64,000 nt of DNA from assembly GCA_003599455.1 (NCBI GenBank), contig QZKF01000010.1:1-64000 (forward strand), in the 5' to 3' direction. Positions 1 to 64,000 of the stretch are shown in pieces; position 1 is the stretch's first letter; each line of letters opens with the position of its first letter. The stretch is from Comamonadaceae bacterium. Its GTDB lineage: Bacteria; Pseudomonadota; Gammaproteobacteria; Burkholderiales; Burkholderiaceae_C. The notes beneath the pieces are model-generated. The model made no database searches. It saw nothing but the letters and a program-made list of their open reading frames with translations, and was not told where the DNA came from. The translations under genes were made by a program, and so were the position numbers.

Positions 1-10
1 GCTCAAATAA

Positions 11-217
11 TGGTTCGTAGGTGTCCCAGCTGCCGGAGGCGGGATTCTGAGATTCGCCAATGAGCAGGTTCCCAAAATGAAAGGACTCAAAATTGATTTG
101 GATCAATTACGATACATCAAAGATGGTCCGTTGGGATGGGGGTTTACCCTTGTATCTGGTACACGCTTTGACGACCGTCGTCTGAGCGTTGTCGTGATCA
201 GTGCTTCTGCGAAATAA
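11..217 (+). pseudogene. Unrecognised coding remnant at the left edge
   Basis: A 68-codon open frame follows an in-frame stop at 8-10 and ends with TAA at 215-217. The only ATG inside it is at 77, which would give a 46-residue peptide. The translation looks protein-like (it contains WFVGVPAAGGG near the front and GWGFTLVSGTRFDDRR later), and its base composition is clearly lower in GC than the genes that follow. I do not recognise a family. It could be the tail of a gene broken upstream, a small real gene starting at 77, or chance. Low confidence. Confidence 0.25.
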
Positions 218-289
218 CCGTCTGTATGGCACCGCGTGTGCCCGCCGGCTTGGTGAGCCACCAGCTGGCAACAAGCGCAGCCGCAGCAT

Positions 290-360
290 CCCTAGGGTTA
301 TCACCTGTGTAAGCGATCTTGACTCTATTTTGATTTAAATCAAAAATGATGCTCATCGCA
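290..360 (+). promoter_or_regulatory. Promoter-operator module, copy 1 (upstream of the Bug receptor)
   Basis: CCCTAGGGTT lies at 290-299, a -35-like TTGACT at 319-324, then 17 bp, then a -10-like AAAAAT at 342-347. A perfect 18-bp palindrome, TTTTGATTTAAATCAAAA (328-345), covers the spacer and the -10. Its core TTGAT-N4-ATCAA is identical to the FNR/ANR consensus. The same parts recur with the same spacing at 4731-4801, so the module is duplicated. An operator between -35 and -10 suggests repression. Whether an FNR-type protein, the local AraC protein or another regulator binds is unknown. Confidence 0.6.
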
Positions 361-541
361 TGAAAGAGGCGTCACTGCAGCCGCGTATGGGCGCGGCGAA
401 AGGGGCAGGGCCTGGCGGCGATAGGCAGCTCTTCGGAGCAGATCCGCAAGGACGGCGAAGGCTCGATGCCGGTGACAGGGCAATTGGTCAGAACGACGGG
501 CGCGGGGCTTGAGTGATTCGACAATTCAACCAGAGACAAAC
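361..541 (+). other. Leader region, possible gene remnant
   Basis: No recognised gene lies between promoter copy 1 and the Bug receptor. A 50-codon frame starts at ATG 360, inside the duplicated promoter sequence, and ends at 512. Another frame ends in TGA near 511-514 after a protein-like stretch containing GSSSEQIRKDGEGSMPV. Either may be a scar of a deleted first gene, but neither matches a family I know. Confidence 0.2.
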
Positions 542-1516
542 ATGCATTCCAGTAGCTACTTCCTCCTTCTTCGTGTCATCGCTGTGGCCTGCCTCGGCTG
601 GGCCGTTTTCACGGCCCGCGCGCAAGACGCTTACCCCAACAAGGTCGTCACCATCATCGTGCCCCAGTCGCCCAGCGCACCGGCCGACGCACTGGGGCGC
701 ACCCTGGCCGACCAAATGGGCAAGCTGCTGGGCCAGTCGTTCGTCATCACCAATCGGGATGGCGCGGGCGGCACCATCGGGGTGGACGCGGTCAAGCAGG
801 CGAAGGCAGACGGCTACACGCTGGGCTATGGCACCCAGAGCGCGTTCAGCATCCAGCCGCTCTTGCGCAAAACCATGCGCTACCAGGCCGGCGACTTCGA
901 GTTCGTATGCCAGACCAGTACCTTCGTCACCATCCTGGCCGTGGGGACGAAGTCGCGATTTCGGTCACTGCAGGACCTCATCGAGGCCGCACGTAAGGCG
1001 CCAGGCACCATCACACTCGGTTCGATGGGCCTCGGCTCGGCACCGCACATCATTGGCGAGAGCCTGGCCAAGGACGCCCGCGTGAAGTTCAACCACGTTC
1101 CGTACCGCAATCCCGGCGATCTGGTGACGCAACTGATGGCCGGCGACATTGACGTCACGGTGCTGTCGCCGGTGACCATTGCGAACAACAAGGACATCCG
1201 GCCGGTCGCCGTCCTGGCCGGTAGCAAGCTGGCCACTTACCCCGACGTTCCTTTACTCAGGGACCTGGGTTACTCGCGTGGCGAGGTGCCCATCTTCGTC
1301 GGGCTGTATGCGCCCAAGGCCACCCCCGCTCCGACGCTGGCCAGGTTGCGACAGGCCTGCGCCTCCGCCGTCGAGTCGGAGGCGTTCAAGAGAATGAGTG
1401 ACAACCTGGGCGTTCAGCGGCAGTACGCCGATGCGCCGACGTACACCGAGAACATTCGACAGGACATCCGCGCGATGAAGGAGCTCATTCCCGAGCTGGG
1501 CATCAAGCCCGAGTAG
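542..1516 (+). CDS. Bug/TctC-family periplasmic solute receptor
   Basis: This is a 324-residue periplasmic binding protein of the Bug (Bordetella uptake gene)/TctC family, whose members bind carboxylates and aromatic acids. Residues 1-26 form a signal peptide with a hydrophobic core and cleavage near ARAQDAYP. The mature start PNKVVTIIVPQSPS and the conserved glycine-rich segment NRDGAGGTIG are typical. I prefer ATG 542 over the upstream TTG at 509 because it begins directly at the signal peptide and follows an AGAGAC-like ribosome site. No TctA/TctB membrane genes are nearby, as is usual for orphan Bug receptors. It is the first gene after promoter copy 1, so the ligand is probably the substrate of the Rieske cluster (inference). 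Confidence 0.85.
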   Translation: MHSSSYFLLLRVIAVACLGWAVFTARAQDAYPNKVVTIIVPQSPSAPADALGRTLADQMGKLLGQSFVITNRDGAGGTIGVDAVKQAKADGYTLGYGTQSAFSIQPLLRKTMRYQAGDFEFVCQTSTFVTILAVGTKSRFRSLQDLIEAARKAPGTITLGSMGLGSAPHIIGESLAKDARVKFNHVPYRNPGDLVTQLMAGDIDVTVLSPVTIANNKDIRPVAVLAGSKLATYPDVPLLRDLGYSRGEVPIFVGLYAPKATPAPTLARLRQACASAVESEAFKRMSDNLGVQRQYADAPTYTENIRQDIRAMKELIPELGIKPE

Positions 1517-1543
1517 AACCTCGCCAGCGAAAGGATCGCCTCC

Positions 1544-2515
1544 ATGGGCATGCTGATCGATGGCGCCTGGACCGAAGACGACGCCGCCCATCGACATGCT
1601 GTGGACGGGGCTTTCGTGCGGCCCGAAGCGAAGTTCAGGGCGATGGTCACGGCCGACGGCTCTTCTGGCTTCGAGGCCGAGCCAGGTCGCTACCACCTGT
1701 TCGTCTCGGCCGGCTGCCCCTGGGCGCACCGCACGATCCTGGCCAGAAGGCTGAAGAACCTGGAAGGCGTGGTCTCGATCTCGCTTTCCGACCTGCCGCG
1801 CCAGCACAGTTGGGCGTTCTCCACCGGCATCGGCCGCGACCTGGAGCCCCTGGAGGGCGTGCTGGAGCTGCACCGGGTGTACACCGCGGCGAAGCCCGCC
1901 TACACCGGCCGGGTAACCGTGCCATTGCTGTGGGACAAGCAACGCTGGACGATCGTCAGCAACGAGTCGGCCGACATCATGCGCATGCTGAACTCGGCGT
2001 TTGATGAGTGGGGCGACCGCACGGTCGACCTCTACCCCGCGCAGCTGCGCGCCGAGATCGATGAGATCAACCCGCGCGTCTATGAGAACGTCAACAACGG
2101 CGTCTACCGCTGCGGATTTGCCAAGTCACAGGCTGCTTACGAAGAAGCCTTCGCCAGGCTGTTCGAGACCCTGGACTGGCTCGACGAGCGGCTGGCCTCC
2201 AGCCGCTATCTGTGCGGCGAGCGCATCACAGAGGCCGATTGGCGGCTGTACGTGACCCTGGTGCGTTTCGACGTCGTCTACTACAGCAACTTCAAGTGCA
2301 ACCGGCAGCACCTGCACGAATATCCCCACCTCTCCAACTACCTGCGCGAGCTGTACCAGTGGCCCGGTATCGCGCAGGTGACGGACTTCGAGGCGATCAA
2401 GCGGGTGTATTACTCGATCAGGGATGTCAATCCGTCCGGATTGATTCCGAAAGGGCCGCGTGACCTGCGGCTCACGGGGCCGCATGACCGCGGCCGGCTG
2501 CAGCCCTGGGCGTGA
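1544..2515 (+). CDS. Glutathionyl-hydroquinone reductase (Xi-class GST)
   Basis: 323 residues, the usual length of the YqjG/PcpF/ECM4 family. These enzymes reductively remove glutathione from S-glutathionyl-hydroquinones, forming GSSG and free hydroquinone. The catalytic motif CPWAHR (Cys about 58) follows SAG, and the C-terminal helical GST domain (about residues 170-300) is complete, including the FKCNRQHLHEYPHL region typical of the class. It starts 28 bp after the Bug gene, probably in the same transcript, and is convergent with the Rieske gene at 2548. A glutathione reductase ends the same cluster at 13841, so the two may form a thiol repair pair for quinone intermediates (inference). 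Confidence 0.9.
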   Translation: MGMLIDGAWTEDDAAHRHAVDGAFVRPEAKFRAMVTADGSSGFEAEPGRYHLFVSAGCPWAHRTILARRLKNLEGVVSISLSDLPRQHSWAFSTGIGRDLEPLEGVLELHRVYTAAKPAYTGRVTVPLLWDKQRWTIVSNESADIMRMLNSAFDEWGDRTVDLYPAQLRAEIDEINPRVYENVNNGVYRCGFAKSQAAYEEAFARLFETLDWLDERLASSRYLCGERITEADWRLYVTLVRFDVVYYSNFKCNRQHLHEYPHLSNYLRELYQWPGIAQVTDFEAIKRVYYSIRDVNPSGLIPKGPRDLRLTGPHDRGRLQPWA

Positions 2516-2547
2516 CGGTCTGGCCCATTCCTCGCTGCCGCTCACGC

Positions 2548-3588
2548 TCACTGCGCCTCGGCCTTCATCATCTCGATCAGCCGGCGCCGCACGCGCATCG
2601 CACCGGCGTCCGCCATCACGGACAGTTCTCGGCGCGTGTTGCCGAGGCGCTGAACGGACAGCTCCACGTGTTCCAGTGCGGGTACATCCTCGGCCAGCAC
2701 CTTTCGTTCCTGCCCCAGCAAGGCTTGCGACAGCCCCTCGTCGTCCAGGCGGAAGTCGCGCGCCACGGCCGGGAAGTAGTGGGTGGTTTGCAGCGTCTCG
2801 GGAGTGAAGCCATGCACGAAGTTCAGCCGCCCCACGGGTTCGCCGGTGCCGTTCATCACGCTGTAGGGGCCGCCTGCGTTGATGAGGCCGGGGCCGAGGA
2901 AGTCGGACCGCATGGTCAGGTCAACCGGGCCATTGCAGTTGGGATGCAGGAAGCGGTGGAAGCCCTCGGCCGGCTGGTTGGGCGTGCAGCGGACCACGTG
3001 CACGCGCCCGTTCTCTTCGGTCATCTCGGCCGCCACCGTCGCGCGCTCCAACTTGCCGATCGACTGCACGTGCAGAAAGGCGATGTGCGACAGGTCCATC
3101 AAGTTGTCGATCAGCAGCGAGAAACGCGCCTTCAGATGCATCACGCCGTTGCTGTCAGCACGCCAGCCCGGTGCGCCCAGGCCGCAGAACGCCATGTCGG
3201 GCAGCAAGGCCGGGTCGGCCTTGGCAGGGTCGCCCATCCATACCCAGATCCATTGCCAGCGTTCCAGCACCGGGTAGGCGCGCGTGGTGAAGCTGGAGGG
3301 CACGGTCGGCTGGCTCGGGATGTCGGTGCAGCGTCCATCCGTGTCGAAGCGGAAACCGTGGTAGCGACAGCGCACCGCATCGCCTTCCAGCTCGCCCTGC
3401 ACCATTGGCAGGTTGCGGTGCGGGCAGATCCCGTCCAGCGCCACTGGTGTGCCATCCTCTTTGCGATAGAACACCAGCCGTTCTTCGAGGATCGTGCGTT
3501 CGAACAGCGCACGTCCCACCTCATGGCTGCAGGCAGCGATGTACCAGTGATTCTTTGGAAAGGTCTGTCCGTCTTCGAAGGGATACAT
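2548..3588 (-). CDS. Rieske non-heme-iron oxygenase, VanA-like alpha subunit (A)
   Basis: 346 residues. The N-terminal Rieske [2Fe-2S] domain has C55-P-H57 and C74-x2-H77 (CPHR and CRYHG). The C-terminal catalytic domain carries the mononuclear iron motif DNLMDLSHIAFLH, with H168 and H173. This layout is that of vanillate O-demethylase (VanA) and dicamba monooxygenase type enzymes, which need a separate reductase. The start at 3588 is set by a GGAG ribosome site upstream; a much longer open frame runs further but has no family support. The gene is divergent from the AraC regulator, with about 100 bp between them, which suggests control by it. The substrate cannot be told from sequence: O-demethylation or ring hydroxylation are both possible. 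Confidence 0.88.
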   Translation of the reverse strand: MYPFEDGQTFPKNHWYIAACSHEVGRALFERTILEERLVFYRKEDGTPVALDGICPHRNLPMVQGELEGDAVRCRYHGFRFDTDGRCTDIPSQPTVPSSFTTRAYPVLERWQWIWVWMGDPAKADPALLPDMAFCGLGAPGWRADSNGVMHLKARFSLLIDNLMDLSHIAFLHVQSIGKLERATVAAEMTEENGRVHVVRCTPNQPAEGFHRFLHPNCNGPVDLTMRSDFLGPGLINAGGPYSVMNGTGEPVGRLNFVHGFTPETLQTTHYFPAVARDFRLDDEGLSQALLGQERKVLAEDVPALEHVELSVQRLGNTRRELSVMADAGAMRVRRRLIEMMKAEAQ

Positions 3589-3690
3589 CGTGATCTCCGG
3601 TGTTCGTTGTAAGGCCGCCATGTTGGCCCGCCGCAAGGCCGGACGCCATGCCGCGCAGTCCGGCATGTCGGCTGAATCGTCCGGCCTGTG

Positions 3691-4659
3691 ATGGATGCGC
3701 TGAGTCCGCTGCTTGACAGCCTGCGCGTGCAAGCCGCAGCGGTCGGCCATTTCGATTTCGGCCTGCCGTGGTGCTTTGCCTGGGACTACGCGCCGACCCA
3801 TTGCCTGGTGGTGCTGGAGGGCCGCTGCTGGTGGGCCGATGCCGGGGCAGCACCGGGCGATGGCATCTGGCTGGAAGCCGGCGATGCCTTGGTGGTGCTC
3901 CGCAATGGGCGTTTCACCCTGGGCAGCGCACCGGGCTTGGCACGCCTGCCCTGGGTTGACGTCTGGCGCGCGAGCATGTCGCCCGACGTGAGCTTCGACA
4001 AGCGAGAAAGCACGCCGGCGCCGATGCGCCTGTCGTGGAACGCAGGTGGCGAACGCACCCACCTGTTGGGCATGGCCTTCGGCTTCGAGGATGGCGAGCG
4101 CCATCCGCTGCTGGCCGCGTTGCCCGACCGTCTGCTGGTGAAGCGACAAGCCCATGCGTCCCCCTGGGCTGTATCGGCGCTCGACTTCCTGAGCACCGAG
4201 TCCGGCCGGGACCTGCCCGGTTTCACAGCTCTGTCGCGGCGGCTGGCCGAGTTGTTGTTCAACGACCTGCTGCGCCGTCACCTGCTGTCCTCACCGGCCT
4301 ATGCCGGCGGCTGGCTTAAGGGCTTGACCGACCCGGCGCTGGCGAGGGCGCTGTCTGCCATGCACCGTCGGCCTGGCCATGACTGGACCCTGGCGCGCCT
4401 GGCGCAGCAAGCGGGCCTGTCTCGCACCGTGTTCAGCGAGCGCTTCCTGACTCAGGTAGGCGAGACACCGATGGGGTACCTGCGGGCTTGGCGCATGCAT
4501 TGCGCGCGCGAATTGCTGGCAGCGCAGCGGCCGGTGGGGGTGGTGGGCGGCCGGCTTGGCTATGCGTCCGAGCGCGCGTTTCGCGAGGCGTTCAAGCGCT
4601 TGGCCGGCACAACGCCGACGGCCTACGCGCGTGATCACCGGCCGTCCGCCAGCCGGTGA
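3691..4659 (+). CDS. AraC-family transcriptional regulator
   Basis: 322 residues. The N-terminal part (about 1-200) is a cupin-like ligand-binding domain of the AraC Cupin_6 type, beginning with SLRVQAAAVGHFDFGLPW. The C-terminal part (about 215-315) has two helix-turn-helix motifs: LARLAQQAGLSRTVFSERF and the second ending in GYASERAFREAFKR with the family signature GTTPTAYAR. A GTG three bases upstream (3688) is an alternative start. It sits between the divergent Rieske gene A and the second catabolic unit, and is the best candidate for the pathway regulator. Its stop codon lies inside a 15-bp hairpin. Confidence 0.9.
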   Translation: MDALSPLLDSLRVQAAAVGHFDFGLPWCFAWDYAPTHCLVVLEGRCWWADAGAAPGDGIWLEAGDALVVLRNGRFTLGSAPGLARLPWVDVWRASMSPDVSFDKRESTPAPMRLSWNAGGERTHLLGMAFGFEDGERHPLLAALPDRLLVKRQAHASPWAVSALDFLSTESGRDLPGFTALSRRLAELLFNDLLRRHLLSSPAYAGGWLKGLTDPALARALSAMHRRPGHDWTLARLAQQAGLSRTVFSERFLTQVGETPMGYLRAWRMHCARELLAAQRPVGVVGGRLGYASERAFREAFKRLAGTTPTAYARDHRPSASR

Positions 4660-4666
4660 TCACGCG
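4628..4666 (+). terminator. Strong inverted repeat over the AraC stop codon
   Basis: CGCGTGATCACCGGC (4628-4642) and GCCGGTGATCACGCG (4652-4666) are perfect 15-bp complementary arms with a 9-nt loop. The TGA at 4657-4659 is in the right arm. No run of T follows, so it may be a Rho-assisted or mRNA-stabilising hairpin rather than a classical intrinsic terminator. Confidence 0.5.
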
Positions 4667-4719
4667 ATTGCACCCGCCTACAAGCCGCCGTCGGAGCGCT
4701 TACCGAATCAAGGTTTTCA

Positions 4720-4750
4720 AGTAGGTGCAGCCCTAGGGTTTGCACCTACT
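4720..4750 (+). promoter_or_regulatory. Perfect 10-bp dyad upstream of promoter copy 2
   Basis: AGTAGGTGCA (4720-4729) and TGCACCTACT (4741-4750) are perfect inverted arms separated by 11 bp that contain CCCTAGGGTT. The right arm ends 9 bp before the -35 element TTGATT at 4760. Only the right half is partly kept upstream of copy 1 (ATCACCTGTG). An activator site, possibly for the adjacent AraC protein, is plausible but unproven. Confidence 0.45.
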
Positions 4751-4801
4751 AAAACAGACTTGATTCTTTTTTGATCTCAATCAAAAATGATGCTCATCGC
4801 A
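4731..4801 (+). promoter_or_regulatory. Promoter-operator module, copy 2
   Basis: The spacing is the same as in copy 1: CCCTAGGGTT at 4731-4740, -35-like TTGATT at 4760-4765, 17 bp, and -10-like AAAAAT at 4783-4788. The imperfect palindrome TTTTGATCTCAATCAAAA (4769-4786) contains TTGAT-N4-ATCAA. The 22 bases 4780-4801 are identical to 339-360. Because the duplication covers the ATG at 4787, that ATG is probably promoter sequence and not the start of the next gene. Confidence 0.6.
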
Positions 4802-4813
4802 AAAGAGAAAAAA

Positions 4814-5788
4814 ATGATCCGAGACGACTTGATTACTTTGAACGAGGCGCGCAACGTCACCGCACGGGCTGTTGCCAAGACCGAGGCCTTGCGGCAGTCG
4901 GGGTGTTTCGTGGTGGTGGATCTGTCCGGCGATCCCGTCGCCGTCCGCCGTATGGATGCCACTGGAGGCGGGGCATATGACATCGTCCGGGGCAAAGCGT
5001 TGGGCGCTGCATTGCTCAGCGAAGCAAGTTCGAGCTTCGCCGCGCGCGTTCTGAAGTTTCCGCCCCAGATATTCGCCGCCTACCAGCAGCTGATGCGCAG
5101 CCAGCCGTTTCCCGGCGCTGGCGCTGTCCCGCTCGTTCGAAACCAGATCGCGGTCGGCGCCATCTCGACTGGCGTGCGCATCGGACCTTTCGTCAGGCTT
5201 CCCGGGGTCGGTGCGGAAGAGTTGCTGGTCGACGGGCAACCGGCCAACCTGGAGGACTTGATCATCAGCTACGCCGTGGGCGGCTCCTATCGCCCAGAGC
5301 ACGGCGACGACATGGCCAGGTGGGTAGAAGCGTATGGCGCGCCACCCGACTCGGCCTTGAAAGGCAATGGCCTGCGCGAGGTTCCCCTGGCCACTCGCCA
5401 GCCGGTACTCGACAGCGCAGCAGCGCTGGCCGACGGGGTGATTGCCCGGGCCAATGAGTACGGTGAAGCCGTGGCCGTCGTGGTGGCCGATCGATATGGC
5501 CACGTCGTCACGGTCGATCGGATGGATGGCGCTCCGCCGGCCGCAGTGCGGTTGGCGGAGGGCGTGGCGTTGACCGCCTCAGCATTGCAGACGCGCACCG
5601 CAGAGCTGTCGGAATCCACACCCTCCATTCCAGCGGATGTCCTCCGCGCCATTGGCAAACACCTGATCCCCCTGGCCGGTGGCAGCCCGATTTTTTCCAA
5701 CGGGCAATGCGTCGGCGCCGTGGGCGTGGCCGGGCGAGACCCCGGACTGGCGCAGCGATTGGCCGATCAGGCTGCTCTTGCGCACTGA
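4814..5788 (+). CDS. Tandem GlcG/HbpS-family (DUF336) protein
   Basis: 324 residues made of two DUF336 (GlcG/HbpS, heme-binding-like) domains. The first spans about residues 5-140 (LNEARNVTARAVAKTEALR, VVVDLSGDPVAVRRMD) and the second about 195-320 (VVVADRYGHVVTVDRMDGAP, GAVGVAGRDPG). Most family members are single domains of about 140 residues, so this is a fusion or internal duplication. The start at 4814 is chosen because the upstream ATG at 4787 lies in the duplicated promoter. Such proteins often accompany aromatic or carboxylate catabolic genes. Their function is poorly defined: heme or cofactor binding has been shown only for some relatives. It is the first gene of the second catabolic unit, 26 bp before Rieske B. 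Confidence 0.75.
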   Translation: MIRDDLITLNEARNVTARAVAKTEALRQSGCFVVVDLSGDPVAVRRMDATGGGAYDIVRGKALGAALLSEASSSFAARVLKFPPQIFAAYQQLMRSQPFPGAGAVPLVRNQIAVGAISTGVRIGPFVRLPGVGAEELLVDGQPANLEDLIISYAVGGSYRPEHGDDMARWVEAYGAPPDSALKGNGLREVPLATRQPVLDSAAALADGVIARANEYGEAVAVVVADRYGHVVTVDRMDGAPPAAVRLAEGVALTASALQTRTAELSESTPSIPADVLRAIGKHLIPLAGGSPIFSNGQCVGAVGVAGRDPGLAQRLADQAALAH

Positions 5789-5814
5789 ACTTTCTTGAAC
5801 AACCGAGAGGATTG

Positions 5815-7014
5815 ATGATGGTTTCAAACGAAGAAAATGTGACGGGTCTTCCCGACGACGCGACCGTCGACTATGTGCGGACCGGTCCCGGCACCCTGGC
5901 CGGGGCATACATGCGCAAGTTCTGGCATCCGGTGTACGTGGGCCGCAAGCTCGAAGCCGGTCGTGCCGTGCCGCTGGTCATCATGAACCAGAAGCTGGCC
6001 CTGTACCGCAGCCAGGAGGGCAAGGCCCACTGCATCGACAACCGCTGCGCCCACCGCGGCGTCATGCTGAGCACTGGCTGGGTCGAGGGCGACAACATCC
6101 GCTGCCCGTACCACGGCTGGGCTTATGACGGCACCGGTCAGTGCGTGCAGCAGCCGCTGGAAGGCCGCGAATTCGCCAGGAACGTGAAGATCGGTGGCTA
6201 CCCCGTTGAGGAGTACCTGGGCCTGATCTTCGTCTACCTGGGCGAAGGCGATCCACCCGAGTTCCCGCGCTTCCCGGAATGGGAGAAGGCCAAGCTCAAC
6301 GTCGGCATCATCGACGTGCGGCCCTGCAACTACTTCCAGAACGTCGAGAACTTCCAGGACGAAGGCCACATCTGGTTCACCCATCGCGGCTCTGCGCTGG
6401 AGGCCCTGCAGTTGGACAAGCTGCCCAAGCTGTCGGTCGAGCGCACCTCCTGGGGCCTGCGCAACGTGGCGGTCACCCCGGATGGCCGCCGTCGCGAGGT
6501 CTTGTTCGGCATGCCCAACGTCGGCTGTTTCCTGGTGGAGCCCCACAACACCAAACGGGCCGGAGAGGAAAGCTACCAGGCCAAAGAGACCGCATGGCAC
6601 CACTTTGCAGGCTGGCGCGTTCCCGTGGACGACCACAGCCACCTGCAGGTTCACACGATCGGCGTCTTCCTCGATGAAGAGCCGAGCCCTGAAATCATCA
6701 AGCGCTGGCACGACTTCACGGAAGCCGATCAGGTCGGGCACGAACTCGCGCGCAAGGTGCTGGAGGGCAAGCTCCATTTCGACCAGATCCCGAAGCTGTC
6801 CAACCACGTGCCCATGGTCCAGGACGAAGTCGTCCAGGTCGGCCAGGGCGTGATCCCCGATCGCCGAAAGGGCGTCGAGTTCCTCGGTTCTTCCGATGTG
6901 GCCATCGTCGCGCTGCGCAAACTGTGGGTCGAAGAACTGACCGCCTTGAAGGAAGGGCGGCCGCTGCGCAACTGGCACCGCCCCGAGGGACTGGTGCCGG
7001 CCGCTGGCGGTTGA
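5815..7014 (+). CDS. Rieske oxygenase alpha subunit (B), phthalate-dioxygenase-like
   Basis: 399 residues. The Rieske cluster ligands are C78-x-H80 and C97-x2-H100 (CAHRG and CPYHGW). The mononuclear iron site lies in NVENFQDEGHIWFTHRG, with H185 and H190, a variant of the D/E-x2-H-x4-H pattern seen in phthalate 4,5-dioxygenase-like enzymes. It is longer than the two VanA-like paralogues in this cluster and belongs to a different branch. The start is ATG 5815, with GAGAGG just upstream; a longer open frame begins at 5707 inside the preceding gene. Electron-transfer partners are not encoded in the window. Substrate unknown, probably an aromatic acid. Confidence 0.85.
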   Translation: MMVSNEENVTGLPDDATVDYVRTGPGTLAGAYMRKFWHPVYVGRKLEAGRAVPLVIMNQKLALYRSQEGKAHCIDNRCAHRGVMLSTGWVEGDNIRCPYHGWAYDGTGQCVQQPLEGREFARNVKIGGYPVEEYLGLIFVYLGEGDPPEFPRFPEWEKAKLNVGIIDVRPCNYFQNVENFQDEGHIWFTHRGSALEALQLDKLPKLSVERTSWGLRNVAVTPDGRRREVLFGMPNVGCFLVEPHNTKRAGEESYQAKETAWHHFAGWRVPVDDHSHLQVHTIGVFLDEEPSPEIIKRWHDFTEADQVGHELARKVLEGKLHFDQIPKLSNHVPMVQDEVVQVGQGVIPDRRKGVEFLGSSDVAIVALRKLWVEELTALKEGRPLRNWHRPEGLVPAAGG

Positions 7015-7129
7015 GAAACCCAGGCCGAGTGTCCGACCGTCCGGTGGCATCCCGAAGCAGGTTTGCCATTGCCGCGGACCGGTTTTCCAAGCCACTGCGC
7101 CATCTTCATTTCACCCATAGGAGCAACCG

Positions 7130-7513
7130 ATGAAAGTCACGAAAGACCAAGTGCTGGAAGCCAGCAAGGGCATGCTGCAAAAGCAGTTCTACATGGTGCA
7201 CAGCACGCCGACCGACGGCCTCGGTCCGGTCATGCAGAACCTGGAGGTGCACCTCGATCACCAGTGCGAGATGGAGCGCACCGGCGTGATGCTGGCGGCG
7301 GGTCCGCACTGGACGGACGACGAGAGCGAATGGCTGGGCGAAGGCACTTTCGTGATCCGTGCCAACTCGCTGGCCCACGCCAGGGAGATCGCTGCCAGGG
7401 ACCCGATGCACCAGGCGGGCGCTCGCAGCTTCAAGGTGCGGCCGTGGCTGATCAACGAAGGCAGTCTGACGCTTCGCGTGAGCTTCTCGGACGGAAAGTT
7501 CACCCTGGAGTGA
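7130..7513 (+). CDS. YciI-family protein (first copy)
   Basis: 127 residues with a YciI-like (YCII-related) ferredoxin-fold domain. Recognisable parts are KQFYMVHSTPTD at the start, LEVHLDHQCEMERTGVMLAAGP in the middle (histidine plus the GP turn common in the family) and GTFVIRANSLAHAREIAARDP. Most family members are about 95-110 residues, and here a C-terminal tail of about 25 is added. YciI proteins are small enzymes or accessory proteins; TftG of 2,4,5-T degradation is one with dehydrochlorinase activity. It lies between Rieske genes B and C in one transcript. Confidence 0.75.
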   Translation: MKVTKDQVLEASKGMLQKQFYMVHSTPTDGLGPVMQNLEVHLDHQCEMERTGVMLAAGPHWTDDESEWLGEGTFVIRANSLAHAREIAARDPMHQAGARSFKVRPWLINEGSLTLRVSFSDGKFTLE

Positions 7514-7565
7514 GCGAAGGAAGACCCGCCCCTCACACCACTCACGTCGACCGCAAGGCTGCACC

Positions 7566-8609
7566 ATGTCCTACCTTCTCAATACCTGGTACGTTGCCGG
7601 CTGGTCCGAAGACGTCCAGCCCGGCGCCCTCTTGGCCCGCACCCTGCTTGAGCAGCCGGTGCTGATGTTCCGCGACGCGGCCGGCGTGCCCCACGCGCTG
7701 GTGGACCGCTGCCCGCATCGCTTCGCCCCCCTGTCCATGGGCAAGCTGAGCGACGATCGCCAATCGGTGCAATGCGCCTACCACGGCCTGCACTTCGACG
7801 GCCACGGGGCCTGCGTGTACAACCCGCACGGCGATGGCCGCGTCCCGGCGGCGGCCAAGGTGCGCACCTATCCGATGGTCGAACGCTACGGCGTCCTTTG
7901 GATCTGGATGGGCGACGCCACCCGTGCCGATGCCGCGCTGATTCCCGACTTCTCGTTGATCGATCCCGAGCTCTGGCACGTCGGCAAGCGGTATCTGCAT
8001 GCCAAGGCCAACTACGTGCTTGAGACCGACAACATCATGGATCTGTCGCACGTGGAGTTCCTCCACCCCAGCACGCTGGGAACCCCGGCCGTCAAGAACG
8101 CGTTGACCGACATCCGGCAGGAAGGCAACACCGTGTGGTCGATGCGGCAGACGGTGGCCGAGACCCTGACGCCCTTTCTCTATGGCTCGCTGGGATACCC
8201 CGAAGGCACGCTGGTGGACCGGTGGTTCGATGTGCGCTGGGACGCCCCCGCCAACATGCTGCTGATCGCCGGGGGCACTCCCACCGGTCAACCGCGCAGC
8301 GAAGGCCGCGAGAGCGCGCTGCCGCATCTGTTCACGCCTGAAACGGCCTCGACAACGCACTACTGGTTTGCTGCAACACGCCCCAAGGCAATGGGTGCGG
8401 CCGGCGCCCAGATCGCCCAGAAGATCGCCGACGGACTCAGCATGCCCTTCACCCATGAAGACCTGCCGATGCTGGAAGCGCAGCAGCGTGCCATGGGAGA
8501 TGCCGACTTCTGGTCGCTCAAGCCCGTGCTGCTGAGCGGCGACGCCCCCGCGGTGCGCGCGCGGCGCGTGCTGGACAAGCTGATCGCCGAAGAACAGGCG
8601 CAGGGCTGA
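7566..8609 (+). CDS. Rieske non-heme-iron oxygenase, VanA-like alpha subunit (C)
   Basis: 347 residues, a paralogue of Rieske A. The Rieske ligands are C49-P-H51 and C70-x2-H73 (CPHRF and CAYHGL). The catalytic iron motif is TDNIMDLSHVEFLH with H162 and H167, and the WIWMGD motif after the Rieske domain is typical of VanA. It follows the first YciI gene by about 50 bp. A VanA/VanB pair would need a ferredoxin reductase, which is absent here, so the reductase must come from elsewhere or be shared. Likely an O-demethylase or aromatic hydroxylase; substrate unknown. Confidence 0.87.
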   Translation: MSYLLNTWYVAGWSEDVQPGALLARTLLEQPVLMFRDAAGVPHALVDRCPHRFAPLSMGKLSDDRQSVQCAYHGLHFDGHGACVYNPHGDGRVPAAAKVRTYPMVERYGVLWIWMGDATRADAALIPDFSLIDPELWHVGKRYLHAKANYVLETDNIMDLSHVEFLHPSTLGTPAVKNALTDIRQEGNTVWSMRQTVAETLTPFLYGSLGYPEGTLVDRWFDVRWDAPANMLLIAGGTPTGQPRSEGRESALPHLFTPETASTTHYWFAATRPKAMGAAGAQIAQKIADGLSMPFTHEDLPMLEAQQRAMGDADFWSLKPVLLSGDAPAVRARRVLDKLIAEEQAQG

Positions 8610-8768
8610 CGCTCCTCGCGTTGCCACAACGTGAAAGCCGACCGGAGAACAGCTGCCACTGGATGAAGTTCTTTTGCCCGTGGATGCGTAAACGAAGAGG
8701 GTGTTGATTGCTGGACCGCACGCTGCGATCCAGCAATCAATTCAACAACGATAACGATGGAGACATAC

Positions 8769-9863
8769 ATGAACAAAACTTTTACAGCGCTGGCCCTCGG
8801 CCTGTCCGCTACGGTCGCCACTGCCCAAAGCCAGGTGGCCATATTCGGTGTCCTCGATGCCGACTTGGCCCACTACAAGCTCAATGGTGTGAGCAAGACG
8901 CTGGTCGGCTCCAGCGGCCATTTGCCGAGCCTGCTGGGTCTTCGCGGCACCGAGGACCTGGGCGGCGGCTACACCGCCGGCTTTTTTCTGGAAAGCACAC
9001 TGCTGAACGACACCGGTGGCGGCCTGGGAGTCGGCGGTGCGTTTTCCTTCAACCGCCGCAGCACGGTGGGCGTCGCCACGCCGTGGGGCGAGGTGCGGAT
9101 GGGGCGCGAGAACCCGGTCACGTTCTGGAATCACATCGTCTTTGACCCGTTCAATGGGTCCGGCCCGGGGTCGGCTCTCAACACCGCGATCGGTGCCGGC
9201 GGCAACGGCGCGGCGAGCGCCAACCCGCTTGCCTTCGTGTCGGTTGGCAACAGTGTCAGCTATCTCTGGGGCTACGCGCCCAACGCTCAGTCCTATCTGG
9301 GCCGGGGGTTTTTCGGACACGTGATGCACGCGCTCTCGGAGACATCGGCCGGCGCGCCCCCCGTGGGCCGCTACACGGGTGCCCGCGTGGGCTATGCGCA
9401 GGATCGGTTCCATGGGTCCGTCGCGTACGCCGTGTCGCGCGGTCCGGGCGCCTACGGGGCACCGGCCGGCCTGCGCCACAAGGAATTCAACTTGGGCGCC
9501 TCATACGACTTCGGCTTTGCGCGCCTGATGGCCCACGGCGGCTTCAACGAAACCGACGTCGCCGATACGCGCTACACCCATTGGGGGGTTGGCGCAGTGA
9601 TTCCGGTCGGCTCCTCCGGCAAGATCCCCGTGTCGTACCGCCGCACAAGTCGCGACAACGCGGCCGGCGGTGGCGCACAGCAGTTCGCTGTCGGCTACGT
9701 TCATGCGCTGTCGAAGCGCACCTCGGTGTATACGGCCATCTCGCGCCTTGAGAACCGTGGCGGCGATACCTTCACGTTCCGCGGTGGCAACGGGGGTACG
9801 TCGGGCCTGCTCGGCGGCGGCTCGGGCACCGGCTACGACATCGGCATCAAGCACTTCTTCTGA
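8769..9863 (+). CDS. Gram-negative porin (Burkholderiales type)
   Basis: 364 residues. An N-terminal signal peptide (MNKTFTALALGLSATVATAQ) is followed by SQVAIFGVLDADLAHYKLNG and the porin hallmark GLRGTEDLGGGYTAGFFLES. The chain ends in aromatic phenylalanine (DIGIKHFF), as required for BamA recognition. It forms a trimeric 16-stranded outer-membrane channel by family. ATG 8769 is preferred over 8757 because GGAG lies about 8 bp upstream and the signal peptide starts there. Its position inside the catabolic operon suggests it admits the substrate. The 159-bp gap before it may hold its own promoter. Confidence 0.9.
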   Translation: MNKTFTALALGLSATVATAQSQVAIFGVLDADLAHYKLNGVSKTLVGSSGHLPSLLGLRGTEDLGGGYTAGFFLESTLLNDTGGGLGVGGAFSFNRRSTVGVATPWGEVRMGRENPVTFWNHIVFDPFNGSGPGSALNTAIGAGGNGAASANPLAFVSVGNSVSYLWGYAPNAQSYLGRGFFGHVMHALSETSAGAPPVGRYTGARVGYAQDRFHGSVAYAVSRGPGAYGAPAGLRHKEFNLGASYDFGFARLMAHGGFNETDVADTRYTHWGVGAVIPVGSSGKIPVSYRRTSRDNAAGGGAQQFAVGYVHALSKRTSVYTAISRLENRGGDTFTFRGGNGGTSGLLGGGSGTGYDIGIKHFF

Positions 9864-9962
9864 GGATCGAGCCAGCCTGGCCCATGCCGCGCTGGCCGAC
9901 CAGAGCGCGGCGTTACCGGTTCCACCCCACACCGGGGTGGAACAACGTTTTGGAGATGACCC

Positions 9963-10286
9963 ATGCTTTACCTGCGAATCTGCTTCGACAAGAAGGACGG
10001 CAGCGCACTGCGCAGTGAACTGCTCCCGCGCCATCGCGAATATATTGCCGGCCACCTGAGCGGTGACAAGGCCATCAAGGTCGTGCAGGGTGGCCCCTTG
10101 TGCGTTGGTGACGACACCACCGCCAATCTCGGCAGCTTCCTCGTCGTGGAAGCGCAGTCACTTGCCGACGTGCAGCAGTTCCACGACAACGATCCGTTCA
10201 CGCGCGCCAACCTGTTCGAGCGCGCGGATGTGGTGCGCTGGGACCGGCATATCGGCAATCCCTCTCAGGACAAGTACGTTCCCTGA
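9963..10286 (+). CDS. YciI-family protein (second copy)
   Basis: 107 residues, the standard length for YciI. It begins MLYLRICFDKKDGSALRSEL and contains RHREYIAGHL, GGPLCVGDD and GSFLVVEAQSLADVQQFHD-NDP, the conserved core with the NDP(F) turn. It differs enough from the copy at 7130 that it is not a recent duplicate. Position between the porin and FAH genes points to a step, or to protection, in aromatic ring catabolism. The precise reaction is not predictable. Confidence 0.8.
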   Translation: MLYLRICFDKKDGSALRSELLPRHREYIAGHLSGDKAIKVVQGGPLCVGDDTTANLGSFLVVEAQSLADVQQFHDNDPFTRANLFERADVVRWDRHIGNPSQDKYVP

Positions 10287-10346
10287 CGGATAGCCACGTG
10301 CCGACGGGTATCGGCGTTTTCCTCACTTTTTTTCCAAGACCACCTC

Positions 10347-11183
10347 ATGAAGCTGTTACGACACGGCGCCGCAGGCGCAGAACAACCCGGCGCGCTGGAC
10401 GCGCAAGGCCGCATGCGCGACCTGTCCCTGCTGGTGCCCGACTGGACGCCCGAGTGGCTGGCGCCCCCTAAGCTGAAGGCGCTGCGGGCCATCGACCTGA
10501 CGCAGATGCCACTGGTGCCCGAAGGCACCCGGCTGGGCGCACCCACCGCCGGCGTGCGCCAGTTCGTGGCCATCGGCCTGAACTACCGCAGGCATGCCGA
10601 GGAAGCCGGACTGGAAGTTCCGAAGGAACCGGTTGTCTTCACCAAGGCACTGACCTCCATCGCCGGCCCCAACGACGACGTGGTGCTGCCCGAAGGTTCG
10701 GTCGCTGGTGACTGGGAGATCGAACTCGGCTTCGTCATCGGTACGCGGTGCAAAAACGTGCCGTTGGACCAGGCCCTTTCGCATGTGGCCGGCTACTGCC
10801 TGGCCAATGACGTGTCCGAGCGCGACTGGCAGATCAAGCGCAACGGCCAGTGGGGCAAGGGCAAGAGCTTCGATGGCTTCGGCCCGCTGGGCCCCTGGCT
10901 GGTGACCACCGACGAGCTGCCCGACCCGCAGACCGTCCCGCTGGAGCTGAAGGTCAACGGCGAGCCGCGTCAGGCCAGCAACACCGCCGACATGATCTTC
11001 CCGGTGGCGCAGATCGTGTCCTACCTCAGCCAGTTCATGACCCTGCTCCCGGGCGACGTGGTCATCACCGGCACGCCGCAGGGTGTCGGGCATGGCATGA
11101 AGCCACCGCGGTTCCTGAAGCGTGGCGACGTGATGACCCTGTCCGCCGGCCCGCTGGGAACGCAACGCCAGCAAGTGCGCTGA
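10347..11183 (+). CDS. Fumarylacetoacetate hydrolase (FAH) family protein
   Basis: 278 residues. After an N-terminal cap domain (1-70) the FAH fold starts near QFVAIGLNYRRHAEEAG. Conserved pieces are EPVVFTKALTS, GDWEIELGFVIG (metal-binding acidic residues), CLANDVSERDWQ and DVVITGTPQGVGHG. Family members hydrolyse C-C bonds of diketones or decarboxylate and isomerise ring-fission products with Mg2+. It is directly followed by an extradiol dioxygenase gene, consistent with processing the ring-cleavage product (inference). The FAH gene at 24875 is a second family member in another cluster. Confidence 0.88.
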   Translation: MKLLRHGAAGAEQPGALDAQGRMRDLSLLVPDWTPEWLAPPKLKALRAIDLTQMPLVPEGTRLGAPTAGVRQFVAIGLNYRRHAEEAGLEVPKEPVVFTKALTSIAGPNDDVVLPEGSVAGDWEIELGFVIGTRCKNVPLDQALSHVAGYCLANDVSERDWQIKRNGQWGKGKSFDGFGPLGPWLVTTDELPDPQTVPLELKVNGEPRQASNTADMIFPVAQIVSYLSQFMTLLPGDVVITGTPQGVGHGMKPPRFLKRGDVMTLSAGPLGTQRQQVR

Positions 11184-11254
11184 GCGCCAAGCAGTCCTCA
11201 CCTTCTGCCCACGCGCAACAGCGCGCCGGGCGAAGCCTTGCCCGGAGATTTGCC

Positions 11255-12187
11255 ATGACCTTCATCACCACCCCGACCCCGGCCGTGCACTCGGTCGACG
11301 AGTTCGTCATCAGCGTGCCGGATCTGCAGGAAGCGCGGCACTTTTACCGTTGCTTCGGACTGGACGTGCGCGACGAAGAGGGTGGCTTCGGCTTGTATAC
11401 GTTCGGCCATCCCCACCGCTGGGGCCGTGTTCTGCCCGGCCTGGTGAAGCGCCTGCTGTGGGTGAGCTTCGGCATCCATGCGCAAGACCTGGCGCGCTTC
11501 GAGCAACACCTGCTGACCACCGGCGAGCTCATTGCGCCGCCGCCGGGTGCGCTGGCCGAGGGGATGTGGCTGCAAGGCCCGGACGGCCTGCCCGTTCAAC
11601 TCAAGGTGGCGGACAAATGCTCGCCCAGCCGCCCCGCGCCGCAGCAAAGCTGGCCAGCCTGCGCCAACCGGGGCCGCTCGCCCGCACGCAGCAAGGTGCC
11701 GGTGGTGCAGCCGCTGTACCTCTCGCACATCCTCATGTTCAGTGCCGACGTCGACGAAGCAGTGCGCTTCTACAGCGACGTGCTCGGGCTGAAACTGTCG
11801 GACAAGTCCGGCTCGGTCATCGCTTTCATGCACACGCCGCACGGCAGCGACCATCACCTGATCGCGCTGGCAAAGAGTGGCGGCGGTGGACTGCACCACA
11901 GCAGCTGGTGCGTGGACAGCCTGGATGCGGTGGGCACCGGCATGGAGCAGATGGCGCGCGCCGGCTATGCGCAGGGCTGGGGTGTGGGCCGGCATGTGCT
12001 GGGTTCCAACTACTTCCGCTACGTGCGCGACCCCTGGGGCAGCTATGCCGAATACTCCTACGACATCGACTTCGTGGAGGCCGGTGCCGAATGGCCCGCG
12101 GCCGACCACCCACCGGAAGACGCGCTCTATGTCTGGGGCCCCGAGCTCCCGCCGGACTTTGTCACCAACCACGAGCTGGCCAGTTGA
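11255..12187 (+). CDS. Extradiol dioxygenase of the VOC superfamily (two-domain)
   Basis: 310 residues with two VOC modules, about residues 12-120 and 153-270, joined by a proline-rich linker. The C-terminal module keeps the type I extradiol metal triad: H158 (LSHILMF), H214 or H215 (LHHSSW) and E266 (SYAEYSYD). The N-terminal module lacks it, as in catechol 2,3-dioxygenase and BphC. The expected reaction is Fe(II)-dependent meta cleavage of a catecholic compound. The start at 11255 follows GGAG at about 11243; a longer open frame overlapping the FAH gene is a shadow. It is preceded by FAH and followed, after a 307-bp gap, by glutathione reductase. Confidence 0.85.
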   Translation: MTFITTPTPAVHSVDEFVISVPDLQEARHFYRCFGLDVRDEEGGFGLYTFGHPHRWGRVLPGLVKRLLWVSFGIHAQDLARFEQHLLTTGELIAPPPGALAEGMWLQGPDGLPVQLKVADKCSPSRPAPQQSWPACANRGRSPARSKVPVVQPLYLSHILMFSADVDEAVRFYSDVLGLKLSDKSGSVIAFMHTPHGSDHHLIALAKSGGGGLHHSSWCVDSLDAVGTGMEQMARAGYAQGWGVGRHVLGSNYFRYVRDPWGSYAEYSYDIDFVEAGAEWPAADHPPEDALYVWGPELPPDFVTNHELAS

Positions 12188-12494
12188 CACCGGCCATTCG
12201 ACCCGGACGATCACGAGATGCCACAGCGGCTTGGGGCTTCGATCTGGCGGGCGCGCCTGCTGCTTTTGTCGCACCTCCCGTACGCGCTGGTCTTTCTGGG
12301 CGCGCTGTGCGTCGCCGCAGAACTGCGCGGCTGCATGCCCAACAGGCCGGTGATGCCACTGTGCAGGCGCAGCACGTGCTGGATCGCCGGCCCAGTCGAG
12401 TGACCGTTCCGGAGAGTCCTGTGCGCCCCTGCGATCCAGCTTTGCCCCAACAAGGTCTTCACCAACTACCCTTGGCCACCAGGGCCTTTTCAAG
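12188..12494 (+). other. 307-bp gap without a clear gene
   Basis: The stretch contains a 61-codon frame (12218-12403) with a hydrophobic segment, but it shows no family features and no good ribosome site. It may be a decayed gene or ordinary spacer. No terminator or promoter could be assigned with confidence. Confidence 0.3.
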
Positions 12495-13841
12495 ATGAGC
12501 AGCTTCAACTACGACCTTTTGGTGATTGGCGCCGGATCTGGCGGTGTGCGCGCGGCGCGCATCGCCGCCGGGCATGGCGCCCGCGTGGCGGTTGCCGAGG
12601 AGCACCGCGTCGGCGGCACCTGTGTCATCCGTGGCTGCGTGCCCAAAAAGCTGCTGGTGTATGGCGCGCATTTCGCCGAGGACCTGAAGGACGCCCGCCG
12701 ATTCGGCTGGAACGTGTCGAAGTGCACCTTCGAATGGACCGTGCTGCGCGAGAACGTGCTCGCCGAGGTCGACCGGCTGAACGACCTGTACCGCAAGAAC
12801 CTGTTCGACCATCAGGTAACGGTATGGGACGAGCGCGCCACTGTGGTCGGGCCGAACGAGGTGGTGCTGGCAGGTGGGCGGCAGCTCACGGCCAAGGTCA
12901 TCCTCATCGCCACCGGTGCCACGCCCGTGGTGCCTTCGGTGCCGGGCGCAGAGCTGGGCATCACCTCTAACGAGGTGTTCCACATCGAGCATGCGCCGCG
13001 GCGCGTGGTGATCGCCGGCGGCGGTTACATCGCCAACGAGTTCGCCGGCATCTTCCACGAGTTCGGCGCCCAGGTGACGCTGGTGAACCGCTCGGACCAG
13101 ATCCTGCGTGGCTATGACGAAACGGTGCGCGACCGGTTGCTGCAGATCAGCCAGAACAAAGGCATCCAGTTCCGCTTCAACGCGGCCTTCGAGCGCATCG
13201 CGCGTCAGGCCGACGGCAGCCTGCGCGTTCACCTGAAGGACGGCGAGCCCGTCGACTGCGACCAGTTGCTGTTCGCTACCGGCCGCCGCCCCAACACCGC
13301 CGGTCTGGGGCTTGAGGCTGCCGGCGTGGTACTGGACGGCCAGGGTGCCGTGCGCGTCGACGAGCACAACCGCTCCAGCGTGGACAGCATCTACGCCGTG
13401 GGCGACGTGACCAACCGCGTGCAGCTCACGCCGGTGGCCATTCGCGAGGGCCACGCTTTCGCCGACACTGTGTTTGGTGGCAATCCCCGCACCGTGGACT
13501 ACCGCTGCATCCCCTCAGCGGTGTTCAGCCATCCGCCGCTGGCCGGCGTGGGCCTCACCGAGGCGCAAGCGCGTGAGCAACTGGGCTCGGTGAGGGTCTA
13601 CACCTCTGACTTCCGACCCATGAAGAATGTGCTGGCCAACCGCGACGAGCGTGCGCTGTACAAGATGGTGGTCGATGCCGACACCGACCGCGTCGTGGGC
13701 CTGCACATGATTGGCCCCGACGCGCCGGAGATTTTGCAAGCTGCTGCCGTAGCGGTGAAGGCCGGCCTGACCAAGCAGGATTTCGACGACACAGTGGCGC
13801 TGCATCCCAGCATGGCCGAGGAACTGGTGTTGTTGAAATGA
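12495..13841 (+). CDS. gor: Glutathione-disulfide reductase
   Basis: 448 residues, class I flavoprotein disulfide reductase. The FAD-binding GAGSGGVRAAR motif is at residues 12-22 and the redox disulfide C43-VIRG-C48 lies in GGTCVIRGCVPKK. A second Rossmann motif, IAGGGYIANEFAG, binds NADPH. The C-terminal interface helix holds HPSMAEELV, with the catalytic histidine of the partner subunit. The variant CVIRGC spacing matches glutathione reductases rather than dihydrolipoamide dehydrogenases. Its presence in an aromatic cluster with a glutathionyl-hydroquinone reductase parallels the Gor-like TftF of the 2,4,5-T pathway. It would regenerate GSH consumed by the pathway. Confidence 0.9.
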   Translation: MSSFNYDLLVIGAGSGGVRAARIAAGHGARVAVAEEHRVGGTCVIRGCVPKKLLVYGAHFAEDLKDARRFGWNVSKCTFEWTVLRENVLAEVDRLNDLYRKNLFDHQVTVWDERATVVGPNEVVLAGGRQLTAKVILIATGATPVVPSVPGAELGITSNEVFHIEHAPRRVVIAGGGYIANEFAGIFHEFGAQVTLVNRSDQILRGYDETVRDRLLQISQNKGIQFRFNAAFERIARQADGSLRVHLKDGEPVDCDQLLFATGRRPNTAGLGLEAAGVVLDGQGAVRVDEHNRSSVDSIYAVGDVTNRVQLTPVAIREGHAFADTVFGGNPRTVDYRCIPSAVFSHPPLAGVGLTEAQAREQLGSVRVYTSDFRPMKNVLANRDERALYKMVVDADTDRVVGLHMIGPDAPEILQAAAVAVKAGLTKQDFDDTVALHPSMAEELVLLK

Positions 13842-13857
13842 AGCCATGCGCGCGCGC

Positions 13858-14373
13858 CTAAGCGCGCTGAGACAGGGAGCCGACCGCATTTACAAGCATG
13901 TGGCTCAAGAATGACTAAAGCAAATTGCATTCGTCCTCGGAAAAGCCTTTCAGGCTTGCATTGAGCACTTCGCACAGGGCGAACGGAATCCGGGCCGCTG
14001 CGGCGCCGCCATCTGACGTGAGCGCCAGGTTGACCACACGCCGGTCTTTGGCGGAGCAGGTGCGGCGCACAAGCCCCTTGCGCTCGAGCCGGTCCAGTGT
14101 GCGGGTCATCGCGCCCGCATCCATCAGGCACACGCTTGCGAGTTCGGCCACGGTGCTGCCATTGCCCAGATGCAACTGGTAGAGCGGAATCCACTGCGCG
14201 TGGATCAGGCCCTAAGGCTCCAGCAAGGCATCGATGTTGTGACCGAGGCTGTTGACGATGCGCTTCATCAGGTACCCCACGTTGCTGTCCGCGGGGTACT
14301 CGTCGGGTCGGTAGAAGGCTAATGATCGGGGCATGGGTGCGGCCTGGCTGTCAGGTTGCAATAGGTCTTTCAT
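13858..14373 (-). pseudogene. MarR-family regulator interrupted by two amber codons
   Basis: Read from ATG 14373, one frame encodes a full-length MarR protein of about 171 codons, but TAG occurs in frame at 14214-14212 (after NIDALLEP) and at 13917-13915 (after EDECNLL). Family-like sequence continues across both: GLIHAQWIPLYQ after the first, then the winged helix with STVAELASVCLMDAGAMTRT and the wing KDRRVVNLALT. SFLSHMLVNA after the second is the usual dimerisation tail. There are no frameshifts. Most likely this is a recent pseudogene in which point mutations turned sense codons into TAG. Suppression or sequencing error cannot be excluded. It lies downstream of the minus-strand CoA operon. 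Confidence 0.75.
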
Positions 14374-14545
14374 CCGCCCCGGATTGAGGCGGCTGCGGTG
14401 ACCACGCCAACAGCCAATCAGGTCAGGGCAACGGATGAATAGCCATAAGCATGCAGGATTGACGGCCAACGGTCGAGTCCCTTTGCGCTGCTTGGCAGAG
14501 GCTCAAGTGAAACTGTTCGGTGACCCATCGCGCCGCACTTGATGC

Positions 14546-15331
14546 TCATCGACGCTTCGGAGGCCTCGAGAAGTTCGCGGGGCGCTTGTCGAGCCGGGCC
14601 CGCATGCCTTCGTGCTTGTCCGGGCTGGCAAAGGCGTTCTGGAACGCGCTGCGCTCGAACTCCAGTCCGGCCGACAGCGGGGTCTCCATCGCCATCAGCA
14701 CCGACTCCTTGATCAGGCGCAGCGCCACGGCCGGCAGTTCGCACAGCTGTTGTGCCAGCGCCAGTGCCCTGGGCTCGGCGGCATCGTCGTCCAGCACCTC
14801 GGCCACCAGGCCACACTGCAGCGCGGTGTCTGCGTCGATCGGCTCGCCGAGCAGCAGCATCTTCATCGCGCCGAACTTGCCCAGCGCGCGCGTGAGCCGT
14901 TGCGTGGCACCACCGCCGGGCATGATGCCGACCTTGATTTCAGGTTGGCCAAAACGCGCACCGCGTCCAGCCAGGATCAGGTCGGCGTGCAGCGCCAGCT
15001 CGCAGCCGCCGCCCAGCGCGTGACCGCGCACGGCCGCGATCACCGGTTTCTTGCAGGCGGCGATGGCGCCCCAGAGCAGGTCGTGCCGGCGCTCCAGCAG
15101 GTCGATGGGCGTGGCGTCCACGTACTCGTTCAGGTCGGCGCCCGCACAGAAAGCGCGTGGTCCGCCGGCCAGCAACACCACGCGCACCGACGGGTCGGCG
15201 TCCAGGCGCCGGAAGGCCTCGGCCAACGCGCGGCGCAAGTCCAGGTTGAGCGCGTTGAACACCTCGGGGCGGTTCAGGCGCAGCAGTGCCACCCCATCGA
15301 GCGGCCGTTCTTCCAGCAGGATGTCGCTCAT
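14546..15331 (-). CDS. Enoyl-CoA hydratase/isomerase (crotonase) with both catalytic glutamates
   Basis: 261 residues, standard crotonase length. The oxyanion-hole segments AFCAGADLNEY and RGHALGGGCELALHADL are present. The two catalytic glutamates of hydratases are seen in GGCELA and QPEIKVG, so syn-hydration of an enoyl-CoA is likely. It resembles PaaF-type enzymes. It is the last intact gene of the minus-strand operon, and its ATG overlaps the stop of the preceding crotonase by 4 bp, indicating translational coupling. The substrate is an acyl- or aryl-enoyl-CoA made by the operon's AMP-ligase (inference). Confidence 0.88.
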   Translation of the reverse strand: MSDILLEERPLDGVALLRLNRPEVFNALNLDLRRALAEAFRRLDADPSVRVVLLAGGPRAFCAGADLNEYVDATPIDLLERRHDLLWGAIAACKKPVIAAVRGHALGGGCELALHADLILAGRGARFGQPEIKVGIMPGGGATQRLTRALGKFGAMKMLLLGEPIDADTALQCGLVAEVLDDDAAEPRALALAQQLCELPAVALRLIKESVLMAMETPLSAGLEFERSAFQNAFASPDKHEGMRARLDKRPANFSRPPKRR

Positions 15332-16134
15332 GCGGCGTCTCCCGTGAACTTTGGCGCCCGCTTCTCGAAGAACGCGGCCACGGCTTCAGCGTGGTCGGCG
15401 GTGTGGTGGGCCAGGCCCTGCAGGTGGCCGGCGGCGTTCAGCGCTTCGTCCAGCGTGCCGGTGCGGGCCTGCTGCAACAGCTGGCGCGTCCAGCGCAGCA
15501 CCTGCGGCGGGTTGGCCGCGATGCGCCCGGCCAGGCGGAACGCTTCGTCGAGCAAGGTGTCGGGTGCGACCACGCGCGAGACCAGCCCGATACGCAGCGC
15601 TTCTTCGGCGTCGATGGTGTCACCGGTGAGCGCCATCTCGGCCGCGCGCGCGTGGCCGATCACACGCGGCAACAGCCAGCAGCCCCCGTCGCCGGGGACG
15701 ATGCCGACCTTCACGAAGCTCTCGGCGAAGCGTGCGGTGCTGGACGCGATGCGCAGGTCGCACATGCAGGCCAGGTCGTTGCCGGCGCCGATGGCCGGCC
15801 CGTTGACGGCCGCGATGATGGGCACCTGCAGCCTCTCGAAGGCGCGCGGAATGCGCTGGATGCCGTCGCGGTAGCGCTGGGCAATTTCGTCGGGCGAGCC
15901 AGCGAACATGCCCGTGCGGTCGCGCATCTCGGCCACGTTGCCACCGGAGCAGAAGGCGGTGCCCGCGCCGGTGAGCACGGCCACGCGCACGCCCATGTCG
16001 GCGTTCAGTGCGGCAAAAGTCTGTTCAAACGCCGCGAACATGGCCTCGCCGCTCAGGGCGTTGCGTGTGTCGGGCCGGTTGAGGGTGAGCAGCGCGATGT
16101 GGCCGCGTCTCACGACAAGGATGGGTTCGCTCAT
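15328..16134 (-). CDS. Crotonase-family protein with altered catalytic residues
   Basis: 268 residues. The fold is clear: [14 protein letters not shown] and [20 protein letters not shown] form the oxyanion hole. The first glutamate position has asparagine-aspartate (AGNDLA) and the second motif reads [15 protein letters not shown] instead of PEIKVG, so the hydratase pair is missing. An acidic residue at PGDGG could serve, as in isomerases or PaaG-like enzymes with WLLPR nearby (here [10 protein letters not shown]). An enoyl-CoA isomerase, hydrolase or ring-modifying role is more likely than simple hydration. It overlaps its neighbours by 4 bp on both sides. Confidence 0.82.
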
Positions 16135-17345
16135 GCGCCGTCTCCCACCCGTTCGATCGCCATGGCCACAGCCTGGCCCACACCCACGCACATGGTCACC
16201 AGGCCGTAGCGCCCGCCGGTGCGCTGCAACTGGCGCGCAGCGGTGAGAACCAGGCGCGCGCCGCTCATGCCCAGCGGGTGGCCGAAGGCGATGGCGCCAC
16301 CGTGGGTGTTCACATGCGGCGCGTTGTCGGGCAGGCCGAGCGCGCGCATGACCGCCAAGCCCTGCGCGGCGAAGGCCTCGTTGAGTTCGATCACGTCGAA
16401 GTCGGCTATGCGCAGGCCGGTCTGCGCCAGCAGCTTGTGCACGGCGGGCACGGGGCCGAAGCCCATCACGCGCGGCGCGATGCCGGCGCTGGCGTAGCCG
16501 ACGAGGCGGGCGATGGGTTGAAGACCGTGGTGCTGCGCTGCCGCTTCGGTGGCCATGAGCAAGGCGGCTGCACCATCGTTCACGCCCGACGAATTGCCGG
16601 CGGTGACGGTGCCGTTCTTGCGGAAAGCGGGCTTGAGCGCGGCCAGGCTCTCGGCCGTGGTGTCGCCGCGCGGGTGTTCGTCCACGCTCACCACCGTGAC
16701 CGCGCCTTTGCGGCCGGGCACGGACACCGGCACGATTTCCTGTGCCAACACGCCCGAGCGCATGGCCGCTGCGGCGCGCTGCTGGCTGCGCAGCGCGAAG
16801 GCGTCCTGGTCGGTGCGCGAGATGCCGTGTTCTTCGGCCACGTTCTCGGCCGTATCGCCCATGGCGTCCACGCCGTGCAGTTGTTCCATGCGCGGGTTGA
16901 CGAAGCGCCAGCCGATGGTGGAGTCGTGGATTTCGGCGTGGCGCGAGAACGCCGCCGTGGGTTTGGGCATCACCAGCGGCGCGCGGCTCATGCTTTCCAC
17001 GCCGCCCGCGATGGCCAGCTGCATCTGCCCCGTGGCCAGGCCGCGCGCAGCACCTGCCACAGCCTCCAGGCCCGAGCCACACAGGCGGTTGACGGTGACC
17101 GCTGCGGCGCTGACCGGCAGGCCGGCCAGCAGCGCGCTCATGCGCGCCACGTTGCGGTTGTCTTCACCGGCCTGGTTGACGCAGCCGTAGACCACCTCGT
17201 CGAGCTGGTCCCAGTCCAGCCCCGGGTGGCGGGCCATCAGGGCCTGCATGGGCAGGGCACCCAGGTCGTCGGTGCGGATGCCGGAGAGCGCGCCGCCGTA
17301 GCGGCCGATGGGCGTTCGCACGCCGTCACAGATGAAGGCGTTCAT
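16131..17345 (-). CDS. Acetyl-CoA C-acyltransferase, 3-oxoadipyl-CoA thiolase-like
   Basis: 404 residues, a degradative thiolase of the PcaF/PaaJ type. The acylated cysteine is C89 in [11 protein letters not shown]. Also present are [19 protein letters not shown], the histidine loop [16 protein letters not shown] and the second cysteine in MCVGVGQ. It cleaves a 3-oxoacyl-CoA to acetyl-CoA and a shortened acyl-CoA. The start at 17345 begins with [18 protein letters not shown], the family N-terminus. Stop and start overlap with the next crotonase. With crotonases and an SDR dehydrogenase it completes a beta-oxidation-like set. Confidence 0.9.
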
Positions 17346-17347
17346 GG

Positions 17348-18190
17348 TCACAGGCCCAGCACCCTTTCGGCGTTGCCGTGCATGATCTTTTCCATGACAT
17401 CGGGCTTGTAGCCGAGCTCGTCCCACTCGCGCAGGATGCGATCGTAGGGCAGGCTGGGGTAGTCGCTGCCGAACATGATCTTGTCCTGCAGGCGGCCACG
17501 GATGTCGACCTTCAGGTTGCCCGGGAAGTGTTTGGGCGCCCAGCCCGACATCTCCCAGTACACATTGCCCTTGTGCAGCGCCACGGCGGTGGTCTCGTCC
17601 ACCCAGGGCCAGCCGGGGTGGGCCATGATGATCTTGAGGTTCGGGAAATCGGCCGCGAGCTGGTCGATGTGCTCGGGGTGGGCGTGGCGCACGAGCGCGC
17701 CGTTGCCGCCCGGCATGCCGGCGCCCATGCCGGTGGTGCCCACGTCCACCATCACCGCCGCGCCCATGGCATTGATCTCTTCGAACAGCGGGTAGTAGCG
17801 CCGGTCGCTCACGGCGAAGTGCTGCATGATGGGATGGAAGTGAAAGCCGATGAAGCCCAGCTCTTTGATGGCTTTGCGGGCCTGGATCATCGCGATCTCA
17901 CCCTTGGCAGGCTCCACCGCGCCCCAGCACTGGATGACGCGCTGCGGGTGGCGCTTCCACATGCCATGCACGTACTCGTTGGTGCAGGGTGGTGCGGCCA
18001 CCGTGGTCTCCAGGTCCAGGGCCACAAGACAGGCTTCAACGCCGGCGCCGGTGAATTCGGCGATCACGTCGTCTTCGCTCTTGCCCACCCAGTCGCGTTT
18101 CCAGTAGCGGGCGAGTTCGGCCGGGTAGGGGCCCTGGGACTCGATCCAGGTCGGTGTGCCGGGGTAGCAGTGCAGGTCGATGATGCGCAT
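17348..18190 (-). CDS. Amidohydrolase (ACMSD-like metal-dependent hydrolase)
   Basis: 280 residues, amidohydrolase-2 fold. The N-terminus [13 protein letters not shown] has HxY in place of the usual HxH metal motif. Later metal ligands are seen in [21 protein letters not shown] and the final aspartate of [13 protein letters not shown]. This family includes ACMSD decarboxylases and CouO, the hydrolase that cuts the beta-ketoacyl-CoA of hydroxycinnamate side chains. Placement between an aryl/acyl-CoA ligase and a thiolase, with an SDR in the same operon, favours a C-C bond hydrolase acting on a beta-keto-CoA intermediate (inference). A decarboxylase role is the alternative. Confidence 0.8.
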
Positions 18191-18210
18191 GGCGGGTTCT
18201 CTTCTCGTGT

Positions 18211-19875
18211 TCAGTGGGGGATGCGGCGCGCCGCTTCTTCTTCCGCGTGCTTGCGGGCAATCAGTTCGCCGAGGGCCTTCTTGGACACCTTGCCGAAGGT
18301 GGACACCGGGAAGTCCGGCAACACCTCCAGCCGTTCGGGCAGCTTGAACTTGGCGATTTCCTTGGTGAGCAGGAAGCCCACGAGTTCCTTCAGGTGCAGC
18401 GTGTGCCCGGCCTTGAGGATCACGAAGGCGCACATCCGTTCGCCCAGGGCGGCGTCGGGCATGGGCACACAGGCGACGTTCTGCACCGCGGGGTGCATGA
18501 GGATCAGGTTCTCCACCTCCTCGGCGCTGATCTTTTCGCCGCCCCGGTTGATCAGGTCCTTCTTGCGGCCTTCGACGATGTAGTTGCCGCTGGCGTGCTT
18601 GCGCATCAGGTCGCCGGAGCGGTAGAAGCCGTCGGGCGTGAACTGGCGCGCGTTGTACTCGGGCACGCCGAAATAGCCGCGCAAGGTGTACGGGCCGCGC
18701 ACGGTGAATTCGCCCACCTCGCCGTCGGGTACGACACGGCCGTCGTCGTCGAGCAGCAGCACCTCGTCGTCGTCGCACACGGGGCGGCCGCAGGTTTCGA
18801 GCTTCACTTCTTCCGGGTCGCCGGCGCGCACGAACATCAGCGTGCCTTCGGACATGCCGAAGTTCTCCTGCACGAACACGCCGGGAATCAGCGCGCGCGT
18901 TCGGGCGCGCACCTCGGGCTGCATGCGTTGACCGCCGCTCTGGATCAGCTTGAGGCTGGAGAGGTCGTGGTCCTCGACGTTGGGGTCGTTGATCAGGCGG
19001 ATCAGCAGGGCCGGCACCACCTTCAGGTGCGTCACTTTGTGCTTTTCGATCAAGGCGAACATGTCGGCCGGCCGCGTGTTGGCGTGCAGCACGACCTTGG
19101 CGCCCTTGAACATGAAGCCCTGGATGCCGGGGCAGGCCAGCGGCAGGTTGTGCGCGATCGGCAGCACCAGCAGCAGCACCGACTCGGCGTCGATCTCGGT
19201 GACCTCGGCGGCCGCCTTCGAGTTGTAGGCGTAGTCGTTGTTGGTGCGTGGGATCAGCTTGGGGATGCCGGTGGTGCCGCCCGAGAGCTGGAAGATGCAC
19301 GGATCGGTCGGGTCGATGCGGATCTCGGCCAGGCGCGAGGACGGCAGCGTGGCGGGTTTGTCGATCAGCTCGCGCAGCGACACCTCGCCCGGGCCGGCGA
19401 CGCCGAGCACGATGCGGAACTTCAGCGACGGGTTCTCGGCCTGCACGCGGGTGATCACCGGCGCGAAGGCGAAGTCGCCCGTGGTGTCCGGGTAGACGCA
19501 GGTGGTCGCGCCCGAGAGGTTCACGAACTGGCTGATCTCGGCGTAGCGGTGCGTGACCAGCGCCGCAATCGGGATGCAACCGATCTTCTGCAGCGCGAAG
19601 TACAGCACCACGAACTCGTGCACGTTGGGCAGCGTGGGCACTACGCGGTCCAGCGGCTGCAGCCCGAGTTCGAGCAGGTTCAGCGCCAGGTTGCTGCTGA
19701 CGCGGTCGAGTTCGGCGTAGGTGTACGTCACCTCGCCGTCGATCAGCGCCACGCTGTCGGCGTAGCGCTTGAACACGGCGTCGAACTCCTGCGCCAGCGA
19801 CTGGTCGCGCCAGTAGCCCTTGGCACGGTAGCGCGCGGCGTACTCGGGGGGGAAGGGAACGAATCCTTCAAGCAT
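18211..19875 (-). CDS. AMP-forming acyl/aryl-CoA ligase (DhbE-like)
   Basis: 554 residues, ANL superfamily. The N-terminus FVPFPPEYAARYRAKGYW is typical of the 2,3-dihydroxybenzoate/salicylate-AMP ligase branch. The P-loop-like motif FQLSGGTTGIPK (A3) is at about residue 195. QENFGMSEGTLM (A5), FYRSGDLMRK (A7), GRKKDLINRGGEKIS (A8 hinge) and STFGKVSKKALG with the catalytic lysine (A10) are all present. It should activate an aromatic or related carboxylic acid; whether the acceptor is CoA is inferred from the thiolase and crotonases downstream. A clear AGGAGA site precedes ATG 19875. Confidence 0.88.
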   Translation of the reverse strand: MLEGFVPFPPEYAARYRAKGYWRDQSLAQEFDAVFKRYADSVALIDGEVTYTYAELDRVSSNLALNLLELGLQPLDRVVPTLPNVHEFVVLYFALQKIGCIPIAALVTHRYAEISQFVNLSGATTCVYPDTTGDFAFAPVITRVQAENPSLKFRIVLGVAGPGEVSLRELIDKPATLPSSRLAEIRIDPTDPCIFQLSGGTTGIPKLIPRTNNDYAYNSKAAAEVTEIDAESVLLLVLPIAHNLPLACPGIQGFMFKGAKVVLHANTRPADMFALIEKHKVTHLKVVPALLIRLINDPNVEDHDLSSLKLIQSGGQRMQPEVRARTRALIPGVFVQENFGMSEGTLMFVRAGDPEEVKLETCGRPVCDDDEVLLLDDDGRVVPDGEVGEFTVRGPYTLRGYFGVPEYNARQFTPDGFYRSGDLMRKHASGNYIVEGRKKDLINRGGEKISAEEVENLILMHPAVQNVACVPMPDAALGERMCAFVILKAGHTLHLKELVGFLLTKEIAKFKLPERLEVLPDFPVSTFGKVSKKALGELIARKHAEEEAARRIPH

Positions 19876-19940
19876 CGAAGTCTCCTGAAAACATCTGAGA
19901 AAAAACGCGGCCGGCGACGGGGTCAAGAGGCACCTCGGAA

Positions 19941-20003
19941 CCGGCTTTGCCGGGCCGCCAGTGCCGCCCCCTTGAGGGGGTCGCGCGCAGCGCGGCGGGG
20001 GTG
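19941..20003. repeat. GC-rich hairpin repeat typical of Comamonadaceae spacers
   Basis: The spacer between the SDR and ligase genes holds CCCCCTTGAGGGGG (19967-19980), a 5-bp stem hairpin (6 bp with T-A), followed by a GCGCGCAGCGCGGCGGGGG-like tract. I know this combination as a common intergenic element in this family. It may act as mRNA hairpin or attenuator inside the operon. Copy number could not be checked here; no second full copy was noticed in the window. Confidence 0.5.
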
Positions 20004-20777
20004 TTACGTTGAACTCGTGAAGCCGCCGTCGATGACGACGACTTCGCCTGTGACGAAGCGCATGCCCTGGATCAGGTTGAGCATCACCTCGGCCACGTCG
20101 TCGGCGGTGACGCAGCGCTTGAGCGGCGTGGCCTTGGCGCGGGCACCCATGAGGGCGTCGTACTTGTCGCCCAGCATGCGTTCCATCCAGTCGCCTTCCA
20201 TCCAGCCCGGCGCCACGGCGTTCACGCGGATGTCCGGGCCGAGGTTCCAGGCCAGCATCTTGGTCAGGCTCACTACGGCGGCCTTGCTGGCGGCGTACGG
20301 TGGGGGTTGCGGGCCGGGGCGCAGGCCCACGATGCTCGCGGTGTTGACGATGCAGGGCTCGCCCCCCTGTTCCTTGCCCTTGCGCAGCAGCGGCACGGAC
20401 GCGCGGCTCACCTGGAAGTTGCCGCGCACGTTGACCGCGAAGGTGCGGTCCCATGCGTCCATGTCCAGGCTCTCCAGGTCCTTCACCTTCCAGGTGGCGG
20501 TGGTGCCGGCGTTGTTGACCAGGGTGTCCAGGTGGCCGAAGGCGTCAGCCACCTTCGCGAGCATCTGGCGCACCGCGGCATCGTCGCTCACGTCGCACTG
20601 CAGCAGCAGGGTCTGTGCGCCCAGGGCCTGGGCTTCTGCGGCCACGGCCTGCGCGGCCTGGGCGCTGGAGGCGTAGTTGATGGCCACGTCGTAGCCGGCT
20701 TTGGCCAGGGCCAGCACGGCGCTGCGGCCGATGCCGGTGCCGCCGCCGGTCACGAGGGCTTTCTTGCGTTGGGTCAT
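20004..20777 (-). CDS. SDR-family oxidoreductase
   Basis: 257 residues, classical short-chain dehydrogenase/reductase. The cofactor motif TGGGTGIGRSA is at residues 10-20. NNAG is at about 90, the catalytic serine in NTASIVG, and the Y-x3-K pair in PYAASKAAV. NADP(H) or NAD(H) cannot be decided safely. The C-terminal PGWMEGDW and VTGEVVVIDGGF are standard. In this operon it would oxidise a 3-hydroxyacyl-CoA formed by the crotonase to the 3-oxo form for the amidohydrolase or thiolase (inference). It is followed by the ligase gene after a 128-bp spacer. Confidence 0.88.
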   Translation of the reverse strand: MTQRKKALVTGGGTGIGRSAVLALAKAGYDVAINYASSAQAAQAVAAEAQALGAQTLLLQCDVSDDAAVRQMLAKVADAFGHLDTLVNNAGTTATWKVKDLESLDMDAWDRTFAVNVRGNFQVSRASVPLLRKGKEQGGEPCIVNTASIVGLRPGPQPPPYAASKAAVVSLTKMLAWNLGPDIRVNAVAPGWMEGDWMERMLGDKYDALMGARAKATPLKRCVTADDVAEVMLNLIQGMRFVTGEVVVIDGGFTSST

Positions 20778-20814
20778 GAAGGTTCTCCGTTCTGGGGGAT
20801 GGGAAACAAGGGGC

Positions 20815-21789
20815 TTACTGGGGCTGGATGCCGAGGTCGGTGACCAGGCGCTTCATGGCGCGCTGCTGCTCGCTGAAGAAGCTGCGCGCCGCGCCCACGC
20901 TGTCCTGGCGCGGGTACACGCCCATGTCGACCAGGCGCGCCGTGACCTCGGGTGATGCGGTGATGCGGTTCACGTCGGCGTTGATGCGTTCGACGATGGC
21001 GGCCGGCGTGCCGGCGGGCACCACGATTTGGAACCAGCCGATCGCTTCGTAGCCCGGGTAGGTTTCGGCCACGGCCGGCACGTCGATGCCCGGCAGCCGC
21101 GCGGACGAGGTCACGCCCACCGCGCGCAGGCGGCCCGACTTCACATGCGGCAACAGGCTGGGCACACCGTCCACCGTCAGCATGGCGTCGCCCGCGAGCA
21201 CGGCGGCCACGGCCTCGGGTGGCGTGCGGTAGGGCACGGTGAACAGGCCCATGCCACCGGCCTTGCTCGCCATCTCGCCGGCCAGGTGCGGCAGCGAATT
21301 GAGCTGCGGCGCGGCGAAATTCACCTTGCCCGGATGGGCCTTGGCGTGTTTCTCCAAGTCAGCGACCGACTGGATGCCGCTGCTCGCGGGCACGACCAGC
21401 ATCAGCGGGCTGATGCCCACCGTCGCCACCGAGCTGAGGTCGGTGTCGGGGTTGAACTGCGGTGTCTTGAACACCAGCGGCGTGATGGTGCCCATGGCCG
21501 CCGGCACGAAGCCGATGGTGTAGCCATCGGGCACCGAGCGCGCCAGCGCGGACATGCCGGGAATGCCACCCGCGCCGGGGCGGTTGTCCACCACCACGCC
21601 CTGGCCCCAGGCGGCGGCGAGCTTCTCGCCCACGATGCGGGCGATCACGTCGGGTGCGGAGCCGGCACCGATGGGCACGATCATGCGCACGGGTTTGCTC
21701 GGCCAGCTCTGTGCCGTGGCGGTGGTTGCGGCCATGGCCAGCAGCGAAAGTGCCACGTGCATGACGCAGCGCTTGGAAATGCGGTTCAT
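20815..21789 (-). CDS. Bug/TctC-family periplasmic solute receptor
   Basis: 324 residues. The signal peptide is residues 1-27 (ALSLLAMAATTATAQ). The mature chain begins SWPSKPVRMIVPIGAGSAPD and continues with the family segment VVDNRPGAGGIPG. It lies first in the minus-strand operon, divergent from the LysR regulator, and probably binds the carboxylic acid activated by the operon's AMP-ligase. No TctAB transport genes are present, as is common for this family in Burkholderiales. The 37-bp gap to the SDR gene supports co-transcription. Confidence 0.87.
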   Translation of the reverse strand: MNRISKRCVMHVALSLLAMAATTATAQSWPSKPVRMIVPIGAGSAPDVIARIVGEKLAAAWGQGVVVDNRPGAGGIPGMSALARSVPDGYTIGFVPAAMGTITPLVFKTPQFNPDTDLSSVATVGISPLMLVVPASSGIQSVADLEKHAKAHPGKVNFAAPQLNSLPHLAGEMASKAGGMGLFTVPYRTPPEAVAAVLAGDAMLTVDGVPSLLPHVKSGRLRAVGVTSSARLPGIDVPAVAETYPGYEAIGWFQIVVPAGTPAAIVERINADVNRITASPEVTARLVDMGVYPRQDSVGAARSFFSEQQRAMKRLVTDLGIQPQ

Positions 21790-21930
21790 GTCTTGTCTCC
21801 GTATCGTTGGTCTGATGCTTCCCCCGCGTTAGGGGGTGGAGCGGACTCTAGGCAAACACGGAGAATCAAATAAGATGGCACGATTCAAAAAGCGATTCGA
21901 TAATCACATCCCCTGAACCGAACCCTTCCC
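21790..21930. promoter_or_regulatory. Divergent promoter region, LysR / catabolic operon
   Basis: The 141-bp gap between the divergent Bug and LysR genes contains the AT-richer stretch 21859-21909, with GATTCAAAAAGCGATTC and AATCACATC. That is the normal place for LysR binding. No exact T-N11-A box was proven by eye. Confidence 0.4.
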
Positions 21931-22833
21931 ATGAAGCTCGACCAGTTGCAGCACCTGATGGCCATCGTCGAACACGGCAGCCTGCGCTCGGCCGCCAAGC
22001 GGCTGGACATGCCGCAACCCGCGCTGACGCGCAGCGTGCGGGCGCTGGAGCGGGAGTTGGGTGTGAGCCTGTTTGCGCGGCAGACCACGGGCATGGTGCT
22101 GACCGCCGAGGGTGTGCGGTTCCACCGCCGCGCGTGTGTGATTTCCAGCGAGGCGCGCCGGGCGCGCGAGGAGGTGCAGCACCCAGGGCCCGGCTACGAG
22201 GGCACAGTGTCGGTGGCGCTGTCCATCATGCCGCACCTGGGCATGCTGCCCGACGCGCTGCCGGTGTTTCGAAGCGCCTACCCCAGGGTCAAACTCAACA
22301 TCACCGAAAGCCTGATGCCGGCAGTGGAAGCGGCGCTGCGCGACGGCAGCCTGGACTTCTACCTCGGCGCCGCGCCATCGCAGAAACCCGCGCCGGGTCT
22401 GGCGGTGCAGCACCTGTGTGACAACACGCGCGTGGTGGTCTGCCGCAAGGGCCATCCGCTGGCGCGCGTGCGCAGTCTGAAGGCACTGGCGGGTGCCGAT
22501 TGGGCCAGCACCACCATCGACCACAACGCAGAGGAAGACCTGGCGCGCCTGTTCGCCTCGCACGGCCAGGCAGCGCCGCGTGTGATGCTGAGCGCGCATT
22601 CAGCCCTGTCGGTGCAGGTCACGCTGCTGCGGACCGACATGCTGGCCATGCTGCCCCGGCAGTGGATGGACTTTCCCATGACGCGCGATCTGCTCGACGT
22701 GATTCCCGTGCGCGAGCGGCTGCCGGCGCCGGCCATCGTGATGGTGCGCCGGCCCGACCTGCCATTGTCACCGCCCGCCGAGTTCTTCTGCGACGTGCTG
22801 CTGCGCGGCCTGCCGCTTGTTGGCACAAAGTGA
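21931..22833 (+). CDS. LysR-family transcriptional regulator
   Basis: 300 residues. The N-terminal winged helix-turn-helix (residues 1-60) reads MKLDQLQHLMAIVEHGSLRS, then AAKRLDMPQPALTRSVRALE, a textbook LysR signature. The effector-binding domain covers about 90-295 (SVALSIMPHLGMLPDALPVF). It is divergent from the Bug-SDR-ligase operon, so it is the probable activator of that operon, with an acid or CoA ester as inducer (inference). The broken MarR gene at the far end of the operon may leave LysR as the only functional local regulator. Confidence 0.92.
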   Translation: MKLDQLQHLMAIVEHGSLRSAAKRLDMPQPALTRSVRALERELGVSLFARQTTGMVLTAEGVRFHRRACVISSEARRAREEVQHPGPGYEGTVSVALSIMPHLGMLPDALPVFRSAYPRVKLNITESLMPAVEAALRDGSLDFYLGAAPSQKPAPGLAVQHLCDNTRVVVCRKGHPLARVRSLKALAGADWASTTIDHNAEEDLARLFASHGQAAPRVMLSAHSALSVQVTLLRTDMLAMLPRQWMDFPMTRDLLDVIPVRERLPAPAIVMVRRPDLPLSPPAEFFCDVLLRGLPLVGTK

Positions 22834-23313
22834 AGACCTGAGGGCGCCCCCTTGGACGGTGTCACGCGTTAAGTTGGGCATTTCGCGGAGCTGGCAGGAC
22901 CATGCTATGCCGCGGATTGCGCCTTCAAGCTTGTGGACCGGTTTAAAGAGCGCCACTGATGAATCGCGCCGGCGGCCGAAGGGTTCGTGGCGATGCGTGA
23001 ACCTGTGAGACGGTGGGAAAAGCAAGGCAGCGGGCTAACAAACGGTCCAGGGGAGGCCACGGAGGCAGCGCTGGAGTTAACCCTTGCAACCGGGCCAATG
23101 GTCAAAATGCGCCGGGAGGTTGACCATGCGTGCTTGAGGAAGCTCGCGTCGTTAACAGGCACCGTTGGTCATGTGATCAGCGTGAAGCAAACACTCTGAC
23201 CAATCTATATGCCTATCAGCAAGGCTCTTTTTCCTTGAGAATCAAGGCTGAATAGCACCTAACTGCGGGGATCAATGTCTCGCGACTACTCATGATCCGA
23301 CCGATTGGAGTGC
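22834..23313. other. Gene-poor junction between LysR and the tRNA fragment
   Basis: No convincing gene is present in this 480-bp stretch. Short frames such as 22987-23199 have no family features. Composition is mixed, with several stops in every frame. Given the tRNA fragment at its right end, it is best read as the terminal non-coding part of an integrated element, perhaps with decayed mobile-element sequence. No integrase or insertion-sequence ends were recognised. Confidence 0.4.
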
Positions 23314-23359
23314 CCTCCGAAGCCAAGGGTCGTGGGTTCGATCCCCGCCAGCCGCACCA
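23314..23359 (+). pseudogene. 3' fragment of tRNA-Arg(CCG), probable attachment site
   Basis: The 46 bases correspond to tRNA positions 31-76. The anticodon loop CTCCGAA (23315-23321, anticodon CCG) is followed by the 3' anticodon stem GCCAA, variable GGGTC, T arm GTGGG/TTCGATC/CCCGC, acceptor CAGCCGC, discriminator A and encoded CCA (23357-23359). The 5' half, including the matching anticodon stem strand TTGGC, is absent: 23310-23314 read GTGCC. This is what an integrase crossover in the anticodon loop leaves at the distal end of an island. The intact tRNA should lie outside the window. Confidence 0.75.
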
Positions 23360-23368
23360 ACAACGTCC

Positions 23369-23391
23369 AAGCCCTTGAACTTCAAGGGCTT
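23369..23391 (+). terminator. Hairpin after the tRNA fragment
   Basis: AAGCCCTTGAA (23369-23379) and TTCAAGGGCTT (23381-23391) are perfect complementary arms around one central base. It lies 10 bp past the CCA end and resembles the native terminator of a tRNA gene. That suggests the sequence to the right is original chromosome. Confidence 0.6.
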
Positions 23392-23500
23392 CGTCGTTTC
23401 TGGGGTACCTGATGCCTCGCCTTGCTGCAAACCAGCGACCGGGGACGGGGTGTCCAGCGTGGCAGCGCGTGTGCGGTGCGCCTCGCGCAGCAGAAAGATA

Positions 23501-23541
23501 TTGCACAAAATGTGTTTTATGCACAAAATACACATTGTGCA
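23501..23541 (+). promoter_or_regulatory. GntR-type operator and promoter
   Basis: There are three TGCACAA half-sites: 23502-23508 and 23520-23526 on the plus strand, and 23535-23541 (TTGTGCA) on the minus. The last two form a perfect 7-bp dyad with an 8-bp spacer. A promoter fits the same bases (TTGCAC at 23501, 17 bp, CAAAAT at 23524-23529), so a bound dimer would block transcription. Autoregulation by the adjacent GntR protein is inferred. Confidence 0.5.
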
Positions 23542-24247
23542 AAATACAGAACATCCTGAATCCACCTCGCCCGCGGGGCAGACCCTGTCCGAGCAGGCCT
23601 TTCTGCGCCTGCGGCGTGATGTCATTGGCGGGTCGCATGCGCCCGGCGTCAAGCTCAAGCTCGACGAGCTGCAGGCGGCCTACGGGTACTCCAGCAGTCC
23701 CCTTCGTGAAGCCCTGAACCGGCTGAGCCAGGAGGGCCTGGTCAAGGCCGACGATCGGCGCGGATTCCGGGTGGCGCCAATTTCGTCCGAGGACCTGGCC
23801 GACCTGACGCACATGCGGCTGATGGTGGAGGTGCCCGCGCTGCGCCTGGCCATCGAGCACGGTGACGACGCCTGGGAAGCTGCCGTGGTGGCGGCGGCGC
23901 ACCGCCTGGAGCGGGCGGAGGCGCATCTCGGCGAGGGCCCGCAGGTGCTGGATGAGGCCTGGAGCCAGGTGCACCGCGACTTTCACATGAGCCTGCTCGC
24001 GGCTTGTCCGTCGCAGCGGCAGCTGGTCCTGAGTGCCAGCCTGTTCGACCAGGCCGAGCGCTACCGCCGCTTTTCCGCGCGCCACCGCGTGAGTTCGCGC
24101 AGCAAGAACCGCGAGCACAAGCGCCTGCTGGAAGCGGTGCTCAAGCGCGACGCCGACACCGCGTGCGCCTTGCTGGCCGAGCACACGCAAGGCACGCAAC
24201 GCAACGTGGAAGCGGCCTTGCTGCGCATGCGTTCCGCGACCAACTGA
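23519..24247 (+). CDS. GntR-family regulator, FadR/FCD subfamily
   Basis: From ATG 23519 this is a 242-residue protein. A GntR winged helix (about residues 20-85: LSEQAFLRLRRDVIGG, YGYSSSPLREALNRLSQEGL) is followed by an all-helical FCD ligand domain. MRLMVEVPALRLAIEHG and the metal-type histidines in QVHRDFHMSLL and SKNREHKRLLEAVL belong to the latter. The start is uncertain: ATG 23519 lies inside the operator, GTG 23537 just after it, and the open frame reaches back to 23375. It heads the cluster of VOC, FAH, MDR, Bug and AA_synth genes and is probably their repressor. Confidence 0.85.
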   Translation: MHKIHIVQNTEHPESTSPAGQTLSEQAFLRLRRDVIGGSHAPGVKLKLDELQAAYGYSSSPLREALNRLSQEGLVKADDRRGFRVAPISSEDLADLTHMRLMVEVPALRLAIEHGDDAWEAAVVAAAHRLERAEAHLGEGPQVLDEAWSQVHRDFHMSLLAACPSQRQLVLSASLFDQAERYRRFSARHRVSSRSKNREHKRLLEAVLKRDADTACALLAEHTQGTQRNVEAALLRMRSATN

Positions 24248-24283
24248 CATCCCCGTTCCCGCCACCTTCGAGAAGGGCTGCCC

Positions 24284-24832
24284 ATGCTTTCCGTGACCCG
24301 ACCCACGCCTTCGCATTTCGGCATCTACGCCACCGACCCCGACTTGCTGGTGGCGTTCTACACCCGGGTTTTCGGCCTGACGCAGACCGACCGGGGCCAG
24401 GGCAAGACCTTCCCCGTGGACCTGATCTTCCTCAGCGCCAGTCCGGATCAGCACCACCAGCTCGTGATTGCCGGCGGGCGCCCGAAGGAGGCGACCTTCA
24501 GCACGGTCATGCAGATCTCCTTCGTGGTGCCCAGCATCCAGTCGATGCGCGAGATACGTCAGAGCGCGCTGGCCGCTGGCGCCACGAAGATGCGCGGGCT
24601 CAACCACGGCAACGCGCTGTCGATCTATTTCTCGGACCCCGAGGGCAACACGGTGGAGGTCTACATCGACACGCCGTACTACGTCGCCCAGCCCCACGGC
24701 GATCCGCTGGACCTCGACAAGAGCGACGAAGAACTCATGCGCGAGACCGAGGCCATCTGCCGCGCCGACCCGACCTTCATGCCCATCGACGAGTGGCAGG
24801 CCCGCTTTGCGCGGTCGGCACCCATCGCCTGA
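24284..24832 (+). CDS. VOC-family (glyoxalase/extradiol dioxygenase-like) protein
   Basis: 182 residues with one VOC module (about 8-130) and a C-terminal extension. Candidate metal ligands are the histidine in SHFGIYATDP, one in QHHQLVIAGG and the glutamate in GNTVEVYIDTPYY, a His-His-Glu set usual for Fe(II) extradiol enzymes or glyoxalases. The extension (HGDPLDLDKSDEELMRETEA) also occurs in biphenyl-type dioxygenase relatives. It is directly followed by an FAH gene, a dioxygenase-hydrolase pairing also seen at 10347-12187. Ring cleavage of a catechol is plausible; substrate unknown. Confidence 0.78.
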   Translation: MLSVTRPTPSHFGIYATDPDLLVAFYTRVFGLTQTDRGQGKTFPVDLIFLSASPDQHHQLVIAGGRPKEATFSTVMQISFVVPSIQSMREIRQSALAAGATKMRGLNHGNALSIYFSDPEGNTVEVYIDTPYYVAQPHGDPLDLDKSDEELMRETEAICRADPTFMPIDEWQARFARSAPIA

Positions 24833-24874
24833 TTCCACACCCCATCGAACACCTTCCCCATTTCAGGAGACCCC

Positions 24875-25738
24875 ATGCGACTGCTTTCATACCTTCACAA
24901 CGGACAGGAGAGTTACGGGGCCGCCGTGGGCGAGAACGTCGTGAACCTCAGCCGGGCCTTCCCGCAGTACCCCACGCTCGCCGAGTACCTGGGCGCAGGC
25001 CGCTGGACGCAGGCCGCGCAGGACGCGGCGGGAAAACCGGTGGACGGCGCCCTGGCCTCGATCACCTACCTGCCGGTCATTCCGCGCCCCGAGAAGATCG
25101 TCTGCGCGGTGCGCAACTACATGGACCACCACAAGGAAGTGCTGGCCGCCGGCATGCAGCGCGAACTGTCCGAAGAGCCGCCCATCTTCCTGCGCGTGTG
25201 GCGCTCGCAGGTGGCCCACGGGCAAGCCATCGTGTGCCCCCGCGTCTCGGCGTCGCTGGACTGGGAGGGCGAACTGGCTGTCATCATCGGCAAGAGCGGG
25301 CGCGACATTCCCGAGGCCCGGGCCTTCGAGCATGTGGCGGGCTACGCCTGCTACAACGACGGCAGCGTGCGCGAGTGGCAGTTCCACGCCAAGCAGATCG
25401 CCTCGGGCAAGAACTTCGAATCCACCGGCGGCTTCGGTCCGTGGATGGTCACTGCCGACGAGATCGAGCCCAATGCCGAACTCAAGCTGGAGGTCAGGCT
25501 CAACGGCACGGTGGTCCAGTCCAGCCACACCGGCCACATGATCTTCCCCATCGCGAAGCTCATCAGCTACGCCTCCACCATCTTTACCCTGGTGCCCGGC
25601 GATGTGATCGCCACCGGCACGCCGGCCGGCGTGGGCTGGAGCCGCAAACCGCAGTGGTTCATGAAGCCCGGTGACGTCTGCGAGGTCGAGATCGAGCGCG
25701 TCGGGACGCTGGTCAACCCCATCGTGGCGCAGGCCTGA
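24875..25738 (+). CDS. Fumarylacetoacetate hydrolase (FAH) family protein
   Basis: 287 residues. The N-terminal cap is MRLLSYLHNGQESYGAAVGE. The FAH domain contains KIVCAVRNYMDHHKEV, DWEGELAVIIGKSGRDI (acidic metal ligands), GYACYNDGSVREWQ and DVIATGTPAGVGW. Expected chemistry is metal-dependent hydrolysis, decarboxylation or isomerisation of a ring-fission product. It is close to 2-keto-4-pentenoate hydratase/5-oxopent-3-ene-tricarboxylate decarboxylase type annotations. It follows the VOC gene by 42 bp, and a quinone-oxidoreductase-like gene follows 15 bp later. Confidence 0.88.
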   Translation: MRLLSYLHNGQESYGAAVGENVVNLSRAFPQYPTLAEYLGAGRWTQAAQDAAGKPVDGALASITYLPVIPRPEKIVCAVRNYMDHHKEVLAAGMQRELSEEPPIFLRVWRSQVAHGQAIVCPRVSASLDWEGELAVIIGKSGRDIPEARAFEHVAGYACYNDGSVREWQFHAKQIASGKNFESTGGFGPWMVTADEIEPNAELKLEVRLNGTVVQSSHTGHMIFPIAKLISYASTIFTLVPGDVIATGTPAGVGWSRKPQWFMKPGDVCEVEIERVGTLVNPIVAQA

Positions 25739-25753
25739 GCAGGACACGGCCCC

Positions 25754-26749
25754 GTGCAGGCTATCCAGGTTCAGACGCCAGGCGGTCCCGATGCGCTGCA
25801 GCTGGTGGCGCTGCCGGAGCCGCAGGCCGGTGCGGGCACGGTGCGGGTGCGCGCGCAGGCGATCGGGGTGGGGCGTCCCGACGCCTTGACTCGCAACGGC
25901 ACCTACAAATGGATGCCGCCGTTGCCCGCCATCCCCGGCGCCGAACTGGCCGGGGTGGTGGATCAGGTGGGCCCCGGCGTGACGCAGTGGGCCGTGGGCG
26001 ACCGCGTGCTGGTCAGCGCGCGGGATCTGCCGCAGCGCGGTGGTTGTTACGTGCAGGCCATCGTCGTGCCCGAGGCCGCACCCTACCGGCTGCCCGATGC
26101 CATTGCTTTCACCGACGCCGTCAGCCTGCCCAACCTGCAGCTGGCGCAGGCGCTGCTGCTGGGGCTCAACGGTGGCCGTGCCGACGCCCGCAGCGTGCTC
26201 ATCACGGGCGCATCCGGCGGCGTTGCCACCATGCTCGCGCAGCTGGCGCGCCATCACCGGATGCTGACGGTGGGCACGGCGCGCTCCGCCGACAAGCGCG
26301 CCTACGCCCTCGCGCAGGGTTTTGACGCCGTGCTGGATCCCGCGGAGCCGGATCTGCCGCGGCGCGTGAAGGCGCTCACCGATGGCGCGGGCGTCGATCT
26401 GGCGCTGGACCCGATCGGAGGACAGACCTTCATCGACTGCCTGCACAGCCTGGCGCCGCTGGGCACGGCCGTCTCCTACAACATCGTCTCCGGCCCGCCC
26501 GCACAGGACGTGTTCGCCACCCTGCGCAGCCTGCTCGGGCGCAGCCTGGCGGTGCGCTGCTTCTCCATGCACACCTTCGACGAAGACACGCAGCGCCGGC
26601 GCGCGCTGATGCAGGGCGCCATCGACCTGATGGCGGCAGGCCATGTGAAGGCGCCCGCACCCACCTTGCTGGCGCTGACCGAAGCACGCCAGGCCCATGT
26701 CCTGCTGGACGCTGGAACATTCACCGGAAAGATCGTGCTGCAACCCTGA
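25754..26749 (+). CDS. Zinc-independent MDR/quinone oxidoreductase-like protein
   Basis: 331 residues, medium-chain dehydrogenase/reductase of the QOR branch. The GroES-like domain (1-125) contains AIPGAELAGVVDQVGPGV but no structural-zinc cysteine cluster. The Rossmann domain has VLITGASGGVATMLAQLARH. The GTG start is at 25754, 15 bp after the FAH stop, with an AGGACACGG-like site upstream. NADPH-dependent reduction of an enone or quinone is the family reaction. Its place in the GntR cluster suggests action on the ring-cleavage product side chain (inference). Confidence 0.83.
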   Translation: MQAIQVQTPGGPDALQLVALPEPQAGAGTVRVRAQAIGVGRPDALTRNGTYKWMPPLPAIPGAELAGVVDQVGPGVTQWAVGDRVLVSARDLPQRGGCYVQAIVVPEAAPYRLPDAIAFTDAVSLPNLQLAQALLLGLNGGRADARSVLITGASGGVATMLAQLARHHRMLTVGTARSADKRAYALAQGFDAVLDPAEPDLPRRVKALTDGAGVDLALDPIGGQTFIDCLHSLAPLGTAVSYNIVSGPPAQDVFATLRSLLGRSLAVRCFSMHTFDEDTQRRRALMQGAIDLMAAGHVKAPAPTLLALTEARQAHVLLDAGTFTGKIVLQP

Positions 26750-26830
26750 CCTGATTTCAAACCCGCGGAACAAAGCCATGGCACGGACCGTGGCCGCCGC
26801 TTCATCGACCATCCGCAAAGGAGACATTCC

Positions 26831-27799
26831 ATGCAACGCAGACATTTGATGCAGGCCGGCGCCGCCCTGGCCGTCACCCCCTGGTTGTCGGCGCACGCCG
26901 AGACGTATCCGGATCGCCCCATCCGGATGCTCCAGGGGTTTGCCCCGGGCGGCAATGCGGACAACATCGCCCGCACCATCGGCCAGGAAATCGGCAAGGC
27001 CCTGGGCCAGCCCATCGTGGTGGAGGCGCAGAGCGGTGCGGGGGGCACGCTGGCCGCCGGCAGCGTGGCGCGTGCGAAGCCCGATGGCTACACACTGCTG
27101 CTGGCCACGGGCGGCCATGCGGTCGCGGGCGCGCTCTACAACACGCTGCCCTACCGCACCGTGCAGGACTTCGACGCTGTCTCCACCATCACCTTCTTCC
27201 CCTTCCTCGTGGTGACCACGGCCGAGTCCCGGTACAAGAGCTTCGCCGATGTGCTGGCCGCGGCCCGCGCCGCGCCAGGGTCCATCGCCTACGGCACCGC
27301 CGGCATCGGCTCCACGCACCACCTGGCGGGTGAGCTGCTGGCCAAGATGGCGGGCGTGCAGATGCTTCACGTGCCCTACCGGGGCGACTCGGCGTCGCTG
27401 ACCGCCCTGCTGTCGGGCGACGTTCCCATCATCATTGCCCCGCCCACGGCGGTGCTGTCCAACATCAAGGGGGGCAAGTTGCGGGCCCTGGCCGCCACCG
27501 GTCCACAGCGCTGGCCCGGTCTGCCTGAAGTGCCCACCGTGGCTGAGCAGGGCGTGGCGGCTTACGACGTGCGTTCGTGGGCCGGCGTGCTGGCACCCGC
27601 CGGGCTGCCGAAGCCGGTGCTGGACCGCCTCAACGCCGAGATCAACAAGGCGCTGCTGTTGCCGTCGGTGAGGGCCCGCCTGGAAGAAATGGGCGGCGAG
27701 GCCCGGGGCAGCACGCCCGACGAGATGAAGACCATGGTGGCGAATGAAACCCAGCGCTGGTCTCAGGTGGTGGCCGACGCCAAAATTCCCAAACAATGA
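26831..27799 (+). CDS. Bug/TctC-family periplasmic solute receptor
   Basis: 322 residues, the third Bug receptor in the window. A short export signal (MQRRHLMQAGAALAVTPWLSAHA) precedes ETYPDRPIRMLQGFAPGGNAD. The family segment VVEAQSGAGGTLAAG is present. An RRHLMQAG twin-arginine-like start is noticeable, but a clear Tat motif is not established. It belongs to the GntR-led cluster and likely delivers its substrate. No TctAB partners are encoded nearby. Confidence 0.87.
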   Translation: MQRRHLMQAGAALAVTPWLSAHAETYPDRPIRMLQGFAPGGNADNIARTIGQEIGKALGQPIVVEAQSGAGGTLAAGSVARAKPDGYTLLLATGGHAVAGALYNTLPYRTVQDFDAVSTITFFPFLVVTTAESRYKSFADVLAAARAAPGSIAYGTAGIGSTHHLAGELLAKMAGVQMLHVPYRGDSASLTALLSGDVPIIIAPPTAVLSNIKGGKLRALAATGPQRWPGLPEVPTVAEQGVAAYDVRSWAGVLAPAGLPKPVLDRLNAEINKALLLPSVRARLEEMGGEARGSTPDEMKTMVANETQRWSQVVADAKIPKQ

Positions 27800-27845
27800 G
27801 CGGCTTCGCACGCGTTGACGGCCTTCTCCCAACCCACTGCACACC

Positions 27846-28424
27846 ATGTCCCTGATCGAAATCCGCAAGCGCAGCCTGACCGTTGAAACCATCTACCACG
27901 AGGGGGGGCCAGCGCCGGCGGTGCCGCTGAAGCTGGCGGCGGCTTGCGCGGTCATCCGCAACCCCTACGCAGGCCGCTACGAGCCCGACCTGCTGCCGTT
28001 CATGGCCGAGCTCCGGGGCCTGGGCACGCTGCTGGCCGAAGAGCTGGTGAACACCCTCGGGCGGGACCAGGTGGAGGTTTACAGCAAGGCCGCCATCGTG
28101 GGGGTGAACGGCGAACTGGAACACGCCGCCGTCTGGCACGAGGCCGGCGGCTGGGCCATGCGCGCCGTGCTGGGCGAGCCCAAGGCCATCGTTCCCGCAT
28201 CGAAGGCCGTGGCCGCCACCGGTTACCGCTTGATGGTGCCGCTGCACTACATCCATGCCGCCTACGTGCGCAGCCACTACAACAGCATGGAAATCGGGAT
28301 CCAGGATGCGCCGCGCCCCGACGAAATCCTGTTTGCCCTCGTGATGGGAACCGGAGGGCGCATCCACTCGCGCCTGGGTGGTCTGACCAAGGAGAAGGTG
28401 TCGGTGCACGATGGTCAGCGCTGA
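27846..28424 (+). CDS. Amino acid synthesis (AA_synth, DUF1185) family protein
   Basis: 192 residues, matching the AA_synth (PF06684/DUF1185) family over its whole length. Typical parts are AACAVIRNPYAGRYEPDL, SKAAIVGVNGELEHAAVWH, GWAMRAVLGEPKAIVPASK and LHYIHAAYVRSHYNSMEI. Function in this family is poorly established. In Burkholderiales these genes often lie beside Bug receptors and oxidoreductases of small catabolic clusters, as here. It is the last gene before the glycine riboswitch. Confidence 0.75.
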   Translation: MSLIEIRKRSLTVETIYHEGGPAPAVPLKLAAACAVIRNPYAGRYEPDLLPFMAELRGLGTLLAEELVNTLGRDQVEVYSKAAIVGVNGELEHAAVWHEAGGWAMRAVLGEPKAIVPASKAVAATGYRLMVPLHYIHAAYVRSHYNSMEIGIQDAPRPDEILFALVMGTGGRIHSRLGGLTKEKVSVHDGQR

Positions 28425-28449
28425 ACTCGCCCGGTAGAATCACATCCGT

Positions 28450-28640
28450 CGATCGGGAGAGACCGGCTTGCAAGGCAGGCCGGCGCCGAAGGAGCAACCG
28501 CCCCGGAAACTCTCAGGCAAAAGGACCGGTCGACACGCATCACACTCTGAAGAGTGGCCGGGATTCGTCCCCCCGGCCCACCGCAGGAGCAAGCCGGCCA
28601 TTCAGGCCGGTGAATCTCTCAGGTCTCAAACAGAGGGGGT
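28450..28640 (+). ncRNA. Tandem glycine riboswitch
   Basis: Two glycine aptamers lie in series. Aptamer 1 (about 28450-28534) has GGGAGAGACC, then GCCGAAGGAGCAACCG and GGAAACTCTCAGGCAAAAGG. Aptamer 2 (about 28541-28640) has CACTCTGAAGAGTGG, then CCGCAGGAGCAAGCC and GGTGAATCTCTCAGGTC, closing with CAGAGGGGG. Both carry the conserved GGAGCAA and CTCTCAGG elements. The arrangement is the cooperative tandem class that usually switches gene expression on with glycine. The downstream gene is a DadA-like dehydrogenase, not gcvTHP. Confidence 0.93.
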
Positions 28641-28643
28641 CAT

Positions 28644-28666
28644 GGTCCGCACACGGTGTGCGGATC
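28644..28666 (+). promoter_or_regulatory. Hairpin in the riboswitch expression platform
   Basis: TCCGCACA (28646-28653) and TGTGCGGA (28657-28664) are perfect arms with a CGG loop, extended by GG/TC outside. It sits just after aptamer 2 and before the DadA start. It could be an expression-platform stem. No U-run follows, so control may be at the ribosome-access or Rho level. Confidence 0.45.
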
Positions 28667-28706
28667 GTGCCCTTCATTGTTTGACGGCTTTGCAAGAGAG
28701 ATTCCC

Positions 28707-29957
28707 ATGGCACACCTCATCGTCATTGGCGGCGGCATCACCGGCGTCACCAGCGCGTACGCCCTGGCCCGTCAGGGCCACCAGGTCACCCTCATCGAAA
28801 AGCACCGCTACGCGGGCATGGAAACGAGCCATGCCAACGGCGGTCAGCTCTCGGCCTCCAACGCCGAGGTCTGGACCCATCCCTCCACCTTGCTCAAGGG
28901 CCTGAAGTGGATGTTCAAGGCCGACGCGCCGCTGCTGGTCAACCCCAGGCCCAGCTGGCACAAGCTCAGCTGGTTCGCCGAGTTCGTGGCCTCCATTCCG
29001 AAGTACCGCAGCAACACCGTGGCCACCACGCGCCTGGCCATCGCGGCGCGTGACCACCTGTTCGGCTGGGCTGAAGCCGAGGGCATTGACTTCGACCTGA
29101 AGCAGCAAGGCATCCTGCACATCTACCGCGACCGCGCCGGCTTCGAGCACGCGGGGGAGGTGTCCAGGCTGCTGGCCGAGGGCGGCCTGCCGCGCCGTGC
29201 CGTCACGCCCGACGAAATGCGCGCCATCGAGCCCACGCTGCAGGGCGACTACTTCGGCGGCTACTACACCGAGAGCGACAGCACCGGCGACATCCACAAG
29301 TTCACCCACGGCCTGGGCCAGGCCTGCGCGCGCCTGGGCGTGAAGCTCATGACTGGCCAGACGGTGGCCCTCGTGCGCAGCACCGGCAGCACCGCGCAGG
29401 TGACGCTGGACGACGGGCAGGTGGTGAGCGCCGACGCCGTGGTGATCAGCGCCGGCGTGCACAGCCGCGCGCTCGGTGCCCAGCTCGGCGACCGGCTCAA
29501 CGTGTACCCGGTCAAGGGCTACTCCATCACCGTGATGCTCAACGACGAGCAGAGCCAGGCCGCCGCGCCGCAGGTGAGCCTGCTGGACGACGAGACCAAG
29601 CTGGTGACCAGCCGCCTCGGTGTGGACCGCTTCCGCGTGGCCGGCACGGCCGAGTTCAACGGCATCAACCTGGACATCCGCGCCGACCGCATCCGGCCGC
29701 TGGTGAACTGGGTGAACCAGTGCTTCCCCGGTGTGAGCACGCGCCGGGTGGAACCCTGGGCGGGCCTGCGGCCGATGATGCCCAACATGATGCCGCGCGT
29801 GGGTGCGGGCAGACAGGCCAACGTGTTCTACAACACCGGCCACGGCCACCTGGGCTGGACGCTCTCGGCCATCACGGCGCACCAGCTCGGTGAGCACGTC
29901 GCGCAGTGGGAGCGGCGGCGCGCGCCACGCCCGGTGCCGGTGGCGGCCATCGCCTGA
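28707..29957 (+). CDS. dadA: FAD-dependent D-amino-acid dehydrogenase-like protein (DadA family)
   Basis: 416 residues, DAO/DadA family. The FAD-binding motif IVIGGGITGVTSAYALARQG is at residues 4-23. The acidic end of the second strand (TLIEKHRYAGMETSHANGGQ) fits DadA, as do SAGVHSRALG, VYPVKGYSITV, WAGLRPMMPN and GHGHLGWTLS at the end. It oxidatively deaminates D-amino acids (D-alanine in the type enzyme) to keto acids, passing electrons to the quinone pool. Location behind a tandem glycine riboswitch suggests that glycine is a signal, and perhaps a substrate. The start at 28707 is preceded by AAGAGAG. Confidence 0.85.
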   Translation: MAHLIVIGGGITGVTSAYALARQGHQVTLIEKHRYAGMETSHANGGQLSASNAEVWTHPSTLLKGLKWMFKADAPLLVNPRPSWHKLSWFAEFVASIPKYRSNTVATTRLAIAARDHLFGWAEAEGIDFDLKQQGILHIYRDRAGFEHAGEVSRLLAEGGLPRRAVTPDEMRAIEPTLQGDYFGGYYTESDSTGDIHKFTHGLGQACARLGVKLMTGQTVALVRSTGSTAQVTLDDGQVVSADAVVISAGVHSRALGAQLGDRLNVYPVKGYSITVMLNDEQSQAAAPQVSLLDDETKLVTSRLGVDRFRVAGTAEFNGINLDIRADRIRPLVNWVNQCFPGVSTRRVEPWAGLRPMMPNMMPRVGAGRQANVFYNTGHGHLGWTLSAITAHQLGEHVAQWERRRAPRPVPVAAIA

Positions 29958-29972
29958 CCACGGTCTCGTGGT
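29957..29972 (+). terminator. Possible terminator hairpin after dadA
   Basis: ACCACG (29957-29962) and CGTGGT (29967-29972) form a 6-bp stem with a GTCT loop right at the stop codon. There is no T-run, so termination strength is doubtful. The remaining 235 bp to the chemoreceptor gene show no gene. Confidence 0.35.
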
Positions 29973-30207
29973 TCCGCGTCGGCGCGCGATCCGGCGGCAT
30001 CGCCGGGAAGTGCGCTGTTGTTCGGGGGCTTTTTGGTGCTTCGGGCTGATGCGGCCTGTGCCGAAATGTGCGGCAGCGATCGACATCATTCAAAAGTGTT
30101 CATGCGGGTAACCGCTTGGTGCACAACCCAGGCGGCGCCCCGGCGCTGTTTGTTCGGTCGTTTTGCCGTCCGCGCAGGACCCCTTGAACATTCACCCGGA
30201 GCGTTGC

Positions 30208-31761
30208 ATGAGTACTTTTTCGTCTTTTGGAATTGCCAGGCGTCTTTACGCCGCCGTCGGTCTGGTTTCACTGGCCCTGGCCGGGGTGGCGATCTTTGCC
30301 TATCTCGAGTTGCAGGTGGTGGTGAGGGACGCCGACTACATCGCGGAGCGCCGCGTTCCGCAGATGCAGCGGATCGCCGACGTCGAGCTCGACATCACCC
30401 GCACCTCGCTGCAGCTGCGGCATGCCATGTTGTCGCGCACGCCCGAAGAGCGTGCGGCCACCCTGGCCGACATCGCAGAGAAGCGCAAGCAGATCGGCCT
30501 GAGGATGGCCGAATACGAAAAGGCCGTTGACTCCGCTGATGGACGTGCCCGCCTGGCGGCCATGGTGCCGCTGATGGAGAAGTTCTGGCAGGTGGCGGAC
30601 GCCAACGTCGACTTCATCCAGAAAGGGCAGATGGCGGAAGCATTCGCCTTCCTGGTCGACAAGACCATCCCCGTCCGCAACGAGCTGCTCGGCAAGCTCA
30701 ACGACGGGGTGAATTTTTATGAATCGGCCCTCCATGCCGACGTCGCCGAGATCAAGCGCGAGTCACAGGCCACCCTGAAATGGCTGGTCGGACTGTCCAT
30801 TGCGGTGGTGATCACGCTGGTGCTCAGCACGGGGTACGTGGCGCTGGTGCTGCGCAGGCGGGTCGCCGAGTCGCTCGCGGTGGCCGAGCGGGTGCGGGAC
30901 GGTGACTTCACGCGGCCCGTGGTGGATGCGTCACGCGACGAGTTCACCCCGTTGATGGCGGCGCTGGCTGCGATGCAGTCCGCGCTGAGCAACATCGTGA
31001 CCGTGGTGCGCGGCAATGCCGACAGCGTGGCCACCGCCAGTGCGCAGATCGCCCAGGGCAATTCAGACCTCAGCCAGCGCACCGAGGAACAGGCCAGCGC
31101 CCTGGAGGAGACCGCCGCTTCCATGGAACAGCTGACCACGACCGTGAAGCAGAACGCGGACCATGCGAGCCAGGCCAATCAACTCGCGCAAGGCGCGTCC
31201 GTCGTCGCGCAGCGCGGCGGCGAGGTGGTCAGCCAGGTGGTCGAGACCATGAACGGCATCAACGCGAGTTCGCAGCGCATCGTCGACATCATCGGCACCA
31301 TCGATGGCATCGCTTTCCAGACCAACATCCTGGCGCTGAACGCGGCGGTGGAAGCGGCACGGGCCGGCGAGCAGGGCCGCGGATTCGCGGTGGTGGCGGG
31401 CGAGGTGCGCAACCTCGCGCAGCGCAGCGCCGAAGCGGCCAAGGAGATCAAGGGGCTCATCACCGCCAGCGTCGCCCAGGTGGAAGAGGGTTCCGCGCTG
31501 GTGGACCGGGCGGGCACGACGATGCAGGAGGTGGTCAACGCCATCCGGTCTGTCTCGGATCTCGTGGGCGAGATCAGCTCGGCCAGCGTCGAGCAGAGTT
31601 CCGGGGTCTCGCAGATGGGCGAGGCGGTGAGCCAGATGGACCAGGCCACGCAGCAAAACGCGGCGCTGGTCGAGGAAAGTGCGGCCGCGGCGTCGAGCCT
31701 GAAGCACCAGGCCGAGCAACTGGTACACGCGGTGGCCGTGTTCAGGCTGCCCAGCCACTAG
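30208..31761 (+). CDS. Methyl-accepting chemotaxis protein
   Basis: 517 residues. The first transmembrane helix is at about 12-34 ([20 protein letters not shown]). A periplasmic four-helix-bundle sensor covers about 35-190, and the second helix is at about 190-213 ([20 protein letters not shown]). A HAMP domain and a long signalling domain with the highly conserved hairpin tip ([35 protein letters not shown]) follow. It relays ligand binding to CheA/CheW. The C-terminus FRLPSH lacks the NWETF tether for CheR/CheB. No ligand can be named. ATG 30208 follows CCGGAG. Its stop overlaps that of the convergent LytTR gene. Confidence 0.93.
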
Positions 31762-32645
31762 GGTTTCCCGGCGCTCCCCGGGTCCAGCGCGTTGCGGTAG
31801 CGACGGCTGCACGGCACGGTGCTGCCGTCGCGCATCTTCAGGCGCGCGTCCCCGCTGTCCAGTGGCTCGATCTCGGCAATGCGGTCCAGGTTGACCAGGT
31901 AACTGCGGTGCACCTGCACGAAGCGGCCGGGGTCGAGCTGGCGCGCGAACTCGGCCAGTGTGGAGCGCAGCAGGTAGTCGTGTCCGCCGACGCGCAGGCC
32001 CACGTAGTTGGCCTGCGCCTGCACCCATTCGATGTCGGCCGCCGCGATCAGGAACTCCTTGCGCAGCTGGCGCACCAGGAAGCGCTCGGGTCGCGCCGGC
32101 GGTGGCGCAGGCGGCGCGGCGGGCGGGGGATCGGCTTCGTCCAGCACGCGCGCCTCCCCCTGCAGGCGCAGCAGCAGGAACCGGTAGCCCGCCAGCGCGC
32201 CCACGATCAGCGCATAGGCGCGCACATCCTTCAGGTACTCGTACAGCCACTGTTCCAGCCAGGGGCCGAAGTCGTAGCGCTCGCCCATCAGGGCATGGCC
32301 GGCGTGGCGCAGTGCCACCATGCCCGCCACGTGGGCCAGACTGAACAGCACGCTGCCCAGCAGGTGCCAGGGCAGGTGGCGCCGCAGCGTGTCCCAGTGC
32401 AGCGGGAAGCGCCGCTCCCAGGCCACCAGCGCGGGGATCAGGGCCAGCACCACCAGGTGGCTGGACAGCTCCCAGAGCACCGGCGGCCACCAGCGCGTCA
32501 GCAGCCCCGCCTCGCGCAGGTCGAACAGCGTCACCGCGGTGTTGAGCACCCCCTGCAGGCCGATGACCACGACCCAGAAACCGATTTCCAGCGGCCGGCG
32601 CAGCGTCCGGTAGCGCGCAATCCAGGGGGCGGTGGGGTCGGCCAT
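31758..32645 (-). CDS. Membrane-bound LytTR-domain transcription regulator
   Basis: 295 residues. Four predicted membrane helices (about residues 20-45, 52-80, 90-115 and 140-165) precede a proline-rich linker ([14 protein letters not shown]). A C-terminal LytTR DNA-binding domain (about 190-290) carries [36 protein letters not shown] and SRRYRNAL. There is no receiver domain and no kinase is adjacent, so this is a one-component membrane regulator. It is divergent from the acyltransferase gene (111 bp gap), which may be its target. A much longer minus-strand frame that includes it has no support beyond 32645. Confidence 0.88.
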
Positions 32646-32756
32646 GGCGCCGAGTCTAGCCCGCTGGTCCCGCGCCGCCACCGCCCGTCCCGGGCCGCCC
32701 GCGGTCCGACCCAAAGCCGGCCGCCGACCGGCCTGACGGGCCGAACATGCCGGCCC

Positions 32757-33974
32757 ATGAACCGCCGACACGACGTCGATGCCCTGCGCGCCCTGGCCTT
32801 TGGCCTTGTGATCCTGTACCACGTGGCGATGCCGTATGTGGAAGGCTGGCACTGGCACCTCAAGAGCGAGCACCTCGCCGCCTGGCTGCAGTGGCCCATG
32901 CGCGCGCTCAACCTGTGGCGCATGGACCTGGTGTTCCTGGTTTCCGGCCTGGCCATGGGCTTCCTGCTGCGCGAGCCGGACCGCCTCGCCGTGCTGCGCC
33001 AGCGCAGCCTGCGCCTGCTGCTGCCGCTGGTCTTCGGCATGGCGGTGGTGGTGCCCTACCAGGCCTATGCCCAGGGTGTGGCCCAGGGCCTGATCGAACC
33101 CGGCTTCGGCGCCTTTCTGCTCCGGTACTACAGCGGTGGCCCCTGGCACGCGGGCGCCTTCGACGGCTGGGACTTCGGCGTCACCTGGAACCACCTCTGG
33201 TACCTGCCCTACCTCTGGGTCTACACGGCCCTGCTGCTCGCGCTGCACCCGCTCCTGGCGCGCGGGCGCCGCCGCTTCGTGGCCCTGCGTGGCGCGCGCC
33301 TGCTGGTGCAGCCCGTGCTGCCGCTGGCGCTGTACTCGCTCACCCTGTGGCCGCACTTCCCGCCCTCGCACGACCTGGTGCACGACGCCTGGCTGCACGC
33401 GGTCTACTTCACGCTGTTCGTCTACGGCTGGTGGCTCGGCGTCGATCCGCCCCTGTGGGCCGAGATCGTGCGCCTGCGCCGCCGCGCGCTGGTGCTGGCG
33501 GTGCTCGCGTTCGGGCTCTACGCCGTGTGCCGCACCGGGGTGGGCGGCTTCGCCCCCTCGGTACCCACGGCGCGGCTGGTGGCCGACGTCTACCGCTGGG
33601 CGGTGATCCTGGCCGTGCTGGGCCACGCCGGCCACCACCTGAACCGCCCCTGGCACTGGCTGGCCTGGGCGCGCGAGTCGGTCTACCCCTGGTACCTGCT
33701 GCACCAGACGCTCATCGTCGCCGCGCTGGTGTGGCTGCTGCCGCTGCGCCTGGGGCCCGTGCTGGAGCCCGTGGCGGTGCTGGGCTTCACCGTGGCCGGC
33801 TGCTGGCTGCTCACCGACGGTGCCGTGCGGCGGCTGCGCTGGCTGCGCCCCCTGTTCGGGCTGGGGCCGGCGCCCCGCGCAGCGAGAGCCACGCAAACAC
33901 CCCGCCCACCGCGGCCCCGGCCAGCACGTCCAGGAACACGTGCTGGCGCACCGCCACCGTCGACCAGACGATGA
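32757..33974 (+). CDS. Acyltransferase-3/OpgC-like integral membrane protein
   Basis: 405 residues with about ten membrane helices. The N-terminus DVDALRALAFGLVILYHVAM is the acyltransferase family 3 signature (R-x-(I/L)DxLR; histidine in the first helix). Further clues are VFLVSGLAMGFLLREP and ARESVYPWYLLHQTLIV. The family transfers acyl groups to sugars or glucans at the inner membrane; relatives include OpgC. The last about 35 residues are proline/arginine-rich and overlap the convergent PAP2 gene by 164 bp, so the natural end may be earlier than the present stop. Confidence 0.82.
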   Translation: MNRRHDVDALRALAFGLVILYHVAMPYVEGWHWHLKSEHLAAWLQWPMRALNLWRMDLVFLVSGLAMGFLLREPDRLAVLRQRSLRLLLPLVFGMAVVVPYQAYAQGVAQGLIEPGFGAFLLRYYSGGPWHAGAFDGWDFGVTWNHLWYLPYLWVYTALLLALHPLLARGRRRFVALRGARLLVQPVLPLALYSLTLWPHFPPSHDLVHDAWLHAVYFTLFVYGWWLGVDPPLWAEIVRLRRRALVLAVLAFGLYAVCRTGVGGFAPSVPTARLVADVYRWAVILAVLGHAGHHLNRPWHWLAWARESVYPWYLLHQTLIVAALVWLLPLRLGPVLEPVAVLGFTVAGCWLLTDGAVRRLRWLRPLFGLGPAPRAARATQTPRPPRPRPARPGTRAGAPPPSTRR

Positions 33975-34515
33975 CCACGCAGTGCAGCACGCTGAGCCAG
34001 CGCAGCGCCGCGGGCGTGCCGAGCTGCAGGAAGATGCGATGCAGCCACAGCGCGGAAAACACCGCCGAGGCCACGTGCAGCGAGGGCAGGGCATTGCCCG
34101 AAGCGTCCAGGCCCTTCATGAAGGCGAGCTGCGGGTGCAGCGACCAGTCGATGTCGGGCACCGGCGTCTGCGTGGGAAACGCCCAGAACAGGGTCAGGCA
34201 GAACACGCACATCGCCGCGGTCCAGAGCCCCAGGCGCAGCAGCTCGCGCAGGTCGGGCTGCAGGGCCGTCGGCAGCGACACATAGACCCACAGCGACGCA
34301 TAGGCCGCGAAGGCCCATGGCGTGAACGGTATGTGGTCGTCAACCCAGGTCGTCGGCACCATCCAGGGCTCGCCCTGGGGATGGCGCAGCACCCAGAAGT
34401 AGGCCGCGAAGAACAGCACCATGAAGAGCGTCGTGCCCGGGGCCTTGACGTACCAGAGCACGGTGAGCCGGGACAGGGTGCGGCGCAGCCAGGTGCGGTC
34501 GGTGGAGGAGGGCAT
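33811..34515 (-). CDS. PAP2-superfamily membrane phosphatase
   Basis: 234 residues with about six membrane helices. The phosphatase motifs are NALPSLHVASAVFSALW (C2, SLH) and VAVRQHVFLDVLAGAAVG (C3, with RxxxHxxxD-like spacing). The C1 motif is weak, as in the inositol-phosphorylceramide-synthase-like branch. It probably removes phosphate from a lipid phosphate such as undecaprenyl or phosphatidic acid (family knowledge). It is divergent from the aryl-polyene operon and convergent with the acyltransferase. The start is ATG 34515. Confidence 0.82.
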   Translation of the reverse strand: MPSSTDRTWLRRTLSRLTVLWYVKAPGTTLFMVLFFAAYFWVLRHPQGEPWMVPTTWVDDHIPFTPWAFAAYASLWVYVSLPTALQPDLRELLRLGLWTAAMCVFCLTLFWAFPTQTPVPDIDWSLHPQLAFMKGLDASGNALPSLHVASAVFSALWLHRIFLQLGTPAALRWLSVLHCVVIVWSTVAVRQHVFLDVLAGAAVGGVFAWLSLRGAPAPARTGGAASAAAARHRR

Positions 34516-34592
34516 GCGGCAGGGGGGTGGTCGGGCGAGCGGGCTACTGTACAGCGCGCCGGGACGGCCACCGACCGTTGACAGGCGCTTTG

Positions 34593-34598
34593 TATAAT
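34593..34598 (+). promoter_or_regulatory. Perfect -10 hexamer upstream of the aryl-polyene operon
   Basis: TATAAT at 34593-34598 is the only consensus -10 in the gap before the first ACP gene. A TTGACA lies at 34578-34583, but at only 9 bp, too close to be its -35. No good -35 is seen at 16-18 bp, so an activator may be needed. The leader to the ACP start would be about 150 nt. Confidence 0.45.
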
Positions 34599-34755
34599 CT
34601 GCCGCCCTGCGAGCGTGCGGGCAGTGCATGTCCGCCAGAGGCCGCCACACCACAACAAGATGGCCTGTGTTCCGGACGGATTCCCCTGTTTCATTCCCGC
34701 GCAAAGGCCTGCATCCGGGCCCTGCCGTGCCGGTCAACCCCCCTGGGCGTTATTC

Positions 34756-34995
34756 ATGAGCTCCTCCGAACTGATCCGCAGCTTCCTCACCGACCGCCTG
34801 GGCGTGCAGCCCGACCAGATCCAGCCCGGCGCAGCGCTCGCCGAGCTGGGTGTGGACTCGCTCATGCTGGCCGAGCTGATGTTCGAAGCCGAGGACCGCT
34901 TCGGGGTGGAGATGCCGCCCGACCTGAAGCCGCCCCGCACCGTGGGCGACATGCAGGCCATCATCGATTCGCTGGCCGCCGTGAAGACCGGCTGA
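34756..34995 (+). CDS. Acyl carrier protein (aryl-polyene cluster, first)
   Basis: 79 residues, normal for an ACP. The phosphopantetheine serine is in GVDSLMLAELMFEAEDRFGV (helix II). It carries the growing polyene or starter acyl chain for the ketosynthases. ATG 34756 is chosen because it begins the ACP fold; the frame is open further upstream, but that part has no similarity. The ketosynthase gene starts 3 bp after the stop, so translation is coupled. It corresponds to one of the two ACPs (ApeE/ApeF) found in APE clusters. Confidence 0.9.
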   Translation: MSSSELIRSFLTDRLGVQPDQIQPGAALAELGVDSLMLAELMFEAEDRFGVEMPPDLKPPRTVGDMQAIIDSLAAVKTG

Positions 34996-34998
34996 GGC

Positions 34999-36261
34999 AT
35001 GGGCATCCACCGCGTCGCGATCACCGGTCTCGGTCTGATCAGCCCCTTTGGTGGTGATGCCGCGGATTTTTTCGACCGCCTGCTGGCCGGCGAGTCGGCG
35101 GTACGGTACCTGCAGACCGACGACCTGCCGCGGCCCCTGTCCACCCCGTTCGTGACCTGCCCCGGCTTCGACCCCGAAGCCGAGCTGGGCAAACCGCTCG
35201 CCCTCATGATGGAACGCTTCGCCCAGCTCGGCATGGCGGCGGCCTTTCGCGCCTGGGACCAAGCCGGCCTGCCGCGCCAGCCCGGGCCCGGCGCGGACGG
35301 GTCGCGCGACGACTGGGCCTGCATCTGGGGCACGGCGCTGGGTGGCGTGGCGGCGCACGAGCGCGGCAGCCGCGAGATGTGGCTCAAGGGCCGCGAGCGG
35401 CTGTCGCCGCTGTCGGTGGTGCTGGGCATGAACAACGCGGTCAACGCCCACATCTCCATCCAGCTCGGCCTGGGCGGCGTCAGCACCAGCCACACGGCGG
35501 CCTGCGCCTCCTCGGGCATCGCCATCGGCGAAGCGTTCCGGCGCGTGCGCAGCGGCGATGCGGCCGTGGTGCTCGCGGGGGGCTCCGACGTGTGCCAGAC
35601 CTACGGCGTGGTGCGCGCCTGGGAAGCGATGCGCGTGATGGCCCCCGGCGACGCACAAACCGCGCCCGGCGCGTGCCGGCCCTTCGCGGCGGACCGCGCG
35701 GGCCTGGTGCTCGGCGAAGGCGCGGCCGCGCTGGTGCTGGAGGCCTGGGACCACGCGGTATCCCGAGGCGCGACCATCCATGGTGAAATCGTCGGCTATG
35801 GAACCAGTTGCGATCACAGCCACCTGGTCCGCCCGCACCGGCAAGGCCAGGTGCGGGCGATGCGCGCCGCGCTCGCCGACGCGGGCCTGGCGCCGCAGCA
35901 CATCCACTACGTCAACGCCCACGGCACCGCCACGGTGGAGGGCGATCCGGTGGAGATCGCCGCCCTGCGCGAGGTGTTCGGCGACGGCGCGGCGGGGCTG
36001 CCCGTGAGCGCCACCAAATCCATGCACGGCCACCTGCTCGGCGCCTCGGGCGCGATCGAGGCCGTGGTCACCGCCCTGGCGCTGCGCGAGCAGGCGGTGC
36101 CGCCCACCGCCCACCTGGCCGGGCGAATCGACCCCGCCTGCGAGGGCGTCGACCACGTGCTGCAGGGCCGGCGTGGCGTGCCGCTGCAGGCGGCCCTGTC
36201 CAATTCCTTCGCCTTCGGCGGCAGCAACGCCGTGCTCGCCTTGCGCGCGCCGCCCCGTTGA
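34999..36261 (+). CDS. Beta-ketoacyl-ACP synthase, FabF type (aryl-polyene cluster)
   Basis: 420 residues. The nucleophile C169 is in SHTAACASSGIAIG. The two histidines are in YVNAHGTATVEGDPVE and KSMHGHLLGASGAIEA. All three catalytic residues of a condensing enzyme are intact. The C-terminus SNSFAFGGSNAVLAL is typical. It elongates the aryl polyene chain by decarboxylative condensation with malonyl-ACP. Two further ketosynthase-like genes lie at 44218 and 45414 in the same operon, as in other APE clusters with ApeO, ApeR and ApeC. Confidence 0.9.
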   Translation: MGIHRVAITGLGLISPFGGDAADFFDRLLAGESAVRYLQTDDLPRPLSTPFVTCPGFDPEAELGKPLALMMERFAQLGMAAAFRAWDQAGLPRQPGPGADGSRDDWACIWGTALGGVAAHERGSREMWLKGRERLSPLSVVLGMNNAVNAHISIQLGLGGVSTSHTAACASSGIAIGEAFRRVRSGDAAVVLAGGSDVCQTYGVVRAWEAMRVMAPGDAQTAPGACRPFAADRAGLVLGEGAAALVLEAWDHAVSRGATIHGEIVGYGTSCDHSHLVRPHRQGQVRAMRAALADAGLAPQHIHYVNAHGTATVEGDPVEIAALREVFGDGAAGLPVSATKSMHGHLLGASGAIEAVVTALALREQAVPPTAHLAGRIDPACEGVDHVLQGRRGVPLQAALSNSFAFGGSNAVLALRAPPR

Positions 36262-36292
36262 TGACCGCTTTCCGTTTCCCCGAGTGACCGCC

Positions 36293-36577
36293 ATGACCGA
36301 ACCCGTTTCCCCCGCCACCGTCGACGCCCTCTGGCCCGAGGTGGTTGCCCTGATCATCGAAGCCCTCAACATGGAGCTCGCGCCCGGCGAGGTGGACCCC
36401 GACGGCCCGCTCTACGGCGAGGGCATGGGGCTCGATTCCATCGACATGCTGGAGATCTCGCTCGTCATCTCCAAGCGCTACGGTTTCCAGATGCGCTCGG
36501 ACAACGCCGACAACGAGAAGATCTTCGCCTCGCCGCGCGCCCTGGCCGCCCACATCGCCAGCCAGCGCACCCAGTGA
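36293..36577 (+). CDS. Acyl carrier protein (aryl-polyene cluster, second)
   Basis: 94 residues. The phosphopantetheine site is GEGMGLDSIDMLEISLVISK (serine of DSI), followed by a normal helix III and a short tail. It differs clearly from the ACP at 34756, so each may have its own role, for example starter loading versus chain extension. It lies 31 bp after the ketosynthase and 1 bp before the COG4648 membrane gene. Confidence 0.88.
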   Translation: MTEPVSPATVDALWPEVVALIIEALNMELAPGEVDPDGPLYGEGMGLDSIDMLEISLVISKRYGFQMRSDNADNEKIFASPRALAAHIASQRTQ

Positions 36578-36578
36578 A

Positions 36579-37241
36579 ATGACCGTCACCACGGTGCTGC
36601 GGGACCTCGGCGTGCTGCTCCTGATGGCGGCCTGGGTGGTCGCGGCGCACGTCGGCAGCGCGGGCTGGGGCAACGCCGATTTCAACGCCGCCGTGGCCGT
36701 GCTGCCGATCGCGGCGGCGCTGCTGATGGCGCTGTGGCGCCTGCCGCAATGGGCCGTGCGCGCGGCCGGCGTGCTGGCCCTGCTCGCGTTGCTGGCCTGG
36801 CTCTGGCCCCAGCTGCGCCACAACGTGCCGCTGCTCTACTACCTGCAGCACCTGGGCATCCACGTGGCGCTGGGCGTGCTGTTCGGCAAGTCGCTGCTCG
36901 GTCCGGGCGACGCGCTCGTCACGCGCATGGCGCGGCGCATCTTCGGACACGAGCTGTCGGCGCGCAAGCTGCGCTACACGCGCGGCGTCACGCTGGCCTG
37001 GACGGTCTTCTTCCTCGTCAACGCGCTGGTGTCCACGCTGCTGTTCATCTGGGCGCCGCCGGCCATCTGGTCGGTGCACGCCAACCTGCTCACCGGGCCG
37101 CTGATCGGCCTGATGTTCCTGGTCGAGCACATCTGGCGCATGTGCGTGCTGCCGCCGCACGAACGCCCCGGCATCGCCGCCATCGTGCAGGCCTACCGGC
37201 GCGAATCGGCGCAGCGCGGCGCCGGCGCCACGCGGCCATGA
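36579..37241 (+). CDS. COG4648-type membrane protein of aryl-polyene clusters
   Basis: 220 residues with five or six membrane helices (VLLLMAAWVVAAHVGSAGW, LPIAAALLMALWRL, then further pairs ending in LIGLMFLVEHIWRMC). Homologues are conserved in APE loci next to the ligase, but no biochemical role is established. A scaffold or transport function at the inner membrane is often guessed. Its stop overlaps the ATG of the ligase gene (ATGA). Confidence 0.75.
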   Translation: MTVTTVLRDLGVLLLMAAWVVAAHVGSAGWGNADFNAAVAVLPIAAALLMALWRLPQWAVRAAGVLALLALLAWLWPQLRHNVPLLYYLQHLGIHVALGVLFGKSLLGPGDALVTRMARRIFGHELSARKLRYTRGVTLAWTVFFLVNALVSTLLFIWAPPAIWSVHANLLTGPLIGLMFLVEHIWRMCVLPPHERPGIAAIVQAYRRESAQRGAGATRP

Positions 37242-38587
37242 GCGCCTCCCCGCTGATCGGTGGCCGCGGCCTGGACGACGTGCTGGCCTGGCGCGCGCAG
37301 GGCCCGGTGCGGGTGCGTGAGTTCCTCGCCGACGCGCAGGCGCTCGCCGCCCTGCTGCCCCCGGGCGGCTGGCTGCTCAACATGTGCGACGACCGCTACC
37401 ACTTCGCCGTGGGCTTTGTCGCCGGCCTGCTCGCCGGCAAGGTCAGCCTGCAGCCCTCGTCGCAGTCGCCCGAGACGCTGCAGCGCCTCGCGGCCGACCA
37501 CCCTGGCACCGCCTGGCTGGGCGAGAAGCCGGTGGACGTGCCCGGCCTGCCCGGCACCCTGTTCCCCGAGCCCGCCGCGCTGGCGCGCCCCGACGTGCAC
37601 GAGATGCCGCTGATCGACGACGAACGCCTCGTGGCCATCCTGTTCACCTCGGGCTCCACCGGCCTGCCGCAGCCGCACCGCAAGACCTGGGGCAAGCTGG
37701 TGCTGAACGGCCGCGCCGAAGCCGCGGCGCTGGGCCTGCTGCAGCGGCCGCTGGCCATCGTCGGCACCGTGCCCACGCAGCACAGCTACGGCTTCGAGTC
37801 CACCTTCCTGGTCGCCCTGCACGGTGGCTGCCAGTTCGCGGCCGCCAAGCCCTTCTACCCGCAGGACATCGTGGCCGCGCTGCAGGCCCTGCCGCGCCCG
37901 CGCATGCTGGTGACCACGCCGTTCCACCTTTCGGCCCTGCTGGCCTCGGAGCTGCCGGTGCCGCCGCTGGACCTGGTGCTCTCGGCCACCGCGCCGCTCA
38001 GCCCCGATCTCGCGCGCCGCGCCGAAGCACGCTGTGGCGCGCCGGTGCACGAGATCTACGGCTCCACCGAGTCGTCCGCGCTGGCCAGCCGCCGCACGCT
38101 CGACGGCGCGGCCTGGCACCCGCTGCACGCGGTGCGGCTCGAGCACGAGGGCGACACCACCTATGCCAGCGGCGGCCACGTCGAAGGCCGCGTGCCGCTG
38201 GCCGACGTCATCGAGTCCTGCGCCAACGGGGACTTCCTGCTGCACGGCCGCCACGCCGACCTGGTCAACATCGCGGGCAAGCGCACCTCGCTGGCCTACC
38301 TCAACCACCAGATCGGCGCGCTGCCGGGCGTGGTCGATGCGGCCTTCTTCCTGCCCGACGAGGCCGAGGGCGGGGAGGGCGTGACGCGCCTGGCCGCCTT
38401 CGTGGTGGCGCCCACGCTGGACGCGCGCACCCTGCTCGCCGGCCTGCGCCCGCGGCTCGACGCGATCTTTCTGCCGCGCCCGCTGGTGCTGGTGGACGCC
38501 CTGCCGCGCAACGCCACCGGCAAGCTGCCGCGCCAGGCGCTGCAGGCGCTGTACGACGAGATGGTGGGCCGGCATGGACAGCGCTGA
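37238..38587 (+). CDS. AMP-dependent acyl/aryl ligase (ApeH-like)
   Basis: 449 residues, shorter than typical 500-550 ANL enzymes. The adenylation motif ILFTSGSTGLPQPHRKTWGK is at about residues 130-149. The A5 motif is EIYGSTESSALASR and the hinge is GRHADLVNIAGKRTSLA. The final lysine is in RNATGKLPRQALQ. In APE loci this enzyme activates the aromatic starter (such as 4-hydroxybenzoate or a cinnamate) and loads it on an ACP. It overlaps the preceding gene by 4 bp and the following dehydratase gene by 14 bp. Confidence 0.87.
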   Translation: MSASPLIGGRGLDDVLAWRAQGPVRVREFLADAQALAALLPPGGWLLNMCDDRYHFAVGFVAGLLAGKVSLQPSSQSPETLQRLAADHPGTAWLGEKPVDVPGLPGTLFPEPAALARPDVHEMPLIDDERLVAILFTSGSTGLPQPHRKTWGKLVLNGRAEAAALGLLQRPLAIVGTVPTQHSYGFESTFLVALHGGCQFAAAKPFYPQDIVAALQALPRPRMLVTTPFHLSALLASELPVPPLDLVLSATAPLSPDLARRAEARCGAPVHEIYGSTESSALASRRTLDGAAWHPLHAVRLEHEGDTTYASGGHVEGRVPLADVIESCANGDFLLHGRHADLVNIAGKRTSLAYLNHQIGALPGVVDAAFFLPDEAEGGEGVTRLAAFVVAPTLDARTLLAGLRPRLDAIFLPRPLVLVDALPRNATGKLPRQALQALYDEMVGRHGQR

Positions 38588-38882
38588 GTTCAGCTGGGCC
38601 GTGCCGCCCGACCACCCGGCCTTTGCCGGCCACTTTCCGGCGCGGCCCATCGTGCCCGGCGTGGTGCTGCTCGACCAGGCGATCCTGTTCGCCGGGCAGA
38701 TGCGCGGCCTGCCGCACGCCGCCGGCTGGCAGATCGCGCAGGCCAAGTTCTTCGTGCCGGTCGGTCCCTCGCAGTTGCTGCGCTTCGCGCTGCAGACCAC
38801 GCCGCGCGGCGCCATCGCCTTCAGCGTGCGCTGCGAGGGCCGCGAGGTCGCGGCCGGCAACCTGGTGCCGCCCGCGCCATGA
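38574..38882 (+). CDS. Hotdog-fold 3-hydroxyacyl-ACP dehydratase (ApeI-like)
   Basis: 102 residues, a single FabZ/FabA-like hotdog domain. The catalytic-histidine motif is HPAFAGHFPARPIVPGVVLL (H in GHFP). It dehydrates the 3-hydroxyacyl-ACP to the trans-enoyl form that remains in the polyene. The domain is short but complete for this subfamily. It is overlapped by the ligase gene and by the downstream acyltransferase (ATGA). It works with the second hotdog protein at 46205. Confidence 0.85.
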   Translation: MDSAEFSWAVPPDHPAFAGHFPARPIVPGVVLLDQAILFAGQMRGLPHAAGWQIAQAKFFVPVGPSQLLRFALQTTPRGAIAFSVRCEGREVAAGNLVPPAP

Positions 38883-39787
38883 CCGGCGGACCCACCCCCG
38901 AGTGGATGCGCGAGCAGGAGCGCAGCCACCTCGGCGCGCTGCGGCTCATGGTGTGGATTTCGCTGCGCCTGGGCCGGCCGTTCGGCCGCGTGGTGCTGCG
39001 CTTCGTGGCGCTGTACTTCGTGCTGTTCTCGCCCAGGGCCCGCCGCAACGGCCGCGCCTACCTGGAACGCGCGCTCGGGCGGCGGCCGCGCTGGATCGAT
39101 GGTTATCGCCACGTGTTCAGCTTCGCCAGCACGGTGCACGACCGCATCTACCTGCTCAACGACCGCTTCGACCTGTTCGACATCGAGTTCGTGGGGGCCG
39201 AGAGCGTGCAGCGGGCGCTGGACAGCGCGCCCGGCGGCGCCTTGCTGGTGGGCGCCCACCTGGGCAGCTTCGAGGTGCTGCGCGCCATGGCCCACCAGCA
39301 CGCGCACACGCCGGTGGCGATGATGATGTACGAGGACAACGCGCGCAAGATCAACGCCATCCTGCACGCCATCAACCCGCACGCGCAGCAGGACGTGGTG
39401 GCGCTGGGGCGCCCGGACGCGATGCTCAAGGCGCGCGACCGGCTCGATGCGGGGCATCTCGTGGGTTTGCTGGCCGACCGTTCCCTCGCTCACGACGCTA
39501 CCGCAGAATGCATGTTCCTTGGCGCGCCGGCGCGTTTCCCGCTGGGGCCCTGGCGCATGGCGGCGATGCTGCGCCGGCCGGTGTTCCTCATGGCCGGCCT
39601 GTACCTCGGCGGCAACCGCTACCAGCTGCATTTCGAGTTGCTGGCGGATTTTTCCACGGTCGAACGGATCCACCGTGAAGCGGCCATGGCGCAGGCCATG
39701 CAGGCCTATGCCGACCGGCTCGGCGACTTCTGCCGCCGCGCCCCGTACAACTGGTTCAACTTTTTCGACTTCTGGCAGCGCACATGA
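38879..39787 (+). CDS. LpxL/HtrB-like lipid acyltransferase (aryl-polyene cluster)
   Basis: 302 residues. One N-terminal membrane segment is followed by the LpxL-family acyltransferase domain. The H-x4-E catalytic motif is seen in GAHLGSFEVLRAM, and the second block in LLADRSLAH. Such proteins attach the polyene acyl group to a lipid or sugar acceptor so that the pigment is anchored in the outer membrane (inferred from APE clusters). The stop overlaps the ATG of the LolA-like gene (ATGA). Confidence 0.82.
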   Translation: MTGGPTPEWMREQERSHLGALRLMVWISLRLGRPFGRVVLRFVALYFVLFSPRARRNGRAYLERALGRRPRWIDGYRHVFSFASTVHDRIYLLNDRFDLFDIEFVGAESVQRALDSAPGGALLVGAHLGSFEVLRAMAHQHAHTPVAMMMYEDNARKINAILHAINPHAQQDVVALGRPDAMLKARDRLDAGHLVGLLADRSLAHDATAECMFLGAPARFPLGPWRMAAMLRRPVFLMAGLYLGGNRYQLHFELLADFSTVERIHREAAMAQAMQAYADRLGDFCRRAPYNWFNFFDFWQRT

Positions 39788-40353
39788 TTCGACGACTCTT
39801 CACCGGCCTCGTGCTCCTGGGCTGCACCGCCCTGGCACACGCCGCCTTCGACATCGACCAGCTCATGGCCGAGCTCGCCCGCAACCCCGGCGGGCACGCG
39901 AAGTTCGTCGAGAAGCGCCACCTCGCGCTGCTCGACAAACCGGTGGTGGCCACCGGCGAGATGTTCTACAACGCGCCCGACCGGCTGGAGAAACGCACCT
40001 ACACGCCCAAGGCCGAGACCATGGTGCTGTACAAGGACACGCTGAGCCTGGAGCGCGACCGGCGCAAGCTGCAGATCCAGCTCGGCCAGCGGCCCGAGGT
40101 CGCGGCTTTCGTCGAGAGCATCCGCAGCACGCTGCAGGGCAACCGCGCGACGCTGGAAGCCAACTACCGGCTCGCGCTCACCGGCAGCCTCGACGCCTGG
40201 GTGCTGACCCTGGTGCCGACCGAACCGCGCATCGCCACGCTGTTGCAGCGCATCACCGTGAGCGGCGTGCGCCAGCAGGTGCTGGGCATCGACTACCTGC
40301 AGGCCGACGGTGACCGCACCGAAATGCGCATCGAGCCGGTGAAGGTTCCATGA
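39784..40353 (+). CDS. LolA-like periplasmic outer-membrane carrier
   Basis: 189 residues with an N-terminal signal peptide (RLFTGLVLLGCTALAHA). The rest fits the LolA/LolB half-barrel, with RNPGGHAKFVEKRHLALLD and TGEMFYNAPDRLEKRTYTP as recognisable strands. It may carry the lipid-linked polyene across the periplasm. The cysteine in the signal is not followed by a clear lipobox, so a soluble protein is assumed. It overlaps the MMPL gene (ATGA). Confidence 0.8.
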   Translation: MIRRLFTGLVLLGCTALAHAAFDIDQLMAELARNPGGHAKFVEKRHLALLDKPVVATGEMFYNAPDRLEKRTYTPKAETMVLYKDTLSLERDRRKLQIQLGQRPEVAAFVESIRSTLQGNRATLEANYRLALTGSLDAWVLTLVPTEPRIATLLQRITVSGVRQQVLGIDYLQADGDRTEMRIEPVKVP

Positions 40354-42689
40354 CCGGCAGCGCCCTGCGAGCCCTGCTGGTCTGGCTGCTGGCCATGCTG
40401 CTCGGTGCGGTGGTGGTCTGGAACACCCGCTTCTCGGCCGACGTGTCCTTCTTCCTGCCCTCGCGGCCCACCGCCGAGCAGGCGGTGATGGTCGACCAGC
40501 TGCGCGAAGGCGCGGTCTCGCGCCTGCTGATGCTCTCCATCGAGGGCGGCGACGCGGGCCAGCGCGCCCGCGCCTCGCGCGCGCTGCGCACCGCGCTCAC
40601 CGGCGCGAGCGATTTCGCCACCGTGCAGAACGGCGAGGCCGAGGGCCTGGACGCCGCGCGCGACGTGCTGCTGCGCCACCGCTACCTGCTCAGCACCGCG
40701 GTCACGCCCGAGCGCTTCAGCGTGGAAGGCCTGCGCAGCGCGGTGAACAACAGCATCGACCTGCTGAGCTCCTCGGCCGGCCTGCTGTTCAAGCCCTACC
40801 TCGCGCGCGACCCCACCGGTGAGCTGGTCGAGCTGGTCTCGGGGCTCAATGCGGGCGTGCAACCCGATCAGCGCGAGGGCGTCTGGGCCTCGCGCGACGG
40901 CGAGCGCGCGATGCTGCTGGTGCAGACGCGCGCGCTCGGCTCCGACACCGACGGCCAGGCCGCGGCGATCGCGCTGATCCGCGCGCGCTTCGCCGAAGCC
41001 ACCGCCTTGCCCGGGCTCGACGGCCTCAGGCTGCAGATGTCCGGCCCGGGCATGTTCGCGGTGCAGTCGCGCGCCACCATCCAGCAGGAGGTCACGCGCC
41101 TGTCCATCCTGAGTTCGCTGGCCATCGCGCTGCTGCTGGGCTTCATCTACCGCCGCACGCGCCTGCTGCTGCTCACCCTGGTGCCGGTGCTCAGCGGCAC
41201 GCTGGCCGGCGTGGTGGTGGTGGGCCTGGTGCACGGCACGGTGTTCGGCATCACCGTGGGTTTCGGCGCCGCGCTGATCGGCGAGGCGGTGGACTACGCG
41301 ATCTACTACTTCGTGCAGTCCGGCCGGCTCGGCCAGGCGTCCTGGCGCGAGCGCTACTGGCCCACCATCCGCCTGGGCGTGCTGACCTCGCTGTTCGGTT
41401 TCGGCGCGCTGCTGTTCTCGGGCTTTCCCGGCCTGGCCCAGCTCGGTCTGTACGCGCTCACCGGCGTGCTCACCGCCGCGGTCGTCACGCGCTACCTGCT
41501 GCCCCGGCTCGCGGGCCCCGGCGTGCACCTGCACGATGGCGCGCGCCTGGGTCGCCGGCTGCGCCCGCTGGTGGCGCACGCCGGCGCGCTGCGCTGGCCC
41601 CTGCTGGCGCTGGTGCTGGTGGCCGCGGCCTACCTCGCCCAGCACCGCAACGACCTCTGGTACCCCAACCTCTCGGCCCTGTCCACCGTGAGCGCCAGCG
41701 AGGCCGAGCTCGACGGGCGCCTGCGCGCCGACCTCGGCGCGCCCGACGCGCGCTACATGGCGGTGATCACCGCGCCCGACCGCGAAAGCGCGCTGCAGGC
41801 GGCCGAGCGCGCCGGCGCGCAGCTGAAGCGGCTGGTGGACGCAGGACTGATTGGCGGCTTCGACAGCCCGGCGCGTTTCCTGCCCAGCGACGCGGCGCAG
41901 AACGCGCGGCGCGCGAGCCTGCCGCCGGCCGACGAGCTGCGCGCGCGGCTGGCGCTGGCGCTGGCCGATGGCCCGCTGTCGGCCGGGCGCCTGCAGCCCT
42001 TCGTGGACGACGTGCAGGCCGCACGCGCTTCCACCAACCTCACACGCCAGGACCTCGACGGCACCGGCCTGGCGCTCGCGGTGGACGCGCTGCTGCTGCA
42101 GCGCCCCGGCGGCTGGAGCGTGCTGCTGCCGCTGCGCCCGGCGCCCGGTGACGCGGACACCGGCATCCCGGTGCAGGCCGTGCGCGATGCGCTGGCCGGC
42201 AGCGGCGCGCTGTTCATCGACCTCAAGGGCGAGTTCGACGCGCTGTACGGCGAGTACATCCAGGAGGCGATCCAGCTGTCGGCCGCTGGTTGCCTGGCCA
42301 TCGTCGTGGCGCTGGCCTTCGTGCTGCGCAGCGGCCGCCGGCTCGCGGGTGTGATGCTGCCGCTGGTGATGGCGGTGATGCTGGTGGTGGCGGGCCTGCA
42401 CGCCAGCGGCGAGCGCCTGCACCTGCTGCACCTGGTGGGCATGCTGCTCACCGTGGCCGTGGGCTCGAACTACGCGCTGTTCTTCGACCGCCTCGCCGTG
42501 GGCGAGCCGCTGGACGACGAGACCCTGCTGTCCATCGCGGTGGCCAGCGTCACCACCGTGATCGGCTTCGGCGTGCTGGCCTGGTCGTCGGTGCCGGTGC
42601 TGCACGCGATCGGTGCCACCGTGGGGCCGGGTGCGGTGCTCGCGCTGCTGCTCTCGGCGGTGTTCGCCGTGCGAAAGCCCGCCGCATGA
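40350..42689 (+). CDS. MMPL/RND-type exporter (aryl-polyene cluster)
   Basis: 779 residues, typical for the MMPL family. A first helix (residues 4-24) and a large periplasmic part are followed by a five- to six-helix block (about 250-390: LSILSSLAIALLLGFIYRR, VGFGAALIGEAVDYAIYYFV). A second loop and a second helix block end at about 779. It probably flips or exports the polyene lipid by proton motive force. Neighbouring LolA-like and acyltransferase genes support this. The frame begins with ATGA overlap. Confidence 0.88.
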   Translation: MTGSALRALLVWLLAMLLGAVVVWNTRFSADVSFFLPSRPTAEQAVMVDQLREGAVSRLLMLSIEGGDAGQRARASRALRTALTGASDFATVQNGEAEGLDAARDVLLRHRYLLSTAVTPERFSVEGLRSAVNNSIDLLSSSAGLLFKPYLARDPTGELVELVSGLNAGVQPDQREGVWASRDGERAMLLVQTRALGSDTDGQAAAIALIRARFAEATALPGLDGLRLQMSGPGMFAVQSRATIQQEVTRLSILSSLAIALLLGFIYRRTRLLLLTLVPVLSGTLAGVVVVGLVHGTVFGITVGFGAALIGEAVDYAIYYFVQSGRLGQASWRERYWPTIRLGVLTSLFGFGALLFSGFPGLAQLGLYALTGVLTAAVVTRYLLPRLAGPGVHLHDGARLGRRLRPLVAHAGALRWPLLALVLVAAAYLAQHRNDLWYPNLSALSTVSASEAELDGRLRADLGAPDARYMAVITAPDRESALQAAERAGAQLKRLVDAGLIGGFDSPARFLPSDAAQNARRASLPPADELRARLALALADGPLSAGRLQPFVDDVQAARASTNLTRQDLDGTGLALAVDALLLQRPGGWSVLLPLRPAPGDADTGIPVQAVRDALAGSGALFIDLKGEFDALYGEYIQEAIQLSAAGCLAIVVALAFVLRSGRRLAGVMLPLVMAVMLVVAGLHASGERLHLLHLVGMLLTVAVGSNYALFFDRLAVGEPLDDETLLSIAVASVTTVIGFGVLAWSSVPVLHAIGATVGPGAVLALLLSAVFAVRKPAA

Positions 42690-43327
42690 CAGGGCTGCGC
42701 ACCGTGGGCACGCTCAGCGGTGCACCGCAGCTGCTGGTGATGCTGCCCGGCGTGGGCATGGCGGCGCAGGCGATCTTCGACGCCGGCTTTGCCGGCGCCA
42801 TCGAGCGCCGTGGCCTGGCGCTGGACCTGCTCGCGGCCGACGTGAGCGACCTCGGCCTCGACGCCGTCGACACCTGGGACGCGCTGCAGGACGAGGTGCT
42901 CGCGCCGGCGCGCGCGCGCGGCGCGCGCGTGTGGCTGGGCGGCATTTCGCTCGGTGGCCTGGTGGCCATGGCGCACGCGGCCGCGCGGCCCGGTTCGGTC
43001 GACGGCCTGTGCCTGCTCGCGCCCTACCCGGGCAGCCGCCCGAGCGTGAACGTGGTCGAGCGCGCCGGCGGCCCGGACCGCTGGCGGCCCAGCGAACAAG
43101 ACCTGCGCGACCCCGAGCTGCGCGTCTGGCAGTGGTTGCAATCCCCGCCGCTCGGGCTGCCGGTGTTCATCGGCCACGGCACCGAAGACCGCTTTGCCGA
43201 TCGCATCCAGCGCGTGGCCGAGCGCTTCCCGGCCGCGTCGCGCCACACGGTGGCGGGCGGGCACGACTGGTCCGCCTGGCTGCCGCTGTGGGAACGTTTT
43301 CTCGACACCGGCCTCATCACCCCCTGA
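42686..43327 (+). CDS. Alpha/beta-hydrolase
   Basis: 213 residues. The nucleophile elbow is GGISLGGLV (G-x-S-x-G), with an acid in HGTEDRFAD and histidine in VAGGHDWSAW. These form a complete Ser-Asp-His set. A thioesterase or esterase role in releasing or trimming the polyene chain is likely given its place in the operon. Such a gene is not universal in APE loci. It starts with a 4-bp overlap with the exporter gene. Confidence 0.78.
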   Translation: MTGLRTVGTLSGAPQLLVMLPGVGMAAQAIFDAGFAGAIERRGLALDLLAADVSDLGLDAVDTWDALQDEVLAPARARGARVWLGGISLGGLVAMAHAAARPGSVDGLCLLAPYPGSRPSVNVVERAGGPDRWRPSEQDLRDPELRVWQWLQSPPLGLPVFIGHGTEDRFADRIQRVAERFPAASRHTVAGGHDWSAWLPLWERFLDTGLITP

Positions 43328-43328
43328 C

Positions 43329-44132
43329 ATGCCCGCCCGCTGGACCCCATCTCCCTTCCTGCGCACCAGCGCCGCCGTGCACGGTGCCGCCGCGCTGGGC
43401 GCGCTCGCCGTGCCCGCGGCCTGGCCCTGGGCGCTGGGCGCGGTGCTGGCCAACCACGCGGTGCTCGCCGCGGCCGGGCTGTTGCCGCGCGCCACCCTGC
43501 TCGGGCCCAACCTGATCCGCCTGCCCGAGGCCGCCGCGCAGCGCCGCGAGATCGCATTGACCATCGACGACGGGCCCGACCCGAACGTCACGCCGCAGGT
43601 GCTCGACCTGCTGGACGCCGCGGGCGTGCAGGCCAGCTTCTTCTGCATCGGCCGCCTCGCGCAGCAGCACCCGGCGCTGTGCCGCGCCATCGTGCAGCGC
43701 GGCCACCGGGTGGAGAACCATGGCTTCGCTCACAGCAACGCGTTCTCGCTGTTCGGGCCCGGGGCGATGCGGCGCGACATCGCGCTCGCGCAGGCCACGC
43801 TCGGCGACATCACCGGCCAGGCGCCGCGCTTCTTCCGCGCCACGGCCGGCCTGCGCAACCCGTTTCTCGACCCGGTGCTGCACGGCCTGGACCTGCGGCT
43901 CGCGACCTGGACGCGCCGTGCCTACGACACCCGCACCGGCGACCCCGCTCGCGTGCTGCAGCGCCTCACGCAATACCTGGGCGCGGGTGACATCCTGCTG
44001 ATGCACGATGGCCACAGCGCGCGCACGCCCGAGGGCGGGCCGGTCATCCTCGGGGTGCTGCCGCGCCTGCTGCAGACCATCGCCGAGCGCCAGCTGCGCC
44101 CGGTCACGCTGACCCAGGCGCTGTCGCCGTGA
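43329..44132 (+). CDS. Polysaccharide deacetylase (NodB/CE4) family protein
   Basis: 267 residues. Two hydrophobic helices at the N-terminus precede a NodB domain. Motif 1 is TIDDGPDPN (catalytic D and metal D), motif 2 is HGFAHSN (H-x3-H metal ligands), and motif 3 is RATAGLRNP. The domain is complete, so zinc-dependent deacetylation of an N- or O-acetyl sugar is expected. In this operon it may process a glycosyl group linked to the polyene (inference). It begins one base after the hydrolase stop. Confidence 0.82.
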   Translation: MPARWTPSPFLRTSAAVHGAAALGALAVPAAWPWALGAVLANHAVLAAAGLLPRATLLGPNLIRLPEAAAQRREIALTIDDGPDPNVTPQVLDLLDAAGVQASFFCIGRLAQQHPALCRAIVQRGHRVENHGFAHSNAFSLFGPGAMRRDIALAQATLGDITGQAPRFFRATAGLRNPFLDPVLHGLDLRLATWTRRAYDTRTGDPARVLQRLTQYLGAGDILLMHDGHSARTPEGGPVILGVLPRLLQTIAERQLRPVTLTQALSP

Positions 44133-44217
44133 GCCGGGGGTGTCGCCAGAGCCCGTGCCGGCCCGTGTGTGGGCACCCGTCTGAGACAATGCGCCGTCCC
44201 TGTTCCAGCGCCCCACC

Positions 44218-45417
44218 GTGAAGCCCCTGCTGCTGTCTGCCACCACCGCCACCACCTGCCTGGGTGTGGGGCTCGACGCGCACCGCGCGGCGCTGCGCGA
44301 GAACCGCAGCGGCCTGCAGCCGTGTGCCTTCGAGACCGTGGACCTGCCGACCTGTGTGGGCGAGGTCGCTGGCGTGGACGACCACCCGCTGCCCGCTCCG
44401 CTGGCCGCCTTCGACTGCCGCAACAACCGCCTGGCCCTGCTCGCGCTGCGGGCCGACGGCTTCGAGGAGCGCGTGCGCGCCGCGATCGCGCGCCACGGCG
44501 CCGGCCGCGTCGGCGTCTTCATGGGCACCAGCACCTCGGGCATCCTGGAAACCGAGCTGGCCTACCGCCAGCGCGACCCCGCCACCGGCGCGCTGCCCGC
44601 CAGCTTCAACTACGGCAGCACGCACAACCCTTACTCGCTGAGCGAATGCCTGCGCCGCCACCTCGGGCTCACCGGCATGGCCACCACCATCTCCACCGCC
44701 TGCTCGTCCAGCGCCAAGGTGTTCGCCGCCGCCGCGCGCCAGCTCGAGCTGGGCACCATCGACGCGGCCCTGGTCGGCGGCGTCGATTCGCTGTGCCTCA
44801 CCACGCTCTACGGCTTTGCCTCGCTCGAACTCACCTCGGCCGAACCCTGCCGGCCCTATGACGCCGGCCGCAACGGCATCTCCATCGGCGAGGGCGCGGC
44901 CTATGCGCTGCTCGAGCGCGCCGACAGCGCGCCGGCCGACGCGGTTTGGCTGCTGGGCTCGGGCGAGTCGAGCGACGCGCACCACATGTCCGCGCCGCAC
45001 CCCGAGGGCCTGGGCGCGCGCTTGGCGATGCAGGCGGCGCTGCGCTCGGCCGGCCTGCAAGCCAGCGACATCGGCTACATCAACCTGCACGGCACGGCCA
45101 CGCCGGCCAACGACAGCGCCGAGGGCCTGGCCGTGGCCGCGCTGTTCGGCGCGCGCGTGCCGTGCTCGTCGACCAAGGGCGCTACCGGCCACACCCTGGG
45201 CGCGGCCGGTGCGGTGGAGGCGGTGCTGTGCGCGATCGCGCTGATGGACGGCTTCGTGCCCGGCAGCCCCGGCACGCGCGCGCTCGATCCCGCGATCGCG
45301 CTGAACTACCAGCTGCGCGGCGCACCCGCGCCGCAGCTGCGCCACGCCCTCACCAACTCCTTCGGCTTCGGCGGCAGCAACTGCAGCCTGGTGTTCGGGC
45401 GCGGAGCTGCCGCATGA
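44218..45417 (+). CDS. Beta-ketoacyl-ACP synthase (aryl-polyene cluster)
   Basis: 399 residues, FabF/FabB type. The nucleophilic cysteine is in TISTACSSSAKVF, and the histidines are in INLHGTATPANDSAEG and TKGATGHTLGAAGAVEA. C-terminal TNSFGFGGSNCSLVF confirms a full-length enzyme. It is the catalytic partner that may pair with the short ketosynthase-like protein at 45414, whose start overlaps its stop. The GTG start at 44218 is preceded by a GC-rich gap of 85 bp. Confidence 0.9.
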   Translation: MKPLLLSATTATTCLGVGLDAHRAALRENRSGLQPCAFETVDLPTCVGEVAGVDDHPLPAPLAAFDCRNNRLALLALRADGFEERVRAAIARHGAGRVGVFMGTSTSGILETELAYRQRDPATGALPASFNYGSTHNPYSLSECLRRHLGLTGMATTISTACSSSAKVFAAAARQLELGTIDAALVGGVDSLCLTTLYGFASLELTSAEPCRPYDAGRNGISIGEGAAYALLERADSAPADAVWLLGSGESSDAHHMSAPHPEGLGARLAMQAALRSAGLQASDIGYINLHGTATPANDSAEGLAVAALFGARVPCSSTKGATGHTLGAAGAVEAVLCAIALMDGFVPGSPGTRALDPAIALNYQLRGAPAPQLRHALTNSFGFGGSNCSLVFGRGAAA

Positions 45418-46208
45418 ACGCGCCGCTCACCGCCTGGATCAGCGGCATCGGCCTGATCGCGCCGGGCCTGCCCGACTGGCCGAGCGCGCGCGCCGTGCTG
45501 CGCGGCGAGCAGGCCTGGGTGTCGGCGCCCTCGGTGCTGCCCGCGCCGGGCCTGCTGCCGCCGGCCGAGCGCCGCCGCGCCAGCCGCGTGATCAAGCTCA
45601 CCCTGGGCATCGGCCTGGAGGCCGCGGCCGGCGCCGATGTGGCCGGCCTGGCCACGGTGTTCAGCTCGTCCGGCGCCGACGGCCACAACTGCCACGCGCT
45701 GTGCGAACAGCTCGCCACCGCCGACCGCCACGTCTCGCCCACGCGCTTCCACAACTCGGTGCACAACGCGCCCGCGGGCTACTGGGGCATCGCCACGAAA
45801 TCGATGGCGCCGTGCCAGGTGCTGTGCGCCTTCGACGGCAGCTTCGGCGCCGGCCTGATCGACGCGCTCGGCCAGGTGGTGCTGGACCGGCAGCCCACGC
45901 TGCTGATGGCCTACGACAGCGAGTACCCCGAACCCCTGCACAGCGCGCGGCCGCTGCCCGATTGCGCGGGCCTGGCGCTGCGGCTGGAACCCGAGCGCAC
46001 GCCGCAGGCGCTGGCGCGCATCACGGTGCAGACCACCGCCGCGCCCGCCACGCCCTGGCGGCACGCCCCGCTCGAAGCGCTGCGCGCCAGCGTGCCGGCG
46101 CTGCGCGGCCTGCCGCTGGTCGAGCGCATCGCGCAGGGCCAGGGCGGCGAGGTCTGCCTGGACTACCTGCCCGGCCTGCAGCTCGCGGTGCGGATCGAGC
46201 CCGCATGA
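45414..46208 (+). CDS. Ketosynthase-like N-terminal protein (chain-length-factor-like, ApeC-type)
   Basis: 264 residues, matching only the N-terminal part of a ketosynthase (Ketoacyl-synt_2). The active-site cysteine region reads MAPCQVLCAFDGSFGAGLID without the TACSSS motif, and there is no HGT or GHxxGA histidine block. It therefore cannot condense by itself. In APE clusters such a protein (ApeC) pairs with a complete KS as a chain-length factor, as in type II polyketide systems. The 4-bp overlap with the KS gene fits stoichiometric coupling. Confidence 0.8.
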   Translation: MNAPLTAWISGIGLIAPGLPDWPSARAVLRGEQAWVSAPSVLPAPGLLPPAERRRASRVIKLTLGIGLEAAAGADVAGLATVFSSSGADGHNCHALCEQLATADRHVSPTRFHNSVHNAPAGYWGIATKSMAPCQVLCAFDGSFGAGLIDALGQVVLDRQPTLLMAYDSEYPEPLHSARPLPDCAGLALRLEPERTPQALARITVQTTAAPATPWRHAPLEALRASVPALRGLPLVERIAQGQGGEVCLDYLPGLQLAVRIEPA

Positions 46209-46675
46209 ACACCGCCGCCCCCCTGGACCACGCCTGGATCGCGGCGCGCATTCCGCACCAGGGCAGCATGTGCCTGCTCGACGCGGTCACCGGTTGGTCG
46301 GCCGACCACATCGAATGCCGCGCCACCAGCCACAACGACCCTGCGCACCCACTGCGTGCCGCGGGGCGGCTGGGCGCGGCCAGCGGCATCGAGTACGCGG
46401 CGCAGGCCATGGCGGTGCATGGTGCGCTGGTGGCTGGCGCGCACGCCGCGCCGAGGCAGGGTTACCTCACCAGCGTGCGCGGCGTCACCCTGCACGCCGA
46501 GCGGCTGGACGACCTGGACGGCCCCCTGGGCGTGCGCGCCGAGCGCCTTTCGGGCGACGCCAACAACGTGCTCTACCGCTTCACCGTGCACCACGGCGGG
46601 CGCTGCCTGCTCGAAGGGCGCGCGGCCGTGGTGCTCGACGCGGACTCACTCGGAACAAGGACCACACAGCCATGA
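46205..46675 (+). CDS. Hotdog-fold dehydratase-like protein (ApeP-like)
   Basis: 156 residues, a second FabZ-like hotdog protein. HQGSMCLLDAV (the H-x-G-x-M motif) and GIEYAAQAMAVHGALV (the long central helix) are as in ApeP/3-hydroxylacyl-ACP dehydratases. It would work with the hotdog protein at 38574 to produce the conjugated double bonds. It overlaps its neighbours by 4 bp on each side. Confidence 0.82.
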   Translation: MNTAAPLDHAWIAARIPHQGSMCLLDAVTGWSADHIECRATSHNDPAHPLRAAGRLGAASGIEYAAQAMAVHGALVAGAHAAPRQGYLTSVRGVTLHAERLDDLDGPLGVRAERLSGDANNVLYRFTVHHGGRCLLEGRAAVVLDADSLGTRTTQP

Positions 46676-47397
46676 CGACGAAACGAGCCCTGGTCACCGG
46701 TGGCAGCGGCGGCATCGGCGCGGCGATCTGCCGCCGCCTGGCCGCCGACGGGCACCACGTCATCGTGCACGCGCACCGCGCGCTCGACAAGGCAAGCCTG
46801 CTCGCGCGCGAGATCCGCGACGGCGGCGGCAGCGCCCAGGCCGTGGCCTTCGACGTGACCGACCGCGAGCGCAGCGCCGCCGCGCTGGCCGCGCTGCTCG
46901 AGGCCGGCGCGGTGCAGATTCTGGTGAACAACGCCGGCATCCACGACGACGCGGTGTTTCCTGGCATGAGCGGCGAGCAGTGGGACCGCGTGCTCGACGT
47001 CTCGCTCAACGGCTTCTACAACGTGACGCAGCCGCTCACCCTGCCCATGATCCGCACGCGCTGGGGCCGCATCATCAGCATCACCTCCATCGCCGGCGTC
47101 ATGGGCAACCGGGGCCAGGTGAACTACGCGGCCGCCAAGGGCGCGCTGCACGCGGCGAGCAAGTCGCTCGCGCTCGAGCTCGCCACACGCGGCATCACCG
47201 TCAACGCGGTGGCCCCCGGCATCATCGAGACCGACATGAGCGCCGGCAGCTTCGACGCCGACGCCATCAAGCGCCTGGTGCCCATGCAGCGCGCGGGGCG
47301 TGTGGATGAGGTGGCCGAGCTGGTGGCTTTTCTGGCGTCCGACAAGGCTGCTTATGTGAGCGGGCAGGTGATCTCGATCAATGGGGGGATGGCCTGA
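46672..47397 (+). CDS. 3-oxoacyl-ACP reductase, FabG type (ApeQ-like)
   Basis: 241 residues, SDR. The NADPH motif TGGSGGIGAAI is at residues 9-19. NNAG, S in SITSIAG and Y-x3-K in NYAAAKGALHAASKS form the catalytic set. It reduces 3-oxoacyl-ACP in each polyene cycle, and since only dehydratases but no enoyl reductase are encoded, double bonds stay. It is the last gene of the plus-strand APE operon; a lower-GC stretch with R-M genes follows. Confidence 0.9.
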   Translation: MTTKRALVTGGSGGIGAAICRRLAADGHHVIVHAHRALDKASLLAREIRDGGGSAQAVAFDVTDRERSAAALAALLEAGAVQILVNNAGIHDDAVFPGMSGEQWDRVLDVSLNGFYNVTQPLTLPMIRTRWGRIISITSIAGVMGNRGQVNYAAAKGALHAASKSLALELATRGITVNAVAPGIIETDMSAGSFDADAIKRLVPMQRAGRVDEVAELVAFLASDKAAYVSGQVISINGGMA

Positions 47398-47627
47398 CGG
47401 GATTTGTGTCGAGCGCCGCCGCCGCCGTGAACCCGCGCTTGTTCGGTCCAAGTTGGAGATGCCTCGCAATTGTGTCGTTCCTGGCGCTGTCATGAAGTGC
47501 GAGCAGTGGCGCCAGCACTTCCCGAAGTGCTGGGCATTCATACAGTGTTACCATCTTTCTCGTACAAAAGGGAAGAACCGCTGGCGACGCTGCGGCAGTG
47601 ATTACATGGCACATGGAAGTGAATCAA
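47398..47627. other. Junction between aryl-polyene operon and R-M insertion
   Basis: Over these 230 bp the base composition falls from the very GC-rich APE genes to the mixed composition of the R-M genes. No gene is recognised. A promoter for the R-M unit is expected here, but no clear -35/-10 pair was established. No direct repeats marking insertion were found by eye. Confidence 0.3.
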
Positions 47628-48773
47628 ATGGCAGGCTTTGAGTACAAAAAGTGGTCCGTGCAACGAAGCTCCAAGCAGCCGTTGCTCGACTTTCTTGTTG
47701 AAGGCCTCAAGGCTGGTGGTTGCACGATTCTTTCTGTGAGTGACCCGTCCCATGCCCCATTCCTGATTTCCTATGAGACGCCAATGGGCGAGCGTCAGGG
47801 GGTATTGGCGTACGCCTTCTTGGCCAATTCAAGGGTCACGAGGAATCGACCTGAGGACGAGCACCGATTTCAAGTCAAGTACAGCAGTGATCCTCATGCC
47901 ACGCTGCCCATCGAACGCGATGCGTCCCAACTTCTGACGACCATTTTTGTCGGCATAGACCCCGAGCGGAAGATCATGGTGGGTGCCGACCCGGTTCTGC
48001 ACGACGGGACAAAGATGTTCATCAGTTTGGAGTTCAAGCGTTCCCATGTTGAGACGGTGCTTGATGTGGGGTGGCATGCCTGGGAGCGGGAAAGCAGCAA
48101 GCCAGAAAGTGACCCTGTGGAGGTCCTTGTAGGTGTTCAGCAGAAGCACGTCCTTGAGTTCATTACATTCGAGCGGCATGCCCTCGGCCTTGATGCAGGA
48201 CACAGGCAGCTCGTAGCTGAACAGCTACTTGGCAATCCGATACTCAATGCCGCAACGATCGCACCTCACGCGCTGACGTCTGAGCTGAAAATGCCTGCCA
48301 ATGAAGTCTTGGACCTGATTCAGAAAGCCAGCCGCCTAAAGATGGCGGTGCGCGGATGGGTCGCAGAGCACCATTTGGAGCAATACTTGCGGTCGGTGCC
48401 AGGCGTAAAGGACTGCCGCCGCCTTGATGAAGAGGGCCGCCCCGACATCGAACTTCGGTTCAAACGCAGCGGCCCCTTGCTTATCGAGTGCAAGAACGTG
48501 CTACGAGTGACCGGCAAGGGTGGCATTCCCCGCGTGGACTTTCAAAGGACTCGGGCATCAAAAGCCGACCCATGCTCACGGTACTACCAACCCGGCGACT
48601 TCCATGTGCTTGCTGCTTGCCTGCATGCCGTTACGGAAAACTGGGAGTACCGCTTCATCCCCACAATGCACCTACCGGGCCACCTGAAGTGCGCCGGACG
48701 CATCCAAAGTAACCTTCGCGTTGATGCCGGCTGGTACAAAGACCCAGCTGATGCATTCACTGCACTGACGTAG
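47628..48773 (+). CDS. Restriction endonuclease candidate (PD-(D/E)XK)
   Basis: 381 residues from ATG 47628, which is preceded by GGAAG. No named family is recognised. The C-terminal part has a PD-(D/E)XK core: D273 in GRPDIELRF, then E287-C-K289 in LLIECKN, with an upstream helix EHHLEQYLRSVPGV (E247/E251) as in this nuclease fold. The N-terminal 200 residues are of unknown fold; a central LTSELKMPANEVLDLI stretch may be a winged helix for DNA contact. It lies 7 bp before a DNA cytosine methyltransferase, so a type II restriction role is likely. The recognition sequence is unknown. Confidence 0.72.
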   Translation: MAGFEYKKWSVQRSSKQPLLDFLVEGLKAGGCTILSVSDPSHAPFLISYETPMGERQGVLAYAFLANSRVTRNRPEDEHRFQVKYSSDPHATLPIERDASQLLTTIFVGIDPERKIMVGADPVLHDGTKMFISLEFKRSHVETVLDVGWHAWERESSKPESDPVEVLVGVQQKHVLEFITFERHALGLDAGHRQLVAEQLLGNPILNAATIAPHALTSELKMPANEVLDLIQKASRLKMAVRGWVAEHHLEQYLRSVPGVKDCRRLDEEGRPDIELRFKRSGPLLIECKNVLRVTGKGGIPRVDFQRTRASKADPCSRYYQPGDFHVLAACLHAVTENWEYRFIPTMHLPGHLKCAGRIQSNLRVDAGWYKDPADAFTALT

Positions 48774-48780
48774 AACGAAC

Positions 48781-50004
48781 ATGACCAAGCAGTTATCTGT
48801 CCTGAGCCTGTTCACCGGCGTCGGCGGCCTGGACTACGGGTTCGAGGCAGCCCATTTTCAAACTCGGGTAGCACTCGAATGGGACCACCAGTGTTGCGAG
48901 AGCCTCAGGGCGAGCCGCGATTGGCCCTTGATAGAGGGAGATCTTCTCGCGACTCCAACCAAGGACATCCTAAAAACTGGCGGACTCCGTGCAGGCTCTG
49001 TGGACATGCTCATAGGTGGACCGCCCTGCCAGCCGTTCTCAAAAAGCGGTTGGTGGAAGTCGGGAGACAGCTTGCGTTTGGACGACCCTCGCGCGAGCAC
49101 CTTGGGTGGCTACCTTCGCGTTCTTGAGGAAGTCCGTCCACGAGCATTCCTTTTCGAGAATGTCGAAGGCCTCGCCTTCGGTGGCAAGGACGAAGGGCTC
49201 AAGTTGCTGCTCGCGGCCGTGAAGCGCATCAACAAGACAGCGGGCACAAACTACCAGCCGGTGGTGGTCACACTGAACGCTGCGGACTATGGGGTGCCCC
49301 AGACGCGCAGCAGGGTGTTTGTCATCGGGGCACGCGACGGACGCATTTTCGTTCCTCCGCTACCCACCCATCGGGACTCTGCTGACTCCAGTAGGCTTGG
49401 CGAGCCATGGCTGACCTCTTGGGATGCGCTGGGCGATATGAGGGAGCCAAAGGATGAGAGCCTCCTTCTGTCCGGCAAATGGGCTGCCTTGCTGCCATCT
49501 GTGCCCGAAGGCATGAACTACCTGTGGCATACGGACCGTATGGGCGGGGCGCCGTTGTTCGGGTGGCGCAGACGGTACTGGAACTTCCTTTTGAAGCTCG
49601 CGAAGAATCGGCCGGCGTGGACCATCCAAGCGCAGCCGGGGCCCGCCACGGGCCCATTCCATTGGAACAATCGCCGCCTCAGCGGGGAGGAACTGGCGCG
49701 ACTCCAGACATTCCCAACGGATTTGCACATAACGGGCAGCAGAATTGAAGTCCAGCGGCAGGTGGGAAATGCGGTGCCGAGCCTCCTCGCTGAGGTACTG
49801 GCACGTGCAATCCGGAACCAGTTTTTCGATTCGCCATTGGACGGTCCTCTCGCCCTGCAGGTGAAGCGCAAAGCTAAGTGTCCTGAGCCTGAGCCGGTAG
49901 CACCTGTACCCTTGCAATACCTCAGCCTCGCCGGCACCCACGTACCTCATCCCGGCACCGGTCGTGGCTACCTCTACGAGACGGAAGAGCTGCAGGGCGC
50001 TTAG
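48781..50004 (+). CDS. DNA (cytosine-5-)-methyltransferase
   Basis: 407 residues with the ordered m5C motifs. Motif I is SLFTGVGGLDYGFE (residues 9-22). Motif IV is GGPPCQPFS with nucleophile C83, motif VI is FENVEG, motif VIII is PQTRSRVFVIG, motif IX is RLQTFP and motif X is VGNAVPSLLAEV. The target recognition region between VIII and IX is about 120 residues, contains WNFLLKLAKNRPAW, and is not known to me. C-terminal residues beyond about 350 form an extra tail. It protects DNA from the paired nuclease and modifies the inner or outer cytosine of an unknown site. Base use is less GC-rich than its neighbours, fitting horizontal transfer. Confidence 0.93.
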   Translation: MTKQLSVLSLFTGVGGLDYGFEAAHFQTRVALEWDHQCCESLRASRDWPLIEGDLLATPTKDILKTGGLRAGSVDMLIGGPPCQPFSKSGWWKSGDSLRLDDPRASTLGGYLRVLEEVRPRAFLFENVEGLAFGGKDEGLKLLLAAVKRINKTAGTNYQPVVVTLNAADYGVPQTRSRVFVIGARDGRIFVPPLPTHRDSADSSRLGEPWLTSWDALGDMREPKDESLLLSGKWAALLPSVPEGMNYLWHTDRMGGAPLFGWRRRYWNFLLKLAKNRPAWTIQAQPGPATGPFHWNNRRLSGEELARLQTFPTDLHITGSRIEVQRQVGNAVPSLLAEVLARAIRNQFFDSPLDGPLALQVKRKAKCPEPEPVAPVPLQYLSLAGTHVPHPGTGRGYLYETEELQGA

Positions 50005-50235
50005 CGAGCGAGGAGCCTGGTGCTCCGTTGCGAGCCGCGGCGACCAAAGCGATGGTGAGGTTCCGCATTCGGGTACGGCGTTGCCCTGCCTGATGTCAGG
50101 ACGACGAGTCGATAGGTTGGCCCGATGGCTGGTGACCACTCCTTTTGCCCTGCGTGAGAATTTATGGAGGCTAGCTAGCCCTTCGTAAGCGCGCGGCCAT
50201 GCCTTGAAGTTGGCTTCTGAACTTGGAGATGACCT
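50005..50235. other. Spacer after the methyltransferase
   Basis: 231 bp without a recognised gene. Near its right end GGAGATGACC precedes the GTG start of the antitoxin-like fragment. The sequence is mixed in composition and may hold the end of the mobile R-M unit. No inverted-repeat terminator was established. Confidence 0.3.
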
Positions 50236-50436
50236 GTGGCCAAGGCCAAACCCTCCCTCAAGCTCGTCGCGTTCGATGCGACCCGATACCTCGACGACGA
50301 CGAGGCCATTGCCGAGTACATGACGGCCGTGCTCGAAACCGATGATCCTGAACTGCTACGCCTCGCGCTGAGCGAACTGGCTTGCGCCAAGGGCATGGCA
50401 CAGGTAGCCAAAGACGCAGACCTGACGGTTAAGTGA
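50236..50436 (+). pseudogene. Truncated addiction-module antidote (HigA/COG3636-like)
   Basis: 66 residues from a GTG start. FDATRYLDDDEAIAEYMTAV and the following DPELLRLALSELACAKGMAQ match the N-terminal part of the COG3636 antidote family, which normally has about 95-105 residues. The chain stops after VAKDADLTVK, right in the DNA-binding helix-turn-helix, so the second half (usually reading ALSP and beyond) is lost. No toxin gene precedes or follows. It is best read as a degraded remnant of a type II toxin-antitoxin locus. A short functional protein cannot be excluded. Confidence 0.6.
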
Positions 50437-50452
50437 TAGGCGCGCAGACAAC

Positions 50453-50974
50453 ATGCACGTTGCCCTCCTCCAGCCGTCGGATGCACCGCGGTACCGGCTG
50501 CTCATGCTCGAAGCCTACGAGCTCGCAACTGACGCCTTTACGTCCACGGCAGAGGAACGCGTCGCCGAACCAGAGTCTTTCTGGGTCAGGCGCATCGCGG
50601 ACCCGTCGGGCATGAGCGTGGCTTTTGGCGCCTTTGCCGGTCAGCAGCTGGTGGGCACGGTGGCCCTGGAGTTCTCGGCAAAGCCCAAGACCCGGCACAA
50701 GGCCCACGTCATCGGCATGTACGTTGTTCCGCAGGCCCGCGGCACGGGTGCCGGCAGAGCCCTGATCGAGGCGTGCATCCGGTACGCCAGTGGCAAGGAC
50801 GGCATCCTCGTCCTGAACCTCACGGTCACCGAGGGCAACGCGCCGGCCGTCGGCCTGTACCGGAGCGCCGGCTTTGTGGCCTTCGGCACCGAGCCCATGG
50901 CCGTCTCCACGCCGGGCGGCTTCCGGGCCAAGGTGCACATGCAGCGTGTCATCGCACGTGGCACCGTGGTCTGA
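50453..50974 (+). CDS. GNAT-family N-acetyltransferase
   Basis: 173 residues, GNAT fold. The acetyl-CoA loop is VVPQARGTGAGRALIEACI (Q/R-x-x-G-x-G/A), preceded by the beta4 strand HVIGMYV and followed by NLTVTEGNAPAVGLYRSAGF, the motif B region. The substrate is unknown. It begins 17 bp after the antitoxin fragment and its composition is closer to the host, so it may be a native gene flanking the insertion. It is convergent with the glycosyltransferase. Confidence 0.85.
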   Translation: MHVALLQPSDAPRYRLLMLEAYELATDAFTSTAEERVAEPESFWVRRIADPSGMSVAFGAFAGQQLVGTVALEFSAKPKTRHKAHVIGMYVVPQARGTGAGRALIEACIRYASGKDGILVLNLTVTEGNAPAVGLYRSAGFVAFGTEPMAVSTPGGFRAKVHMQRVIARGTVV

Positions 50975-51008
50975 CCCCTCATGCAGGGACGTCCCACCAC
51001 GGCGTCGC

Positions 51009-51770
51009 TCAGCCTGTGAGCCGCCGCCACAGCAGCAACGGCAACCTCAGCACGAAGCCGATGAACAGGCGCGTGTGCATCCAGGTCAGCAAGGCGTTGT
51101 CGCGCAGGTATTTGAAGTGGGACACGCCACCTTCCTGCGCCGAGAAGTAGCGCACCGGTGCACCGATGTTGATCGGCCGCACACCGGCCCAGCACAGGCG
51201 CACCACGGCTTCGGGGTCGAAGTCGAAGCGGCGCATGAAGCGCGTGCCGTGCATCACTTTCATGAGGGGCGCGATCGGGTAGACACGAAAGCCGTAGAGC
51301 GAATCGCCGATGCCCATGCCCAGGGTCTCCAGGTTGGCCCAGGCGTTGGACACCTTGCGCCCGTTCACGCGCAGCGCGGGCGCCTCGGGCCCGAACACCG
51401 GCTTGCCCAGCACCATGGCCTCGGGCGCGGCCAGTGAGGCGGCCATGAAGTCGGGGATCAACGACTCGGGATGCTGGCCGTCGGAGTCCATGGTCAGCGC
51501 GTGCGTGAAACCGGCCTGCGCCGCCAGCGTGATGCCGTGCAGCACGGCCGAGCCCTTGCCCTGGTTCTGCGGCAGCACGATCACGCGCAGGCCGGGGTCG
51601 CCGGCGGCCTCGGCGCTCAGCCACTCGGCCGAGCCGTCGGTGCTGCCGTCGACCACCACCCACACCGGCGTCCATTGCGCGCGCGCGGCGCGCACCGTCT
51701 GCAGGACCTTGCGGCCGGGGTTGTAGCTCGGGATGAGGACCAGGTGTGTGCGGCTGGGAGAAGGGGTCAT
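51009..51770 (-). CDS. Family 2 glycosyltransferase (aryl-polyene locus, minus arm)
   Basis: 253 residues, GT-A fold. VLIPSYNPGRKVLQTVRAAR starts the domain. WVVVDGSTDGSAEW and LTMDSDGQHPESLI hold the metal-binding DSD motif. The end FIGFVLRLPLLLWRRL suggests a membrane-associated tail. It would add a sugar to the polyene or its lipid anchor. GT2 genes of this type occur in xanthomonadin and other APE loci. It follows the acyltransferase gene by 7 bp. Confidence 0.83.
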   Translation of the reverse strand: MTPSPSRTHLVLIPSYNPGRKVLQTVRAARAQWTPVWVVVDGSTDGSAEWLSAEAAGDPGLRVIVLPQNQGKGSAVLHGITLAAQAGFTHALTMDSDGQHPESLIPDFMAASLAAPEAMVLGKPVFGPEAPALRVNGRKVSNAWANLETLGMGIGDSLYGFRVYPIAPLMKVMHGTRFMRRFDFDPEAVVRLCWAGVRPINIGAPVRYFSAQEGGVSHFKYLRDNALLTWMHTRLFIGFVLRLPLLLWRRLTG

Positions 51771-51777
51771 GGTGTCG

Positions 51778-52572
51778 TCAGGCGCTGGCCGCGGCGGGGA
51801 AGGCCGCCATCGGCGTCGTGGGCCCGGCGAGCTCGGCGCGGAAGTAGGCTTCCAGCTCGGCGGTGAAGGCGCGCGCGTCGCGTGGCGCCTCGAAGCGCCG
51901 GCCCAGGCGCACGCGGAACAACAGCGGCAGGCTGGGCTTGCGCCACAGCGGCCAGCGCTTGCCCAGGTAAGGGCTGGAGAACTCGATGATCAGCGTCTGC
52001 ACCGGCACCGCCGCGCGCACCGCGATCAGGGCGGTGGAGCGCAGGAACGGGTCGAGCGGGAAATGGTGCGTGCGCGTGCCCTCGGGAAAGATCACCACCT
52101 GCGCGCCCTGGCGCAGCTCGCTGCGGCAGCGCAGCACCGCGTTGAGCAGGTTGTCGTTGCGCACGTAGCGCGCCAGCCGCGCGCCGGCGCCGAACAGCGG
52201 GTTGTCCATCAGCTCGGCCTTCATCACGCAGACCGCGTTGGGCAGGCGCGAGTTGATCATCACCGCGTCGAGCAGCGATGGGTGGTTGGCCGCGATCACC
52301 ATCGGGCCTTGCTGGCCCAGGCCGTCGAGCGCCGAGAGGTCGAAGCGGCAGGCGCACAGGGTGCTGAGGATGCCGAGGTAGCCGCGGAACCCGCGCATGA
52401 CGAACTGGCGGCCCAGCCACACCCCGGTCGCCGGCGGCAGCAGGCGCCGCAGCACGAGCGCCAGCGGCAGCCAGGCCAGGCAGATCAGCGCCAGCGAGCC
52501 CAGGCCCACCACCATCGCGAGGTGCTCGTAGGCGGTCCACAGCCAGTGGCCGGGGCGGACGCGCTCCTTCAT
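51778..52572 (-). CDS. PlsC-type 1-acyl-glycerol-3-phosphate acyltransferase-like protein
   Basis: 264 residues from the start at 52572. The H-x4-D motif is NHPSLLD, and FPEGTRTHHFPLDPF is the second conserved block. A hydrophobic N-terminal segment (LGSLALICLAWLPLALVL) anchors it in the membrane. It may esterify the polyene to a lipid or glycerol-phosphate backbone. Start 52629 is possible but would overlap the halogenase-like gene by 26 bp; the start chosen has a G-rich site. Confidence 0.85.
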   Translation of the reverse strand: MKERVRPGHWLWTAYEHLAMVVGLGSLALICLAWLPLALVLRRLLPPATGVWLGRQFVMRGFRGYLGILSTLCACRFDLSALDGLGQQGPMVIAANHPSLLDAVMINSRLPNAVCVMKAELMDNPLFGAGARLARYVRNDNLLNAVLRCRSELRQGAQVVIFPEGTRTHHFPLDPFLRSTALIAVRAAVPVQTLIIEFSSPYLGKRWPLWRKPSLPLLFRVRLGRRFEAPRDARAFTAELEAYFRAELAGPTTPMAAFPAAASA

Positions 52573-52603
52573 GCCACCCCCGGCGGGGTCGCGCGGCGCG
52601 CCA

Positions 52604-53941
52604 TCAGGGGGTGTGGGCCAGGGCCGCATCGTCGACCGGACGGATGTTGGCGCGGCGGTTGCGCCAGGCCGCGAAGGCGCGCCGCGGTTGCGCGATGTTG
52701 GCCGCGTAGTACAGCGCCTTGAAGGCCAGCAGCGAGCGCCCGATCGGCGTGTTGCCGAAGATGTCGCCCGCCAGCACCGACAGCAGGGCCTCCTTGACGC
52801 GGAACACGTTGCGCGGCCCCATGAAGAAGTCGCGCATGATGGGGTTGGTCACGCGGTAGATGAACCACGAGAAGGCCTTGGGGCCGTGGCGCATCTGGCG
52901 GTCGAAGTGCTTGAGCGCCGCGCCCGCGCGGGCCGGCTCGCGCAGGCAGGTGTCGATGGTCTTCGCGCCCAGTTCGCCGCTGCTCATGGCCAGCCACACG
53001 CCCGAGGAAAACACCGGGTCGATGAAGGTGTAGGCATCGCCGAGCATGAGGTAGTTGTCGCCGTGGCTGCGCTGCGCGGTGTAGGAGAAGTTGGCGGCGG
53101 CCTCGACCGGGGTGACCAGGCTCGCGTCCTTCAGGCGCTCGGTCAGGCCCGCGCAGGTCGCCACGTTGTCCATCAGGAATCGCTGCAGGTCGCGCCCGCC
53201 GCGCGTCTTCATGTGGTATGGCCAGGTCACCATGCCCACGCTGGTGGCGCCATCGTTGAGCGGGATGAACCAGAACCAGCCGTGTTCGAACCAGAAGATG
53301 GTGATGTTGCCGGCGGCTTCGCCTTCGTTGCGGCGGGCGTTGGCAAAGTGGCCGTACACCGCCGCGCTGTTGTGGCGCGGGTTGCGTTCCTTGATCTGGA
53401 AGCGGTTGGCGAGGAAGGTGTCGCGCCCCGAGGCGTCGACCAGGAACTTCGCATGCCATTCCGAGCTGCGGCCGTCGTCGTGCCCGGCGTGCACTCGCAC
53501 CGTGCCGTCGGCGAGGAACTCGACCGAGCGCGCCTTGCAGCCTTCGTGCACCGCGACGCCCTGGCGCGCGGCGTTGCGGATCAGGATCTCGTCGAACTCG
53601 GCGCGCTTGACCTGGTAGGCGAAGGGCATGGACTTGTCCCAGGCCTCGGCGAACTCGAAGGTCTGCGTGTGCCCGTGGTGCGGCGACACGAACTCGGCGC
53701 CCGGCTTGTATTGCCCGATGGCGCGCACCGCGTCGGCCACGCCCAGGCGTTCGAGCAGGGGCAGGTTGGCTGGCAGCAGCGATTCGCCGATGTGAAAGCG
53801 CGGGTGGTGCGCCTTTTCCAGCAGCACGACACGGTGGCCTTTGCGGGCCAGCATGGGCGAGACGGTGGAGCCGGCGGGCCCCCCGCCGATCACGAGAACG
53901 TCGCACTCATGACGTTCAGGTCCCTGGTTGTCGTGGTTCAT
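52604..53941 (-). CDS. Flavin-dependent halogenase-like FAD oxidoreductase
   Basis: 445 residues. The FAD motif is VIGGGPAGSTVSPMLARKG at residues 17-35. HIGESLLPANLPLL is typical of the tryptophan-halogenase-like superfamily. The halogenase fingerprint W-x-W-x-I-P occurs in HGWFWFIPLNDG. GDAYTFIDPVFSSGVWLAMS binds the flavin ribityl chain. In xanthomonadin clusters a similar enzyme is linked to bromination of the aryl head group, so halogenation of this APE is likely but unproven. A monooxygenase role is the alternative. It heads the minus arm. Confidence 0.82.
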   Translation of the reverse strand: MNHDNQGPERHECDVLVIGGGPAGSTVSPMLARKGHRVVLLEKAHHPRFHIGESLLPANLPLLERLGVADAVRAIGQYKPGAEFVSPHHGHTQTFEFAEAWDKSMPFAYQVKRAEFDEILIRNAARQGVAVHEGCKARSVEFLADGTVRVHAGHDDGRSSEWHAKFLVDASGRDTFLANRFQIKERNPRHNSAAVYGHFANARRNEGEAAGNITIFWFEHGWFWFIPLNDGATSVGMVTWPYHMKTRGGRDLQRFLMDNVATCAGLTERLKDASLVTPVEAAANFSYTAQRSHGDNYLMLGDAYTFIDPVFSSGVWLAMSSGELGAKTIDTCLREPARAGAALKHFDRQMRHGPKAFSWFIYRVTNPIMRDFFMGPRNVFRVKEALLSVLAGDIFGNTPIGRSLLAFKALYYAANIAQPRRAFAAWRNRRANIRPVDDAALAHTP

Positions 53942-54103
53942 GTTGAAACACCGTCAGCGCCTGCTCACGCAGGCCCTGGGGTGTGAGGGCAGTGGACAGT
54001 CCAAAATTGTAGCGGTGCCTCCCGAGCGAAGGAACGCGGACTGCACAGCGCTGTACGGCCCGTTACAACGCGGCCATTCCGCAGGCCCGGTGCTCGCCCG
54101 GTC

Positions 54104-54778
54104 TTACCCTGGCGAGCACCGGGCGCGCCATAGCGCCACGCTTGCCAGCAGCAGGGCGCCCAGAGGAACCACCGCCTGCGCCGCGCCCATGGTGGCGAGC
54201 GTGGCCGCGCTTGCCAGCAGCCAAGCGTATGCAGCGGCGCACAGTGCCCACCGCAGCGCGCGCGGGCGGGCGTCGATGACCAGCAGCAGGCCCAGGGTGG
54301 CGATGGCGGTCGGGTCCGGCGCGAGGCCAATCACCTCGGCCTGCATCCACGGCCTGTTGAAGGCGAAGGGCAGCAGCGGGTGTGCGAGCACGGCCCACAA
54401 CAGCAGGCCCAGGCCGATGTGCCGCCGCCAAGAGGAGCCCGTCACGCGCACCGTGTGCTGCATCGCGAGCGCCAGCAGGCCCAGTGCCTGCAAGCCGAAC
54501 GCCCACGCGAAGCCGCTGGCGGCCCAGTTGACGGGCGCATAGCGCTGCCAGAGAAAGCTGAAGGCCACGCAGGCCCAGGCGAACGCGAAGCCGATCACAC
54601 CGGCCCGCGGGCCTGGCGCGTGGCTGCGCCACAGGCCGATCACCAGGGCCAGCACCAGCGCGCTGAAGACCGCCTGCGCCGGCCACCAGGCCTCGTTCTG
54701 CAACTCGAACAGCCGCCAGTACGTGCGCGGCGCGAACATCAGGAAATCGGACGGCCGGTAGGTCCACCACTCGCTCAT
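54104..54778 (-). CDS. DUF6064-type integral membrane protein
   Basis: 224 residues with six to seven membrane helices. The N-terminus MSEWWTYRPSDFLMFAPRTY (WWTYRPSDFLMFxPxTYWRL) is a DUF6064 signature. Several GWxx- and HP-containing loops follow. No function is known for the family. It lies 9 bp downstream of the aldo/keto reductase gene, in the same direction, and is probably co-transcribed. Confidence 0.72.
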   Translation of the reverse strand: MSEWWTYRPSDFLMFAPRTYWRLFELQNEAWWPAQAVFSALVLALVIGLWRSHAPGPRAGVIGFAFAWACVAFSFLWQRYAPVNWAASGFAWAFGLQALGLLALAMQHTVRVTGSSWRRHIGLGLLLWAVLAHPLLPFAFNRPWMQAEVIGLAPDPTAIATLGLLLVIDARPRALRWALCAAAYAWLLASAATLATMGAAQAVVPLGALLLASVALWRARCSPG

Positions 54779-54787
54779 GGGCTGGAC

Positions 54788-55729
54788 CTACAGCGCGGCC
54801 ACATCGCGCACCATGCGCGCACGCAGGGCGGCGTCCGGCAAGGCACCGCGCGCCGCGCCCATGTTCTGCCGCAGGTGCGCGACCTGGCTGGTGGCGGGAA
54901 TCGCGCAGGTCACGGCGGGGTGCGACGCCACGAACTTCAGCGCCACCTGCGCCCAGCCATCGCAGCCGATGTCCCCGGCCCAGCCGGGCAGCTTGTGGCG
55001 CGCGAGTTGGTCGAGCAGCGCGCCTTCGCGGAACGGCCGGTTCACCAGCACCGCGATGCCGCGTTCCTGTGCCAGCGGCAGCAGGCGCTGCTCGGCCTCG
55101 CGGTCCAGCAGGTTGTAGGTGAGCTGCACGAAGTCGATGCGCTGGGTGCGCATGATGCGCTCGAGCTCGGCATGCCGCCGGCCTTCGGAGGTGCTGATGC
55201 CGACGTAGCGCAACTGGCCGCGCGCCCTCATCTCGAACAGGCGTGGCAGGTGCTCTTCCCAGCCCAGCAGGTTGTGCACCTGCATCAGGTCGAAACGCGG
55301 CACGCCCCAGAAGCCGCGCGAAGCTTCCATCTGGGCCGCACCGCGCCCCGCGTCGCCGACCCACACCTTCTCGGCCGAGAACAGCGTGGCCGGGTGGCCC
55401 AGCTTCGCGAGCGCATGGCCGATGACGGGCTGGGAGGAGCCGTACATGGGCGAGCTGTCGATCACGCGGCCGCCCGCGTCGAAGAAGGCGCGCACCACCT
55501 CGGCACAGGCATCGCGCGCCTTCGGGTCGTTGCCCACGTTGAAGGTGATCCAGCTGCCCAGGCCCACCACCGGCAGGGCTTCGCCGCTGGAGGGGATGCG
55601 GCGCGTGATCACGCGGCTGCTGGCGTTCGCCTGTGCCAACGCGGGCCCCACGGCGGCGGCCAGCGCGGTGCCGACCAGCCATTGGCGGCGGTTGCTGCCG
55701 TGCAGCGCCGGGATTGCCGTGGTGTTCAT
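54788..55729 (-). CDS. Aldo/keto reductase, probably Tat-exported
   Basis: 313 residues. An N-terminal signal of Tat type carries SNRRQWLVGTALAAAVGPAL and ends near ALAQA. The AKR barrel follows: VVGLGSWITFNVG, DSSPMYGSSQPVIG with the catalytic D and Y, EKVWVG (lysine) and MQVHNLLGW (histidine). The tetrad Asp-Tyr-Lys-His is complete. A periplasmic location is unusual for NADPH-dependent AKRs but recurs for Tat-linked AKR homologues. Substrate unknown. Confidence 0.83.
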   Translation of the reverse strand: MNTTAIPALHGSNRRQWLVGTALAAAVGPALAQANASSRVITRRIPSSGEALPVVGLGSWITFNVGNDPKARDACAEVVRAFFDAGGRVIDSSPMYGSSQPVIGHALAKLGHPATLFSAEKVWVGDAGRGAAQMEASRGFWGVPRFDLMQVHNLLGWEEHLPRLFEMRARGQLRYVGISTSEGRRHAELERIMRTQRIDFVQLTYNLLDREAEQRLLPLAQERGIAVLVNRPFREGALLDQLARHKLPGWAGDIGCDGWAQVALKFVASHPAVTCAIPATSQVAHLRQNMGAARGALPDAALRARMVRDVAAL

Positions 55730-55845
55730 GCCGCCCTCGCGGTGGTGTGCGTGAAAAGCGGTGAGACGCGGCGCGGTGTCGTGAAGTTCCGGCCGGCGTG
55801 CTGCGGCTACAGTAGGTCCCTGACCAACACTTGGAAGTTCTCACG

Positions 55846-56376
55846 ATGGCGACACGGCGCGCAAACACGGCGATGCGGCATGGCCGCAAGGTGCTCAAGC
55901 TGTCCGGCTATGTCACCTACCACCTGACAGCGCTGGCCAACAAGCTCACCAGCGGCGCCTCGCGGCTCTACCTGGAGCGCTACGGTATCGGCATCATCGA
56001 ATGGCGCGTGCTGGCCATGCTGGCCGTCGAGCCGGGCGTTGCGCCCGCGCGCATTTGCCAGGTGATCGGCCTGGACAAGGGCGCGGTGAGCCGCGAAACC
56101 CGCAAGCTCGAGGCCAAGGGCTGTGTCGCGGTGCACGAAGACCCCGCGAGCCCGCGCCGGCGCACGCTGGAGCTCACGGCCACGGGTTTGGCACTGCACG
56201 ACGAGATCGTCCAGACCGCGCTGGAGCGCGAGCGCCGCTTGCTCAAGGGCCTGTCGCCCGACGAGGTGAACACGCTGCTGGTGTTGCTGGAGCGCACCGC
56301 CGCCAACGTCGCCGATGTGAACGATTTCGACCCCCCGTCCGCGGGCCCGGGCACGCGGCGCAAGGGGCTTCGATGA
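55846..56376 (+). CDS. MarR-family transcriptional regulator
   Basis: 176 residues. A winged helix covers about 50-130: EWRVLAMLAVEPGVAPARI, QVIGLDKGAVSRETRKLEAK and the wing DPASPRRRTLELT. It overlaps the MFS gene by 4 bp and is divergent from the aldo/keto reductase, so it probably controls the exporter in response to a phenolic or drug-like ligand, as usual for MarR-MFS pairs. ATG 55846 is preferred over TTG 55831. Confidence 0.88.
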   Translation: MATRRANTAMRHGRKVLKLSGYVTYHLTALANKLTSGASRLYLERYGIGIIEWRVLAMLAVEPGVAPARICQVIGLDKGAVSRETRKLEAKGCVAVHEDPASPRRRTLELTATGLALHDEIVQTALERERRLLKGLSPDEVNTLLVLLERTAANVADVNDFDPPSAGPGTRRKGLR

Positions 56377-57596
56377 GCGTGGGTGCGGACAGACCCCCCG
56401 CCCACGGCGCGCTGATCGCCAACCTCGTGGCGCAGCTCGCCTTCGGCCTGCTGGCCATGACCATCTGCATCCCGTCGATGCAGGAGTGGGGCGCGATCTT
56501 CGGTTCCAGCCAGGCGGCGGTGCAGCTCAGCTTCAGCGGCTACGTGGTGGCCTATGGCGGCCTGCAGCTGCTGTACGGTCCGCTGTCCGACCGGCTCGGG
56601 CGCAAGAAAATCCTGCTGCTGGGCATCGCCCTGGGCGGACTGGGCTCCGTGCTGGCCGCGCTCGCGGGCGACATCGTCATGCTGACCGCCGCGCGCGTGC
56701 TGCAGGGCGCGGGCTGCGCCGCCGGCATGGTGGTCGGGCGCGCGATGGTGCAGGACCTGTTCGACGGCCCGGAGCGCACCCGCGTCATGGCCTACATCGG
56801 CATGGCCATGGGCCTGGTCCCGCCGCTGGCCACCATCATCGGCGGGCAACTGCACGTGCGCCTGGGCTGGCAGGCCAACTTCGTGCTGCTGTCGGTGCTC
56901 GCGGTGCTGCTGTTCATCGCCGCCTGGCGCGGCCTGCCCGACCACCCGGCCCACACCGCACCGCAGGAAGCGCACTGGCTGCGCGCCATGGTTTCCTCGT
57001 ACGCGCGGCTGGCGCGCGAACCGGGCTTCCTGCTCTACGTGGTGCTGCTCTCGATGACCACCGCCACCTTCTACGCCTTCCTCGCGGGCGCGCCCATCGT
57101 GCTCGGCAGCTACGGCGTGGGGCCGGCGGGCATCGGCTACTACATCATGTGCGTGCCGCTGGCCTACATCGTCGGCAACTACCTCACCACGCATCTGGTG
57201 CACCGCGTGGGCGAGCGCTTCGTGATGCGCCTGGGGCAGGGCTGCTCGCTCAGCGGCATTGCGCTGATGCTGGTGCTCGCGCTGGCCGGCGTGGACACGC
57301 CGCTGGCGCTGTCCCTGCCGCTGCTGCTGCTCGGCATGGGGCACGGCCTGCTGGTGCCGCCCACGCTGATCGGCACCGTCGGCCTGCTGCCCGCGCTGGC
57401 CGGCTCCGCGGCCGCGGTCGCGGGCCTGATGCAGCAGCTCATGGGCGCGGTGGGCGGTTTCGTGGTCGGCCTGGTGCCGCACGACGGCGCAGTGAACCTG
57501 GGCTGGATGATGCTTGCGCTGTCGGGCTGCGCAGCGGTGGCCATGGCGCTGCTGCAGCGCGGCCAGCAGCGGCCATCGACCGGACCGCAGCGATGA
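56373..57596 (+). CDS. MFS multidrug exporter, Bcr/CflA type
   Basis: 407 residues with about 12 membrane helices. GGLQLLYGPLSDRLGRKKI holds the MFS motif A between helices 2 and 3. AARVLQGAGCAAGMVVGRAM is the motif C region of drug/H+ antiporters (DHA1). It should export a hydrophobic drug or a similar small molecule by proton antiport. Its start overlaps the MarR stop and its stop overlaps the next gene, forming a three-gene operon. Confidence 0.88.
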   Translation: MSVGADRPPAHGALIANLVAQLAFGLLAMTICIPSMQEWGAIFGSSQAAVQLSFSGYVVAYGGLQLLYGPLSDRLGRKKILLLGIALGGLGSVLAALAGDIVMLTAARVLQGAGCAAGMVVGRAMVQDLFDGPERTRVMAYIGMAMGLVPPLATIIGGQLHVRLGWQANFVLLSVLAVLLFIAAWRGLPDHPAHTAPQEAHWLRAMVSSYARLAREPGFLLYVVLLSMTTATFYAFLAGAPIVLGSYGVGPAGIGYYIMCVPLAYIVGNYLTTHLVHRVGERFVMRLGQGCSLSGIALMLVLALAGVDTPLALSLPLLLLGMGHGLLVPPTLIGTVGLLPALAGSAAAVAGLMQQLMGAVGGFVVGLVPHDGAVNLGWMMLALSGCAAVAMALLQRGQQRPSTGPQR

Positions 57597-58126
57597 CGAT
57601 CCCATCCTCCATTTCCGCCCGCCGTCAGCTCATTACCGTGGTGATGCTGGTGCTCGCGCTCGTCGGCGGCGTGGTGCGCTGGTTCGCGCCACAGCCTTCC
57701 GTGGCGCGCGACCTGGGCTCCATGCTCATGGTGCTGTGGCTGCCCATCGTCGGCAACATCATCGCGTGGCTGATCCGGCGCGCGAAGACGCCGAAACACC
57801 TGCCCCAGGGCTTCGCTGCAGGCACCGTGTTCGAGCCCCATGCGCGCATCGAACTCACCTTGCTGGCGGCCGACACGCCTCGGCAAAGCCGGCCGATCCG
57901 CGCGGGCTACTTCGATGGCGCGCTGGTGGTCGGCTCCGAAGCCTTCACCACCCGTCTGGAGGTGCCGTCCGATGGCGAGCCGGTGCCCGAAGTGCCCTGC
58001 ACGCTGGAGGTGCAGTTCCTGCGCCCGGAGCTGGCACTGGCCCGGCTCACGGTGGGCACCCGGTTCGCTGTGCTTTCGGGGCGCACGGTGCTCGGCACGG
58101 GCCATGTGTTGCCGATGGTGGGATGA
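57593..58126 (+). CDS. Hypothetical membrane protein
   Basis: 177 residues. Two N-terminal membrane helices (about 12-30, LITVVMLVLALVGGVVRWF, and 42-62) precede a soluble region of mainly beta character (RIELTLLAADTP, TLEVQFLRPELALARLTVG). No family is recognised. Its 4-bp overlap with the MFS gene suggests a linked role, but no function can be given. Confidence 0.65.
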   Translation: MTIPSSISARRQLITVVMLVLALVGGVVRWFAPQPSVARDLGSMLMVLWLPIVGNIIAWLIRRAKTPKHLPQGFAAGTVFEPHARIELTLLAADTPRQSRPIRAGYFDGALVVGSEAFTTRLEVPSDGEPVPEVPCTLEVQFLRPELALARLTVGTRFAVLSGRTVLGTGHVLPMVG

Positions 58127-58278
58127 ACTGAGGGGTGCATTGGGGCAATCCATGGCTCGACTACGATGACGGCCGAGGGACCTAGTAGTAGGCGTGCTGA
58201 TGGCTGCGGGCGCGTATTGGCGAGATCCGAGGCTGACCCCTCCGCATTAAACGAAACAGAATAAACAAGGAGTATCGA

Positions 58279-59082
58279 ATGAATAGCGTAGGCCGACCGC
58301 CAGTCCGGCAAATGGTCAAAGAGGCGGTCCAGCAGATGGGGGGCGAATGCTCGTACCCTGCGATCAAGGCGAAAATTCGGTCGCTGTATGGGGACGGCGT
58401 AAACGATAGCTCGATGACTTGCAGCATTATTTCCGGCGCGGTCAACCATCCATCTCGCATTCACTACAACGAGAACAAGAAACCGCGGATTGCGGATACC
58501 GAGTACGACTATCTATTCAACACGGGTCGCGGCAAAGTTGTCTGGTATGAGCCGGAAAAGCAGGGTGTGTGGGAGATAGCAAAGGCCACAGACGGCAGCC
58601 TAGCTGTTCGCCTGGCGGATGGTGTGGGCGAGAACCTAGGACCTGCGATACAGACCGTGGAGGCTGTCTCCGACGCTTACGGCACGTTCGCCCTTGAAGC
58701 TCATCTGCGCGACTACCTCGCGAAGAATTTGCCGAAGCTCGCTGGAGATGAAGGAACGCTTGCCCTCTACCGAACTGACGATCGAGATGGTGTGGAGTTT
58801 CAGACCGACGTCGGTCCGATAGACATTCTGGCGACGGGCAACGGCAATTTCTACGTGTTTGAGTTGAAGCTGGCTCGCGGGCCAGACTCCGCCCTAGGTC
58901 AAATCCTGCGGTACATGGGCTGGGTAAAGAAGCATCTCGCAGGGGAGAACCACGTTTTCGGCGTCATAGTGGCATCTGATATCAGCGAGAAGCTACGTTA
59001 TGCAGCCACGCAGGTGCCCAATGTGCGGTTGATGGAGTACGAACTCAAAGTCGATCTTCATGCGGTAAGTCTGGGGACTTGA
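58279..59082 (+). CDS. Winged-helix / PD-(D/E)XK (NucS-like) nuclease
   Basis: 267 residues. Residues 1-60 look like a winged helix (VKEAVQQMGGECSYPAIKAK). Residues about 135-225 carry a PD-(D/E)XK core: E140 in FALEAHLRDYL, D182 in GPIDILATGNG, E195-L-K197 in VFELKLARG and the Q-x3-Y helix in LGQILRYMGW. All expected catalytic residues are present. This resembles the NucS/EndA-like or Mrr-like nuclease group. No methyltransferase is adjacent. Composition is AT-richer than its neighbours, so recent acquisition and a defence role are possible. Confidence 0.72.
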   Translation: MNSVGRPPVRQMVKEAVQQMGGECSYPAIKAKIRSLYGDGVNDSSMTCSIISGAVNHPSRIHYNENKKPRIADTEYDYLFNTGRGKVVWYEPEKQGVWEIAKATDGSLAVRLADGVGENLGPAIQTVEAVSDAYGTFALEAHLRDYLAKNLPKLAGDEGTLALYRTDDRDGVEFQTDVGPIDILATGNGNFYVFELKLARGPDSALGQILRYMGWVKKHLAGENHVFGVIVASDISEKLRYAATQVPNVRLMEYELKVDLHAVSLGT

Positions 59083-59208
59083 TCTCAAAAGGTTCGTCAA
59101 ATTTTGAACTCGATTGGTTAACCGCAGATTGTTAGGTGACACTGGGAGATCAAGTCGTTCAGAAAGACAGTTTCGGCTGCCTTGAGCCCGACGCAAGAGG
59201 GAATCGTC

Positions 59209-59874
59209 ATGGCCCTTCCCACGACCCCCACCATCACCGCCTTCGAACGATCGCCCGATCGCGGCAGGGGGCTGGCGCGGGACATGCGCGTTCGCTGGGC
59301 GCTGGAGGAAGTGGGGCAAGCCTACGCGGTTCGTCTGGTGTCGTTCGAGGCGATGAAGGAGCCCGCGCACCGAGCCCTGCATCCCTTCGGGCAGATTCCG
59401 ACCTACGAAGAGGGCGATCTGGCGCTGTTCGAGTCGGGGGCGATCGTGTTCCACATCGCCGAGCGCCGCGCGGGCCTGTTGCCCGCCGATGCGAATGCCC
59501 GCGCCCGCGCGATCGCCTGGATGTTTGCGGCGCTCAACACGGTAGAGCCGCCGATCCTGGATCGCGGATTCGCCACGCTGCTGGAGCGCGACAAAACCTG
59601 GTTTGCGGAGCGCCTGCCCATCCTCGAGGACCGCGTCCATGGGCGGCTGGGCGAACTGTCCCGCCGGCTGGGCGATGCCGACTGGCTCGACGGTGCGTTC
59701 AGCGCCGGCGACCTGCTGATGGTGACGGTGCTGCGCCGGCTGGAGGGATCGGGTCTGCTGGAGAAACATGCGAACCTCTCGGCCTATGTCGCCCGTGGCG
59801 AAGCGCGGCCAGCCTACCAGCGCGCGTTCGACGCCCAGCGGGCGGTGTTCACCGGCACGCCTCCGCCACCCTGA
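59209..59874 (+). CDS. Glutathione S-transferase family protein
   Basis: 221 residues. The N-terminal thioredoxin-fold domain starts ITAFERSPDRGRGLARDMRV and has HPFGQIPTYEEGDLALFESG, containing the cis-proline and the E-S glutathione-binding pair. The C-terminal domain is all helical. The class is not clear. ATG 59209 follows AGAGGG; a TTG 27 bp upstream is less likely. It may detoxify electrophiles. There is no operon link to the next gene, which starts 30 bp later. Confidence 0.85.
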   Translation: MALPTTPTITAFERSPDRGRGLARDMRVRWALEEVGQAYAVRLVSFEAMKEPAHRALHPFGQIPTYEEGDLALFESGAIVFHIAERRAGLLPADANARARAIAWMFAALNTVEPPILDRGFATLLERDKTWFAERLPILEDRVHGRLGELSRRLGDADWLDGAFSAGDLLMVTVLRRLEGSGLLEKHANLSAYVARGEARPAYQRAFDAQRAVFTGTPPPP

Positions 59875-59904
59875 AACGGGGGGCGCCGGTATACTCCGGG
59901 GACC

Positions 59905-60264
59905 ATGCGCCGCTGGCTTGTTGCCGTCCTTTCACTGCACTTTTTCCTGAGTGTGGGCGTCTTCGCATCCGGCGAGGCCCACGCCCGTGCGGCCGCACCG
60001 GACAGCGCGGTGCACCAGCAGCAGCTGGCCGAAGCGGTGTGGTCCGCCAGCGTGTCCCCGGACAGCACCCCACCGGGCCATGCGCCTGAGCACGGCCCCA
60101 GCGATCTCCTGACCGACCTGCCCGAATGCCTGGACGTGCCCATCGCCGCGTCCGGCCACGGTGAAGCCCTGCACACCCTGCCGCCCCCGCTGGCGCGCGA
60201 CCTCACGCCGCCCGCGCTCGACGGGCCGCAACGACCGCCGCGCGGTCTGACCACCCTCGCCTGA
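59905..60264 (+). CDS. Small exported hypothetical protein
   Basis: 119 residues with a signal peptide (RRWLVAVLSLHFFLSVGVFA, cleavage near HARA). The mature part is rich in proline and histidine (PGHAPEHGP, HTLPPPLAR) and may bind metal, but no family is recognised. It lies 30 bp after the GST stop and 91 bp before TerC. Confidence 0.55.
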   Translation: MRRWLVAVLSLHFFLSVGVFASGEAHARAAAPDSAVHQQQLAEAVWSASVSPDSTPPGHAPEHGPSDLLTDLPECLDVPIAASGHGEALHTLPPPLARDLTPPALDGPQRPPRGLTTLA

Positions 60265-60355
60265 ACCGGGCCTGGCCGCGCCCTGCGGCGCCGGACAGCG
60301 TCCGGTCTCTCTTTCCCTTTTCCCTTCTTGCGCCAGACCGCTGGCGCCCCGTCAC

Positions 60356-61117
60356 ATGGAACTGCTCTCCGACCCCAATGTCTGGATCGCGTTTGCGATG
60401 CTCACCGCGCTTGAAATCGTGCTGGGCATCGACAACATCATCTTCATCTCGATCCTGGTGGGCCGCCTGCCGCCGCACCTGCGCGACAAGGCGCGCCGCC
60501 TCGGCCTGGGCTTCGCGATGCTCTCGCGGCTGGCGCTGCTGTTCACGCTGAGCTGGGTCATGGGCCTCACCGCCGACCTGTTCAGCGTGTTCAACCAGGG
60601 CATCAGCGGACGCGACATCGTGTTGCTGCTCGGCGGGCTGTTCCTGCTCTACAAGGCCTCGCACGAAATCTTCGTCGAGGTCGAGGCGCGCGAACAGCAC
60701 GCCCCACCCGAGACCGACGCGGTTGCGCTCAAGGCCGCGGGCACCAAGCTCTTCTGGGGCATCATCGGCCAGATCGCCATCATCGACATCGTGTTCTCGC
60801 TCGACTCGGTGATCACCGCCGTCGGCATGGTCGACCAGATCAGCGTGATGGTGGCCGCGGTGGTGGTGTCGGTCGGCGTGATGCTGATTGCCGCCAAGCC
60901 GATCGGCGACTTCGTCGACCGCCACCCCTCGGTCAAGGTGCTGGCGCTGGCTTTCCTGGTCATGGTCGGCATGGCGCTCACCGCCGAAGCCTTCGACCAG
61001 GAAGTGCCCAAGGGCTACATCTACGCCGCCATGGCCTTCTCGCTCGCGGTGGAAGCGCTCAACATCCGCGCCCGCACCAAGCGCCAGCTCGCCGCCCAGG
61101 CGGCCGGCGGCCACTGA
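60356..61117 (+). CDS. TerC-family integral membrane protein
   Basis: 253 residues with about seven membrane helices. The family signature LEIVLGIDNIIFISILVGRL is at residues 15-34 and VFSLDSVITAVGMVDQI at about 145. These hold the conserved acidic residues that mark TerC/Alx transporters, linked to Mn2+ export and metal supply to exported enzymes. A bacterial housekeeping gene; it is followed 44 bp later by a Bax-inhibitor-1 gene. Confidence 0.9.
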   Translation: MELLSDPNVWIAFAMLTALEIVLGIDNIIFISILVGRLPPHLRDKARRLGLGFAMLSRLALLFTLSWVMGLTADLFSVFNQGISGRDIVLLLGGLFLLYKASHEIFVEVEAREQHAPPETDAVALKAAGTKLFWGIIGQIAIIDIVFSLDSVITAVGMVDQISVMVAAVVVSVGVMLIAAKPIGDFVDRHPSVKVLALAFLVMVGMALTAEAFDQEVPKGYIYAAMAFSLAVEALNIRARTKRQLAAQAAGGH

Positions 61118-61161
61118 ACCCCATCCCTCCCTGTTTCTTCCTTCCTTTTCAAGGATTCACC

Positions 61162-61857
61162 ATGAACCCCAACCTCGACATCTCTCCCGTCCAGATCGCC
61201 GGCCAGGCCCGCGTCGCCGAGCGCAACCGCGTGCTGCGCAACACCTACTGGCTGCTCGCGCTCTCCATGGGGCCCACCGTGCTGGGCGCCTGGCTGGGCG
61301 TGGCCACCGGCATCACCGCGCCGCTCACCGGTTTCCTCGGCATCGCGGTCTTTCTCGGGGGTGCCTTTGGCTTCATGTACGCGATCGAGAAGACCAAGAA
61401 CTCGGCCGCTGGCGTGCCGGTGCTGCTGGCCTTCACCTTCTTCATGGGCCTGATGCTCTCGCGCCTGGTGGGTTCTGTGCTCGGCCTGGCCAACGGCGCG
61501 GGCCTGATCATGACGGCCTTCGCGGGCACGGGCGTGATCTTCCTCGGCATGGCCACGCTGTCCACCGTCATCAAGCGCGACCTGGGCAACATGGGCAAGT
61601 TCCTGTTCATCGGCATGATCATGCTGCTGGTCGCGGGCATCGCCAACGTGTTCATCCAGTCCGGCGCGCTCATGATCACGCTCTCGGTGCTGGCCATCGG
61701 CATCTTCTCGGCCTTCATCCTGTATGACCTCAAGCGCGTGCGCGATGGCGAAGAAACCAACTACATCACCGCCACCCTGGGCGTGTACCTGAGCCTGTTC
61801 AACATCTTCCAGAGCCTGCTGGCGCTGCTGGGCATTTCAGGCGGCCGCGAGGAATGA
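61162..61857 (+). CDS. Bax inhibitor-1/YccA family protein
   Basis: 231 residues, seven membrane helices. It begins with RNRVLRNTYWLLALSM-like sequence (AERNRVLRNTYWLLALSMG), then helix pairs such as FFMGLMLSRLVGSVLGLANG. The last helix is followed by YDLKRVRDGEETNYITATLG, the family C-terminal motif. YccA modulates FtsH proteolysis, and related proteins act as pH-dependent Ca2+ leak channels. Confidence 0.9.
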   Translation: MNPNLDISPVQIAGQARVAERNRVLRNTYWLLALSMGPTVLGAWLGVATGITAPLTGFLGIAVFLGGAFGFMYAIEKTKNSAAGVPVLLAFTFFMGLMLSRLVGSVLGLANGAGLIMTAFAGTGVIFLGMATLSTVIKRDLGNMGKFLFIGMIMLLVAGIANVFIQSGALMITLSVLAIGIFSAFILYDLKRVRDGEETNYITATLGVYLSLFNIFQSLLALLGISGGREE

Positions 61858-61961
61858 GCCGGGGCGCGGGGCCCGCCCCCGCATGACGCCGGCGCTGCTG
61901 CCTGCCACCGGTGGCCGCCGTTGACACACGCACGGCACACAAGTGGTGCAGGATGCGGAAC

Positions 61962-62600
61962 ATGACCGTTGTCCCGCCCGCCAGCGACCCCGTCGTCGCT
62001 GGCGCCCCGCTGTCCATGGTGCTGGTGCGGCTGGCGCACGACACCACGCGCGAGCGCATCACCGTGGGCGACCTGCTGCAGGCGCTGGGCGACCGCGCGC
62101 TGGGTGCGCTGCTGTTCATCTTCGCGGTGCCCAACGTGATGCCGGTGCCGCCCGGCGTGTCCACCGTGCTGGGCGCGCCGCTGCTGTTCCTGTCGGCCCA
62201 GCTCATGTTCGGCCTGCGCCCCTGGCTGCCGGCGATCGTGGCGAAACGCTCGATCTCGCGCGAAGACCTCGCCACGCTGGTGCGCCGCGTCGTGCCCTGG
62301 CTGACCCGGGCCGAGAAGCTGCTGCGCCCGCGCCTGCGCGTGCTCGCCGCGCCCCCCGCGGAGTACCTGGTCGGCTTCGTCTGCCTGCTGCTCGCGTCCA
62401 TCCTGGTGCTGCCCATTCCGCTGGGCAACGCGCTGCCCGCGCTGGCCATCAGCCTGATGGCGCTGGGCGTGCTCGAGCGCGACGGGCTCTGGGTGCTGGG
62501 CGGTCTGGTGACCGCGGCGGTGTCGGTGGCCGTGGTCTCCGGCGTGGTGTTCGCCATGGCCAAGGCAGCGCTCTACCTGCTCGCGCGCTGGATGGGCTGA
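61962..62600 (+). CDS. ExoD-family exopolysaccharide-related membrane protein
   Basis: 212 residues. The ExoD signature is seen in ITVGDLLQALGDRALGALLF and FAVPNVMPVPPGVSTVLGAP. About four membrane helices follow. Family members are named for exopolysaccharide production in rhizobia, and the molecular role is unresolved. ATG 61962 has AGGA about 8 bp upstream; ATG 61953 is the alternative. Confidence 0.85.
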   Translation: MTVVPPASDPVVAGAPLSMVLVRLAHDTTRERITVGDLLQALGDRALGALLFIFAVPNVMPVPPGVSTVLGAPLLFLSAQLMFGLRPWLPAIVAKRSISREDLATLVRRVVPWLTRAEKLLRPRLRVLAAPPAEYLVGFVCLLLASILVLPIPLGNALPALAISLMALGVLERDGLWVLGGLVTAAVSVAVVSGVVFAMAKAALYLLARWMG

Positions 62601-62628
62601 GCGCGGCCCTGGCGCGCGGGCGGCGCGG

Positions 62629-62964
62629 TCAGATTTCGCCCAGCGCCATCTGCGACAGCACGTCGAGCTGCATCAGCTCTTCCATCACCGGGTCGGGCCG
62701 CGGCCACGAGGCCGTGAAGGCCAGCGCCGCGGCGACCAGCAGCGCGCTGGCCGCGAACCACAGCGGGCGGCGCGCGGCACCGCTGCGCAGCGAGGGCCCG
62801 CCCGCGGTGGCGTGCTCGGCGACCGGATGGCGCTGCCGCCACTGGGCCATCACCCGGTCCTGCAGCGCCTCGCTGTCGCGGTGCGGGGCGGTGTCCAGGC
62901 CGGCGCGCAGGCGCTCGCGCAGCAGCGTATCGCCGTCGTCCTTGTGTGGTACCGGGCGGCTCAT
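62629..62964 (-). CDS. DUF3619-like membrane protein (anti-sigma candidate)
   Basis: 111 residues. A soluble N-terminal part with LLRERLRAGLDTAPHRDSEA is followed by one membrane helix (WFAASALLVAAALAFTASW) and a short tail. The family is found downstream of ECF sigma genes in Burkholderiales. It overlaps the sigma gene by 4 bp and may tether or inhibit the sigma factor, although no zinc anti-sigma motif is seen. Confidence 0.72.
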   Translation of the reverse strand: MSRPVPHKDDGDTLLRERLRAGLDTAPHRDSEALQDRVMAQWRQRHPVAEHATAGGPSLRSGAARRPLWFAASALLVAAALAFTASWPRPDPVMEELMQLDVLSQMALGEI

Positions 62965-63644
62965 GCGGCGTCTCCCTGCAGCGCCTGCCGCAGGCCGGTG
63001 CGGGCCCGGTGCAGCAGCTGGTGCGCGGTGTTGGCGTCGATCTCCAGCGCGTGGCCGATGTCGGCCGCGCTGGCGTCGGCATAGGCCCACATCGCGAGCG
63101 CCATGCGCTGGCGACCGGGCAGGCGGCCCAGCGCGTCGAGCAGGCGCTGCGGCGTCACGGCATCGAGCGCCTGGCTTCCGGGCGCGTCCGCCTCGGCCTG
63201 TTGTCGGTCCTGCAGCGCGGCGAGCTCGTCGGGCTCCATGCCGAGTTCGCGGCGCCGCACGAGCTGGGTGCGGCAGCGGTTGAGCACGATGGTGTTGAAG
63301 TAGGTCGAGAGCCGCGCGCCGTGCGAGTCCTCCGGGCGCGCGCTCCACAGCCGCAGGAAGGATTCCTGCACCGCGTCCTCCGCGTCTTCGAGGCGGCCGA
63401 GCAGGTGACGCGCCATCGCGAGCGCGGGCGGCGTGAGCAGGCGCACCAGCGAGCGCGCGCTGCCCGGGTCGCCCTCGCAGGCGCGTTGCCAGAGCGACCA
63501 GTCGTCCTCGCGCACGCCCAGCCAGCGCTGCGCCGTGCGGCGGGTGCCGTCGAGCAGGCCGATGGCGAGCGCGAGCTGCGCGCGCAGCGGGTCGTCGACC
63601 GGTGCGGGCCGGCGCGGGAAGGGCAGGGCGATGGCGGCTTGCAT
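62961..63644 (-). CDS. RNA polymerase sigma factor, ECF type
   Basis: 227 residues from ATG 63644. The sigma-2 region contains LEDAEDAVQESFLRLW (region 2.1-2.2), and the sigma-4 region ends in LPGRQRMALAMWAYADASAA and ANTAHQLLHRARTGLRQALQ. Linker sequence between them is normal. It recruits RNA polymerase to an unknown regulon. The upstream DUF3106 protein and the downstream DUF3619 protein lie in one operon. Confidence 0.87.
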   Translation of the reverse strand: MQAAIALPFPRRPAPVDDPLRAQLALAIGLLDGTRRTAQRWLGVREDDWSLWQRACEGDPGSARSLVRLLTPPALAMARHLLGRLEDAEDAVQESFLRLWSARPEDSHGARLSTYFNTIVLNRCRTQLVRRRELGMEPDELAALQDRQQAEADAPGSQALDAVTPQRLLDALGRLPGRQRMALAMWAYADASAADIGHALEIDANTAHQLLHRARTGLRQALQGDAA

Positions 63645-63654
63645 GGCGTGGGCC

Positions 63655-64000
63655 TCAACGGGTGGGAAGTTTCTCACGCAGCGCGGCGCGCTCCTCGGGC
63701 GTGAGGCGCGCGAGCATGGCGCGGCGCTGTTCCAGCAGCTGCCGGCGCTCCTGTGGCGACATCGCCCGGATGCGCGCGCGGTGCTGTTCGGCCAGCGCCT
63801 GGCGCTGCTCGGGCGTGAGCGATTGCCAGCGCTCGCGCGTCTGGCCCACCAGCGCCTGGCGCTGTTCGGGCGTGAGCTGTTCGAGCCGCTCGCGCAATGT
63901 GGCGCGAAAGGCCTGGCGGTCGGCGGGCGATGCGGCCGCGAGCTCGCGCTTGATGGCCTCGCGCCGCTCGGCCTGCTGCTGCGGCGTGAGCCGCGCCCAT
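63655..64000 (-). CDS. DUF3106-type repeat protein, cut by window edge
   Basis: The C-terminal 114 residues are visible; the 5' end lies beyond 64000. The chain is built of repeated helical units of the LTPEQRQAL type (LEQLTPEQRQALVGQT, WQSLTPEQRQALAEQH, RAMSPQERRQLLEQ, LARLTPEERAALR). This matches DUF3106 proteins, which are usually exported and precede a sigma gene in Burkholderiales. The function is unknown; a Zra-like or chaperone-like envelope sensor is a guess. Confidence 0.7.
   Translation of the reverse strand, partial: WARLTPQQQAERREAIKRELAAASPADRQAFRATLRERLEQLTPEQRQALVGQTRERWQSLTPEQRQALAEQHRARIRAMSPQERRQLLEQRRAMLARLTPEERAALREKLPTR

Follow-up and report, generated by a model that had tools for sequence, protein, structure and literature searches.

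Results

The right end of the island

The window is the whole stretch of DNA analysed here, 64,000 nucleotides corresponding to bases 1-64000 of contig C21 in a draft genome (G000) of 4.29 Mb and 106 contigs. It contains the 3' half of a tRNA-Arg(CCG) gene, 46 nt that run from CCTCCGAAG to CACCA, or from tRNA position 31 to the CCA end (Table 1), and ARAGORN finds no complete tRNA gene anywhere in the 64 kb. The half matches a complete tRNA-Arg(CCG) on contig C39 of the same genome over 47 bp (98% identity, E 1.3e-16) and is for that reason not a chance match; this match and a direct reading of the sequence confirm the fragment as an earlier note, made from the letters of the window, had described it. 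The hairpin that follows has a predicted energy of -19.6 kcal/mol, which none of 200 shuffles equals in stability, a main stem pairing 23369-23378 with 23382-23391, and only a short run of T behind it. Since the tRNA 3' half and the hairpin are conserved together in three relatives (G010, G011 and G014, at 90-97% identity), we regard the hairpin as native, as the same note had supposed from its appearance.

Table 1. Features of the window (coordinates in the window) and of the right ends in related genomes (coordinates in the loci named).
Feature	Position	Strand	Basis or remark
Right-hand part of the island, taken as cargo up to the contig edge	1..23313		Island side of the displaced half; pieces compared: 14576-22815 and 18211-22833
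Cargo block with enoyl-CoA hydratase, AMP-binding, TctC receptor and LysR genes among others	14576..22815		Pfam
Displaced 3' half of the host tRNA-Arg(CCG)	23314..23359	+	Pairs with the TTGGC 5' half on C39; the join gives one complete tRNA
Recombination core CCTCCGAAG	23314..23322	+	Anticodon loop and one stem base on each side
Native hairpin 3' of the tRNA gene, terminator-like	23369..23391	+	Fold, and conservation in G010, G011 and G014
Variable host-side block, first gene a GntR/FCD regulator	23492..28434	+	88% identical in G001 and G010
First stretch matching near the tRNA in G001, G011 and G014	31006..31749		76-79% identity
Conserved host flank, collinear with genomes that have an unbroken tRNA	33877..47401		G012 and G011
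HipA kinase gene just inside the right border	L070:822-2168; L068:10054-11412; L195:10382-11740; right end of G022		
Giant ORFs, 1651-1748 aa	L070:2303-7549 (G014); L068:11778-16775; L195:5061-10016; L196:666-5633 (G052)		

The two sides of the fragment differ in their relation to the unbroken gene. The cargo block is collinear with contig C77 of G011 at 86-92% identity, and the unbroken tRNA of G011 is on contig C95; the conserved host flank lies on the same contig and in the same orientation as the unbroken tRNA in both G012 (81-83% identity as far as 47401) and G011 (83% as far as 41785, where the contig ends). Because the block is found elsewhere in G011 and the right flank is collinear with the unbroken tRNA, the sequence to the left of the fragment is assigned to the island and that to the right to the host. 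The proposal of the earlier note that the regions left of the fragment may be island cargo is thereby upheld; its reading of the region to the right as host sequence holds from about 31.0-33.9 kb, where collinear order begins, but not plainly for the variable host-side block, whose counterpart in G001 is ~0.7 Mb away from the tRNA. In G010 the counterpart of this block and the tRNA part lie at the ends of two different contigs, and the 31006-31749 match in G014 has the opposite orientation relative to the tRNA. As judged from these alignments, the interval of 23.4-31 kb on the host side of the fragment is variable. Further to the right, window positions 36700-41300 are matched in 41 of 67 genomes, the window's own included. 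On the island side, positions 18211-22833 recur nearly full length in at least seven of the 66 other genomes of the genus (G011, G043, G049, G059, G073, G074 and G081); any match at all is found in 51 of 67, mostly to a short dispersed repeat. An intergenic repeat of ~80 bp stands at 19921-20007; most genomes of the genus contain it many times in nearly identical form.

The left end on contig C39

The complete tRNA-Arg(CCG) on contig C39 occupies positions 4800-4875 of the minus strand. Just upstream of it a second tRNA-Arg(CCG) is represented by its first 40 nt, which have CCTCCGAAG at their end, and the complete gene (hereafter the spare) starts 94 nt after the start of this orphan 5' half. 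The copies can be told apart by their anticodon stems: TTGGC in the orphan 5' half pairs with GCCAA in the window, and the stem of the spare is TCGGC/GCCGA. When the C39 flank is joined to the window at the core, ARAGORN recognises one complete tRNA-Arg(CCG). With the join as query some match was obtained in 39 of 40 genomes (own included), many of them to tRNA sequence only; in nine relatives (G001, G005, G007, G010, G011, G012, G013, G018 and G023) the match runs uninterrupted from the flank through the tRNA, and in G010 and G011 it extends unbroken through the hairpin.

The stems, the complete join and the nine unbroken relatives together lead us to conclude that the insertion broke a host gene within the anticodon loop and that the separate tRNA was supplied by the island. 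The fragment thus marks an island end, as had been claimed, with its matching 5' half on C39 and with unbroken sites in relatives; comparison with genomes whose site is empty, which the earlier note had suggested, gave a tRNA that is unbroken and contiguous in all nine. The stretch common to both island ends is the 9-bp core CCTCCGAAG only, and therefore the tRNA gene has been replaced rather than restored at the junction. An intact tRNA-Arg(CCG) had been predicted for the other end of the island; one is indeed present, on C39, but as a separate, island-borne copy and not as the regenerated host gene.

Recurrence of the left end

A pattern consisting of the first half, 45-75 nt and the next copy was matched in 22 of the 67 genomes of the genus and in 53 stretches of the genome_contigs database. 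The matching records name Hydrogenophaga, Rhodoferax, Polaromonas, Acidovorax, Tepidimonas, Tibeticola, Ramlibacter, Curvibacter and Hylemonella, all of which we take to be Comamonadaceae, and several records carry no genus. Pattern matches pooled with other loci and de-duplicated by sequence gave 56 distinct left ends, four of them stacked, and in every one of the 56 ARAGORN finds exactly one tRNA-Arg(ccg). From the start of one copy to the start of the next the distance is 94 nt in 46 left ends, all four stacked ones among them, 95 nt in seven and 93 nt in three. At 25 of the 52 unstacked loci the stem sequence of the first half differs from that of the spare, which therefore cannot be just a recent duplicate of the host gene. 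Searches with the left end gave 52 partial matches in plasmids and 49 in phages, none covering more than 80% of the query and those listed covering the tRNA, and its pattern had no match in viral contigs.

Displaced halves in the carriers

In the 22 carriers the displaced half was sought by exact matching, in 16 of them also by relaxed matching with up to three mismatches, and by reading of the sites. Nine carriers are informative (G000, G003, G014, G015, G022, G040, G055, G064 and G071), and in every one of them the displaced half agrees with the first half, the spare being of the other type. Four others (G041, G044, G052 and G077) are concordant but uninformative, G069 is ambiguous, with its second copy at a contig end, and no displaced half with three or fewer mismatches was found in the remaining eight (G017, G045, G050, G053, G057, G060, G067 and G074). 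Two displaced halves would be expected in the stacked carriers G041, G050 and G057; G041 has one, and G050 and G057 have none.

Six carriers (G000, G003, G014, G015, G022 and G040) have CCTCCGAAG as their core; in the seven others with a displaced half it is shorter, CTCCGAAG or TCCGAAG, and these shortened cores fit a crossover within the 7-nt anticodon loop. At many right ends (L053, L195, L185, L215, L216, L219, L227, L230 and L234) a hairpin stands just before the core, in some cases with a run of T, as if stopping transcription at the border. Contig C38 of G014 (L071:1) opens precisely at the core, and the end of contig C9 (L070:119) is repeated in it; this assembly branch at the crossover might stem from a sample that contained both the integrated and the excised form.

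Recombination genes

The earlier note had suggested looking for an integrase to the left of the window; Pfam reports no PF00589 match on C39 or C21, and nine other contigs of the genome carry PF00589 matches that are unplaced. The genome of G022 has ten such matches, two inside the island and neither near an end, and five ORFs tested beside its spare yielded no integrase, only DUF3616 and a diacylglycerol-kinase domain.

Just inside the displaced half, G014, G015 and G040 have a HipA gene (identified by Pfam in G014 and G015 and by sequence likeness in G040) and then a giant ORF of 1748, 1665 and 1651 aa, respectively; G022 has HipA at its right end without the giant. HipAB is described, in the part of PMC8978831 available to us, as stabilising a composite island in Shewanella. 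The C-terminal half of the giant is assigned to PHROG integrases in two proteins (E 9.2e-9 and 6.7e-7), of which one also has a Pfam match (E 0.00066) and the other none, and the N-terminal half matches no family. In four aligned giants, two of them 91-94% identical, the residues R, K, RH or HxxR, GH and Y are kept in each half. We read these as the catalytic set, with which both halves of the four sequences are compatible, and on account of them the giant would consist of two fused tyrosine recombinase domains.

Four of the 67 genomes of the genus have relatives of the giant (G014, G015, G040 and G052), and each of them is one of the 22 carriers. The displaced half of G052 is not on the contig of its giant, and a repeat-rich ORF of 2354 aa adjoins the giant gene (L196:6983-14047). 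Distant, partial relatives were found in four of 299 genomes of a family sample. Around these, within 14-20 kb, a T-arm-plus-CCA search and ARAGORN detect neither a tRNA nor a tRNA 3' end, and hence the giant family is not tied to the tRNA-Arg(CCG) site. Among viral contigs, 91 peptide-pattern matches to the giant were obtained and none was confirmed. In the place of the giant, G003 has one gene of 736 aa and another of 952 aa, which may be a split form of it. A match to an integrase family was obtained for the second only; the first is weakly similar to the giant profile (hhalign probability 21%, E 0.001), and neither the second nor the accessory gene is significantly so. The right ends thus present one two-domain protein in G014, G015 and G040 and two genes in G003, with one further gene each where seen.

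The window's genome contains no relative of the giant, and a search of the window and of C39:1-19000 for remnants of the giant, the G003 genes or HipA gave two matches (E 0.013) that we take as chance. Because neither the giant nor a remnant of it is found there, this island has probably lost its mobility, or else its recombinase is on an unplaced contig.

Discussion

Proposed mechanism and alternatives

The split of the gene, the core, the spare, its spacing, the unbroken sites, the recurrence and the stacking can all be read directly in the sequences. From them we hypothesize, with high confidence, that the island split the host tRNA-Arg(CCG) and carries at its left end a whole spare that is most likely read from the host promoter. 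A large island would enter the host gene by site-specific recombination in the anticodon loop, presumably catalysed by a tyrosine recombinase, and so split it: the 5' half with its promoter would be kept at the left end (C39), and the 3' half, together with the hairpin behind it, moved to the right end (the window). The left attachment region of the island would bring in the whole tRNA-Arg(CCG), starting 94 nt past the start of the orphan 5' half. The spare has no evident promoter of its own, and most likely it would be transcribed from the host tRNA promoter through the 5' half and the spacer, to be released from the read-through transcript by RNase P. A more elaborate proposal, which we give even chances, is that in islands of Hydrogenophaga and related genera a giant two-domain tyrosine recombinase cuts tRNA-Arg(CCG), that a promoterless spare in attP lands 94 nt behind the captured promoter and becomes the sole source of this tRNA barring exact excision, and that later islands stack 5' halves by entering the spare.

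The spacer bears on how the spare is transcribed. It starts with NTRTVGTCR in 55 of the 56 left ends, and in 47 of 56 it contains TATTGGTCT with at most one mismatch, the two forming by eye an inverted pair in many left ends; beyond the spare, CCWATRGTC occurs in 21 of the 50 left ends that are long enough (0.65 in letter shuffles), and in 19 of these 21 its offset is 98-109 on one strand or, on the opposite strand, 188-209. Since this motif recurs beyond the spare, the spare seems to be built into attP, although an exact copy of CCWATRGTC is absent from the left end of the window's own genome. Such a site layout could by itself fix the spacing, and the same split, spacing and spare would then be compatible with a spare driven either by a promoter of its own within the spacer or by one belonging to the island. 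We consider this unlikely: -10-like hexamers (at most one mismatch) stand just before the first half at 30 of the 52 unstacked loci, against 1.8 in letter shuffles, and just before the spare at only one of 52, rarer than the 5.3 of shuffles. The spacer contains no promoter-like -35/-10 pair beyond what shuffles give; with up to four mismatches, such pairs were counted before the first half in 17 of 56 and in the spacer in 10 of 56, where spacer shuffles predict 14.4, and neither count beats shuffles. The first of these counts speaks against the proposed mechanism, as do the eight carriers in which no displaced half was found, the shortfall in the stacked carriers and the absence of a recombinase match at either end in the window's genome.

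The ends on C39 and C21 lie on unlinked contigs of a draft genome, and they might belong to two different insertions, such as stacked islands; stacked left ends do occur in relatives, and the right end of G003 has recombinase genes unlike those of G014 and G015. We hold this to be quite improbable, as the window's genome yielded a single orphan 5' half and a single displaced 3' half, with matching stems, and as G022 (83.6 kb), G040 (~111 kb) and G071 (~120 kb) have both ends on a single contig around one interval, possibly itself composite. We infer that the two ends bound one island. That this is a conventional anticodon-site island, its intact tRNA on C39 being the regenerated host gene and the orphan half and spacer an unrelated later duplication, is scarcely credible even though an intact tRNA at one end and a 3' fragment at the other are the classic signature (Islander, in the available part of PMC4383910), for the displaced half should then match the 5' stem of the intact tRNA and not, as in all nine informative carriers, that of the orphan half, and a step that stays within 93-95 nt in all 56 left ends ill suits scattered duplications.

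Relation to known systems

An island that replaces the tRNA gene it has split has points in common with three described systems. In Islander islands, attP carries the missing part of the tRNA and the gene is regenerated at the junction (PMC4383910, in the part available). The present islands resemble these in the crossover in the anticodon loop, the 3' fragment at the far end, the large cargo and the unbroken sites in other genomes, and the target tRNA is likewise split with a displaced fragment; unlike them, they do not restore the target from an attP fragment at the junction, the ends sharing 9 bp, the 5' half being orphaned and a whole separate tRNA being supplied. GInts, according to the available part of PMC5385486, have three integrases (ginABCD being these three and a small protein) and imperfect flanking repeats of 10-11 nt. 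They too carry a large cargo, have several tyrosine recombinases together at one end and are flanked by short repeats, but the right ends of our carriers do not have three integrase genes; they have a two-domain protein (G014, G015 and G040) or two genes (G003), with an accessory gene in addition, beside a split tRNA, and the GInt text at hand makes no reference to tRNA. The third system is the tRNA-Thr of Caldiarchaeum, where, as reported in the accessible portion of PMC3293823, a complete tRNA is preceded by a 5' fragment of its own kind and a recombinase-coding insert separates the two; that case differs in being archaeal, in its 1.8-kb insert and in the gain of introns, and no fixed spacing or family of large islands is described in that portion. 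Fragments of tRNA in archaea are also treated in PMC9897764, as far as its available text goes.

Searches for whole-tRNA replacement by islands and for tycheposons found no matching description in the literature covered, which was thin in subscription papers; fused recombinases likewise had no matching description there, and the accessible text of PMC8138268 does not mention fusion. We call islands that replace a split tRNA gene with a separate whole tRNA a new variation on tRNA-gene islands. Programs that recognise islands by a split gene presuppose a tRNA regenerated at the junction (Islander, in the excerpt of PMC4383910 at hand); because the tRNA is replaced here, they would set one border wrongly, by as much as ~95 bp, and overlook the orphan half. 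If no gene other than the spare supplies this tRNA, careless deletion of the island would be harmful and exact excision safe, which would be a simple way of keeping large catabolic islands. Stacked 5' halves are a record of repeated hits at one site.

Other tRNA-linked loci in the same genome

Two further loci of the window's genome have features of this kind. On contig C49, at 29335-29379 (L003:1501-1545), another tRNA-Arg-like 3' fragment is followed by a hairpin and a run of T, and this fragment is probably a second island end. On contig C48, at 30670-31425, a tRNA-Arg(acg) has a PF00589 integrase gene ~230 bp away, in the usual layout of a tRNA island.
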